NCBI GenBank assembly: GCA_037501455.1 | Contig: CM074864.1 | Span: 28,204,001 to 28,268,000, forward strand | Length of the DNA: 64,000 nucleotides | Source of the DNA: Lantana camara | Taxonomy: Eukaryota; Streptophyta; Magnoliopsida; Lamiales; Verbenaceae | Direction: 5' to 3' | Part shown: positions 1 through 64,000 of the stretch, piece after piece | Numbering within the stretch: position 1 is the first letter of the stretch | How the letters are laid out: the number at the start of each line of letters is the position of its first letter | The notes under the pieces: model-generated | Database searches by the model: none | Seen by the model: only the letters and a program-made list of their open reading frames with translations | What the model was told of the DNA's origin: nothing | Made by a program: the position numbers and the translations under genes

Positions 1-2740
1 CTTTCTGCGTGAACAAGTACTGAAGACTCTTATGATCCGAGAATACCTCAAATGTAGCACCATAGAGGTAGTGGAACCACTTAGACAATGCAAACATGAC
101 TGCTGCAAGCTCTAGATCATGGGTGGGGTAATTCTGCTCATGCACCTTCAACTTCCTAGAGGCATAAGCTACAACCCGACCGTTCTGCATCAACACACAA
201 CCCAGTCCTTCTTTAGAAGCATCTGCATAAACTGCATAACCATCAACTCCCTCGGGTAGGGTAAGAACCAGTGCTGTAGTCAACCTTTCCTTTAAAGTTT
301 GAAAACTCCTCTCACAACTTTCATCCCATTCAAACTTGGTTTCCTTCTTGGTCAACTTGGTTAACGGGGCTGCAATCTTAGAGAAATCCATCACAAATCT
401 CCTATAATAACCTGCCAAGCCCAGAAAACTCTGTATCTCAGAGGCGTTCCTAGGCCTCTCCCAATGTAACACCGTCTCAATCTTAGAGGGATCGACCTCA
501 ATTCCATTGCCTGAGATGATGTGACCCAGAAAAGTGACTCGATCAATCCAAAACTCGCACTTACTGAACTTAGCATACAACTTGTGCTCTCTAAGTGTTT
601 CCAACACAATCCGAAGATGCTGTGCATGCTCCTCAACCGATCTCGAATACACCAAGATGTCGTCTATAAAGATCACCACGAACATATCAAGGAACGGTCT
701 AAACACCCAGTGCATCATATCCATAAACACTGCAGGAGCATTCGTCAACCCAAACGGCATAACCACAAACTCAAATTGTCCATATCTCGTGTTGAATCCA
801 GTCTTAGAGATAGCCTTCTCGCTAATCCTCAACTGATAGTATCCCTGTCTCAAATCCAACTTGGAGTACACTCTCGAACCCTGCAAGCTATCAAACAACT
901 CCTCGATATGGGGCAACGGATACTTGTTCTTAACGATGATCCTGTTCAGCTCGCGGTAGTCTATACACATCCTTAACGTCCCATCTTTCTTCTTAACAAA
1001 CAGAACGGGAGCACCCCACGGAGAAGTGCCCGGACGAATGTATCCACTAACCAAAAGCTCATCCAACTGCTTCTTCAACTCCTTCAACTCGGCAGGAGCC
1101 ATCCTGTGTGGGGTCTTCGAATAGGGCTTAGCTCCGGGATAGAGGTCCACTACAAACTCAATATCCCTGTCTGGTGGTAAAGACCCCAAACTCTCCGGGA
1201 ACACATCCAGATACTCCCGAACGACCTCCGTCTCCTCAAGCTTGACCTGGTCCTTGGGTTTGTTTACAAGGTAGGCCACGAAACTTATAGCACCATCCCA
1301 GACTAACTTACTAGACTCAACAAAGGATATAAGCGGGCTGGATCCCAAACTCTCTCCCGAAAACACCACAGAATCAAAAGAAATCCTCTTCAAACGGTAA
1401 TCTATAACTGTACCATGTCGGGAAAGCTAATCCATCCCAAGAATCACCTTGAACCTCCCCATCGGCATCACAATCAAATCAGGAGGAAAAACTCGACCCT
1501 CAAAACTCACCGGATACTCACGAAACACTCTGTCCGTCTCCAAGCTCCCCCCCAAGGGAGAACTCACCACAAACACATGCACAGATATCTCAGCAACCAA
1601 AAGCAAAGAAGCAACAATATCCCGGGCAATAAAAGAATGAGTAGCCCCGGGATCAAACAATCCATGTAATGATATGCCATGAATATGTATTGTACCTTCC
1701 ACTACAGCATTCTGATCAATCTCTGCTGTCTCCTCCTCGCCATCCAGAGCATATGCACGAGCCTGAACTACCGACTTCTTCTTCGGACAAGCATCCACCA
1801 TGTGATCAGCCGACCCACACACAAAGCATCTACCCAAATATCTCCAACACTTCTCCAACGAATGAGCACCCTGACAGTGAGAACAACGAGCTGGACCCGG
1901 TGCCGGTAATGTTGGTGGCCCTATAGGAGCAGCGGGATGGGGCTTCTTGTTAATGAAGCCTTGTAGACGGAAAGTTGGTGTAGTAGTAGTAGAAGCATGA
2001 GTAGAGGGCTTCTTGCCCGAACCAGAACCCGAACCATGCCTCAAAGAGAATGATGGGGGCCCCAACCTCCGTCTCTGAGCCTCGACCTGAATAACCCTCT
2101 TGGTAACCTCATCCCGAGTGCTAACATCGACAGCCTGAAGAGCTCTCTGAATATCCTCTCGAAGCCCATGAAGAAAGTGACGGGCTCTGTGTGCATCAAT
2201 ATCAGTGATGTGGGTAGCATAGGGAGCAAGTCTCTCAAACTCCAGAATATAGCCCTCAACAGATCTGGATCCCTGCTTCAGCTCAAAAAACTCACGCTCT
2301 TGTGCACTATGAGGTATATACATCTCGTGGAACTCATGCACAAAAGTCTCCCAAGTGAACTCCATACCATTCCTCTCAAGTCTGGATCGAACTCTTTTGA
2401 GCCAGTTAGCTGCCTGTCCCTGAATGAATCGAGCAGTACAAACAGCCCTATCCTGAGAACTCCCTGGGCAAATCTCCCAAATACCACTGATCTCAGCTAA
2501 CCACTCCTCAGCCTTGATGTCATCTCCTCCAAACCACTTAGGAGGGTTGTTGTTCCGAAACTCCCTATAGGCAGCTGAGATAGTACCATCCTGACCATCA
2601 ACTGGTGGTGTCTGCTGTCTCTGATCCTGTTGTAATTGATTGAGAAGTGCTTGAACAATGTTCTCCGCATTCAGTGGTGGTGGTGGAGGCGGATGAGGCG
2701 CATCCGGTGAAGCCTCTCGATCACGACATCTAGGCGGCAT
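1..2740 (-). pseudogene. gag-pol of element A, one in-frame stop, 3' end outside window
   Basis: Start chosen at 2740 because the Gag begins MPPR as in the sister copy in element E; the frame is open upstream to 2803. Gag is followed by two CCHC-type fingers near residues 285 and 303, a retropepsin with LFDPGATHSF near residue 358, RT with the catalytic FIDD near residue 692 (bases 659-670), and the start of RNase H near residue 837. I read the whole phase codon by codon from 1 to 1426 and found no stop; the only interruption is TAG at 1427-1429, where the related copy has tryptophan (GMDW motif). A TGG-to-TAG change fits deamination of methylated DNA. Gag packages RNA; the Pol domains cut, copy and degrade the template. 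The DPGA form of the protease motif is, as I recall, common in this lineage and need not be a defect. Confidence 0.93.
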
Positions 2741-2915
2741 CCTGAAATTCAAAGATTCAAGCAATATGGATGCATGTGGGTTAGTACGTGTGGATGTATA
2801 CAAGTATTGGAAATAAACAAGTATTCAAGTAAATGAGTCACATAATCACATTGTCCTATGCCGTACCAACTAGACAGACTCGACACGACACTAGAGCTCA
2901 GTTTTGCAACCTAGA
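2741..2915 (-). other. untranslated leader of element A
   Basis: This short stretch lies between the primer-binding site and the Gag start and holds no gene. The equivalent stretch in E is similar (CTAGAGCTC and CGACACGAC-like words), which supports common descent of the two elements. Confidence 0.7.
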
Positions 2916-2927
2916 GCTCTGATACCA
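2916..2927 (-). other. primer-binding site of element A (tRNA-Met)
   Basis: On the minus strand this reads TGGTATCAGAGC, complementary to the 3' end of initiator tRNA-Met, the usual primer of plant chromoviruses. It lies 8 nt inside the LTR boundary. Confidence 0.95.
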
Positions 2928-2935
2928 CTTAAGGA

Positions 2936-5867
2936 TGTAACACCCCAAACGGAGGATGCCACATCCCCCGCATTGAGACCTAGACCCGGTCATGAAATGG
3001 AAGTCCATGCCCGAATCCGGATCAGAGCGAACGGCAGACAAACGCACATGCTATGCTAGGCGGATCTAACTCGACAACCTTAGAGTTCGGAAGCAATTCA
3101 AACATTCGAACAAGATAGCGGAAGCATTTAAATCAACATTCAGAACAAGTGACGGGTTCAACTAGCATAGAAACCTAGTCCCAAATATCAACAAGCATAA
3201 CAAGTGACGGGTTCAACTAGCATAGATCCCTAGTCCCGAGTATCAGATCAACATAACGTAATAATCATCAAGTGCCACAAGGGGCCGAATACGAGTGCTA
3301 TGCAGGGATACCGAATAGTAAAGTAAAATCTCAAGTCTACAAGTCAAAACATAAGTAAAGTGTATGAAAGACAAATGCAACTAGAAAGGCTAGACCGACG
3401 AAGTGCAACTCAAAGGACTCACTCCCGCCTAGCAAACGCCAACCGACCTGCAACTAAAAGTTAAATGAGGGGTCAGTCAACTTGACCGAGTGAGGGGGCT
3501 AACGTAGACCCACACTGTATATATAGAACACAACACATATCAGAAGGGTGGGCTCATGAACCGGAGATAGGTGTTGCATACCAAGGACATTTCCAAAAGT
3601 ACCTAAAAGATATATAAATATAAGTTTTAGAAAACATTTCAGAAACTCTATCTCGATTCATGATTACCAGACAGAACAGATCACATGCTCGGTGAGTACG
3701 AGCTTCCAACCTTTACTCCTCAGAACATATCGAAACATAGAATACAAAATCAAATCCAACCGTCACACCAATGATGGAGGAGATGTACCGTCCCCAAACC
3801 ATCCAGAACAGATAAACCCTCAAGGGGTAGCGAACCTACAAGAGTCCTCCCCGGATGTACACCGAAGGCTCAAGATATCATGCCTCCCCTATCTCCCTGA
3901 GTCACATAATGATATCTCAAATGGAGACTATGCACAGGCCGAGCCCTAACGGCCCTATATCGTTCCAGGGATTCCTTACCCATAGCTCCTCGGGTCCATA
4001 ATAGAACAGAACAGAACAGATACCATATATCATGGCTAACTCACTACAGAACAGATCATAACATAACATAACTTTTCAAAACAGCTTACATATGCTTTCA
4101 TATCTAATTTTCCAAAACAGAGCTGATTCACAAGGTCATAAACATATCATATCCAACACATACATATTTATAATAGATATACTCGCATGGAAGGGTTGAA
4201 ATCAGCATATTAAGGCCATAGGTCGCATAACTATACAAAATCCTAAACCTCACCTCGTAGTAGTAGAGTCTGAGAGTGTGAAGGGCCAAACACTCTAAAC
4301 CTCGGGCTCACCGGTGCCACCAAACTCTGTGACAAGACATACAAAAGCCCAAACTTAGACTCTACATGAACCAAGTAAGACGCACAGCGTACAAAGTATG
4401 AATGACATGCGAAATGGAATGATGTTTATCAAGTTGGTCACAAAGGTCAATCCAATTATTCAAATAAATCATGCAAGTAATAAAGTATTAAGGTTCAGAG
4501 ATGCATTCCAAGTCATATCGGATCATACAAGTCAAGTAGCAACTCAAACGAATCAAATACGCACGAAAAAGCAAGTAGAAAAGGTCACAGACGCATGGGA
4601 ACGACCATTCCCATGCACAACATAGCATGGGAATGGGCCTTCCCACGCCAAGGCCTAGCGAGGCTTGGAACGGCCGTTCCCAGCTCAAGCACACATGGGA
4701 ACGGTCGTTCCCATGTTCGGCCGCCAAAACCAACCCTAGCCTGGAAGGGCCGTTCCGGGCTGAAAGCATAAACGGGAACGGGCGTTCCGGCCATAGATCT
4801 GGAGCAGAAACCGGATAGTTTCGGGAAGAACAAGGGGAACACCAAAAATCATCAAATCAACACGAAATCTACCATAAAACATCACGAAATTCAAGTATAT
4901 CATCATATAATTCATGTTTAGCATCAAAACATCAATTAATTCAAGTTTAGGAAGGTTTTTGCCCAAAATCTCAAACACCCATTTTCATGAATTTCAAGCC
5001 TAAACATGAAGATATGAATCCCTAGTCTTCCATACACGAATTTCCAGCAACTAAGACACATAAGGAGCATTCAAATCATCTAAGCTTGCTCAAGGAATTC
5101 AAGATCTCATCATTCAAGTTCATGCTAACAATTTCATACTCCAATCCAAGAATAGAAATGAAATACTCATCAAAAGAGATCCAAAGCTTAACTTGTCTTG
5201 TGAAGGAATGAGGAATCAAAGAATATGAGCTCTTAGAATGAAAGATGGTTCAAGTCTTGATCTTTTCTTGAAATTTCTCCATGATTTTCTTTGAGGCTAA
5301 CTTGTGTGGTTTGAAATGAAATGAAAAGAAATAAAGCTATTTATATGGTGGCTAATAGTTTTAGGTCAAGGTTAGGGTTTCCGAGATATAATATGAGGCT
5401 AAAGGTTTAAATAGGATTTGGGCTCAAATAAATGACTTCCGGTCCAATAAGTCAAGATTAAAAGGTTCAAGGTCTAAACGATTTCCGAAAAATATAAAGT
5501 AAATTCCGTTGGACCCGAATCACCAAATCAAGTCCAATGGTGGTGTCGAAATTCGAATTCGAATTCCCGTGCTCATATTGGTCCTGAATGACCCAAACTC
5601 ACCTAATTCAAGTTAGGCCCAAACACACCAATAGGTCCAAGTCCTATTTAAATCCAACTCCAACAATTAATTTAAATTCATCCAAGTTCCATTCTCAAGT
5701 TGTCATGCAAGAATTCATATTTTACCATTTTAGGTTTTAGTCAATTAAGTCACATTTTCAATCAAAGTTGGAATTAAACACATAAAAGGAAAATTAAATC
5801 ACATAAGTGCATAAGATAAACGCTCTCGTGGCGCGTACCTGTACGATCTATCGGACGGGGCATCACA
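2936..5867 (-). repeat. 5' LTR of element A
   Basis: Reads TGTGATGCCCC...GGGGTGTTACA on the minus strand, length 2932 bp, with TG/CA ends. On the minus strand a TATA-like CATATAAATAG lies at about 5337-5348. A weak splice-donor-like GTTAAG begins at 5192, and a pyrimidine-rich tract ending TTGCAG lies at 3448. A cluster of six short palindromes sits between those two sites. No protein-coding signal seen. Promoter and polyadenylation roles are known for LTRs; the intron is inference. Confidence 0.9.
4597..4789. repeat. six-palindrome cluster in LTR A
   Basis: Six imperfect copies of GGGAACGGCCGTTCCC start at 4597, 4629, 4666, 4697, 4742 and 4774. They fall into three pairs; within a pair the starts are 32, 31 and 32 nt apart. 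The two members of a pair could also base-pair with one another, making a stem of about 16 bp with a 15-16 nt loop. Equivalent clusters occur in LTRs K and D. Confidence 0.9.
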
Positions 5868-7176
5868 TTAGTTATTATACATCTCATGTCACGTACATAA
5901 CATGTCGTGCGTCATATATGGTCCATTTAGAGTCTTGAGTCTCATGAATGCACTATATTGTCCTTTGTACAATTTTCTCCAGGGCGAAGACTTGCTGAGT
6001 TCATAGGACACTTTCGAGTCGCCTTTTCTTCTTGATATTGTTCGGTAAGAGGTGTACAGGTGGGTTTCTCTACTATTTAGTTAAATGACCCTATATACCT
6101 CCAATTTGTAAAGATTTCAGCCCAAAATTTGTTATATGTATATAGAGTCGTTTTGAGAGTAAATGTTTGCAACGTAAAGCTTTTATTTATGAACCTTTCC
6201 AAATGTTTTGGGGAAATTGAATGAATGAACGCACAGAATGGGGCCCAGGAACTTAGTGTAAGTGGCTATCCGAGGAGGCAAGGGCCGACGGTGATCCCTT
6301 ACTCTAGTTCCAACCAAACTACGGTGATACCAGACCTTGCCAGGAATGGGATCTGAGTGCCACTAAGGGAGTCATGTAACCTATTTTGGTCAATGAATGA
6401 GTGGTCGGGCCTTGCAAACCCGCCACCAACCGGGAGGAAGAAAGTGTAAATGATCATGAATGTGCACGAAAGAATGTAATGCATGAAAAGAAAGAAAGAA
6501 AGAATGTTTAATGAATTACACAAGGTGTTGGTTGGAGATAATGAACGCCCACTCACCAGGCCACGAAAGACCTAATGGAAATTGGTTGTTATAATCCCCT
6601 TTGATGATTTATTTATCTCGCCCACTTGGGAAATATTTCAAAAACCTCAAATGGGATTATAACTTGCATGTGAATGTTTAAATATTGTTTTATATTATAC
6701 TTATGCCCTGTTTTATACCCACCAGTCTCTTAAAGACTAAACCCAGTTTGTTTTCAGTTTCTTTGCAGGTTTGGAGTGCTAGGCGGGAAGTCGAGTCTGT
6801 CAAGTTTATTAGTTAGGTTTGGGTCACTTCATATGCATTATGTAATTAGATTTAATTTTACAAGAATGGCCAAATTTTATAACTATGATTATGATTATGA
6901 AATTATGTTTATGTACAAATTTTCGGAAATAGGACATTGTGCTAGTTAAACTGTTATTTTTCTTAATTTGGTACTGGATTATATACTATGCTTCCGCACT
7001 TGTCATTTATTTTTGTTCTTTATAATTTTGTTGCATAGGTTTAGTTCCAGCCTAGCCTATTGAGTGACTGAGTCCCCGTTCGCTGTGAGCTGGGTTCATG
7101 TATGGACTTTCCATTTCATATATGAATCGGGCTGATAGTGCGGGGGATGTAGCGCCTTTCCGGTTGGGGTGCTACA
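5868..7176 (+). repeat. 5' LTR of B, 3' part only
   Basis: Collinear with about 19654-20974 of the 3' LTR and very similar by eye. It contains the conserved hairpin at 6401-6426, the acceptor-like TTTCTTTGCAG ending at 6768, the CTAGGCGGG block and the terminal GGTGCTACA. Confidence 0.9.
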
Positions 7177-7184
7177 TCCTTAAG

Positions 7185-7196
7185 TGGTATCAGAGC
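7185..7196 (+). other. primer-binding site of B (tRNA-Met)
   Basis: TGGTATCAGAGC, 8 nt after the LTR end (TCCTTAAG spacer). Confidence 0.95.
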
Positions 7197-7224
7197 CCTA
7201 GGTTGCAAAACCGGGGTTCGTGTG

Positions 7225-8732
7225 TGTTAGTGTGTATTTTGGGCTTAATTTTTTTTAATTTTCCGCACATATCTGATAGGAAATTGACTTAATTGTGCTT
7301 AAATTTGGTATTACAGGTCTGATTATGGAGAAATGAAGTACAATGCGAGATATGGATCAAAAGAAGTTTCAAGTGCAGAAAAAGACCTGAGCCATGATCT
7401 CAAGCCATGATCATCCCTTGAACTAAGTGGTGACGTAGCAGACACATCATCAAAATCAAAAGTTGCGACTGATTTTCTATTTTTGGCGAACTTCAGCTAC
7501 TTGCAGCTGCTTTATCAGTATTTGTTATCTCAATAAGAATATTATCAGGTTTTGGGATGCTAAAGAATATTTAGCCTTAATTTGTGTGCCAAAGATTGGA
7601 TTTCCAAGCATTTAACCAAGGCTTTTGGAGGAAAAAAAGATATTCAGCTTTTCTCTTGAAGAAGGAAGTAACGTAGCAGTAGTAGCAACTGAAGAACATA
7701 AGCAAAACAGGGGACTTCTCCCCTGTTATGATCAGCAAGCAATTTCTTTCCTTAATTCTCTTTTTCACTTATGTTAATGCTTTGATTTGCATAGCTAGTT
7801 GAACTCACTTGTTTAGATCACCCATATTAGCTTATTTTCAGTTTTGAAACAGTTGTTGTTTGGTAATTTTGCAAGCATGTACAACAGCTAATCTCTCTTT
7901 TATCCTAGTAAAGTTGTTTCTTTGATTCATGCCTTGGTTTTATGAGATCTAATTGTGTTTATGCAGCTCTAAATTTTTGGTATATGCATGTATCTTATGT
8001 GTATTGATTGAACTCATTTTTGGATGATTTTCTGATCAATTGTTATCTTGAAACTTGCTCTATTTGACTGCACAAATACTTGATCCGTAATTGTCTTGTA
8101 AATGTGCTTGAAGAGTCACACATCATTGATAGTTTATCACCATGTTTACTTGAGAATGGTGAGATGCATGCGTAAGAACTTAAACATTCCAAGCTTCTTT
8201 GAGTTTGTTAGTTAGGATCGGTATCCTTTTTATGATTAATGCTATCACGAAGTTAAATCTTAAGTGCGTTTCTATAAGACTGCTTTTATGACAAGAATGG
8301 TTAAGAAAGGTTAGTGAGCTTCTCATGATCATTATAAACTTAAGAAAGGATGAGGTGTGTAGAGCTTGTTACCGCTATAGCCGGTCAATCAATTAATTAG
8401 AGTTGAATATTGAATCTATGATCGAACCAATGGCATGAATTTTAAGAACAACTTGGTTAGGATAATCCCACTTTAAATCAATTAATTTCAGTCACTTTGC
8501 ATTAGCTTTCACTTGCTGTTATCCTTGTTTTAGTGTTTAGTTTGTAGTTTGATTAATTACACAACCCCCCCCCCCCCCCCCCCGGTTCGTGAACTTTTTC
8601 GTGGTTTGTTTCCTTGGTCATTTTGGAATATATAAGAATTGCTAGTCCTTTGGGTTCGACCCTTTGCTGCTATACTCAATTTATTGCGTGTTGGAAAGTG
8701 AAGGTATTATTTGGTGGATTTGGCACCCATCA
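7225..8732 (+). repeat. 5' LTR of C
   Basis: 1508 bp, TGTTAGTGTGTATTTTGGG...GGCACCCATCA. It contains a run of about 18 C near 8566-8583 and no coding capacity. Confidence 0.93.
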
Positions 8733-8738
8733 AGTTTT

Positions 8739-8756
8739 TGGAGCCGTTGCCGGGGA
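8739..8756 (+). other. primer-binding site of C (tRNA-Asp type)
   Basis: TGGAGCCGTTGCCGGGGA lies 6 nt after the LTR. One base differs from the TGGCGCCGTTGCCGGGGA form I know from Athila/Tat elements (A for C), so the primer is probably tRNA-Asp. Confidence 0.88.
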
Positions 8757-8784
8757 CTAGATTTAATTGTTTTTATTTCCTTGT

Positions 8785-10680
8785 ATGACCAGGTTTAAAT
8801 ATTCCAAGAAATTGGTTCCTTACGATCCTGAGATTGAAAGAACATTAAGACAGATCAAGAAAGAAGGTAGAATACGCAGACAACAATAGAATACGCAGAC
8901 AACAAGCTGAAAGTAGCAGATTTCTTAAAGAAGATCAGTTCCCCTGTTTGGTCAGTTTATTCACTGACATAGATACCGGAGGCGTTAGCTGTGGTCATCC
9001 CTTAAGCATGGCCGCGGAAGATCAGACACTAAGGCAGCTGGTGCACCTGTAGCTCAAGAACCATTGTGTATTACATTGCCTACTGTGACAATTGACTTTG
9101 AGCTAAAGTTACGACTGATTCACTTACTTCCTACGTTCAGAGGTAAGGAAAATGAAGACCCAAATCAACACCTTAAAGTGTTTCATGTGGTTTGCTCTAG
9201 CGTGAGGCCTAATGGAGTTACGGAGGAGCAGATTAAATTGAGAGCATTCCCGTTCTCATTGGCTGATGATGCAAAGGAATGAGTGTATTATTTACCTCTA
9301 CGGTCAATCACAACGTGGACAACTATGGCTTCGGCTTTCTTGGAGAAATTATTCCCCACATCCCGAGTTGTGTCTACAAGGAGGGAGATAGTTTCAGTTA
9401 GACAAAAGGAATCTGAATCTCTCCATGATTATTGGGAAAGATTTAAGAAACTCTTGGCTGTTGTCCACAACATGGACACTCGGAGCAAGCTTTGATCCAA
9501 TATTTTTATGAAGGTTTAATTCCAATGGAGAGGCGAATGATGGATGCAGCAAGTGGTGGTGCAATTGTTAACAAAACTCCAAATGAAGCAAGGCAGCTAA
9601 TTTCTACCATGGCTGCTAATTCTCAACAGTTTGGCAACCATCAAGATATTCCGAGGAAGATAAATGAGGTAAGCTCCACTTCAATTGAAAGTCAATTAAA
9701 TAGATTAACAACTTTGGTACAGAATTTAGCTATGGCGAACTCGACACCATCTTTGGTTTGTGGAATCTGTACGAGTCCCGATTACCACACAGATTTATGC
9801 CCAACACTTCAAGGAGATGGTGCTGAAAACGTAAGTGCAATAGGAGGAGGTTTTCAACAAAGGAAGTATGATCCATACTCGAATACGTACAATCCAGGCT
9901 GGAAAGATCATCCTAATTTCAGCTATGCACCGAAGCCTCAATTGTTTCAAGGACAACAAAATTTTCAGCCAAGGCCACCCATACAAAGACCACCTCAAAA
10001 CTTCCAGCCAAATCAAAATTTTCGGCCACAACAAGCCAATTTTCAGCAACCTTCTAGCTCTAATTCAGGTACATCTTTAGAAGATATGTTTAAGGCTTTC
10101 ATGACTAACAATCAACAATTTCAGCAGGAAACGAGAGCAAATATGCAGCAGTTTCAGTCCACTGTTCAAAACTTGGAAAATCAGTTGGGATAGCTAGCAA
10201 CTTCAGTCAGCAAGCTTGAAAACAAAGGAAAATTGTCATCTCAAACGATCGATCCGAGGCAAAACGCTAGCGCTATTACCCTGAGGAGTGGAAAGGAGCT
10301 CAGATTGGCTGTGAGGAAGCAGAAAGAAGGACAAAGTAGTGGAAAAACAGAGCAAAACAGAGCAGATTTTGATGCTGATGCAGATTCAGTAGGTAAGGGC
10401 GTAAGCCATGATCATAGCTTGGAGACAGAGCAGCAAGCAGAACCTACTGTGCAGCCCAAACCTCTGATGATTCCACCACCTTTTCCTCAACGATTTGCAC
10501 AATCTAAGAAGACCAAGGAAGAGAAATAAATTCTGGACACATTCTGGAGGGTTGAGTTGAATATTCCCCTCCTTGATGCTATAAAACAAATCCCAAGGCA
10601 TGCTAAATTTCTTAAAGATCTTTGTACAAATAAAAGAAAACTGTTGGGAAAAAGAGAAGAATTTCAAGGAAAGATCAAGG
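8785..10680 (+). pseudogene. degraded gag of element C
   Basis: Athila-type Gag recognised from IEEQIKLRAFPFSLAD-like text near 9215-9275, a WERFKKL box near 9440, IQYFYEGL at 9495, the Q- and P-rich tail, ITLRSGKEL near 10270 and LLDAIKQIPRHAKFL near 10572. The N-terminal start at 8785 (MTRFKYSKK) is broken by a 19-bp tandem duplication near 8872-8909. Further breaks: TGA at 9280-9282, a frame change near 9478, TAG at 10191-10193 and TAA at 10527-10529. The zinc knuckle (CGICTSPDYHTDLC, about 9762) has its His shifted one place from the usual CX2CX4HX4C. The reading frame fades just after LCTNKRKL, where protease would begin in a complete Athila element. Confidence 0.9.
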
Positions 10681-10825
10681 TGAGGACGTTAACACAACAG
10701 AGCCTGTAATGGAAGCAGGGGATGCACAAGGGGGACAAGGAAACGATGAAGAGGAACAGGTACAGCAAGCTGAGGACGCACAAACGACAGCCCAGTTGAG
10801 CAAAGAAGAACAGCCCCTGCTCCAG

Positions 10826-11976
10826 CACAGAAAAGGAGAAACAGGATCCCCAAAAGCAGAACACCTCCACCTACACACTTTGAAAACCTGGGAGGTCATT
10901 TACAGTTCAAGAAAACTGAGAAAACGAGGTAGAAACGAATTAAAGATTTTGCTATTTCTCCTACAAAGTTTTTACATACCTCTACTTTGGACAAGTTTGA
11001 ACTTTTGGAACCTGTAAACAAACTGATGGATAACATAGGTTGGAAAAATTTCTTTGATATTGACCGTGACATGTTCTATGAACTTACTTTAGAATTCTAT
11101 ACCACATTCAAGTTTCAGAAAAAAGAGGCACATAAATGGGATGTAAAAGATGTAGTAAAGTTCAGACTAATGGGTAAACGATTCAGTTATTCAATTAATG
11201 AGTTTTGTCTTGCATTGAACTTTACTGACTTTAAAGCTGAAAATGAAGCTGAGGATGAATTTGAATGTTTGGGTGACTTTCCTACTGAATTTGATGTTGA
11301 TAAAGCCTTTTCTGAGTTGAGTGCTGGAAAGTTTCATAAATTTAAAGAATCTACAAGCAAAAGCATTCACTTGAAAGACCCTGCCATTATTTACATGTAT
11401 AGATTGATTGCCAAGTTTTTCTCTCAAAGATGTGAAGCGTCCAGCACTATCACAAAAACTGAACTTTATTTTTTATGGGCTATGTGGCACAATCACAATG
11501 TCAATTTAGGATTCTGGGTTGCCACACACATTCACCACTACAAACAATGGAAATCTCCTTTTAAACTTGCACACATAATCACACACATTGCTTTGCATGA
11601 GAAAATACTTGATTTGGACAAACATGATATGAATGTGTATTCCACACTTGACTTGCTTGATGAGTAGAGTCTACTTAACATGCGGATACTCCAAAAGAAA
11701 AATGGAGTATTAGTGTTTCCTGGTGCAGGTACAGCTCCTGTGGAAAATGAAGAACATGTCGAACCTGAGGCCACAGCCAGCACCTCCAACACTGCACAGT
11801 TGGACATAATTGAGACTCTCCTCACAACAGTCCTAGCTAAATTGGAAAAACATGAAAAGTCAGTAGAGAAGCTCCCAACCATGGAGAAATCAATGGACAT
11901 CATGGCTCAACACATAGCAAGTGCAGAAGGAGATATTGAGGCCATCAAGAAAGGCCTCAAAATTGGCACTCAATGA
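10826..11976 (+). pseudogene. ATHILA ORF-1-like protein, two in-frame stops
   Basis: One reading phase runs from RRNRIPKSRTPPP (about 10831) to the end at 11976, broken by TAG at 10930-10932 and TAG at 11665-11667. The best-preserved part, 10987-11667, includes KFELLEPVNKLMDNIGWKNF and FRLMGKRFSYSINEFCLALN, which I recognise as the ATHILA ORF-1 / putative plant transposon protein type; its function is unknown. The C-terminal part (11680-11976) is acidic, then likely coiled coil (LLTTVLAKLEKHEKSVEKLP). Upstream (10709-10800) an acidic Gln-rich stretch is in another phase and may be the same gene after a frameshift. It directly follows gag with pol missing. Confidence 0.8.
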
Positions 11977-13113
11977 GCTGCATTCAGGGAAGTCCTCATA
12001 CTCTTAACTTTTTCTTTAAATGAACATTGAGGACAATGTGAGATAAGTGTGGGGGGAGTATGAATTTGTGCATGTTGTTTTGCTGGTTTATGAATGTGGA
12101 ATCTGTGTTTGAATGACTGTTTTTGGATTGAATTTTTGTGTTAGTTGGCCTCATTTTATTTCTGCCAAATTTGTTCAGTTGTTAGTTTTTTTAGGTCTTT
12201 TTGTCAGGTCCTTAGGTCTTTTTGTGCATTTTGTGTAGTCTCTGAGAGGTTAAAATCTGGTCATGTGCAACATATTTGGATTTGAGAGCTTGTGACCATC
12301 AAAAATTGGTTGAAGTAGCATGAATTTCCATGTTTGATTTTTGTAATTGAACAAACTTAAAAGTATTTTGGCTTTGCTAGAGAATGTTTTTGAATTGGAT
12401 TAAAGGATGAAAATTTAAAAATTGCATGCATTAAATTGAAACTTCATGTGTGAAAATTTTTGGAATTTTCGGGCTGTCTAAAATAAAGTAATGATGCTGA
12501 ATGATGTTAATGTTAATGTTGATCGAGGGTTGTGAATAAGGTTGTAATGTTGTTAGCTTCTGAATAAGGCTTTTTAAGCCATTTGTCACTGAATAAGGCT
12601 GTCTCAGCCATTTGCTTGATGCATTTTTGCTCGTTTCACTCCGCTGGTCACCTGTAAGGCTAAATACAAATCATAAACTGAAAAACGGGTGACTATGAGT
12701 GATGCATTTTTTTTTGCAGTCTAGGGATAGTCATATATTACCAAAGCGGTATTATGACACCCGAAATAGATAACACTTTGAAATTTTGTGCTAAGTGAAA
12801 CCCACACTTTAAGTCCATGAATCTTTTGAATTTAGACAGTCCGAATCGAACACACTTTGATCACATGATTGTAACTGCTACTTGGTAAAATCTGTATGAT
12901 GAAATGAACTCTAAATTCCTCAACATACTCTTGCAAGTTAAGGTACTTAGAATTTGCCCTTTTCCATTTTGAAAGGCTGTGGAGACTTGGTATCAAACTC
13001 ATTTTAGTGTTCACCTTTTCTCACTGATAAATTGTGGGGCTGTAATGGTTAGAGGATGATCTCTCTCTCTTTTTGAAGTGTAGTTGCAACTACTAGAGGG
13101 CAAGCATAGTTCA
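11977..13113 (+). other. 3' non-coding part of C with an internal polypurine tract
   Basis: The first part has TTGAGGACAATG and then AGTGTGGGGGGAG at about 12046-12058, resembling the block that precedes the LTR in Athila/Tat elements. About 1.05 kb later the motif recurs at the true LTR edge. Between them is AT-rich DNA with three short GAATAAGG-type repeats at about 12533-12595. No gene seen. Confidence 0.7.
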
Positions 13114-13127
13114 AGTGTGGGGGGATT
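13114..13127 (+). other. polypurine tract of C
   Basis: AGTGTGGGGGGATTT directly before the 3' LTR; the plus-strand primer site expected there. Confidence 0.85.
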
Positions 13128-14621
13128 TGTTCGTGTGTATTTTGGGCTTAATTTACTTTAATTTTCCCTACATATCTGATAGGAAATCTACTTAATTGTG
13201 CTTAAATTTGGCATTACAGGTCTGATTATGGAGAAATGAAGTACAATGCGAGATATGGATCAAAAGAAGTTTCAAGTACAGAAAAAGACCTGAGCCATGA
13301 TCTCAAGCCATGATCATCCCTTGAACTAAGTGATGACGTAGCAGACACATCATCAAAGTCAAAAGTTGCAACTGATTTTCTATTTTTGGCGAACTTCAGC
13401 TACTTGCAGCTGCTTTATAAGTATTTGGCGTCTCAATAAGAATATTATCAGGTTTTGGGATGCTAAAGAATATTTAGCCTTGATTTGTGTGCCAAAGATT
13501 GGATTTCCAAGCATTTAACCAAGGCTTTTGGAGGAAAAAAAGATATTCAGCTTTTCTCTTGAAGAAGAAAGTAACGTAGCAGCAATAGCAACTGAAAAAC
13601 AGAAGTAAAACAGGGGACTTCTCCCCTGTTATGATCAGCAAGCAATTTCTTTCCTTTATTCTCTTTTTCACTTATGTTAATGCTTTGATTTGCATAGCTA
13701 GTTGAACTCACTTGTTTAGATCACCCGTGTTAGCTTATTTTCAGTTCTGAAACAGTTGTTGTTTGGTAATTTTGCAAGCATGTACAAGAGCTAATCTCTC
13801 TTTTATCCTAGTAAAGTTGTTTCTTTGATTCATGCCTTGGTTTTATGAGATCTAATTGTGTTTATGCAGCTCTAAATTCTTGGTATATGCATGTATCTTG
13901 TGTGTATTGTTTGAACTCGTTTTTGGATGATTTTCTGATCAATTGTTATCTTGAAACTTGCTCTATTTGACTGCACAAATACTTGATCCGTAATTGTCTT
14001 GTAAATGTGCTTGAAGAGTCACACATCATTGATAGTTTATCACCATGTTTACTTGAGAATGGTGAGATGCATGCGTAATAACTTAAACATTACAAGCTTC
14101 TTTGAGTTTGTTGGTTAGGATCGGTATCCTTTTTATGATCAATGCTATCACGAAGTTAAATTTTAAGAGCGTTTCTATAAGACTGCTTTTGTGATAAGAG
14201 AATGGTTAGTGAGTTTCTAATGATCATTATAAACTTAAGAAAGGATGAGGTGTGTAGAGCTTGTTACCACTATAGCCGGTCTATCAATGAATTAGAGTTG
14301 AATATTGAATCTATGATCGAACCAATGGCATGAATTTTAAGAACAACTTGGCTAGGATAATCCCACTTTAAATCAATTAATTTCAGTCACTTTGCATCAG
14401 CTTTCACTTGCTGTTATCCTTGTTTTAGTGTTTAGTTTGTAGTTTGATTAATTACACAACCCCCCCCCCCCCCTGTCGTGAACTTTTTCGTGGTTTGTTT
14501 CCTTGGTCATTTTGGAATTTATAAGAATTACTAGTCCTTTGGGTTCGACCCTTTGCTGCTATACTCAATTTATTGCGTGTTGGAAAGTGAAGGTATTATT
14601 TGGTGGATTCGGCACCCATCA
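13128..14621 (+). repeat. 3' LTR of C
   Basis: 1494 bp, TGTTCGTGTGTATTTTGGG...GGCACCCATCA. Nearly identical to the 5' LTR; the C run is shorter here (about 15 C, near 14460-14473). Confidence 0.93.
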
Positions 14622-14626
14622 GTGTG

Positions 14627-17130
14627 TCGTGATTGAATCAGTCTAGGTCGTATGACTTAAGAACTACATGATAATGCGTGCATTGCATCAATTTTGAGCA
14701 TGAAATTGTCTTTCCTTTTGAATTCGAGATGTGTGGCCATTCTAGATGGAGCTAGAGTTCAAGGGTTAGGATTCGGAATGGGAGGTTTGAATTTGGAGAT
14801 GCAGTGGTAGAGGGACACTTGGTGAAATAAGGGTTGATTGTGGGATGTTTGTGACTCAGATGATCGATTTATGTTTGTGTTTTCCAAGTAATGTGGTAAA
14901 TACGTGTTCAAGGAAGGTGACAACGCTAAGGATAGGATTTGAGTTCATTTTCTAAATCCAAGATGAATTGTCGTGTTGTGAGATTGAATTGGGAGATATG
15001 GAGCACCAAATGGAAGCGATAAAGAAAGGCAAAGACTCTTTGGAAAGAAATTAGGTGCTCAAGTCTAAGCAATTGGAAAACAAGTTCAACTCACCAATCT
15101 AAACTTGTAAAGGATGAACACCGGAATCTTGATCAAGATGATGATTAGAAATAGGGTTCGGAACCACATTGGGGGTCAATGTTGTAAGAGAGTTTGGACA
15201 ATGTTGAAGGGTGAATTCCCGAAAAGAAGTTCGGATGCTAATTTCGTGGATGTAGAAGAATTTAGGGATCAAGAAATTGTAATCCCGGACGGTGGAAGAA
15301 ACAATTTGATGCATAAAGATTCATGGAAATCTTGAAGACCGTGGGAAAGACAAGGAATAATCAGCAAGTCAAAGTAAGCCCGTGATTAGAGAATCGAGGA
15401 CAAGCTACCCAGCTAACAGCTTACCATCTTGGTGACAGGTTCAAAACATTCATAGCACGTGCATCATACTTTACATCAGATTATTTAATTTTCTTTACTT
15501 ATACTTGTGTGTGCATCTCTATTTGATTTCATTGCCCTAATGTGTTACATATCAAATTGCCATTTTAACCTGACATGCGTTTTAGTGTTTAATTGACAGG
15601 AAGTTACTTCACCTCATCTATCCAATATCATTGTAATCAAGCTACATCCAAATTTGGATGAAAAGAAATAATGGGGTTGGTCATTACAAGGGAGATGATG
15701 TCGGGGGAAATAAAGAACTTCAGGTAAGGGATAGGTTGATGGAAATGGGATTTCAGAAAGAGAAGCGAGACTAGAGTTGGCTTCGTGGTGTTCAGATCGG
15801 ACAAGAGTAGGAAAGGGGCTTCGGACATCAAGAGAATTAGAAGAGAAGTTGAAAGGCAAAATCGTTGGGTTGCGATTCTGGCTAAAACCCTCCCTAATGA
15901 AAAATTTCACATCAAGAATTTCGATGAAGGAAGGATAGCTGGAGTTCAGCATGTAAAGGCAGAAATTTTAAGGGGGAGAGCACGACGGACAGGCAAATTG
16001 GAAGTCCTAATGGTGGTGGTCGGAAATGAATAAGACAGCTTTAATGGTTAAGCTGTTAAGAGAGAAGCTAAGTTGCTAAATGCGGGTTGAAGATTACCAC
16101 GGGGTATAAAGGAGAGGGTTCTTTGAATAATTCTACATATGGAATTCCGATTTTAGAAATGATGGAATTATGCAGGAGCTTCGGTGAACTCCTAATTCAA
16201 TGTTGACAAGAGGAAGCCAAATCAAGTTATCATATAAAGGGGATGGTGTCAATAAAGATTAATTCAGTGAGGTACTAAAGGGATTTGGACAATGCATAAT
16301 AAAGACAATATTATTAAGTCATCGGTTGTTTCCATGGTATTCCAGAAAGAATCTTTGAAAAAAAAAAAGAGATAAAACCGAAAAGGATGATCCTTGGGGG
16401 AAATTTAAATCAAACTTCAAGAATCATCAAGAACGTTCTGTCTTCGATTAGAGAATTTTCGGGGCCAAATACTGAATATAACATTAAAGGTTTAAAGAGA
16501 GTGAAGGGACACCCTGAACAGAAGATAGAAAAAGATTCGTGTTGAGATAGACCTTAGTGACAAATAACTCAAGATTAGGGCTGAACTTACAAGGTTGCCA
16601 AGAGTAGTTATCTTTGAGGATATGTTAGACTCCGATATGGGTAAAGATAGTAGTTATGGACCTGACATCGGGACGATTGTCCTAAAGGGAATGATGAGGG
16701 ATCGAAGAAGAGTAGAAGCAGTAAAAGTTAGAAGGAAATCAAGAAAAAAATCTTTAGAGAATCTATCACCGCTTCACTGGGGTATACTGAAGATACTAAA
16801 GACAGGTCAAACACTGAACTGCTTTCGGAGAAGATGATGCATTGAACAACAAAACTCACAACTTCAAAATTTCTCTACTACGGTGAACGGTACATGAAGT
16901 ATCCATGACACATGCATACATGCAATTTTCATTTAAATAATTTCATGTTACGTGCTTTGATCTCTTACCGTGTTGAATCACTTTGCATAATTAATGATTA
17001 ATGTGAATGATACCTCATACCTGCCCTTGTGTGACGTACGTGATTTTAATTGCTGTAATTGATGTTAGATACCTTCTTTTGGTATGGTTTGTTTTTAATG
17101 TAACTATTTTATGTTGTTTTTCTCGGGAGT
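14627..17130 (+). other. non-coding interior of B
   Basis: No gag, pol or host gene recognised; the longest open phases are under 90 codons and carry no known motif. The visible structure is conserved rather than coding: a GGTGACAGGTTC...CATAGCACGTGCATC block at 15431-15475, a purine tract AAGGGGGAGAGC at 15970, and a second block GGTGAACGGTAC...CATGACACATGCATAC at 16882-16922. H keeps the same order. Confidence 0.75.
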
Positions 17131-17310
17131 ATTGGAGACTTCCTTGCATTGTTGTTGGAGAGACGTGGTTCTCTCAGTGTTGTTGGAGAGACGGGGTTCT
17201 ATCATTGTTGTTGGGGAGATGGGGTTATCTCATTGTTGCTCGAGAGACGGGGCTCTCTCCTTGTTGCTTGTGAGAGACGGGGAATCTCTCATTGTTTGTT
17301 CGGGCGAGTA
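17130..17310 (+). repeat. tandem hairpin-unit array in B
   Basis: About five degenerate units of 27-30 bp with the core GAGAGACGGGGTTCTCTC, each self-complementary (GAGAGA / TCTCTC). It lies directly upstream of the terminal polypurine tract, as in H and at 52225-52640. Confidence 0.85.
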
Positions 17311-17334
17311 GTGAATCCGGGGATGGATTCTTTT

Positions 17335-17346
17335 AAGGGGAAGAGG
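17335..17346 (+). other. polypurine tract of B
   Basis: AAGGGGAAGAGG one base before the 3' LTR. Confidence 0.85.
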
Positions 17347-17347
17347 T

Positions 17348-19105
17348 TGTAACGCCCCAATTTTTTCGTATTCTAGTATGACGTATGTGTTTATCAATTT
17401 GCGCGAATTAATTGTTTATAAGTGTTTATATAATTAATTTTATTACTTAAAATTTTAAATATGTGATTAATTGAAATATATGAAATATTTGAACTGTAAT
17501 TGATACGAATACTTGAACCACTCGCGCATGAATAACTTGTGTGCTCCCAAATTGCGCGTTTAAATTATTTAATTACCTAATTAATTGTTTAGCATAATTA
17601 AAATTTTGGTTTTTTTTAATTAACCTTTTTAATAATATGTATTTCGTCATATTTTAATAAATATTTAAAATGGATTTTTAATTTTCAATTGAATTATGAA
17701 GTTAAAAGAATTCTTGAACTTTATGCCTTTATGTGAAAAGTTTGTGTATCGTTTCTTTATGATTTGAACTTGGAAATTCGTAGAAATTTTATATGTTGTA
17801 GATATGTGTGTTCTGAACATGTATATATGCTCGTTTCATGTTTTCGATCTTGTTTGGTGTGTTAACGAATTCTATTTCGGGAATAGGGCCAAGTCGGGGG
17901 CAAAAGAGCATTTAGCGCACCTTTGGTTCCAGGTGTCATAACTTGAGCTCGGGAACTCGGATTCGAGTTTCGTCACCTCCGTTGAACTTATATCGAAGAT
18001 TTGGGTTTAATAGAACAAGCCTTATATTTTTCTAGGCATGTTTGAACCTCCGAAATTCAACCGAAATATGAGTCAGCCGGAATTCTACCACATTTAGCAA
18101 TTTTCTTCATATCTTACTCAGACCTTGACCAAATTAACCGTGGTTGGAGTCATTGGAACACTAGTTCAGCCCACTATCTACCCACCCATACTCTCTCCCA
18201 ACTGAACCACATACCACACTTGAGAGAAAATCACCCAAAAAACCTCTGCTTTCCAGTTTTCCCGTCATCTTGCAATCCTTGGGGATTTTGGAGCTCAAAT
18301 CTCATCCAACCTTCATCCAATTCACAAGGTGAGTTTAGGGTTGTGTTATACATTCAATTGTGGTCATTTTGAACCATGCATCCCTAATTTTGAGCTTGTA
18401 TTCATGGAGATTTGAAGACATGAATGAATAGTTAGGATGCATAAATCCATTTCTAGAATTCATGATTTTAATTTCAAATTCTTTGAGGATTAATGCATGA
18501 AATATGACCACTCTAGCTTCCTTTAGTTGTTTATAAACTTGAATTTGATTTATGTGAAGTGTATGTGGATCCACCATGAATGAAATTTGAGTTTTGAAGC
18601 TTTTGGGAATGAAATTGCTTCCATGAGGCTACTGTGTCTTGTGCTGCTATTACGTGTGTGCGTGCTGTGTTTGAGGCATGCTTTGCTGCGTTTTTCTTTG
18701 CTTTTAGAGGTTGGTTTGTTGCTGCTTTGAGGGCTAAAGAGTTTCCCTGCTGTTGCTGCGAAAATGGTAAGAAAATAGGGGCCGATTGCTGCAAATTCGC
18801 GACTGCGCAATAGGTGTTCAATTTTGGCTATATTCCGGGATGAACAATGACTGCTACCTTATATTTTCATATTTGATCTTGGGTGTGCATGTATTTTCTT
18901 TTGGTTGTGTTCGTGTGTATATATATATGTATAACCTGTGTGTGTGTGTGTGTGCATGTAATTGTGTAGTGTAGTATGTGTGCATGGGTATATACATATT
19001 TATGTATGTGTAATATTATATGTACGTACATATACATATATATATATATATATTATGTAATAAATATAGTTATATTATATATTATGTAATTTGTGAATGT
19101 GACCT

Positions 19106-19147
<42 letters not shown>

Positions 19148-20974
19148 ACAGATAATTATCGCATGCATTCATGTAGTGTAAATGATTGTTAAGTGTTTTA
19201 CTAAATGTATAGAAATACTTGAATGTTATTCCTAATTTATAAAAATGATATACGTTATATATTGTTTGGTCTATTTGCAATTAATTTGATATCTCTGTAA
19301 TTGATTTGAATGCCTTTATTTGTTTATTCTCTAATAATAAACTTGTTATATTTGAGTTATTATTGTTATATGAAATTCATGACTTGAATTGCTATAACGT
19401 GGCTTGGCTTAAATGCTTCTATATGAAACGTTAAGTTCCTTCTTGCGTTCTTTTACTATTTCAAGTGATTCCTCTTGCCTTTATAATTATTATATGCATT
19501 GTAAACATGTTGAAATGTGTAATATGATTATAGTTTGAAGGTTTGGCTCGATATTGCTATGAATTATGAAAGATATGGATGATTGAGCTTGAAACCTTCA
19601 TGTTATAAATAGAATTGAACGAATTACTTGATTATATGGCTTCATGACATCATTTTAGTTATTATACGTCTCATATCACGTGCATAACATGCCGTGCGTC
19701 ATATATGGTTCATTTAGAGTCTTGAGTCTCACGAGTGCACTATATTATCCTTTGTACAGTTTTCTCCAGGGCGGAGACTTGCCGGGTTCATAGGACACTT
19801 TCGAGTCACCTTTTCTTCTTGATATTGTTCGGTAAGAGGCGTACAGTTGGGTTTCTCTACTATTTAGTTAAATGACTCTAAATACCTCCAATGCGTAAAG
19901 ATTTCGGCCCAAAATTTATTATATGTTTATAGAGTCATTTTGAGAGTAAATGTTTGCAACGTAAAACCTTTATTTTATGAACCTTACCAAATGTTTTGGC
20001 GAGATTGAATGAATGAACGAACAGAATAGGGGCCACGAACATAGTGTAAGTGGCTATCCGGGGAGGCAAGGGCCAACGGTGATCCTTTACTCTAGTTCCA
20101 ACCAAACTACGGCGATACCGGACCTCGCCAGGAGATTGGTGAGGAATTGGAGCTGAGTGCCACTAGGGGAGTCACGTAACCCCTTTTGGTCTTGAATGGG
20201 TGGTCGGGCCTTGCAAACCTGCCACCAACCCGGAGGAAGAAGGTGTAAATGATCATAAATGCGCACGAAAGAATGTAATGCATGAAAAGAAAGAAAGAAA
20301 GAATGTTTAATTAATTACACAAGGTGTTGGTTGGAGATAATGCACGCCCACTCGTCGGGCCACGAAAGACCTAATGGAAATTGGTTGTTATAATCCCCTT
20401 TGATGATTTATTTATCTCGCCCACTTGGGAAATATTCCGAAAACCACAAATGAGATTATAACTTGCATGTGAATGTTTAAATATTGTTTTATATTATACT
20501 TATGCCCTGTTTTATACCCACCAGTCTCTTAAAGACGAACCCGGTTTGTTTTCAGTTTCTTTGTAGGTTTGGAGTGCTAGGCGGGAAGTCGAGTCTGTCA
20601 AGTTTATTAGTTAAGTTTGGGTCACTTCATATGCATTATGTAATTAGATTGAATTTTACAAGAATTGACAAATGTTATAACTATGATTATGATTATGAAA
20701 TTATGTTTATGTATGAATTTTCAGAAATAGGTCATTGTGCTAGTTAAACCATTATTTTTCTTGTTTTGGTACTGGATTATATGTTATGCTTCCGCATTTG
20801 TCATTTATTTTTGTTCTTTATAATTTGGTTGCATAGGTTTAGTTCCCGCCTAGCCTATTGAGTGAGTGGGTCCCCGTTCGCTGTGAGCTGGGTTCTTGTA
20901 TGTACTTTCCACTTCATATATGAATCGGGCTCATAGTGCGGGGGATGCGGCGCCTTTCCGGTTGGGGTGCTACA
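17348..20974 (+). repeat. 3' LTR of B
   Basis: 3627 bp, TGTAACGCCCC...GGGGTGCTACA. A consensus-like splice donor CACAAG/GTGAGT lies at 18328/18329 and an acceptor TTTCTTTGTAG at 20566. AT/TG microsatellites occupy about 18915-19150. Unlike A, D, E, H and K, I see no palindrome pair at the expected offset; that region instead has CTGCTG-rich text. The 5 bases after the end are AAGCA. Confidence 0.92.
18915..19150. repeat. TG/TA microsatellite cluster
   Basis: Runs of TG (18937-18953) and TA (19035-19056 and 19108-19150) inside the B LTR. Confidence 0.9.
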
Positions 20975-23900
20975 AAGCAGAAGGGGAAAGTCAATCAAAC
21001 GACCCAGATCGACCGATGAAACTATATTCCCCTTAACGCTCCCGTCGAGCAAATCTTTACCGTGATCGACAAGAAACTTCTCCACAAGCCTAAGACCATC
21101 CGAGAAGGTCCAAAGGCTCAGAAATCGGGTAATGGGGCCACACGACGGGAGAATGCATGGCCCTCCGTGATGAGATCGAGCGACTCATTCGGGGGGGACA
21201 TCTAAAAGACTTCGTCAGCAAGATCGACCATTGCAGCGAGAAGTCAGGTCGACTTCAGGAACGATCCTTCTCCTGCGCAAGGTCGCCGTCTAGGAGGTCA
21301 GGGAAGCAACCCCTCGAAAGAGCCGAAGAGAACCCCCCTACCGGCAGAACCATTTACATGATCGCGGGGGGACATGAGGGAGGCAATTCGAACGTTGCGC
21401 GGAAAAGGAATATCAGAAAAGCAGCTCGAGAGTATAATGGCCCCCGTGAGGAAGTGCTCCAGTTTGAACGGGGTAGGTAGTGGGAAGGGCAGGAGGTTAG
21501 TTTTAGCGAGAACGACCGCTACCCAGGCCCCCATCGGGAAGGCGAAACGCCTAGTTGTCCGACGGTGGTGACCTTGGTCATGGCTAACTTCAATGTAACC
21601 AAATGCCTAGTTGATAATGGAAGCAACACAAACATTATCCTTTACTCTACTCTCGAAAAGATGAAACTTAACAACTGGAAACTCGATCCGATTCAAACAC
21701 CGTTGTCTGGCTTCGGCGGATCGCAGGTTATCCCACTCGGGCGCATCAGGCTGCTCACCTCGATGGGAACCTCGCCCAAACGAGTTACCAAAAAGGTTGA
21801 ATATGTGGTCGTCAATATGACCCTAGCATATAACATGATCTTCGGCCGACCAGGCCTCATATAATTTCGAGCCATAATCTCCACTTACCACCAGAAGTTG
21901 AAAATGCCGATGCCCAATGGGGTCGGAGAATTGGTGTGCAACGTCCCCGATAGCTGGGCATGTTATGCAATCACCCTCAAAGAGCCAAAGGAAAAAGAGA
22001 AAGACACATTCGACCCCAAGGGAGTCGAGCTCCCGACCTACACAAGTGGAGAAATCGATCTCTCGGCAATAAAGGTCGAGACAGAGGGACCGCGCGTGGC
22101 TCAAAAAACAAAGGCAATAGGTCAGATCAAACCATCCGATTCGATAAATCACTGAAGTTAAAGCACGTACCCCTCAGCACGTACCCCTCGTACCAAACGA
22201 TAGTAACAAGTCGACAAAGATTGGGGCGAACATGAATCCTCAGCACGAGATCATGATGATTGGGTTCCTCCAAGATTACACCAATGTTTTCGCTTCGACA
22301 GCAAAAGAGTTGGTCGGAATCGACCCCAAGGTGATCTGCCATCGCCTCGGTCTTCACCCCACCTGCAAACCCATAAAGCAGAAGCTGCGGCCACAAAGCA
22401 AAGAGAGGAACGAGATCATCGAGGCTGAGGTCAACAAGCTACTCGATGCGGGTTACGTGACCCTAGCCCAGTACGTCGATTGGCTGTGCACTATGGTCCT
22501 CGTACAGAAAACTGGGGGAAAATGGAGGATGTGCAATGATTTTACAGATCTGAACAAGGTCTGCTCGAAGGACCCCTTCCCCCTCCCACGGATCGATCAG
22601 CTCGCCGACTCTATAGCTGGTTGTGAGATGCTGAGCATGATGGATGCCTTTCAAGGGTATTACCCGATTTCCATGGCGCCCGAAGATCGACCCCACACGA
22701 CTTTCATAACGGTTAAAGGCATTTACTACTTTAAAGTGATGTCGTTCCGTCTTAAGATCGACCCCACAAGATGTTCAAAGATGAGATCGGCAAAATGCTA
22801 GAAGTCTACATAGATGACATGATCGTAAAAAGCAAATGGGCTTCGGATCACCTCGGCGACTTGGGTCGAGCGTTCGATATCTTGAGGACGTATATGATGA
22901 AACTCAACACCGATAAGTGCATGTTCGGCGTCGAAGGAGGGAAATTCCTCAGATATATGGTGAGCTAAAGGGGGATCAAGGCTAACCCAGCTAAGATCAA
23001 AGCTATCCAGATCATACCTCGACCCTAGTGCACCAGCCAAGTCCAATCCCTTGTCGGTCGAATCATTTCCCTCAACCGGTTCATCTCTCGATCGTCCCAG
23101 TGGAACTTCCATTTTTTTAAGATATTGAGAAACGTAAAAAAGTTCGAATGGAACGAAGAGTGCAATAGAGCCTTCGAACAACTTAAAGAGTACCTAGAAT
23201 CTCCAGCTCTGTTGGCCAAGCCCAACGAAGGGGAGACTTTGTACCTCTATCTATCTCTTTCCAATGAAACTTTCAGTTCGGTCCTCGTCGCAATACGAGA
23301 TCGAAAGCACCTTTCGATCTACTACCTCAGTAAGATCTTGCACGGCGTGGAGCGGAACTATCTTGAGATTGAGAAGTTCGTGTTCGTCCTCATGCACGCG
23401 GTTCGAAAGCTGCACCCGTACTCTCAAGCCCATCCCATAATTTTCCTGACTGATCAATCCCTCAGGCAAGTGCTATCCAAACCCAATGTATCGGGTTAGA
23501 TGATGAAGTGGGTAATCGAGTTGAGCCAGAACGACATCACCTATCAACCTTGAGCCACCCAGCAAACCCAAGTTTTGGCTGACTTCGTCGTCGAAAAGAA
23601 CACAAGCTCGATGGAGATCGCTCCCACCTTACCAAGTTGGACCATGTATGTAGATGGCTCATTGACCTCACAAGGGGGTGGGGTGGGCATATCCCTCACG
23701 AGCTCGGACAGCCTCCAGCTCGATTTCGCCATCAAACTCGACTTCAAAGCTATGAACAATGAGGCTGAGTACGAAGCACTTATCGCAGGGCTGAGATACG
23801 CCACGGAGTGTAAGATCAACAGGTTCTCCGTCGTAACTGATTCCCAACTCGTTGCAGGTTAAGTTAATGACACGTACGAAGCGAGGGAGGAATCTATGGT

Positions 23901-25351
23901 GGCGTACCTCAAAATGGTAAAGGAGCTAGCCTTGAAGCTAAAGGAATTTAAAATCGAACAGGTCCCCTGAGAAGAGAACTGCCGAGCCCACGCCTTGTCT
24001 AAGCTGGCGAATGGACTTCAGGGAACCAAAGACGTGAAGATCTCATTCTTAGTTGTGGGGGGCCGGGCAATCGACAAAGGCAAGCTCGGCTTAGCCACCA
24101 TCATTTCCCCAGAACCTTGCTGGATGGACGGTCTAGTCACTTATCTCAAAGATGGAACGCTACCGCCGAATCTAACCGAAGCCAGGAGAGTCAAATATCG
24201 ATCCCTGCAGTACATGCTCGATCGCGAAGGCAGGTTGTTCAAGAAATCTTTCACAGGTCCTCCCTTGAGATGCCTTCGACCTAGCCAAGCTCAAGACGTT
24301 CTGGAAGAGGTTCACGAAGGGTGCTGTGGAAACCACTCAGGAGGTCGAGCCCTAGCCCGAAAAGTCCTGAGGAGTGGGTATTTCTGGCCAACGATGGTAT
24401 AGGACGCAAAGCTCTATTCAAGGAAATGCCCCAAATGCCAGAGGCATGGCAACCTCATACATACACATCCAGCGGCCATGATCTCGATCGATATCTGCTG
24501 GCCCTTCGACCAGTGGGGGATCGACATCATTGGGCCATTTCTCCTTGCTCTTAGGCAGAAAAAGTTCGCCATAATATGCGTCGAGTACTTCTCAAAGTGG
24601 GTCGAGGCCGAAGCTTTCCCCAAGATAACTGATGCAGTGATTAGAAACTTTCTCTGGAAAAATATAATCTGCCGCTTCGGGGTGCCGAGGGTTCTCATCT
24701 GTGACAATAGACCACAATTCCGATCTGAGAACGCCCTAAAGCTATTGTAGAATCCTCGGAATCGACCATTGATTCACTTATGTTAGCCACCAGCAAGCAA
24801 ATGGCCAAGCTGAAGTCACCAACAGGATCATTATACAAAAACTGAAGACCGGCCTCGATGGCAAACTGGGCGCTTGGGCGGACGAGCTTGATGGTGTACT
24901 ATGGGCTTATCGAACTACTCCAAGAACTGCTATTGGGTAAACTCCATACTCGTTAGTCTATGGATCTGAAGCCGTAATCTCATCCGAACAACTTCATAAA
25001 ACAGCTCGTATGTCTCAGTACCAACTCGATTAGAATACGGAGATCAGAGCTGAAGACCTCGACGTGATTGAAGAGAGCCGAGAGCGCGCCTATCAGAAGC
25101 TCAAGCAATATAAGGCAGCAATGGCTCGATCATACAACAAGCACGTGAGACCCAGGTCTTTCCAGATCGGAGATCTCGTGTTAAAGAAGGTCGAAGTTCT
25201 GCAGCACGTGGGAAAACTAGAGCCAAACTGGGAAGGGCCGTACCGAGTAACAGAGATCGGGAAGAACATGGCATATAGACTTGAAGACATGGCCGACGAA
25301 CCTCTGCCCAGGCTATGGAATACACACAACTTGAAGAAATTTTACACTTAG
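20975..25351 (+). pseudogene. gag end and pol of element G, many stops
   Basis: Visible domains: Gag tail (MALRDEIERLIRGGHLKDFV, 21157); retropepsin with VDNGSN at about 21610; RT at about 22290-22950 with WRMCNDFTDLNK and the intact catalytic YIDDM at 22810-22824; RT-linked RNase H at about 23125-23500; second RNase H at about 23640-23990 starting MYVDGSL; integrase zinc finger (HEGCCGNH...CPKCQ, about 24310-24450); integrase core with WGIDIIGP (24515) and ICDNRPQF (24699); and a C-terminal module to NTHNLKKFYT (25351). At least ten stops or frame changes are present, for example near 21480, 21864, 22770, 22968, 23499, 23862, 24402 and 24750. Most blocks stay in one phase, so decay is mainly by point mutation. 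Confidence 0.93.
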
Positions 25352-26322
25352 TTTCTTTTCAGAATGTAACGTGTTTTAGGAGGTCGAATTCGTCTAAGGA
25401 TCGACCTCTTATAGTTGAAAATTAATATATGTTTTTGGGATTGCATCCGATCGGAATCAACCCATGATCCCGTACTAAGTCAGGATCCCCTCGAGCAAGC
25501 GGTCATTCGACCTACGGTCATGAGTCGACGGGGGAGCGAGCTCCCCCAGCATCATAAAAGAGATCAAGGGCCAGGCAGGTCAAATTATTAAGACCCGGTG
25601 AAACCCTAAGATTCTCAATGTTTTCTCACCTTCCAGTCATTTTGTTAGAGATCGAGATCCAATGAGGTCGTCTTAGACCCAAAGAGATCCTAAAAATCCT
25701 AACTTTAACACCTTTAAAATTCCGAAGAGGTCGAATCAAATCCGATGAGAATAACAAAAACATAATCATTTTGTTAGAGATCGAGAACAAAGAGATACTA
25801 AAAATCCTAATATGTCTCTAAGATTCCAACGAGATCGAAACCGATCCGACGAGAATGACAAGAACAAATGGTTAAACAAGAATTGGCTAACATTCCAAAA
25901 AGATCGAATGAGAATTGCGCCGATCCAAACGCGAATAAGTGAATCTAGCCAACGATGAGATCGAAATCACATTCAAAGAAAGCAAGAAATAAACACAAGT
26001 ACGGGAAGCTAAAAGATCATTCATAAAAGATCCATGGCTCCACTCGATGTGGGCCGGTCGTACATAGCGCATCGAGCTCACCATGCGACGTGGCCCGATG
26101 GGCGATTGTCTGAAAACATAAATAAAATAAGTATTCACCTAGCCGTAACCCGACTAGTAGGTCGAATCAAGTGTTCTCAAATACAAGGTAGAAAATTAGG
26201 GCCTCAATCGATCTCAACATTGGCGGAAGAAGGTTCCTGTGCGACTCGAGCCCTGGCCCTATCGAAATCCCAAGCAGAGGGGAGGAAATGTTCGACCTCA
26301 ACCGGCTGAAGTAGTTTACACG
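25352..26322. other. spacer between pol and antisense gene of G
   Basis: No gene. It has an inverted repeat (AGGTCGAATTCGTCTAAGG with ATCGACCTC, about 25381-25407) and two diverged direct copies of a block starting CATTTTGTTAGAGATCGAG at 25637 and 25767. Confidence 0.6.
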
Positions 26323-28363
26323 TCACTTGAGAATTGGTCTTCTTAGCCTGAGCCATCTCAATGGATGACCATACGTGTAGGTCGTCCAGTCGATGTGAAC
26401 TTGCTCCTCCTGGTCAGGTTGATCTATGGCGTCAGGATTGAGGAGCATGGGGCCAATCGAATCGAAGTTGAAGGAGGGAGAAAAGACATTCTGAACCTTG
26501 AGCTGGTTGATGGCGATCTGGAACCCTTCCTTTAGATCGTTTTCCCCCACAATCAAACTGACCTCTTCTAACCCAGGGCCTTCCATGAACTCGCGAACGA
26601 CGTAACGTTCGATCTGGAGCTTGTATCTCCTCATATCCTCGGCCAATTTGTTGATCTTGGCCCTGGCAAGGTAAAAAATCTCCGATCTACCCTCTTCTTT
26701 GGAGGTAGCCTTAGCATTTTCTAGCTGTTTATCGAACTCTTCCCTCATCCGGGCCAGCTCATCCTCATGCTGCTTTTCAGCTTGCTCCAAGGCCTCCTGG
26801 GCATTCTTTATTTGGGCTTCCATCGAGTCCCTCTCTTCGACCCGGACTCGTTTCTCTTCCCTGGCCTTGCGGAGATCGTCCTCGAGCTGTTGCATGGCCT
26901 GGTGGTCCATCGAAGCGAGCTGGGCCTTCGTAGTCTGGTACTTCTCTTTATACCTCCGCCTCTTGGATCGAATTGACCAACGCAGGGAGAACGTCCCGAA
27001 GAGGCAACAACAAGATCGATTTAGTCAAAAGAACACAAGGGACAAACTAGCCTACAAAATACGAGGAGATCGACGGCGGATGGGATACTTCGCAATAAAA
27101 AGTAAAATGCTTACGCAGAAAATCCCTCGAACGGCCTTAGCCCTCTTCTGATCCACCGATCTTGCGATGGAAAGCTACCTTTGCTCATCGATGATGTAGC
27201 CGGTATTGAACAAGACAGAGATCAGATCGATGTCCCGAGTGCCGAAAGCCAACTCACACTTCGATACGTCTGGTCTTTCCAGCTCGAGTCCTGCTGGCCA
27301 TTGTGGAAGTGGAGTCGTGGGGAAATCTAACAACTGAGCCTCTTCATCAAAATCCTCAGATTCCTCTGTCGAACGAGGTGCTTCACTGAAGGGCCTCTTC
27401 CCAACACCATGCCTTGCCTGAACAAACTGGGCATAAGGGTCAATGTCTTCATCAATATATAACTCTAAGTGGTCTAAATTTATTACTTGCTCGAGGTCAC
27501 CCTCGACCAGTCCCGCTTGACTGCTCAACGGACTAGCTAGATTGACATACTCTTGACCTCGAAACGAAGGTACCACAGGGTTTGGATCGATCGGTAAGGC
27601 ACCCTGATCATGTAACTCCTTCCTGAATCTCTCTTGGTGGACTTGTTGGGCTTCGGGAAGCACGTGGAGTATGGAACGAGCTGCGTCGATCATAGGTTTC
27701 ATCTCGGCGGAAGGGACCTCCCTTTGGTTCCTAACCCTCATCCTTGCAGCTCGAGACATGAGTAGGATACGGTGATCTGCAGGTCAAAAAATCAGGGGTT
27801 AGATCGACAATAAAAACGATCCAAAATTGACAAACTTTAGAAGGAACCCTGATCGAGGTGGGGTCCGGTCGAGGTAGGAGCATACCAAGGAGGAAGTTCC
27901 TCCGTCGGTTCCCAAGGATAATGCCCACTTCGACCAGATTCTCCGTCCTCATCAGGTTCGTATTGTCTAGCAGGCCCAAACGGGGAAGTAGATCGAAATG
28001 GTTGTGAAGCCAGGAGGTGGCTGTGGTCGAGAGGCACTTCGGATCGTCTGAACCCCACGTAGTTTGGAACGAGGGAGTAACCGGGAGATTGACAAAGAAG
28101 AATTTTGACTTCCAATCTAGCTCGTGCGACATCGACGGGATCAATACCATTTTCCTATGTGGCTTCGACTGGAGATGGAAGTATCCGGGGCGAGACTTTG
28201 CGGCGCTGTTCAAGGTAAAGAACTCCCCGAAATATTCAATCTCCGGCGCGAACCCAATGCACTTCAGGATTATTATCATGCAATGGATCAAGGAAAACGA
28301 GTTCAGGGTCAGCTGGGCCGGACACATGTTGGAACGAACCAAGAAATCAGAGACGATCGGAGG
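26323..28363 (-). pseudogene. antisense ORF of G, C-terminal exons (Transposase_28-like and coiled coil)
   Basis: Read on the minus strand, the first segment (28363 to about 27886) contains CPAQLTLNSFSLI, WKSKFFFVNLP and ENLVEVGI, recognised as the 'putative gypsy type transposon' (Transposase_28) family found in antisense ORFs of Tat elements. A candidate intron at 27885-27777 joins it in phase to MSRAARMRVRNQ... (27759-27175), an acidic linker. A long coiled coil follows (26910-26323: DDLRKAREEKRVRVEERDSM and similar heptads), extending upstream to about 26990 after a one-base frame change. Function unknown. The N-terminus is at 44174-43782, separated by H. Confidence 0.8.
27777..27885 (-). 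other. candidate intron in antisense gene of G
   Basis: Minus strand: donor CTTG/GTATGC at 27885, CTAAC branch-like site, T-rich tract, acceptor GACCTGCAG ending at 27777; 109 nt. Removing it keeps the phase (codon split after its first base). Confidence 0.6.
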
Positions 28364-28815
28364 TAATGTGTAATGCCCCGTATTTTCAAATTATCCAGGT
28401 ACGCACGCCTCACACGTGAGTTTGAGTGTTAGATTGTTAAACATGCTTAATTGAATTTGAGACTAAGTGGATTATTTAAATAATTGTCTAATTGCTTATG
28501 TGATCATTTTGAATGCAATTCCATTTCTCAATATATGGATAATTTATACATTTCATCCCATAACATATTTTCACATATATATATACTTACATAAACTTAC
28601 ACTAATGTCATAAGAATAATATTTCCATTTCTTTATGCATTTATTCATGAATCATGCATTTACATATCTATATACTAATACACTCACACATGCATTATAT
28701 ATATATAATAAGAGCACTAAAGATTTATATACATATAGTATACATAATATCTAAACTTTTAACTTTATACATATACGATATATATATCTATAATTATATT
28801 ACATGTATTATATAT

Positions 28816-31800
28816 TGTAGCGCCTGGAGCGATGGGCCACCACATCCCCCGTACTTAAACCCGGCCCCACATATGAAATGGATTTCCATACATGAGCCCA
28901 AGTGTAAGCGAACGGGAACCTACACTCACACACTAGGCTAAGCGGGGCTAGAACTCAAACAGAGCGCGCAAAACAAATAGATATAAATGCGGAAGCAACA
29001 ACAAAAGGATCGCAAAGGAGCTCTATACTAACATACCCCTCATATACAACGGCCTGACGGCCCAAAAATAGGTCAAGTATATACATTAAAAGTTCTAAAT
29101 CTCCATAAGACATAATTAAATTCGAATACAATTCATGAAAGTAATCAAAATGTAACAGGTAAATATGCCGACTCGACCTAAACTCGAAAGTACGACACGA
29201 CCGACGCACTTCCCCGCCTAGCTCGAGAAACCTGCAACTAAAGTGTTAAAAGAAAGGGGTCAGTCTAAACTCGACTGAGTGAGGGGGGCTAACGCACACC
29301 CACACTAGAAATACGTATAAATCAAAGCATACAACAAAAATGGGGTCGATCATGAACCGAGTTAGGGTTTTTGCATATCAAATCATTTTGGAAACCTACA
29401 TGTAATATAGAGGAAATCCTAACTCGTTTCACAACCACCAAAGCATAAAAGGAAACATAACCGTCCGGCGAGTACGGACCTCCTCAACTCCTCATACAAA
29501 TCATAAATACATAAGAATTCATAAATTCACAACTCCTCAACGGCTTGGTGATCGGGAATCAAACCCTCTCCACCCATATGGATTCTATATACATACGGGG
29601 TAGCTAACCCACGATATGCCTTCCCCGGTTATTGACCGAGGGCTCAAGGTGATAGCGCCTTCTCAACCTCCAAGAGTCGCACGCCACCACCTCAAATGGG
29701 AAGTGCACAGGCTTAACCCGACGGCCCATGCCGTACCGGGGGTCCTTACCCACCATCCCTGGGCCCGGATTCATAAGAAACATACCAATAATCCCATCTT
29801 TCAGGGCACATCTCGCGAAATCATAAAGGAAACGAGCAAGGGATTCAAAATCATAAGCTCATATACGCTCATACTTATACCATTTTCAAAAATTCTTAAA
29901 GGGGATTCATAAAATCATAAACGTATCATAAGCATTCGTATTTAATCATGTAATACATATATAGCCACATGCGGGATAGGAAATCAATAACATAAAGGCC
30001 ATAGGTCACTTATCTAAAAGAAAGGATCCTAACCCTCACCTTGAAGTGGAAGCGGAGTGAAAAATCGGACAAAAGAATTAACCGGACACCTAAACCTCGG
30101 GCTCTTTAACTTCTTGAAGAGGCTCTGAAATAAAAGGACGCAAGACCCGAGACTTAGACTCAAATATGTACCAATTAGATGCTCGGAAATGCTTATGAAT
30201 GCAAATTGAATGCAATTGAAATGAAATTGCGTGTCCAATAAATCCTACCAATTCATATTTACACAATTCATAGAGAATAAGGTAATAAGTTCAAAACAAG
30301 CACATAATGCGTAATATAACAAGCTAACATTGCATACACGTCATAAACGAAGAAAGAAAACACAAAGAAAAACAACGAAGCGATAAAACGAGCAATTGCC
30401 GCCGCCAAAATTTCAAATGACACGACCGTGTTGGGTTTTAGTTCGAAATGGACACGGCCGTGTCCGGTTAAAATAAATTCAGAAGCTTCATTCGAGGGGC
30501 TGACACGGCCGTGTTGAGTTTTAGTTCAAAATGGACACGGCCGTGTCCGATTTTAAAAAAATAATCTGCCCCAAGTCGAGAGGCTGACACGGCCGTGTCC
30601 AAAACATGCACAAAGTTGACACGGCCGTGTTGGCCTATCGTCTTCGAAAAAAAATAGCAGCAGCAATAGTGTTTCAGCAGCAAAAACAGGGCAAAGAAGC
30701 AGAGCAAGCACGCAGCAACAACAACAACTAACTCAAGCCACAAAACTCAAGTAAATTATAGCAAATCACTTCATAAGCAACATATAATCTCCCAACTATC
30801 ATAAAAGCTAAAGAACCATAATATAACTCAAGAATTCTCATGAAAGAAATTGAATTCCATCAATGGAAACTTCCACCACACTCATCCTTATTCAAAAGCA
30901 AGACCATATATTCATATTGGGGACATAAGAGATCATATATATATATTCAAACCAAAGCATAACTCCATGAAACAAGGAGGATCATCAAACCCTAAAAATT
31001 CATGTCGTGTTCCATATATTCATCAAACATAGCCCAAAGCATGGAATTAATAGCTTAAAATGACCATTTATTCATGTACATATCAGATAATAGCTTACCC
31101 CTTGAAGAAGTTGGAAGAAAATGGAGATTAGAGCTCAATATCTCCTTGGGGTGAATAGTGACGGCTTTGAAGCTTGAACTCCAAAGTTGCTGTACCTTTT
31201 CCTCTCTTCCTTGCTTGAACCGAGAATGGGAGTGAGAGGGATGGATAGTATATGGTGTTGGTGGAGTGTGGGCCCAAGCTTACGGGTAATATGCCAAAAA
31301 TTGATGGGTTAAGGTGCAATTAGGTGAAAGGTAGTCGTATGCAAGCGAGGTGAGTTTTCGGTCGAATTTCGGGGTACTAAATGAGCTTAAAAGGTTATAA
31401 GGCTTAGTCCATCGAACCCGAATCATCGAAACGAGTTCAACGGTGGTGACAGAATTCAAATCCGAATTCCCGAGCTCAAATTACACATATTGGAACCCAA
31501 GGTACGCTAAAAGCGTTTTAAACTCCTTTAGGTTCCGAACGTAGCAATTAATTCAAAAGCTCAACATATAGATTCGAATACATATAACGAGCATATATCC
31601 AAGTTCATAACACGTAAATCTCCAACATACTAAAGCAACATAAAATTCCCGGATTCAATTCAAGCATCAACGAATCAAATCTTAACAAATCGCATTCATA
31701 ATCATATAAAATTCATTCAAATCCATAAGAAATATTTAAAATAAGAATTAAAAGAATAAAGAACATAAATTTAAACAAAGTAAATCGCGCACATGCGTCA

Positions 31801-31832
31801 TACCTGTACGGTCTGAAAGTCGGGGCGTCACA
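28816..31832 (-). mobile_element. solo LTR D
   Basis: A single 3017-bp LTR on the minus strand (TGTGACGCCCC...GGCGCTACA) flanked by TATAT at 28811-28815 and 31833-31837. No internal region, so it is the product of recombination between the two LTRs of an inserted element. A consensus-like donor GGG/GTAAGC begins at 31098 and an acceptor TTTAGTTGCAG ends at 29232; the six-palindrome cluster lies between them. Confidence 0.94.
30419..30632. repeat. six-palindrome cluster in solo LTR D
   Basis: Six copies of a GACACGGCCGTGTC-type palindrome start at 30419, 30451, 30502, 30534, 30586 and 30618. The pair spacings are exactly 32, 32 and 32 nt; between pairs they are 51 and 52 nt. The first two pairs also share their 17-nt spacers (TTTTAGTTC common). 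Confidence 0.95.
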
Positions 31833-32390
31833 TATATACACTACATTACATACACACAAGACTCATACACAAGAACACACACTCTTTCTGTAACACACAC
31901 AGTAAACCCTTTCATTCATCATCTTCATCACATCTTTGATCCCCAAGAAAGAAGAATAGAAAGAGTTGGATCATCCATCAAGAAGCATTAGCAATTATCA
32001 CCATCTTCATAATCTCCATCATTTCATTCCTCCATCTCCCTCATCCCATCCCAAGGTGTGTATATACATATATATGTGTGTGTGTGTGTGTTTTCTTTGA
32101 GATTGTTATGATTTAGGTTTAAATTCTTGTTCCTTGATGATATTATGCTAATATATGTTAGGATCTCTGATTTTATTTCAAGAATTAGTTGATGTGTGTG
32201 TGTATATATGTGTGTGTATGCATATATGTGTGTTTTGATGTGGGATGGATGAATTCATGGATTTAAACTTGTTTTAATGTGTGTTTGGTGTGCTATATCT
32301 TATGTTTTGATCTTCTTGTGAGTTGTTTTGGTTGGGGTGATGTTTTGGGGTGATTTTGGAACCACCTCTTCGAGCTATTTCAGAGCCTAC

Positions 32391-32500
32391 CCAAACGCCC
32401 TAGTTCATTCACCAAACGCCCATGTAGCAACCTACTGCCTCACCCGAGGAGCTTCACACGGCCGTTTCTACTTTCACACCATTTTTCACACGGCTGTTTC
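32391..32500. repeat. palindrome pair in 5' LTR of H
   Basis: CACACGGCCGTTT at 32455 and CACACGGCTGTTT at 32487, starts 32 nt apart. CCAAACGCCC words at 32391 and 32412 lie just upstream. Confidence 0.8.
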
Positions 32501-34620
32501 TCCCTCATAAGAGCTCCGTTTGACCTAAATTTTGAATCCACGGAAAGATCTTGAAGTCTAGAATATTTGAAATTTGAATCACCTCAATATCATTTCTTTT
32601 TTGTGAGATATAATCAATTCATTTTGGTGTCGCCACTTTATCAGAAATCTGCACTCCTTCAACTTCGGACCTATGCCATTTACTCCTCGCTTTGAACCAC
32701 GATTCAAGCCATATATACTTTTAAATGTCTTTGTGTCTAATTTCATATACAACAATCAAAACCTAATTCCCAATTCTCAAACTCAAGATATATCCATTTT
32801 CCTATAGCTTGCGCAATTCTGAAAATTCCTAACTTTTGCTAAACTTTGCCAAAATCCATTTTATCGCTTTCCTTTCACTTACCTGAACTATTATGTTACT
32901 TAAATGCATATTATACATCTCTAATCGGTTATTATATTGTTAATTACACTCCTTGTCTTGGTAATTGATTATTGGTTGATTGTTCGTTGTGGTATGACAT
33001 TATATGATCGTCTATTGCGTAGAACATTAATTATGCACATAAACACTCTCATGACCTAGCGTCTCATTCTATAATTCTCGCACGCATGTCATATCATTTC
33101 ACGATACCTCATATCTATGCCGTGCGTCTTATTTGGTTTCATATCAAGTAATTTCTCACGAGTACACGTTATGCCTTCTCTTATACAGTTCATCTCCAGG
33201 GTAGAGACTTTTGGATCCAATAGGCACCCATATTACTCATGTTCCTTGTCTCGTGGTATTCCTGGTGAGGGTGTTTTCCATTTTAGTTATCTATTAAACC
33301 CTACAACCCATATGTGAATGTTTTGGCCAAAAACCTTACTGTATAGCTATATTACGTTTCAAAGGATTATCGAGTAAATATTTTAAAAAGAATTGAACCG
33401 TTTCCAATGAAATGAACTGAATTACTGATTCCCTACCATTTTCGCGAGAACTGCACTGCACTGTACTATATTATGGGCCCAGGGAAAACGTGGGATTGGC
33501 GACCGGATCGGCATCGGGCCGACGGAAAGAACCCTTGCACGTAGTACCCATTGGGAATACCTCTGCGCGACCTAGGAGATGGTGAGGTGGAGTATTCCTG
33601 AGCCGGTGGTTCCCATACCATCGAAGGAGCGGGTAGGAGTCATGATCCCCCGTCTCATACTGTACTGATTGTCTCCCGCGACTGGGTTACCCCTGACGGG
33701 GAGAAAGAATTGGGTGGTTCGGGGTCTGCAGGCCTGACCATCACCACGGAGGAAGAAGGTTGGACTGTATTATTCCTATTTATTCTTGAACCTGTTAATT
33801 AACTGACTGATTGAATGATTGATTGTATGATCATGATTTAATAGTTATTCCCTATTGATTTTACACGGTCGGAATATGGCTGGAGATTGTGCAAGCTCAC
33901 TCGCCGAGCTACTAATCCACCCCACTGAACTGAAACAACTTTAAATTGATATAGTTGTAAAGTTCGAGTATTGATATCTATTTTATGCCTCTTTGAGTAG
34001 CTAATTTCAAATAAAACTTTGCTCGGGTTTTATGACTTGCATGTGCATATTTTATATATACGTATAGCCCCTGCTCACTCAGTCTTCTAGAGACTGACCC
34101 CTCTTTTCCCACTTCTCAGCTCTTTGCAGGTTTTGCTAGGCGGGAGTCAAGTCTTAGTGGTTATCTCGAGTCCCACTTGTACACTCGAGTCACATTTTAC
34201 ATTTATTATGTTTACTTTTATTATGTATTTAAATAGGCATGTGTGCCGACGTATGATTTATGAGTTATTGAATTATTGAATATTGGTTTGGGACAGGTTG
34301 CATGCTTAGTTGAACCCGTTGTTAGGTGTATGTCGAATTTAATTATGTTTATGGGTTTAGGGCTTATAGCCCATTGTTATTTATGTTGAGCCTGTGAGCA
34401 TTTTTGTGATAAATTATTATTAATTACTTCCGCATTGCACTCGTTGAGTTGTTGACTTATTTGGTACGGGATTAGATTCCGCCTAGCTAGGGAGTTGTTT
34501 TTATTTTGTCACTAGTTCGCTATAAGTCCGGTTCATGCTAGATCATCAATTTCATGTGTGGACTAGACTTGTAGTGCGAGGGATGTGGTGTCTATCGTTG
34601 CGGGGTGCTACATCCTAAGG

Positions 34621-34632
34621 TGGTATCAGAGC
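34621..34632 (+). other. primer-binding site of H (tRNA-Met)
   Basis: TGGTATCAGAGC, 8 nt after the LTR end. Confidence 0.95.
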
Positions 34633-36708
34633 CCGGTTGTAAAATCAGGGTTTCTAGTGTCGTGTTATGTCAAGTGTAGGTCGAACATCTAAGGAATAAC
34701 ATGTCAACGTGTGCACCACATTGATCATGAGCATTATTATTGAAACTTGACACGGAAAGTATATTATAAAATGTGTTTGACTTAAATTTTGTTGATTTAT
34801 GTGTTACATTTTGCATCAATGCGTGCTTTTGGTGCTCATTATGTGACATATGCATTAACTAACCCCATGCATTTATATTCGAATTGAGTTGTGAATTGTA
34901 GGATATTATTATAACATCAAACCAAGGCCAATTTTCGCAACCAAAAAAACTTGCCAAGAGCTCTTCTTTTGGATATGGGTGAATTGAAGAAGTCTCCGGA
35001 AATTTAGAAGAACGCGGGTAATTGGTGATCCTTATGATGAGGTTAGAAGTTGGGAGATTAAGATCGAGTTAGGAATCAAACCATGTGTGAAGATTGAGCA
35101 TGGTTGGGCTAATGGTATGAGAGCATGATGTTATGACCCCAAATAAATACATGCTCCTACCCTGCAAACGAAGTTGGTTAATCAAGTTCAAGAGGCCCGA
35201 TTAATTTAAGAAAGAATTGAAGAGCAGACTTGAAGGCACCAAGATTCAATGTTCGAATCAAAAGGGATCGAAGATGAGAATTTTGAGGGTTCTAGAGTTA
35301 AGGTTCTAGAGGGCTAAATGGAGTGATTCGAATCGGAGTCAGGATACTTCAAATTGTGAGATAAGGTCCATGTCGGATGAAGTTGGCGAGATCATTAGAA
35401 GATGTGCAAGGTTAGAACTCACAAGAGCAATGCACATATCTATCTACAAATGAAAGTTGATCAAAGAAATTTGAGAGGCATCATCAACTTAAGGATTCGG
35501 TGAATGGACACTTTGAGGGTACTAATATTAAAAGTTTGAATTAATAATTAGAATAGGGACTTTGGGAAGAATTGAGTTATCGGAATGAAGAGGCTAAAAC
35601 AAGATTCTCGAGATTGAAGTTATGATCAGGAATTTAGTTCGGGGTGAGGAATAAAAAGACTTTTGATATTGGAACCGGGTCAAGGTGAACTAAGAGACCA
35701 CTTAACTTTTGGATTCATGAAGGGGATAAGCAAGATACTTGGATCGACATTTAAATCAAGGTTCGATGGAAGATGAAGTTGCTTGACCATTGGAATCCTT
35801 TCAGGTTAGAACAAGGAAGCTTTCTTCGGAATAGCTATTACGGTAAGGAATTGGTGAAATGAAGAATTGTTCGAGAGAAGATTTGAGGGGATCGACTCAG
35901 TCGGATATGGAAGGCCTAGGAGCAAGTAACAACCTCAGATCATGAGAATATACCACTTGATGCAAAGGAATTCGGAAGTTTGTTAGATCGTGCCAGGAAT
36001 GCAAGGAAACCAAGGAAGTTAGAAGACCGTGGGTAAACAAGAGGTGAACAACGGATTAGAGAGCAAAGGATCAAACCTCCTAGCTAAAGCTTACCTACAT
36101 GGTGAATGGTACTCGCATTCATGGCACGTACACCATTCATTGTGTTAAATCATTTAATTCTCTTATATGTGTATTAGATTGATTTAATTTCCCAAACGTG
36201 ATGCATACCTTGATTGTCGAACATGTGCTACATGCATTGAGCATTCTTACCCAACATACATAGCTTAGTGTTTGCTTGGTAGGAAGTCTTCACCTTATAT
36301 TTCACTTGCCATTTCAAATAAGTCATGTTTGGGTCAAGAGTGAATCTTTGATTGCAAAGAATCGAGCAAGTGTGATGGAGACTTTGAGGAGTTAAGAATT
36401 GAATTGGAAGGTGATGTTGGAGAAATCAAGAATTTTGGGGTTTAAGCAAACGATGGGCCAAGTTCAATAAACAAATAAAGAAATTCTTAAGGGGGAGAGC
36501 ATGGCCAAGGAATAAATTTGAACTCTTGGTCGTGCTAAAGAAGTATTTATAGTGGGAACTACAGGAATGTAAGATTTAATAAGTCACGAGACTCTACCAA
36601 AGTTATAAACAATAAGTTGGCAAGTTTTAGCACTTGAAGAACGGCAAGGCTACGATATCTAGAGCTTCAAGAAAATTATTGAGAGAAACGAGCACTTGAG
36701 TGGATAAG
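34633..36708 (+). other. non-coding interior of H, first part
   Basis: No recognisable gene. It has GGTGAATGGTAC...CATGGCACGTACACC at 36101-36135, preceded by AGCTAAAGCTTACC, then AGGAAGTCTTCACC near 36281 and an internal purine tract AAGGGGGAGAGC at 36490. The same order is seen in B. Confidence 0.75.
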
Positions 36709-39191
36709 TGTAACGCCCCAGCTTTTGGCCTTTCAGGTATGAACGCCACGTTTGAGTTTTGAGAGTTAGAATTTAATTCTATTTGATCATTTCTTCAAAT
36801 TTTCACATCATGACATAATTTTTATAAAATTTTATTCTAAGTGTTTTTATGGAATTCATATGAAATTGATATTTATTGCATGAATTGAATTTGATCGGAA
36901 CGTGAATTAATTCCCGAGCATGAGTTAAATTCTTTTACGTCCTTAATTTGATCATTTTCTTAAATTTGGGGACTTAATTGCATAACTTAATAAGTAAAGG
37001 GACTTAATAGAAATTGGAGCATTTCTTCTCCCTTATAGCAGCCATCACATACCTTTGCTTCTCATTCCATACAAAACATTACATACACTTGTTCTTGCTT
37101 CCATTTTCAACCGATGCAAACCCTCATCAAGGAGAAGGGAAATTTCATCAATTCAAGTCATATTTTGTAGGTTTTGTTTCCATTGGAGCATCATCATCAA
37201 CATAACTTCATCTTTTCTTCTATTTCTCTCGTTTAAGGTAATTTTGGAGATTTGATGAAGTCTTGAATTGAATGTGATTGCTACGGCTTTGGTATGAATT
37301 GGTTGAGTTGAGTAATTGTTGTTGGAAGCATGTATGTGAACTTTGAGCTTAAGTTTGATGCATATATCATGGACTTTGTGGACTTGGAGCATAAGTGAGT
37401 ATATGGGTTTGTAATGAGTGATTCTTGATGATCAAGCTTGGAATTAAGTGTTTATATGACTTATTATTGATTATTAAGTATGCTAGTATGGTTAAATCTT
37501 GATTTATGAGCATTTGAACTTGGTTTTGGATCATTTTGATTGATTGGTTTTTGGTTCATATTTTTTTCCCCTACTGCATCTGCATATTGGGAACGGCCCT
37601 TCCTGTCCCAATTCATTCTGGGAACGGCCGTTCCCACCCCTACCAGCTGTCCCGCGAGACTGGGAACGACCCTTCCCAGTTTTGGCTTATAGCCAGAATG
37701 GCCGTTCCCAACCATGAGCAAATTCCAAACTCTTACAGACGCACGGGATTTAGTTTGGGGAGCCGGGAACGGCCCTTCCCAGCACCAGTTCAAAATCGGA
37801 ACGGCCGTTCCCATGCTCGAGTGGGTTTTATCAACTTTCTACATAAAATGTGATTTTTAAAACCCATTTCTAATGCCTTAATTGATCGATACGTGTTATT
37901 ATATGCTTGTTTTATGCATGAAAATGATCATATCAGTTTATAAATTGTTAATGCACATCATATTGATCATTACCACGCCGTTCGTCCTAATTGGTACATT
38001 TTGAGTCGTGTCTCACAGACAATTATCTTTCTTGCACAGACCAGCTTCTTGGTGACGAGGAGCAGGCCCTGTGAGCTATTTCCTTATTTATTTTGGTCTC
38101 ACAGGTGAGGTTTAATTTTAGATAAATAGAACCTTTACAACCCTTATGTGGATTTTGGCCAAAAATGTATTATTATACTATAGATTTTCATAAATCTCAA
38201 ATGATTTCAAAATTTACTTAGTTTACTGTACTGAACTGACCGTATTTTTGGCGAGTATACTGTACTGCACTGTGGGCCCGAAGGTAGTGGCTTGAGCCAA
38301 CCGGGAAAGCATGGGCTGAAGCGTAACTCTTGAGCTAGCCTCACCATTTTGGGATGACCCCTGGACCCCCTAGGAGATTAGGCGAGGAAGGAGTTATGGG
38401 CTTAGGGATTCATGTACCCTCTGCTCACACTGATTAGATGGTTGGGCTTTGCAAACCCACCATCACCCGGAGGAAGAAGGGACTGAAACTGCTACTGAAT
38501 GTACTGCACTGTAATGACTTGTATGATCACTTAAATCATTGATAACCTAATTATTTTACACAGTCGGAGTAAGGTTGGAGAATTGCCCCACTCGTCGGGC
38601 CACTGATTGACTGAAATTAAATTAATTGTTAAACTTGATAGTTGTAACCTCGGGCGATAAAATATCTCATTTATTGACTTGTATTATTCTTTTACAAAAT
38701 ATTACCCGAGATTATAACTTACATGTGTGTGGGCATATATCTACTTATACCCCTCGCTCAGTCCATGGTAGACTGACGCCTCAACCTTTCAGTTTTGCAG
38801 GTGCGTGATAGGCGAAAATTAGAGTCGAGTCCTGTCTTTAATTTGGGTCTAGCACACTTCACCTTCACTTTATGTTCATGTATTGATACTTATGATATTT
38901 TGTAGCATGTCTTATGGAATTATTTTGGAGATGATATTGTATTGATATGTAAATGGAGTAGATAGTTGCTTTTGGACACTTGATGTTTGATAAGTGATAA
39001 TAGAATTTATGGTTCCGCTTTTATTGCTCTGAATTGATTGTTTGGTTTAGGGTTACTCCCGCCTAGCTATTGTCATTTTTTTTTATTGTCTCCCGTTCGC
39101 TATAGCTTTGGTTCATATATGGATTGTCCATTTCGTATGTGAACTGAACTATAGTGTGGGGGATGTGGTGCCTAGCGTTTCGGGTGCTACA
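36709..39191 (+). mobile_element. solo LTR K
   Basis: A single LTR of 2483 bp (TGTAACGCCCC...GGGTGCTACA) in the interior of H. The flanks are ATAAG (36704-36708) and ATAAA (39192-39196), a target duplication with one change. Donor-like TTTAAG/GTAATT at 37237/37238; acceptor CAGTTTTGCAG ending at 38800. Six palindromes lie between them. Confidence 0.88.
37589..37812. repeat. six-palindrome cluster in solo LTR K
   Basis: Copies of GGGAACGGCCGTTCCC-type units start at 37589, 37620, 37662, 37694, 37765 and 37797. Pair spacings are 31, 32 and 32 nt. Same unit sequence as in LTR A, although the two LTRs look otherwise different. Confidence 0.92.
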
Positions 39192-40433
39192 ATAAAGGTG
39201 CAAGTTTCAGGAAAATTTAGAAGTCGTGTCGATAAGGAGAAAAGGGGTGATCGATGGAAACAAATCCAAGTCATCGATCTCTCATGATGGTCGAGTACGA
39301 ATTCAACATCCCTAAGATTTAACAAGGGTTGAGTTTGTATTGCAAGTTTTGAGTACTAAGGTTATCGAAAGCATGAAGGACTATAAGAACGGTGGAGAAA
39401 CTATCGGGTAAGAAAAGCCCGATCGGATTAGCACATTCCCTGATGGCGAAGTAGAGAGTCAATTCAACCGACCGTTGGAAGTGGAAGATCTACGAGGCAA
39501 TACACCACATGAACAAGACAGGTTACCGACTGGTCAGTTGTTTTCCATAATGAACCAGTGATACTTTTGGGATTTGAGATTAGGAGTCAAGATGTTCAAA
39601 GACTAGCTCTAGCAGCTGAGAAGACTGAGTATAGTTTGTGGTATGGGATGAGTGGATTGGATTAAGATCAAGTGCCCACTCAAGAAAGGAACTTCGGACC
39701 GTGGGGTTCATAATGAAAGAAAAGTGGATCGTGGAGTAAAACTTGAGTGGACATTGAAGTGTCGAACTTATCGGGCATTTTGAGGTGTAACACTAAAAGT
39801 AGAGGGATCTCCAAGGACAAATCGAGTGTTGAGTCGGAACACTACCTCGAAAGATTCCCGAACAACGGTGAACGGTACATCAAGCATCCATGGCATATGC
39901 ATACACTTAACTTGACTTCGAATAATTTCATGATAATAAAGGTTTTAATCGTTTGTTGCATTAATTGCTTTTGTATGTTGATAATTGTTGTATTTGCTTA
40001 TTCCTGCCTATTTATGTATGATTGATCGTTGCGTGAGTGTTTATTTACTTGTTCTCTTGTTTCTTGTTGAGAGAACCTGCTTGTTGAGAGACGGGGTTCT
40101 CTCGTTGCTTGTTTAAGAGATGAGGTTCTCTCATTGCTTGTTTGAGAGACGGGGTTCTCTCGTTGCTTGTTGAGGGACGGGGCTCTCTTGTTGTTACTTG
40201 CTACTTGTTTAACTTGCTCTAGCGCAGTTTAGGTTTTCGAGTGGGTAAGTTCTGGTGAGTTAGGGCCGTGACCTTACAGCAATTGAAGACCCTGTGTTGA
40301 TTCAAGACCTATTGCGAACTAATTCGTGATGGAGAGTTGCTAACCCGCTTGGGATGAATACGGGAAAGTTGCTTAAGAGTCCAGAACTCGAGGCGGTGGA
40401 CCTGAGAACAGGTCTATTTTAAGGGGGAGAGGT
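39192..40433 (+). other. non-coding interior of H, second part, with hairpin array and PPT
   Basis: GGTGAACGGTAC...CATGGCATATGCATAC lies at 39867-39903. A tandem array at about 40066-40195 follows, with units GAGAGACGGGGTTCTCTCGT (about 28 bp, four copies). The polypurine tract AAGGGGGAGAGG is at 40421-40432. No coding signal. Confidence 0.82.
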
Positions 40434-41122
40434 TGTAACGCCCCATAATTTCAAATTATCCAGGTACGCGCGCCTCACGCGTGACTTTGAGAGTTAGATT
40501 GTTAAACATGCTTAATTGAATTTGAGACTAAGTGGATTATGTGAATAATTGTCTAATTGCTTATTTGATCATTTTAAATACAATTCCATTTCTCAATATA
40601 TGCATAATTTATACATTTCATCCCATAACATATTTTCATATATATATAAATATATATATATACTTACATAAACTTAAACTAATTTCATAAGAATAATATT
40701 TCCATTTCTTTATGCATTTATTCATGAGACATGCATTTACATATATATATATATATATTAATACACTCACACATGCATTATATATATATAATAAGAGCAC
40801 TAAAGATTTATATACATATAGTATACATAATATCTAAACTTTTAACTTTATACATATATGGTATATATATCTATAATTATATTACATATATTATATACAC
40901 ACTACATTACATACACACAAGACTCATACACAAGAACACACTCTTTCTCTAACACACACATAGTAAACCCTTTCATTCATCATCTTCATCACATCTTTGA
41001 TCCCCAAGCAAGAAGAAGAGGAAGAGTTGGATCATCCATCAAGCAGCATTAGCAATCATCATCATCATCTTCATCATCTCCATCATTTCATTCCTCCATC
41101 TCCCTCAACCCATCCCAAGGTG

Positions 41123-41170
<48 letters not shown>

Positions 41171-43717
41171 TTTTGTTAGAGATTGTTATGATTTAAGTTT
41201 AAATTCTTGTTCCTTGATGATATTATGCTAATATATGTTAGTATCTATGATTTTATTTCAAGAATTAGTTGATGTGTGTGTGTATATATATGTGTGTATG
41301 CATATATGTGTGTTCTGATGTGGGTTGGATGAATTCATGGATTTAAACTTGTTTTAATGTGTGTTTGGTGTGCTATATCTTGTGTTTTGATGTTCTTGTG
41401 AGCTGTTTTGGTTGGGGTGATGTTTTGGGGTGATTTCCCTTCGAGCTATTTCGGTCCCCCTGCTTTTTTTCCGAGCAGAGCCTACCCAAATGGGCGTTTG
41501 GGTACCTAGTTCATTCACCAAACGCCCATGTAGCGACCTACTGCCTCACCCGAGGAGCTTCACATGCCCGTTTCCGCTTTCAGACCATTTTTCAAATGGC
41601 CATTTATCCCTCATACGAGCTCTGATTGACCTGAATTTTGAATCCACGAAAACCTACTGAAGTCTAGAATATTCTCCAATTGGAATCACCTCAATATGTT
41701 TTTCTGGTTTGTGATATATAATCAATTCATTTTGGTGTCGCCACTTTAACGAAAATCTGCACTCCTTCAACTTCGGACCTATGCCATTACTCCTCGCTTT
41801 AAACCATGATTCGAGCCATATATCATTTTAAAGGTCTGTGTGTCTAGTTTCATATACAATAATCAAAACCCAGTTCCCGCTTCTCAAACTCAAGATATAT
41901 CCATTTTCCTACAGCTTGTGCAATTCTGAAAATTCCTAACTTTTGCTAAACTTTGCCAAAATCCATTTTATCGCTTTCCTTTCACTTACCTGACCTATTA
42001 TGTGACTTAAATGCATATTATACATGTCTAATTGGTTATTATCTTTTTAATTACACTCCTTGTCTTGGTATTTGATTATTGGTTGATTGTTCGTTGTGGT
42101 ATGACTTTGTATGATCGTCTATTGCGTAGAACATTAATTATGCACATGAACACTCTCATGACCTAGCATCTCATTCTATAATTCTCGCACGCATGTCATA
42201 TCATTTCACAACACCTCATATCCATGCCATGCGTCTTATTTGGTTTCATATCGAGTCATTTCTTACGAGTACACATTATGCCTTCCCTTGTACATTTCAT
42301 CTCCAGGGTAGAGACTTCCGGATCCAATAGGCACCCATATTACTCATGTTCCTTGTCTCGTGGTATTCCAGGTGAGGGTGTTTTCCATTTTAGTTATGTA
42401 TTAAACCCTACAACCCATATGTGAATGTTCTGGCCAAACACCTTACTGTGTATCTATATTATGTTTCGAAGGATTATCGAGTAAATATTTTTAAAAGAAT
42501 TGAACCGTTTCCAATGAAATGAACTGAATTACTGATTCCCTACCATTTTGGTGAGAACTGCACTGCACTGCACTATATTACAGGCCTAGGGAAAACGTGG
42601 GATTGGTGATCGGATCGACATCGGGCCGACGGAAAGAACCCTTGCACGTAGTACCTATTGGGACTACCTCTGGGCGATCTAGGAGGCAGGGAGACGGAGT
42701 ATTCCTGAGCCCGTGGTTCCCATACCATCGAAGGAGCGGGTAGGAGTCATGATCCCCCGTCTCATACTGTACTGATTGTCTCCCGCGACTGGGTTACCCT
42801 AGGTGGGGAGAAAGAATTGGGTAGTTCGGGTCTGCAGGCGTGACCATCACCACGGAGGAAGAAGGTTGGAATGTATTGTTCCTGTTTATTCTTGAACCTG
42901 TTAATTAACTGACTGATTGAATGATTGATTGCATGATCACGATTTAATAGTTATTCCCTATTGATTTTACACGGCCGGAGTAAGGATGGAGATTGTGCAC
43001 GCCCACTCGTCGAGCTACTGATCCCCCCACTGAACTGATACAACTTTAAATTGATATAGTTGTAAAGTTCGAGCATTAATATCTATTTTATGCCTCTTTT
43101 AGTAGCTAATTTCAAATAAAACTTTGCTCGGGTTTTATGACTTGCATGTGCATGTTTTATATATACGTATAGCCCCTGCTCACTCAGTCTTCTAGAGACT
43201 GGCCCCTCTTTTTCCACTTCTCAGCTCTTTGCAGGTTTTGCCAGGCGGGAGTCAAGTCTTAGTGGTTATCTCGAATCCCACTTGTACACTCGAGTCACAT
43301 TTTACATTTATTATGTTTACTTTTATCATGTATTTAAATAGGCCTGTGTGCCAACGCATGATTTATGAGTTATTGAATTATTGAATATTGGTTCGGGACA
43401 GGTTGCATGCTTAGTTGAACCCGTTGTTAGGTGTATGTCGAATTTAATTATGTTTGTGGGTTTAGGGCTTGTAGCCTATTGTTGTTTATGTTGAGTCATT
43501 GAGCTATTGTTGTGATAAATTATTATTAATTACTTCCGTATTGCACTCGTTGAGTTGTCGAATTATTTGGTACGGGGTTAGATTCCGCCTAGCAAGGGAG
43601 TTGTTTTTATTTTGTCACCCGTTCGCTATGAGTCCGGTTCATGCTAGATCATCAATTTCATGTGTGGACTAGACTTGTAGTGCGGGGGATGTGGTGCCTT
43701 TCGTTGCGGGTGCTACA
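40434..43717 (+). repeat. 3' LTR of H
   Basis: 3284 bp, TGTAACGCCCC...GGGTGCTACA. TATA-like TTATATACAC near 40891; donor-like CCCAAG/GTGTAT at 41119/41120 followed at once by TA and TG microsatellites; acceptor GCTCTTTGCAG ending at 43234. A palindrome pair lies at 41561 (CACATGCCCGTTT) and 41593 (CAAATGGCCATTT), 32 nt apart. A further palindrome, ACCCAAATGGGCGTTTGGGT, lies at 41484-41503 and is absent from the 5' LTR. Confidence 0.93.
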
Positions 43718-43781
43718 TAATGGAAGCCTCAATCGACCTCGGCCTCAGAGGGTTACCCACTGTCTCCCCCATCAACGACAT

Positions 43782-44174
43782 TCAAACTACGTACGGGGAG
43801 ACCAAACCTAGCCTCCTCTTCACATCCGCGAACTTAGAATCAGTTATCTTCAATACCCTCTGAGTCACATGGGTTAAAGTGCGATAGATATGACGTGGCT
43901 GTTCCACCACCGGAGGATTCACAACATGTTCTTCGACCTCTTCTTCTTTATCGACCTCCTGAGCCTCTTCGGGCTCGTCCACCAACCTCAACGGACCTCT
44001 CCTCCTCACAGTCGAAGCGGGACCTCCGCGATTAGCCATTCCCCCGGATCCCGTAAGCGATCCAAAGCTAGCATCTGGAAATAGAGGTACGATCGAATCG
44101 ACCTCCCGTGCAGGAGATGGCATGAAAGAAGCTTCTCTCAGATCCTCCCTTATTTTGACCGGGTTACATGCCAT
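43782..44174 (-). pseudogene. antisense ORF of G, N-terminal exon
   Basis: Start taken at the first ATG after the TATA box (MACNPVKIRED, 44174). It has a Pro/Gly/Ser stretch, an RRRG basic patch, then an acidic Glu-rich segment and a basic end before the stop at 43782. The phase stays uncertain from 43782 to the H insertion at 43718; an intron or frameshift there would be needed to reach the exon at 28363. Function unknown. Confidence 0.65.
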
Positions 44175-44315
44175 GAGAGAACGGGAAGAGAGAAAGAAAT
44201 TACCTTGAAAAGGGGATTGGACTGACTTCAAAAAAGTGGTGAGCAAGGTACACAGATCGTAGCAGTTCGATGCCTTGTGTGCGAAAACGGTGAAATGAAG
44301 GTTGAGGGTGGCCTC

Positions 44316-44324
44316 CTATTTATA
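44316..44324 (-). promoter_or_regulatory. TATA box of antisense gene in G
   Basis: Minus-strand TATAAATAG about 142 nt upstream of the ATG at 44174, independent of the LTR promoter. Confidence 0.65.
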
Positions 44325-44559
44325 AGGGATGAAAAATAACATCTCGAAATATGGAGCGACGCCATAATTACCCCAGACACGCCACTTCCCTCAAAGGTCG
44401 CGTCGCATTAAATGCAGCGGCAGATCGATGCAACTGAAAAGGCACGCCTAATTATTACTATGGCAGCTCGATTTCCATAATTACGATGGTTCCCCTACCC
44501 AATACCAAATCGATGAAATTACCACTGCGAAATTTCACACTGGTAATTTGGGGGGCCTC

Positions 44560-45339
44560 TGACATGGCATGAAAATACTTGGCCACGTGCACCCCCCCGT
44601 AGGGCCACGCGGACTCTGAGCCAATCTGGATCAATCAGAGACGGCCATCTGGATAGAACGTGGCAGGCGGGCATGGACAGATCGGCAGGTCAATGCCCCT
44701 AGATCGAGACAAACCTACGATCGATGCAAAGAGTCCCTCGACCTCGATCTGTTGTAGCATGCCATCCAACGATCTGCCCACTTAAAGTGGAAGCCCAGTT
44801 AACAAGGGTCCCGGAAGACAACATCGACCTGCAGGTCGATTGCATACGTCACCGGATACTGTAAAGCACTCATGTCGGGACACGTGTAACCTTCTCATTC
44901 CCTAGGATAGGCATACTGTGGTGCATTCAATGCCCGCCAGTCCCCGTCTCCACCCAAAGGGGAAAGAAGGTACAATCGATCCCCCTTTAGCGAACCCCGT
45001 CCCCGTCTCCCAAGGCAGCGCCATTAATGCACAATTGCGGTACACGTATTACTGTATTATTTGGCCAAGGCTATAAATACTCGCCCCCTGAAAAGTAGTT
45101 GGTAAGCTTTTATTCCGCATTTAATTGCATTTATTCTCTCTCTAAAGAATCCAACACTGACTTGAGCGTCGGAGTGCCAAACTTGGGTAAAACCCCAAGT
45201 TCCCCAAGCTGGTACTTAGCTCCTGTTTGCTAGTGCTTTCAGGTTGATAAAGAACCCACGTAAACAAATTCTTGACTGATTTGCCCAAATCTGCCCCTCA
45301 GATCGTCCACTTCAGATCGACCGGATTTGACCCAGATCA
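44560..45339 (+). repeat. 3' LTR of G
   Basis: Starts TGACATGGCATG after a polypurine tract (TTTGGGGGGCC, 44547-44557). It contains the TATA box CTATAAATAC at about 45070 and ACTTGAGCGTCGGAGTGCC at about 45159, a phrase I recognise from Tat-lineage LTRs. The end is taken at CAGATCA (45339); no second copy is in the window to confirm it. Confidence 0.75.
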
Positions 45340-45384
45340 AATTGCATGGATAGAGAGAATAAATTCCCAAGAAGGATTATCAGG

Positions 45385-46330
45385 TGTTTATTTGTTTAAT
45401 TTTAAAAATTAATGCTCCACAAAAATAAACGGATTTTAGCCTATTACGTTGTGTAACGTATTGCTCAAAATGATCACCAAGATGATTATACTTCATTTAA
45501 ACCGTGTATCAAAGAAATTGTGAGATTGAACTAGAATCGCTTCATTCCCGACCAAGACACCTATGACATTATCTTAATGCCTAAAGAAATGTTAAGAATG
45601 TTACATCACTCCAATGATAAAAAAAAAAAAGGGCACGATGCTGAAATTCAATATTGAAAAGGCGTACGATAAAATTTAGTGAAATTTCTAAAAAAAAATT
45701 AACTTTCTTCAAATTCCCGATGAAAATCATAATTATTATTATGAGCAGAATGTAGAGGATACAACCGGAGATTCTATAGAATGGTGAACTAATGGAGGTT
45801 GTATGGATGTGTGGTATTAGATAAGGCAATCACTCTCGCCCTATTTGTCTGCAGTATGCATGGAACAACTTATGTATATAATTGAAGAGACCATTTCAGC
45901 CGATCCTCGAAGCCAATTACGGTGTATTAGAGAAGCCCTCGCATGATCTCACACTTGCTTTTTGTGGACGACTTAATATTGAGTGCCAAAGCTATCGTGG
46001 ATCGAACAAAGTGCATTAAAAGAGTGGTTGAGGCATTTCGCAAGGAGTTGGGCCTCAAATTAAACTTCAGCAAATCACATGTGTTGTTTTCACCTTATGT
46101 GAAAAATGATTTAAAGCAGTAGGTAAGTAAAATTTTGGGCTTGGAAAATACAAACAATTAACGAACTATTTGGAGGTGCAGATGAACGTTAGCTGTAACT
46201 ATAATGAGCATTTATCAATTGTGATTAAGAGAGTCGAAAATCACCTCTTGGGATAGAAAACCAAAATGACAAACCTTTCCGGACGAATGAAACTTATTCT
46301 GTCCATCACGATCTCGATCTCCATTAACCA
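45385..46330 (+). pseudogene. LINE (non-LTR) reverse transcriptase fragment
   Basis: Broken phases on the plus strand carry L1-type RT motifs in the right order: PITLCNV (about 45440), FNIEKAYDKI (about 45648), HLLFVDDLILSAKA at about 45950-45992 with the catalytic FVDD, LNFSKSHVLFSPYVKNDL, a KILGLENT-like stretch, and RVENHLLG at about 46230, followed by KTKMTNLSGRMKLILS. Several stops and frame changes; both ends truncated. No poly(A) tail or flanking duplication found. Confidence 0.85.
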
Positions 46331-46339
46331 CATGCACAC

Positions 46340-46939
46340 TAATTGGGTCCAAGTTGGGGTTGATTTGGATAAGGGATGAGAGAGATATGATATAATTAGT
46401 CAAGTGTGGCAGTTTAGACGAATGGAGCTATATTCAGAGGAATTTTGGAGGTTCAAATTAGTTTAGAAAAATATAAGGCTTATTCTATTGGCTCTGAATA
46501 GTCGAAACGAGTCCAAGGTTGGTGAAGGAATCCGAATCCAAATTCCTGAGCTTAAGTTATGCCACCCGGAACCCAAGGTGCGCTAAATGCTCTTTAGCCT
46601 TTTTAAGTCCCGTCTCACAAAAATAATTTAAAAACCAAATCAAAACAAGTTCTAAAACATACAACGAGCACATAAACATGTCCATAACTCACACAGCTCA
46701 TGCAAATCAAATTTCCACAAAAATCGAAATTGAATTAGGATGCATACGAGTCAAGTTCGAAGTCATATAGGCATAAACGTTCAAATTCATATTCATAACC
46801 TAAACAAGTATTTCATATTATTTTCAAACAACATATAAAAATTAAAATTAACATATAAAGGCATACTTAAATAATTAAAAATGTAAGTATCGAACCATGT
46901 GATATCATACCTGTATGTACGAAGATACGGGCCATTACA
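46340..46939 (-). repeat. 5' part of a gypsy LTR
   Basis: On the minus strand it begins TGTAATGGCCCGTATC and resembles the first 600 bp of the E and D LTRs (GAATTTGGATTCGGATTCC region). It ends abruptly at the LINE fragment and cuts the copia integrase at 46940. No gene inside. Confidence 0.75.
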
Positions 46940-47942
46940 CTGAAGGAGTTTAATCAATGATTCAGCTAAACCATTTTGTGTATGTACATGAGCAACAGGG
47001 TGCTCAACAATAATTCCAATTAACATATAATTATCATTGAAAGTTTGAGACGTGAACTCACAAGCATTATCGAGCCGAACTTTCTTGATCGTATGATCAG
47101 GAAATTGTACTCGTAATTTAATAATCTTAGTAAGAAACCTCGCAAATGCCACATTGCGAGTTGATAGCAAACACACATGTGACCATCTGCTAGAGGCATC
47201 TATCAACACCATAAAGTATCAAAATGGTCCACATGGTGGATGAATCGGTCCATATATATCACTTTGAATATGCTCAAGAAAAGAAGGTGATTCATTCTAT
47301 ATTTTACCTGGTGATGGTCTCAAGATTGACTTTCTAAGAGAACAAGCTCTACACGGATCCCTTTTTATTTGAGAAAGCTTCTGGTCCCTCAACGGATGCC
47401 CACGTGTACTTTCAATGATCTTTCACATCATTGTTGAACCAAGATGACATAAATGGTCATGCCAAATATCTAGTATCGAATTATCGATGTGCTTTTCTTT
47501 AACTACCATATGTGATTCAATCACATTTATATAAGTGTAATGAAATCCAGAAGGGAGCATTGGTAATTTTTCCAATATGTATCTCTTCCTGGCGTTACAG
47601 GCTGTAAGATATATATATTTCTCGATACCTTGAGTCGCAGACTGAGTATCATATTTATGAGAATATTTATGATTGAAACTCAACAAGTTTCTTTTGGATT
47701 TTGGTGCATATAAGGAATTTTCTATTGAGAACTTTGTACGATTTGGTAACGAAAAGTCTACCTTGCCAATTCCTTCAATCAGATTAGAAGGACCTAATAT
47801 TGTATTCACAGTGTTTGTTGTTGGATTTAATCATGAAAAGAAACTTTTGTTTTTAAGAATAGTATGAGTCGTGCCACTATCAGGTACGCACAAATTCTCT
47901 TCATTAACTATTCTTTCGACTCCTTTCTCAGAGTGATCCATA
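46940..47942 (-). pseudogene. copia pol: protease and integrase part
   Basis: Starts at an ATG near 47942 (MDHSEKGVERIVNEENL). Protease motif CVPDSGTTHTIL (about 47885), pre-integrase WHDHLCHLGS (about 47440), and integrase core with DIYGP, then LIDASSRWSH (about 47205) and RLDNACEFTSQ (about 47075), ending in NGLAESLIKLLQ (about 46975), so the three acidic residues can be seen. Stops: TGA after LGSTMM near 47423, one near 47300 and one near 47213, plus one near 47830. It is a separate frame from gag, with about 190 nt between the two. Confidence 0.88.
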
Positions 47943-48133
47943 TCAAAACTTCACATAAGAAAATAATTTGATATGAAAATTAGTCACGAATTCAATTCAG
48001 AAAAGATACTTCATATTGCAATATATGAAAAGTATATAATAGTTCCTAAAGATCCAGTACAATAAAACATGCTAATAATGACAAATTGCAAACTAGGAAA
48101 GCAATAGCACACCGAAAACATAACAAAATCTAA

Positions 48134-49108
48134 CTAACTACCACCCACATTGTCATTTTCATTGTCATCAAAATCATCGATAAATTCCGAAGCATCCTGG
48201 TGAGTTGAATCATCAGCTGAATCGTGATGTTCAGTAAAATTTAATTCTTTTCCCTTTTCCTTCAAAGATGCTTTGTATAAGCGGGCAAGATGTTCTGGAA
48301 CTTGATAAATCCGAGCCCAGTGCCCCTTTGTGCCACATCTATGGTAAGTATCTTCCAGATTCATTGAAGGCTCAGTTTTGTGAACATCCTTTTTGTGGTG
48401 TGCGTTATTCTCGTGGTATAGGTTTCTTTGAGGGGAGGAGTATGGATGAGTCCCTCGGCCTCTTCCAAGACCACGACCGCGAGTATTACTCCAGCCTCGA
48501 CCACGACTACGACCATGACCTTGACTATGTCCATGGTGATTTCTCTGTTCATACTTTGAGGGAATTACAACATTTGCTTTAGGAAATGCTGCCGCACCAG
48601 TAGGACGGGATTGATGATTTTTCATCAGTAATTCATTGTTCTTTTTAGCCACAAGAAGGCATGCTATAAGTTCAGAATATTTGGTAAATCCACACACTTG
48701 ATACTGTTGATGTAAAGTAACATTCGATGCATGGAATGTGGAGTACGTTTTCTCTAACATATCCTCCTCCGTGATTTGTTGCCCACAAAATCTCAATTGT
48801 GAGACTATTCTGAACATTGTTGAATTATATTCACTGACTTTCTTGAAGTCTTGGAAGCTTAAAGCGCTCCATCCATAAGATGCTTGGATCTTGACCGTTA
48901 GGTATTCCATTTTGAGCCCCTTATCAAGATGTCGACGGAGAAAAATTATAGCTTTGGCTTTATCTTGGTTGGAACATTTATTATTTTTTTTAACGGTGTC
49001 TAATAGATCCATTGATTCGAGATGCATATCTACATCAACAATCCAAGACATATAATTTTTCCCAGTGACATCGAGGGCTACAAACTCAAGCTTTGTAAGA
49101 TTCAACAT
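48134..49108 (-). CDS. copia Gag (UBN2-type), open frame
   Basis: The start is chosen at 49108 because MLNLTKLEFVALDVTGKNYM matches the usual N-terminus of this Gag family, and because the candidate leader intron ends 8 nt before it. The 324-codon frame is open to 48134. The N-terminal half is the copia gag polypeptide (LDVTGKNYMSW, AIIFLRRHLD, YNSTMFRIVSQL). A Gly/Arg-rich basic stretch lies near residues 200-225. The zinc knuckle is damaged: YHRCGTKGHWARIY has Tyr in place of the first and last Cys. The C-terminus is acidic. Possibly a non-functional protein despite the open frame. Confidence 0.85.
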   Translation of the reverse strand: MLNLTKLEFVALDVTGKNYMSWIVDVDMHLESMDLLDTVKKNNKCSNQDKAKAIIFLRRHLDKGLKMEYLTVKIQASYGWSALSFQDFKKVSEYNSTMFRIVSQLRFCGQQITEEDMLEKTYSTFHASNVTLHQQYQVCGFTKYSELIACLLVAKKNNELLMKNHQSRPTGAAAFPKANVVIPSKYEQRNHHGHSQGHGRSRGRGWSNTRGRGLGRGRGTHPYSSPQRNLYHENNAHHKKDVHKTEPSMNLEDTYHRCGTKGHWARIYQVPEHLARLYKASLKEKGKELNFTEHHDSADDSTHQDASEFIDDFDDNENDNVGGS

Positions 49109-49506
49109 GTTGGCAGCTAGTACAAGATAAATGATAACAATCAACGCATTTATTCAAACAGATAACTGATACAATAATTTACATACCAAGCTAAAAAATT
49201 AAGACAAAAAGCAACTTGGGAATAATGGGAAACATAATGAAAGCGATATCTAAATCCCTATCTCTTTTTGAGTGATCTCCAACAAAGACAAGTATGAAAA
49301 TTGTCGGAGCCGATAGAATCTTGATATGTGAAAATTTAGCAACGAAATCTCCTAGAGTTTTTGAGAGTAAGATGTAGCATATAGAAGTGAATGAGTTGTA
49401 TTCACCAAAATTACCTATTTATAGGAGAAAAATCCCCAACTAGCCATTGCAGACTAGCCGTTACATATATATATAATTTTTTTTAATTTTAAAATATAGC
49501 CGTTCC

Positions 49507-49568
<62 letters not shown>

Positions 49569-49979
49569 GAACAAAAAAAAATACATAAATACGAAAATTC
49601 ATAATGATAATTTATGCATGCTTAATATTGATAAAATATGTTCAGAGTAATAATCATATAAGTACAAATATGGACAATTAGGACAAAATTAAGTGCACAT
49701 AGTTATGCTGCATAAACGAATAACTGGCGGTAAAAATCTCCGATGCATAAATAGGTATTAAAACGAGGCATAGATATTTATAATAATACTATGTATAATA
49801 ATGTATATAGATCGGCCACATAGGTACGTGAACAAATAGGTACAAAACTTACCTTTGTTCTTTTAGTTGATTTGTTGAAAAAACTAGAACGAAAGTTGGT
49901 TTATCGAATAAACTGGAACGATTATTGATTTGTTGGAGGAACTGGGATGATAGTTGATTCGTCGGAGAAGTAAGAACGA
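49109..49979 (-). other. copia leader with 5' repeats and candidate intron
   Basis: Minus strand, after the PBS: about four degenerate repeats of 30-36 bp with GTTYCTCCAACAAATCAA-like text (49860-49980). Then a consensus donor AAAG/GTAAGT at 49852 and an acceptor TTGTACTAG ending at 49117, 8 nt before gag. Between them is AT-rich DNA with a TATAAATAGG word at 49414-49425 and a long AT run at 49516-49560. Confidence 0.55.
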
Positions 49980-49993
49980 TCATGCTGATAACC
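49980..49993 (-). other. copia primer-binding site
   Basis: Minus strand GGTTATCAGCATG directly after the LTR; matches the form usual in plant copia elements. Confidence 0.75.
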
Positions 49994-50359
49994 TGTTGTG
50001 GAACAGAATCACAATAACGCGAACCAACAGAAAAATATTGAAGAGAGAACTCTTTATTGAGGGAAACAATAGGAATTATATTCTAATCAACTTATTTGAC
50101 TTATGAAATGAACGTACATAGGGCCCTATTTATAGAAAATTTATAACGCGTTTACTGTTCATATGGTGGCTAAGGAAGGCGGTGAACAACGCAGTATTAC
50201 AACTAGCAATTTGTTGTGTCTTACAAATGCATACCATATTCAACTATTGCGGCGGGCAAATGGCGGTGGAGACTTCACGTGGCTTCTAGCTATTATGATT
50301 GTGGTAAGGAAAGCTCAATTACTTTAGCAGCCCACAATTCAAAGCTTGGACTTTTCAAC

Positions 50360-50360
<1 letters not shown>
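49994..50360 (-). repeat. copia 5' LTR
   Basis: 367 bp with TGTTG...CAACA ends. TATA box CTATAAATAGGG on the minus strand at 50124-50135. The partner LTR is not in the window. Confidence 0.75.
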
Positions 50361-50412
<52 letters not shown>

Positions 50413-50606
50413 GTTTTATAATTGTTTTTGAACAACATTATTATAATTGTTGGGGGTCAGGTCTGAGGACCCATAAAGGCTCCGGCCCATTGTTCAGTTT
50501 CAAATGATCTGGAGTGATCTGGATGCTTTAGTTTGCATAGAGTAACGAACTAAATGTCAATAAGATTAGAGTCTTCTGTGAAGTGACCAACAAGTAAAAG
50601 CGTTTT
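50361..50606. other. AT microsatellite and unassigned DNA
   Basis: A long AT run (50361-50409) next to the copia LTR, then about 190 bp (from GTTGGGGGTCAGG) that I cannot assign. A perfect 29-nt hairpin at 50596-50624 marks the start of the inverted arm. Confidence 0.6.
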
Positions 50607-51715
50607 TTCTGAAAAAACGCTTTTATATATACGTAACCTATTTTATGTTTGTTTGATTTAAAAACGGTTGGTGTGTGTGAACGTTTTGAAAATAGCGAGA
50701 GATACGACTTTGAATTAGAAGTCGAAAAATTCTGAAATTTCGAAATTAATAAGGCTATGAATTCTGACTTTTGAAATGGGCCCGGGGAAGTGGTATATGA
50801 TTCTCGGGTCGACCACGGGGTCGCCGAGCTCTCTCATCAACACAACCCCATTTTGATTTAGAGAAATTCGCCCATCCTCGGGAGTTCGAGGGGAAGGCAG
50901 TTTCTCGATTATCGGTTGTTATCGGGGAGCGGGTAGGATCCCCCGACTCACACATTCTGATGGGAGAACGGGGTTGAGTGGACGTCAACTCATCCCATAA
51001 TGGTGAAAGGGTGGATTGTTTGTGAGTTTTGCTTTATTTTGATTCCGTTTATGCTTTGAAAGGAGTTACGAGGGTTTGAACTCGTTCTCGCCGAGTCTTT
51101 GATTTCTGCTTATGTTTGTTGTTCGTGAAACGGTAGTGGACTTGGATAATTGCTAAAACTTGGTTATTTTGGGCTTTTGCCCTAAAATCTTTTATATATT
51201 TATTATCACGGGTTAAAATGATTTAGATTGCAAAAACCACGCCCCGGTTCATGAACTTTCTGATTTGAATATGCTCTGTTCTTATATTACGTACGTGTGA
51301 GTGTGTTAGCCCCCTCACCAATCATTAGGATTGACCCCTCCTCGTTGTTTTCTTTTCCCCTTTTTGGTCGTTGAGTTGTAGGTTCTTGTGGAGGTTGTTC
51401 GTGCTAGGCGGCAATCGTTTCTTTTGAGCTTTGGGTCGTTTAGCGAGTTCATGCATTGTTTTAGTTTATGTTTGTTCCTTTGAATTTTCGAAACATGTAT
51501 AAGACTTTAAATTTGGAATTTAGTATATTTGTATAGTATAACTCGCTTCATTATAGTTTATTTGATTAATTTCCGAGCATTAATATGTGTATGTATGAAT
51601 CCTGGTGCTTCTGTATGTGTAATTATTTATTTTCACGCACTCTGATTTAGGGTCTAGACCGCCTAGCCTAGGTGAGATTTTGTTTGTCACCTGTTCGTCG
51701 TGGGTCGCACCAAGT
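50607..51715 (+). repeat. LTR fragment, inverted arm 1
   Basis: 3' part of a B/H-related LTR on the plus strand, with an acceptor-like GAGTTGTAG at 51381, a CTAGGCGG block and CCTGTTCGTCGTGG at the end. Bases 50607-51654 are the inverted partner of 52762-53806. It ends head to head with another LTR start near 51716. Confidence 0.82.
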
Positions 51716-51850
51716 CACAGCGAACGGGTGACAAACCAAAAACACACGCACTAGCTAGGTGGTACCTAATCCTGTACAAAAGAAAAGATGCAAAACATGA
51801 CAGAGGAAGCAATACGAAAAGCCAACTTTCAAAAACCTTCATACATTAAA
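51716..51850 (-). repeat. LTR 3'-end fragment on the minus strand
   Basis: The text AGCGAACGGGTGACAAAC...CTAGCTAGG resembles bases about 103-230 of the E LTR (60589 onward). Together with arm 1 it makes a near-palindrome (51682-51697 against 51721-51736). Confidence 0.65.
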
Positions 51851-52761
51851 CATACAGTGGAATATAGACATCAACTCCCTTCATAGTATCTCGTTCTCAA
51901 TGTGCTTTTAATTACATTTGATTGATGTAATTATGTGACTTAACTGCTACATTTCATTTGCATCCCTAACCCTCATGCACCAATCTTAGTGTTTTAGCTA
52001 CATGATTGCTTCAGCAACAATTTAATCACCTTCCATGGCATCACCACAACTTTATGGTCAAGATTTCCAATACTACGGTGAACGGAACACTATGCATCCT
52101 TGGCATGAGCATACATGCATCCCTTATTTGATTAATTCTTGTTATTATGTGATACCCTAGCCAAGTGCGATGTGTGTTGATTGTTGTGACCTTTGACTCA
52201 GCTTATGTGCTTGAGTGAAAGGGAGATTTAATTCTCTCTGTTTACGTGCCAGGGAGAGGTTGACTCTTCCTATTTGTGTGTTAGAGAGATGCTGGATTCT
52301 CTCTAAATTACGTGATAGAAAGATGTTGGATTCTTTCTGAGTTTTGTGAACGAGAGATGTTGGATTCTCTTGTACTTAGGTATTCGAGGGATGCTGGATT
52401 CCCTTGGATTTAGGGGTTTGAGAAATGCCGGATTTTCTCAAACTAGATTGTCTGGGAGTTGTGGAATCTGTCAGACTTAGGTTGAGAGACGAGGTTCTCT
52501 AGATTCTGTGTTTGAGAGACGGGGCTCTCTCAATTCAGTGCTTGAGAGATGGGGGTTTCCCTCTTTTGTGTGTGCTGTGGGACGGGGTTCTCCCACTTGC
52601 GTGTTGAGAGATGGGATTCTCTCTTGCTTGTTGTAGTTGAGTTACGCGTGGCCTGATGACAGTCTGAAAGTAATGAGGATGCGACAGTATCGAGCTTTGG
52701 GTTCAGTGGCCTAGTGGTGACCGAATGAGTTTGAAGTGATCAACGGTCAAGTGCTCAGTGG
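51851..52761 (+). repeat. LARD-like interior with tandem hairpin array
   Basis: GGTGAACGGAAC...CTTGGCATGAGCATAC lies at 52078-52114. At about 52225-52640 there is a long array of some 12 degenerate units (GAGAGATGTTGGATTCTCT grading into GAGAGACGGGGTTCTCT). No polypurine tract or LTR follows; the sequence breaks into inverted arm 2. No gene. Confidence 0.78.
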
Positions 52762-54160
52762 GACCCTAAATCAGAGTGCCCGAAAATAAACAATTACAAA
52801 TACAGAAGCACCAGGATTCATACATACAGATATTAATGCCCGGCAATTAATCAAATTAACCATAATGAAGCGAGTTATACTATACAAATATACTAAATTC
52901 CAAATTTAGAGTCTTATACATGTTTCGAAAATTCAGAGGAACAAACTTAAACTAAAACAATGCATGACCTCGCTAAACGACCCAAAGATCAAAAGAAACG
53001 ACTGTCGCCTAGCACGAACAACCTCCGCAAGAACCTACAACTCAAACAAAAAAAAAGAGAAAAAGAAAACAACGAGGAAGGGTCAGTCCTAATGACTGGT
53101 GAGGGGGCTAACACACTCACACGTACGTAATACAAGAACAGAGCATATTCAAATCAGAAAGTTCATCAACCGGGGCGTGGTTTTTGCAATCTTAATCATT
53201 TTAGCCCGTGATAATAAACATATAATAGATTTTAGGGCAAAAGCCCAAAATAACCAAGTTTTAGCAATTATCCAAGTCCACTCCCGTTTCACGAACAACA
53301 AACATAAGCAGAAATCAAGGACTCGGCGAGAATGAGTTCAAACCCTCCTAACTCCTTTCAGAGCATAAACGGAATCAAAATAAAGCAAAACTCACAAACA
53401 ATCCACCCTTTCACCATTTGGGGATGAGTTGACGTCCACTCTACCCCGTTCTCTCGTCAGAATGTGTGAGTCGGGGGATCCTACCCGCTCCCCGACAAGA
53501 GCCGGTAATCGAGAAACCGCCTCCCCCTCGAACTCCCGAGGATGGGCAAATTTCTCTATATCAAAATAGGGTTGTGTTGATGAGAGAGCTCGGCGACCCC
53601 GTGGTCGACCCGAGAATCACATACCACTTCCCCGGGCCCATTTCAAAAGTCAGAATTCATAGTCTTATTAATTTCGAAATTTCAAAATTTTCCGACTTCT
53701 AATTCAAAGTCGTATCTCTTGCTATTTTCAAAACGTTCACACACACCAACCCTTTTTAAATCAAATAAACATAAAATAAGTTACGTATATATAAAAGCAT
53801 TTTTCCAATATTTCATAGGAAAAGGGACAACTCCCACAAAATACTAACCGAACACGTATTTACATAATTATATATACATACGTATATCACATGCGGGCTT
53901 AAAAGACATGCAAGGTTGTAGGTCATTTAACTAAAAAGGAAGAAAACCCCACCTTTCCAACGTAGTGGAGCAAAAGGATATGAAAGGGACGCTTACGGGA
54001 CCTCTTTGCTACCAACGGAACCAAACTCTGAACAAAGGAAACAACAATAGATACCCTTGTAGAAAAAACACTTGGCGCCACCCCTGAAACTCTGAAGAAG
54101 CACGAACCTCCAATTCCTCGAGGCAAGAAAAAAGGTATTCACCTTCCACGGTTAATCCGT
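52762..54160 (-). repeat. LTR fragment, inverted arm 2 and its continuation
   Basis: Minus-strand LTR middle and 3' part. In a 235-base stretch compared with the reverse complement of arm 1 I counted about 15 differences. It continues past the arm to about 54160, ending where gag/pol relic sequence begins. Confidence 0.75.
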
Positions 54161-54179
54161 GTAGCTCACGGTAGTTTAC

Positions 54180-55000
54180 ACTCATCTTAAAGTCTTGTAT
54201 TCTTCTTAGATAGGACTAAGCACTCAGCAGAGAAATGCTCGAGTTGATGAAAACTACCTTCTAAGAGCCTATTGACCACATTAAGAACTCCAACACCCAA
54301 GGTAGAGTCCACGGGTAGGGAATCTTCTGAAAAGGGTCCAACTCCGGGATAAAGACCACAACCGTCTCAATGTCCTTATCAAGTGGTGATAAATCCCGAC
54401 TTTGAAGGAATCATCCAGAAGGTCTTACTCCGATCTTCGTCTTCTTCAAGCTTGGCTCGACCCTTCGATTAAAGGTAAGCCACAAAGCTTGTCATACCGT
54501 CCCGGAATAACCAACAACTTCACGAAGGATACTAATGGGCTAGCCTTCGATCTATTACCCAAAAATATCTTTGAGCCACAAAAGGGACCTCCAAAAGCAA
54601 CCACCAACGCCTACGGTAACTCCGTATCTCTTCTATGTCTTTCGTGTCACGAGATTACCGCTCAAAGAAAGACGAAACTCCTGTTAATCCCCGATAACAT
54701 TAGAGACTTATCCTCTGAGGCAATTCTCGGTTCTTCTACCCCTACACGTAGTCGATAATACCCTTATATTCCTTTCGATGATTCAAATCGAGATGAAGAT
54801 GCCATCCTGAAATAAGAAAAATAATTCCAAAATATCGATGCATGCGGAGTTTAGTTCATGTTCGTGTAAACAATTAATGCAAATAATTCACATAAGAATG
54901 AAAATGAATGCAAACAAACGCATAATCCTAAGACGAACGACCTAGTCAAATTCGACACGACACTAGAGCTCCGGTTTTGCAACCGCGGGCTCTGATACCA
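54180..55000 (-). pseudogene. gag/pol relic with its own primer-binding site, inside an LTR
   Basis: Minus strand: TGGTATCAGAGC at 55000-54989, a leader like those of A and E, a Gag-like ATG at 54805, then a jump to decayed sequence resembling the protease-RT linker (SFVKLL, DKDIETVV-like, about 54540-54300). Almost all of gag is deleted. No LTR end stands before the PBS; instead the 5' part of E's lower LTR abuts it. Confidence 0.6.
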
Positions 55001-55009
55001 CCAAATTGA

Positions 55010-55813
55010 GAAAATAAGGTATCTAAACAAAGAAGAGAAGAAGGAGAAAATGATTTCCAAGCTTACCTTTCGAAAATGGAACGATTTGATGAGGATTTGA
55101 GCTTAAAAGGTTGAAAGGTGAATAGTATATTTTTGCTTCCTTCTTGGTCTCGGTTTTAGGCAGCTATGTCTCTCTTTTCTTCAACTATGGGACCAAAATA
55201 AGGGCTTAAGGCTGATAGAGGAGTATGTTAGGAGTGTGTGGGGCCAAGGTTTATTTAATTTGGTCAAATATATCAAAAGTTATGAATGAAAAAGTGAGCA
55301 AAGGTCTAAAATGGCATACGAGGCTTGTTTCGGTTAAACTTCGGAGATCTAAATGTGCTTAGAATAATATGAGCTAGATTTATTGAACCTGAATCATCGA
55401 TATGAGTTCAACAAAGCTGACGGAATTCGAATCCGAATTCCCGAGCTCAAGTTGCTTCCCGGAACCTAAGGCACGTTAAATGCTCTTTAGCCTCCTTTAG
55501 GTTCCGTCTCCAAAATAAGATAAAAAAGACAAACCAAATAAATTCCAAAACATAAAACGAGCACATAGTCAATTTCATGACTCAAGTGATTCACGCATAT
55601 CGAAAATTCGCAAGAAACGGAATTGGAATCGAACACAAATAAGGCAAAACTCTAAGCATAGAGGGTTTAACGTTCAAAACGAATTCATTCTTAAACCAAA
55701 TAATCATCAAATATCTACATAAGAATTAATAAATAACAAATATTCACGTAATTAATTAATTAAATCGCACACATAATAGTATACCTGAAAGTCCGATCGG
55801 TCGGGATGTTACA
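55010..55813 (-). repeat. lower (3') LTR of E, 5' part
   Basis: Minus strand TGTAACATCCCGACCGATCGG onward, collinear with 62500-63304. It includes a donor AAAG/GTAAGC at 55066. Truncated at about 55005. Confidence 0.8.
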
Positions 55814-55828
55814 AACCTCCCTCCTTCA
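55814..55828 (-). other. polypurine tract of E
   Basis: Minus strand GAAGGAGGGAGGTT, next to the LTR; it overlaps the last codons of pol. Confidence 0.85.
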
Positions 55829-58800
55829 AGCGAGGTCTTGAAAAGTTCCGGGTACAACTGTCTCATTTTCTCCTCAGTTTCCCAAGTGGCTTCTTCGGAT
55901 TTCTGATCAGGCCACAAGACTTTTACCAAGGGAATTTGCCGGTTTCTCAATTCTTGCATCTTCCGGTCCAAAACTTTAATAGGGTACTTCTTGATTGTCA
56001 AATCTGGCTCTAGGTGCACCTCTTTGACTGGGATTATAGAAGATTCATCGGGGTAGTGCTTCCGAAGCTGAGAGACATGGAAAACATTGTGTATCCCGGT
56101 CAAACTCGGTGGTAAGTCAAGCCGGTAGGCTACTTCCCCAACTCGTTCAAGAATTACAAAGGGGCCTAAGTACCGCGGGTTAAGCTTCCCGCCTTTACCA
56201 ATCCGAGCAAACCCTTTTCTAGGAGATGCTTTTAGAAAAACCTTATCTCCCGCTTAAAACTCCAAGGGCCGTCTTCTTTTATCCGCATAACTTTTCTGTC
56301 GGTCCTGAGCCGACTTCAGCCTTTGTCAAATCACTTTCACTTTCTCGATGGTATCTTGGATCTCCTTTGGTTTCTTAGCTCTGTCGAGCTTACCATCCTT
56401 TGTCCATCTCCATTTATTAATATCCCAAAATAAACGTGATCGACATTTCCTTCCATATAATGCCTCATACGGAGCCGTACCAATCGATGTCTGAAAACTG
56501 TTATTATAGGCGAACTCAACCAAGTCCAAATGCTCATCCCACGAGTCTTGATAATCTAAGGCACAAGCACGAAGCATGTCCTCAAGATATTTAATTAACC
56601 TCTCGGATTGTCCATCCTTTTGTGGGTGAGATTTGGTATTAAACTGAAGCTTCGTTCCTATACACTTCTGTAATTCCTGCCAGAAACTCGCTGTAAACCG
56701 TGGATCCCTATCTGAAACAATACTGACCGGTGCACCATGTAACATCACAATTTATTTCCGGTACAACATAGCTAACTAAGGCACTTTATCGGACATCCGG
56801 ACCTTGAGAAAGTGAGCCGACTTCGAAAATCGATCAATTATGACCCAGATTCCATCGAAACCTCCTTTGGTCCTTGGCAAGCCGGACACGAAGTCCATCG
56901 TCACTTGCTCCCACTTCCATTCAGGAATTGGAAGTGGTTGGAGAGTTCCTCCCGGTTTCTGGTGTTCGGCTTTCACCACTTAGCATGTTTGAAACCTTCT
57001 TACATAATTGGCCACATCTTTTTTCATGTCGTTCCACCAATACAAAGCCCTTAAATCTTTATACATCTTGGTAGTACCAGGATGTACCGTATAAGCCGAC
57101 TTATGTGCCTCATCCAACACTAACTGCTTAAGTTCTTCCAGAACACAAACCCGAGCCTTAAACCGCAATAAACCCGAATCATCAAACCTGAATTTTGTTT
57201 CCTGATCAATCCTTGCCTTAGCCACTAATCTCTGAATTTCCAAATAATTAGATTGAGCCTCAATCAATCTTTGTTTCAAATCCGGTTGAACAAAAATATT
57301 TGCCAAACGAGCCTCTAAAACCAAGAACACCGAACTCTGTTTACTTGAACCTGCTTCCAAACTCGAAATACTAACTTTCCTACTCAAAGCATCCGCAACC
57401 ACATTAGCCTTTCCCGGATGGTACCGAATTCTACAATCATAGACCTCAAGTAACTCGACCCAACGCCTTTGCCTTACATTTAAGTTTTTCTGAGTAAATA
57501 AATACTTAAGTCTTTGGTGGTCGGTGAAAACCTCAAAAGTAACCCCGTAAAGATAATGACGCCATTTTATCAAAGCAAAAACAACCGCAGCTAGTTCCAA
57601 ATCATGATTGGGATAATTTCTCTCGTGATCCTTTAACTTTCTCGAGGCGTATGCTACTACCTTACCATTCTGCATCAACACACAACCGAGCTCATCCTTC
57701 GATGCATCAGTGTAAACTGAGTAGCCTTCACAACCCTCGGGTAGGGTTAAAACCGGTGCAGCAGTCAATCTTCCTTTAAGAGTTTGAAGACTTTTCTCAC
57801 ACACCTCATCCCATTCGAACTTTACCTCTTTCTTTGTTAACCGAGTAAACGGGGATGCAATCTTAGAAAAGTCTTTCACAAAGCGTCTGTAATATCCCGT
57901 TAACCCTAGAAAACTTCTTACCTCTGATGCATTCTTCGGCTGTTTCCATAACATAATCGTCTCTATCTTAGACGGATCCACTTCAACACCATTTCCCAAA
58001 ATAAAGTGACCCAAAAAGGAAACCCGTTCAATCCAGAACTCACACTTGCTGAACTTGGCGAACGATCTATGTTCTCGAAGTGTAGACAATACCATTCTTA
58101 AATGCCATGCATGATCTTCAACCGACCTCGAATACACCAGAATATCATCTATAAAGATGACCACGAATTTATCGAGGCAAGACCGGAATATTCGGTGCAT
58201 CATATCCATGAACGCGGCCGGGGCATTCGTAAGACCAAAAGGCATGACTACGAACTCGAAATGCCCATAACGAGTGTAGAAACCCGTTTTCGGTATGTCT
58301 TCCTCCCGGATACGCAACTGATAATACCCTTGTCTTAAATCCAACTTAGAATAAACACACGAACCCTGAAGGAGATCAAACAATTCTTCATTGTGGGGAA
58401 GTGGGTACTTATTTTTAACCGTTAACCGGTTCAGCTCACGGTAGTCAATACACATCCGCAATATCCCGTCTTTCTTCTTTACAAACAGGACAGGAGCACC
58501 CCACGGAGAAGTGTTCGGGCGAATGTAACCACATTCTAAGAGCTCATCAAGTTGCGCTTTCAGCTCCTTCAACTCTGCTGGAGCCATCCTGTAGGGAGAT
58601 ATCGCATAAGGTTCTGCTCCGGAATAGAGATTAATTACAAATTCGATGTCCCGATCTGGAGGTAAAGACCCCAAATTCTCCGAAAAATCATCGGGGAACT
58701 CCTTCACGATCTCCGTCTCCTCGAGCTTAGCCTGATCTTTTAGTTTATTCAAAGGATAGGCCACGCAGCCCGTCGCACCATCCCGGAACAATTTACTTGC

Positions 58801-60277
58801 TTCCATAAAGAATATCAACGGGCAGACCTTCAATCTCTGACCCATAAATACCGTAGAACCCAATGCCACCTTCTTAGCGAAGCAATCCATCATGGCCCGG
58901 TGTCGAAACAACCAGTCCATCCATAAAATTACCCCATATCTCTTAATAGGCATCTCAATCAAATCTATCGGATACTCTGATCTTCAACAACAATCGGGCA
59001 CCCACGAAACACACAGTCCGCTATCAAACTGCCCCCGAGTGGGGAACTTACCACAAAAGAATTATCAAGGCAAGCAACAGGCAAAGAAAGAGCTGGAACA
59101 AACCGGGAAGCAACAAAAGAAAGTGTTACTCCCGGATCGAATAATGCATGTAATGGAATGCCATGAATGCTAATAGTACCTTCAACGATGGCATTGGCAT
59201 CCACCTCGGCATCATTTTCTTCATCTTCAAGTGCATAGGCTCTTGCTTGGATAGGAGCTCTCAGAGGCATAGCATTCAAGGGTTGAGGATTCTTCTTCTT
59301 AGTACAAGCATTAATCATATGACCGGGCTCACCACAACCGTAGCATCTTCCCAATTTCTTTCGGCACGTCTCCTCGGTATGATTGGGACCTCCACAATAA
59401 GAACACTCAATTGGCGTCGGTAGAGCGGGTACCATAACCTGTCCCTGGGGTCGAGGCTTCTTATTAAAAAGATTAGAACCCTTGGGCTTGAAAACCGGAG
59501 GCCCACGTTGAGAGATAGGCCTCTTACCCAAATTTGATCCGGTGCCCGAACCTTGCCCCGAAGAATAAGCCAGAGGTCTCATCCTCAAATTATGAGCTTC
59601 TACTTTTAACGCCTTCCTTGTAGCCTTTTCCCGAGTGTCCACAGTAAGGGCCTTTAGGGCATTCTGAATTTCATATCTCAGCCCATGAATAAAATTCCGG
59701 GCTTTCTGAGTATCATCATTTGTGATGTGAGGAGCATACGGTGCGAGTCTTTCCAATTCCAAAATATAATCTTCGACAGAACGATTCCCTTGTTTTAACT
59801 CCGTGAATTCCTGAAGTCTTCTTTTACGGGCACTTGGTGGGATATACTTTTGGCGAAATTCTCTTACGAAGCTTTCAAGTTAAACTCTTCATCCATTCTT
59901 TCTAACCGAGCTCTCATAGCTTTCAACCAATTAGAGGCGGGACCCTGAACAAAACGAGCTGTGCAAACTGCCTTCTCATGAGATGGTGCAGGGCATATTT
60001 TCCAAATCCCCGAAATTTCTGATAACCATTCCTCTACTTTATTATCATCACCGCCGTACCACTTCGGAGGGTTGTTGTTCCGAAATTCCCTAAAAGCTGG
60101 GGTAACTTGACCTTCTTGAGCGTCCCCATAAGGACTATTCCTTTGATTCTGTTGCAACTGGCTTAAGAGAGCCTGAACAATATTTTCTCCATTCAATGGA
60201 GGAGGTGGTGGTGCTTGTGGAGGAGGATGATTAAGATTTGGGGTTTGTTCCCTATCGACTCGCCTTCGAGGAGGCAT
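55823..60277 (-). pseudogene. gag-pol of element E, with stops and frameshifts
   Basis: Start at 60277 (MPPRRRVDR). Gag; fingers CSYCGGPNHTEETC (about 59405) and CYGCGEPGHMINAC (about 59345), both intact; protease LFDPGVTLSF (about 59145); RT with FIDDILVYS (about 58160); RNase H with [10 protein letters not shown] (about 57710); integrase with HHCC, MDFVSGLP, SDRDPRF and ERLIKYLEDM; then a chromodomain-like module (YPIKVLDRKMQELRN ... EEATWETEEKMRQLYPELF, about 55990-55840). Breaks: frame change near 59878, frame change near 58975, TAA at 56980-56982, stops at 56776-56778, about 56750, 56326-56328 and about 56255. The chromodomain places E in the Tekay/Del chromoviruses, which target integration to chromatin. 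Confidence 0.94.
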
Positions 60278-60466
60278 CCTGAAAATTCACAAATCAGGAA
60301 AATATTGATGCATGGGGTTCAATGTATGTTCATGGAAGCAATTAATAAAAATTTAAACAATTAAGTCACATAAATGTATAGATGAATGCAAATAATCACA
60401 TAACCCTAAGCCTAATGACCTAGACAGACCTGACACGACTCTAGAGCTCCGATTTTACAACAGAGA

Positions 60467-60478
60467 GCTCTGATACCA
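60467..60478 (-). other. primer-binding site of E (tRNA-Met)
   Basis: TGGTATCAGAGC on the minus strand, 8 nt inside the LTR. Confidence 0.95.
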
Positions 60479-60486
60479 GCTAAGGA

Positions 60487-63304
60487 TGTAGCACCCCGAG
60501 CGTAGGGCACCACATTCCCCACACTAGAGCCCGACACGTGTAGTGAAATGGAGAATCTGTACACGCATCGAATAATAGTGAACGGGAGACAAACAAAACT
60601 CACTCTCTAGCTAGGCGGTCTAACCCTCAAACAGAGCGCAAAATAGTTCATGATATAGTGGAAGCGATAAAAGCAATTCATACAAAATTCCCCAAGATCA
60701 CATATATACATATCACATAGTCATAAGAGCATAATATTTCCAACTACAAATTTACAATGCCCTTCTCGGGCCAAAATATTTGAAATGTCAAAGTATTCGG
60801 AATGTATAATTTCATAAGCATAAGAGATAAACCACTACGAATGCAATTATGAAGACTCGAGTTATGAACCAAGTAAGACTCGAAGATAAACTTGCCGCCT
60901 AGCTCGACTCCCACAATACCTGCAACTCAAAGAAGGGGAAAAAGGAAAAAAAACAATGAGGGTTAGTCCTAGTGACTAGTGAGGGGGCTTACACACACAC
61001 CCATAATACATATAGAGCAAAACACATAATCAAAATCATAAAAAAATCCATAAACCGGGACTTGGTATTTGCAAGCTAAAACATTTTCCCGTGATAGTGT
61101 ATAAGTATAAAGTTAAGAGAAGTTAAGGCCATAGGCTATTTGAGGTATTTAAAAGTCCATCCCCATTTTATAGATCATGCAAATTCACACAACTCGGCAA
61201 GTACGAGTTATTCCTACAACTCCCACAATCAAAGACATAATCAAAGCAAAATTCATAAACCGTCCTTTCTTCGGGTGATAGAAAGGTTGTCGGCCCTAAC
61301 TATCGGTCAAATTCACACGAAACAAGGTTAATTACTTCCTTGAAACCTTCGGCGGTTGATTCCACCGACTCAAGAGAAATGCCCTTCCTCAACCTCCTAA
61401 GGTTAGGCGAGACTCTCAAAGGAAAATGTTGATGGAAGAGCTCGGCGACCCCTCGGCCGACCGAGATACCATACCATTCTCCGGGCCCAAATCATATTTC
61501 AAAATCAAATCATATTTTCCAACCAAGCTTGTCTTTCAAAGCCAAAGCTCGCTTACACACTCACACTTATTAAATGGTTTCAAATCAAACGTAAAATAGC
61601 TTACATATGTATACAGACTGTTTTCATGTCATATAACAAATGGAACGAGTCCTCAAAGTACATATCATACACGTATTTAACATATAATATGCATATCTCA
61701 CATGCGGGATTCAAATCAATTGTGGTTTTAGGTCAATATATCTAAAAGAGTAAAACCTCACCTTCCGAACATGTAGCGGTGACAAAAGAAAGCAAACCGG
61801 ACGCCTAAGGAACAACCTCATCGTTAACTGGAGGGTCAACTACACAAAACAAACCACAAGGGATAATCTTAGACTCAAAATGTACCACATAAACGCTCGG
61901 CAAATGCACATGCGTGTAAATGATGCAAATGAAATGAGATGAATTCATGTTTAGGTCATTTAAGGTCACACTTTGCATATGAGCTCACATATCATAAACG
62001 AGGATGTAAAGTGAACTATAAATTCATAATATAAAGCTTAACACACCAAATAACAAGTTAGAAGAGCAAGGGAAAACAAACTAGGGTTGGGAAAGCGAAA
62101 AGAAACAAGAAAACCAAAGTTTGGGGCAAAGGGACCCACTGCCCTAAATCCACCCCGGTGGATTTTTTGAAAGGAAAAATCTACCCCCATGGATTTTAGG
62201 TCAGAAAGTTTGGTGAAAATGAGCAGATTTGTATCAGTAGTTCAGATTCCAGTTTCATGGCTAAAAGCTCAAGGTTTCATTCATGTTATCAAAGAGAAAA
62301 CAACCCTAACACATCTAGCATGAAGTGTGAATCAAGAATACAAGCAAAGGATTTCACATAATCACCAAGAAAGCACCAAATCAGCCACAAACTCAAGCTA
62401 AGCCATAGATTCAAAAATGAAGTCTAACCCTAACTATTCATGCAAGCCTCCATACCCTTATTAAATCTGATGCATTTCATGAATTTCAAGGATCAAATGA
62501 AGCATAGAAGGGAGAAGAATACATAAATATACTTACCTTTAAGATATGAAGAAGTATGGAGAAGATTTTTCTTCAAAATCTCAAGACATGGAAAGGGCTT
62601 CTTTCTTCTTCTTCTCTCCATGGATCAGTTGCTTTTTCCTTCTCTCTTGGGTGTATTGGACGAAATGAAAGGGTAGGGAAGGGATAGGGCTGAGTTAATA
62701 TCATATAAACCAAGGTTAAAGGCTTGAGTATGGTTAAATTGGGCCCACAAGTACAAGATTAGTGAAAGATGGTGGCTTTAGCACAAGCTGTTCGTCCGGG
62801 AGAAAAACGAGGGTCTAAATGGGTTTAGAAAAATACCAAAACAGGTTCAAAAGTTTCCTTTCTTCATTATAAGTCCGACGCATCTTCCGGAATTCGAATC
62901 TGAATTCCCGAGCTCAAGTTATGGCCTCCGGAACCCGAGGTGCGCTAAAGATAGTTAGGCCCTCGAGTCCCCCATCAAATACTTAAGGTTTAAAACCTCG
63001 ACAAACGAACCCGAAAACTTAAAACGAGCATGCAAACATATTTATAACTCACATATATCACGCATATCAAAATTTCACAAAAAAATCAGAATTGAATTCC
63101 GGCACATAACGAGCAAATTACGAGCATGCAAATTTAAACGTTTAAAAAAATTCAAAGTTCATAATATACGCAATTAATTTCATATAAATTCAAATAATCA
63201 TAAAAGAATTAAAATAACACTCAAATATTTAATTAAATAATTTAAAGCGCATAAAACTCTCTCGTTACGGCGTACCTGGAAATCCGAACGATCGGGATGT
63301 TACA
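60487..63304 (-). repeat. 5' LTR of E
   Basis: 2818 bp, TGTAACATCCCG...GGGTGCTACA. On the minus strand: TATA-like TTTATATGA near 62702-62711, a consensus donor AAAG/GTAAGT at 62536, and a strong polypyrimidine tract with GAGTTGCAG ending at 60920. It has one palindrome pair at 62146-62196. Confidence 0.92.
62146..62196. repeat. palindrome pair in LTR E
   Basis: AAATCCACCCCGGTGGATTT at 62146 and AAATCTACCCCCATGGATTT at 62177, starts 31 nt apart. Confidence 0.8.
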
Positions 63305-64000
63305 CTACACCTTACCGAACAAGACCAAGAAGAACAGAAGACTGAAGATAGCCTATGAACCCGATAAGTCTCCGCCCTAGAGAAAACTGTACAAAAGACA
63401 ACACTGTGCATTCGTGAGACTCAAGACTCCAAATGAACCAAATATGACGCACGACAATGCATTAACGTGATATGACATGCATAAGAAGTAACAATGTGCT
63501 ATGAAGATGTTCATGTGTACAATTAATGCCACTTAGACAGGTAAACAAGCTATTCATTCTTTACACGGATAAACCATGTCCGTTCATTATCATTCGTTTA
63601 TTCAATATTCAATTCATAACACATTATAATACATGTTAACAATGCATAAGGATCAAGTTGGGATAAAAGAAATCCATAAAAATACATAAAGAATGCAAGG
63701 GTTGCAAAGAAGGTCATATTGTAGCACTTAAACGTTCACGTTTTCATTTCACGTTTACACATTGAATTCCCAATATAAAATTCATAAACATATCAAAATA
63801 TATCATATATTATCCATTAATCATGTATACAATTCATTTAAACCACATACGGAGTCCGAGGAAGTGGAAGGAAAGAAAGAAAATGGATTTGAGTAAGTTT
63901 TGGTGAAAGCTGACAGTTTCGAAAATGCGCAAGCTATAGAAAAATTGGAATATATCGAGTTCTAGAAGTTTGAATTAAGTTTTATTTATTTGGGTATGAA
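63305..64000 (-). repeat. LTR fragment (B/H type) hosting E
   Basis: The reverse complement matches the CGTGCGTCATAT...GAGTCTTGAGTCTCA block of B (5920 onward) and the TATAGCTTGCGCA...CCATTTTCTT-like block of H (32805 onward). It runs off the window. No gene. Confidence 0.8.

Follow-up and report, generated by a model that had tools for sequence, protein, structure and literature searches.

The window, i.e., the whole 64,000 bp stretch of DNA that was analysed, belongs to a genome of 1.27 Gb in 378 contigs and contains LTR retrotransposons nested in one another. Parts of two elements, A and E, lie on its minus strand. LTR A (2936–5867, sense on the minus strand) was delimited by its start and end motifs and is adjoined, ahead of gag, by a primer site which we take to be of the tRNA-Met type; the gag-protease open frame of the element (1427–2824, minus strand) matched Retrotrans_gag and RVP_2. 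LTR E (60487–63304, minus strand, start and end motifs present) is the 5' LTR of an element whose pol end, at 55756–56253 on the same strand, matched SH3_Tf2-1, with a C-terminal Chromo match just below the Pfam cut-off (22.4 bits against 25.1). The domains above the cut-off, all from open frames of A or E, were Retrotrans_gag, RVP_2, RT_RNaseH, Integrase_H2C2 and SH3_Tf2-1, with RNase H preceding the integrase zinc domain. The Ty3-type gag-protease and the position of RNase H before the integrase place A and E in Ty3/gypsy. Judging from these matches, both are probably chromoviruses, presumably of the Tekay/Del-like kind.

Three further LTR carriers, D, K and H, are provisionally grouped with A and E by LTR similarity only. 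Element H lies on the plus strand, is flanked by TAATG on both sides and has LTRs approximately 91% identical to each other. Its first LTR (28369–28814 and 31832–34613) is split by D and its second covers positions 40434–43717. LTR D (28816–31832, sense on the minus strand) shows start and end motifs and has the flank repeat TATAT on both sides. LTR K (36709–39191, plus strand, start and end motifs, flanks ATAAG and ATAAA) sits in the internal part of H. Both D and K have the appearance of solo LTRs inserted into H. An Rfam search of the window from 28815 to 39195 matched no family. Elsewhere in the window, a 1-kb inverted repeat with 94% identity occupies positions 50610–51654 and 52762–53807. 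Another element has 1.3-kb LTR-like repeats (5861–7176 and 19648–20974, 92% identical) enclosing a 1.5-kb direct repeat (7225–8732 and 13128–14621, 96%); its LTR-like repeats held no GC-rich palindrome pair among those listed.

The preliminary description reported three pairs of palindromes, six sites in all, in each of the LTRs A, K and D, and these were recovered with exactly the distances given. In LTR A (minus strand) the sites start at 4597, 4629, 4666, 4697, 4742 and 4774, corresponding to within-pair distances of 32, 31 and 32 nt; pairs 1, 2 and 3 cover 4742–4789 (32 nt between centres), 4666–4712 (31 nt) and 4597–4644 (32 nt). The sites of D (minus strand) start at 30419, 30451, 30502, 30534, 30586 and 30618, every pair being spaced by 32 nt, with pair 1 at 30586–30632 (32 nt between centres), pair 2 at 30502–30548 and pair 3 at 30419–30465. 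In K (plus strand) they start at 37589, 37620, 37662, 37694, 37765 and 37797, which gives 31 nt for pair 1 (37589–37635) and 32 nt for pairs 2 (37662–37709) and 3 (37765–37812). LTR E carries a single pair on the minus strand (62146–62196, sites at 62146–62165 and 62177–62196, 31 nt). The single pair described in each LTR of H was also found on the plus strand at the expected 32 nt (32455–32500, starts 32458 and 32490; 41562–41606, starts 41564 and 41596), but both are weak, and among the four palindromes of H only one, in the second LTR, is a perfect 12-bp palindrome. Sites described as palindromes of 15–16 bp were located as claimed, but many are imperfect and the longest perfect one in A measures 14 bp. 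In K (37589, 37662 and 37765) and in two LTRs from elsewhere in the genome, L010 and L016, a C-C mismatch beside the centre was seen in seven of the nine first members and in none of the nine second members, and so the pair seems to have a polarity.

The LTRs carrying these pairs had been called unrelated-looking, which proved incorrect. Short segments of the LTRs in the window can be aligned with one another at approximately 73–75%, and with LTRs elsewhere in the genome the alignments extend to about 1 kb at approximately 65–80%. Since the LTRs are partly homologous, the shared position of the palindrome clusters within them was probably inherited by common descent.

At least six palindrome types share the pair geometry. 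The type GGGAAC-NNNN-GTTCCC was found in A, K, L004, L010, L011 and L016, GACAC-GGCC-GTGTC in D, GAAAC-GSSC-GTTTC in L024, and AAATCC-N8-GGATTT in E and at four sites of L004. L020 holds both CTCTCCCC-GGGC-GGGGAGAG and a TACCC type; thus L004 and L020 have two types each, all at 31–32 nt. The type GTGACAC/GAGACAC-GGGS-GTGTCAC/GTGTCTC, in L018, L022 and L026, accounts for the 34-nt distance, seen in three LTRs and 3 of 34 pairs; its long matched arms flank a non-complementary GGGG or GGGC centre, a hairpin-like arrangement. Four of the seven types share an ACGG-centred core. The linkers of two D pairs are near-identical; between families, linkers and palindromes differ beyond recognition and the distance is unchanged. 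The claim that pair distance is kept while the palindrome letters change is thus correct across several types. Similar ACACGGGCGTGT words are presumably present in cotton repeats. In viral contigs, the D-type pair pattern had no match, and three stretches with the 16-mer (GC 0.49–0.69) showed no similar pair at 31–34 nt among the palindromes listed (at most 12 per contig).

The LTRs compared were cut from the window and from stretches elsewhere in the genome. They were A, K, D, E and H2 together with L004, L010, L011, L016, L018, L020, L022, L024, L025 and L026 (15 in all; L004, L016 and L024 are incomplete or have an unclear start). Near-copies were left out, namely L005–L007, the second LTR copies in L010, L011, L022 and L026, and further LTR ends. 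An automatic search returned 48 pairs, of which 33 were kept by eye and 15 dropped for overlapping registers, AT microsatellite or low similarity; it missed the weak pair of H2, and the addition of L020 1896 brought the set used for distance and wobble counts to 34 pairs, from 14 LTRs. Their distances were 32 nt in 24 pairs, 31 nt in six, 33 nt in one and 34 nt in three, within a partner search restricted to 28–37 or 30–35 nt. The 20 distances between pairs ranged from 30 to 78 nt. A fragment, L029, has at 278–342 a run of three palindromes spaced by 32 and 32 nt, an arrangement distinct from pairs.

Because this partner search was narrow, the less biased evidence on spacing comes from genome-wide pair counts and from the comparison with shuffled sequence. 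The word GGGAACGGCCGTTCCC occurred 15,128 times in the genome and its backward control not once. For ACACGGCCGTGT, 5,789 pairs had their starts 16–46 nt apart; among 50 of them, listed from the first places on contig C1 and counted by eye, 44 were at 32 nt, one at 31 nt and five at 41–43 nt. For AACGGCCGTT there were 2,216 pairs at 16–46 nt, and the 50 listed and counted in the same manner gave 13 at 32, three at 31, two at 28, two at 38 and 30 at 42–46 nt. The last 30 come from a few linker families and most plausibly link adjacent sites of two different pairs; of the 20 listed pairs closer than 41 nt, 16 were at 31–32 nt. Bare ACGGCCGT pairs at 17–47 nt amounted to 6,441 against three for the control, and the 34 distinct ones among those listed, again from the first places on C1, were distributed as 17 at 32 nt, one at 28 nt and 16 at 41–47 nt. 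In a sample of 264 kb, made of the window and 20 ten-kb stretches at round positions, 50 pairs of similar palindromes lay 12–120 nt apart, compared to none or one in each of 20 dinucleotide shuffles. Thirteen of the pairs in this sample were at 31–32 nt, a distance that yielded none in any of the 20 shuffles; the 20 stretches without the window contributed seven similar pairs at 32 nt and none at 31 nt. A chance origin of the pairs is excluded by these shuffles. The distances peak at 31–32 nt instead of spreading widely, and pairs occur by the thousand across the genome, far beyond the few copies initially noticed. Palindrome pairs with an almost constant pitch are therefore a real, genome-wide architecture, located inside LTRs in the copies sampled.

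The surroundings of the palindromes suggest an LTR leader with two predicted introns, the palindromes lying in the first. In K, predicted intron 1 (37238–38039, plus strand, AAG|GTAA ... TTGCACAG, donor by regular expression and acceptor by eye) would hold all six palindromes, and predicted intron 2 (CAG|GTGAGG ... TTGCAG) would cover 38105–38800 on the same strand. Across the 15 LTRs, with each site sought only on its own side of the palindromes and expectations taken from mononucleotide shuffles, the second donor AGGTGAGG was found downstream of the palindromes in 12 LTRs (0.16 expected), and the second acceptor, TTGCAG|GT-like, also downstream, in all 15 (1.8 expected). A site like the first donor was present upstream in 12 of the 15 (4.1 expected), by a pattern drawn after looking. 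The exon between the predicted introns measures approximately 64–85 nt in the eight LTRs paired by eye (A, K, D, L004, L011, L022, L024 and L025). The palindrome array, of one to four pairs side by side, lies approximately 0.35–0.75 kb downstream of the donor-like site. LTR A has TATA-like matches on either side of its cluster, at LTR positions 521 (some 560 nt before it) and 1696 (some 430 nt after it); a clear single TATA box was not found in the other LTRs examined. Just before the second acceptor-like site, an inverted repeat CAGTC...GACTGA with a varying loop was seen by eye in K (38755–38779) and at the corresponding position of A, D, H2, L004, L011 and L024. This repeat is possibly a hairpin conserved in the RNA, or else a branch-point region.

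The palindromes were examined for signs of maintenance as DNA or as RNA. In 33 pairs each arm was compared with its own palindrome and with the partner; the analysis, which included linker symmetry, also drew on 10 AACGGCCGTT and 20 ACACGGCCGTGT listed sequences. At arm positions 5–10 the own-arm match was the better in 18 pairs and the partner-arm match in five, with 10 ties; at positions 2–8 there was no difference (nine self, seven cross, 17 ties). On the sense strand, 408 arm positions comprised 339 Watson–Crick, 16 G.T, 17 A.C and 36 other combinations (45 versus 36 for the wobble comparison before the pair set was cleaned). This near-equality of G.T and A.C shows no G-U bias and so does not favour RNA. 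Covariation was analysed in 34 distinct sequences among the listed ACGGCCGT pairs, near-copies left out. Across two families, arm positions 4 and 5 were paired in 29 and 27 of 30 cases, against 17 and 16 in shuffles. Position 6, all 30 together, was paired in 22, a value reached by 120 of 2000 shuffles, and covariation within families at positions 6–8 was not above shuffles. Symmetry of the linker about the pair axis was weak (118 of 262 against 103.5 ± 7.1; 123 of 5000 shuffles).

The preliminary description had proposed two explanations. In one of them, a palindrome forms a hairpin with its partner, and the fold energies agree with this to a large extent: the advantage of a single long hairpin over two exceeded 2 kcal in 28 of the 33 pairs, two separate hairpins being favoured in L018, L022, L026 and L020 and for the first pair of L004. 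The sequences themselves give no clear sign of such a hairpin, since the outer arm positions match self over partner by 18 to 5 (positions 5–10), and the partner-pairing hairpin was not retained as a conserved structure. The other explanation, paired sites for a dimeric protein three helical turns apart, is compatible with the data and is the one preferred here, but the 34-nt distance in 3 of the 34 pairs is off-phase.

We tentatively propose that each pair recruits two copies of a dimeric DNA-binding protein, bound to one face of the helix, which would control transcription from the LTR. We infer all three components, the protein as the reader, its dimeric state and its transcriptional action. 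The distance is tight within pairs and loose between them, and the pair is therefore likely to be the functional unit. Three helical turns correspond to 31.5 bp. Plant introns are a setting in which enhancers and intron-mediated enhancement act, and the docking would take place in the predicted first intron of the LTR leader. The recruited factor could be of the host or encoded by the element; as it or its preference changes between lineages, the palindrome letters would turn over, and the geometry would stay because it is set by protein–protein contact. Docking on DNA is preferred mainly for the tight distance combined with free, unrelated linkers, as an RNA loop should tolerate insertions and deletions. 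It is also supported by the loose distances between pairs (30 to 78 nt), by the strand-neutral decay (16 G.T, 17 A.C), by the preference of the outer arms for self, and by the ACGG core recurring in four of seven types, as expected of a recognised half-site. A precedent exists in the palindromic CGG-CCG boxes of Sirevirus LTRs, as given in the accessible part of PMC2829016. The main doubts come from the LTRs with two types, L004 and L020, which one sequence-specific protein does not explain, and from the three LTRs at 34 nt; with the two AACGGCCGTT places at 28 nt among the 50 listed, the latter indicate that the helical phase is not perfect. The hairpin-like palindromes of L018, L022 and L026 and the tie at positions 2–8 (9:7) also speak against docking.

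The main alternative, possible but less probable, is that the palindromes are RNA elements of the unspliced transcript, as short stems with a 4–6 nt loop or as one long hairpin, which mark the full-length RNA for packaging or dimerisation. Retroviral packaging and dimerisation elements are retained only in unspliced RNA and, like these, palindromes lying in a predicted intron would be missing from spliced RNA. The sites that outline this intron (second donor 12/15, second acceptor 15/15, first-donor-like 12/15) thus fit such a role, as do the covariation of arm positions 4–5 across two families, the folding of 28 of 33 pairs as one hairpin and of L018, L022, L026 and L020 as two, the presence of two palindrome types in one LTR, and a zinc-knuckle match, below the cut-off, in the gag of the neighbouring element. 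Against it stand the sense-strand counts, with no surplus of G.U (16 versus 17), the unclear covariation of the outer arm within a family and the weak symmetry of the linker; moreover, hairpins do not need a fixed 32-nt distance. A more specific and rather doubtful version would be a sequence-independent twin-hairpin module in the Ty3/gypsy LTR leader, with a fixed 32-nt pitch and hidden in an intron, whose shape Gag would read to dimerise and package the genome, leaving the stem letters free to change even within one LTR. We consider it improbable that the clusters are host-silencing marks, whose transcripts fold and feed small RNAs, the arrangement being a by-product of regulatory boxes as proposed for maize Sireviruses. 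Both strands of the clusters of A, K and D do fold strongly as RNA (−104 to −129 kcal/mol for 226–261 nt), and an excess of small RNAs on Sirevirus palindrome clusters is mentioned in the accessible part of PMC10760457, citing Bousios et al. 2016, but the tight pair distance and the upkeep of the palindromes through sequence change would be left without a reason. Neutral relics of local duplication, left as a single pair spread within the LTR and across the genome with 32 nt as the ancestral spacing, are very improbable. The partial homology of the LTRs, the near-identical linkers of two D pairs and the C-C mismatch common to first members of K-like pairs are in line with copying; however, linkers and palindromes diverged beyond recognition and the distance between pairs drifted, whereas the distance within pairs did not.

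The U3 of the plant LTR element Tnt1, a member of Ty1/copia, carries the BI and BII boxes, which are short, partly dyad and repeated with a period of about 31 bp. They form a tandem repeat of one sequence, unlike the sequence-independent pairs described here. We know of no repeated fixed-distance pairs inside the LTR among retroviral or Ty1 packaging elements. These elements are palindromic or paired RNA near the 5' end of the genomic RNA, according to the accessible parts of PMC8396678 and PMC4588261. The closest likeness is to the repeated motifs (RM boxes) of Sirevirus LTRs (Bousios et al. 2010, PMC2829016, accessible part), which are palindromic, occur in many copies per LTR and are suspected to be cis-regulatory; the boxes of one element resemble each other and differ from those of other elements, and nearly all have a CGG...CCG core. 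Here too a palindromic LTR motif is repeated, the same within an element and differing between elements, except for L004 and L020 with two types each. The CGG-CCG core is found in the GGGAAC and GACAC (ACGGCCGT) types and in some GAAAC sites, and is absent from the AAATCC type of E and L004. The RM boxes belong to Ty1/copia elements, whereas carriers A and E are Ty3/gypsy. The RM boxes cluster just upstream of the TATA box; in LTR A, TATA-like matches lie on both sides of the cluster. The pairs here are spaced by 31–34 nt, and a fixed pair spacing does not appear in the accessible part of PMC2829016. In maize Sireviruses, the palindrome clusters to which small RNAs map in excess (Bousios et al. 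2016, as cited in PMC10760457) resemble the present ones in their strong predicted RNA structure and differ in superfamily; pair spacing is unmentioned in the accessible text. The palindrome-pair arrangement is likewise not described in the accessible parts of PMC3212565 and PMC6911290. A literature search on palindromes in Ty3/gypsy or Tekay LTRs, the motif letters and helical spacing, with subscription papers mostly outside its scope, returned neither a fixed pair spacing nor a Ty3/gypsy case in the text accessible. The earlier statement that the arrangement had no description thus needs to be narrowed: palindromic LTR boxes are known from Sireviruses, and what is new relative to them is the rigid pair spacing and the Ty3/gypsy setting.

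Plant LTRs evolve fast, which makes their cis-signals hard to find by alignment; here, the geometry outlasts the letters, in thousands of copies within one genome. Any sequenced plant lends itself to an easy test of the spacing rule. If the pairs form a docking array, they would offer a route to the factor that activates or represses this abundant class of plant retrotransposons, and if they act as RNA, they would be candidates for the packaging signal of plant Ty3/gypsy elements.
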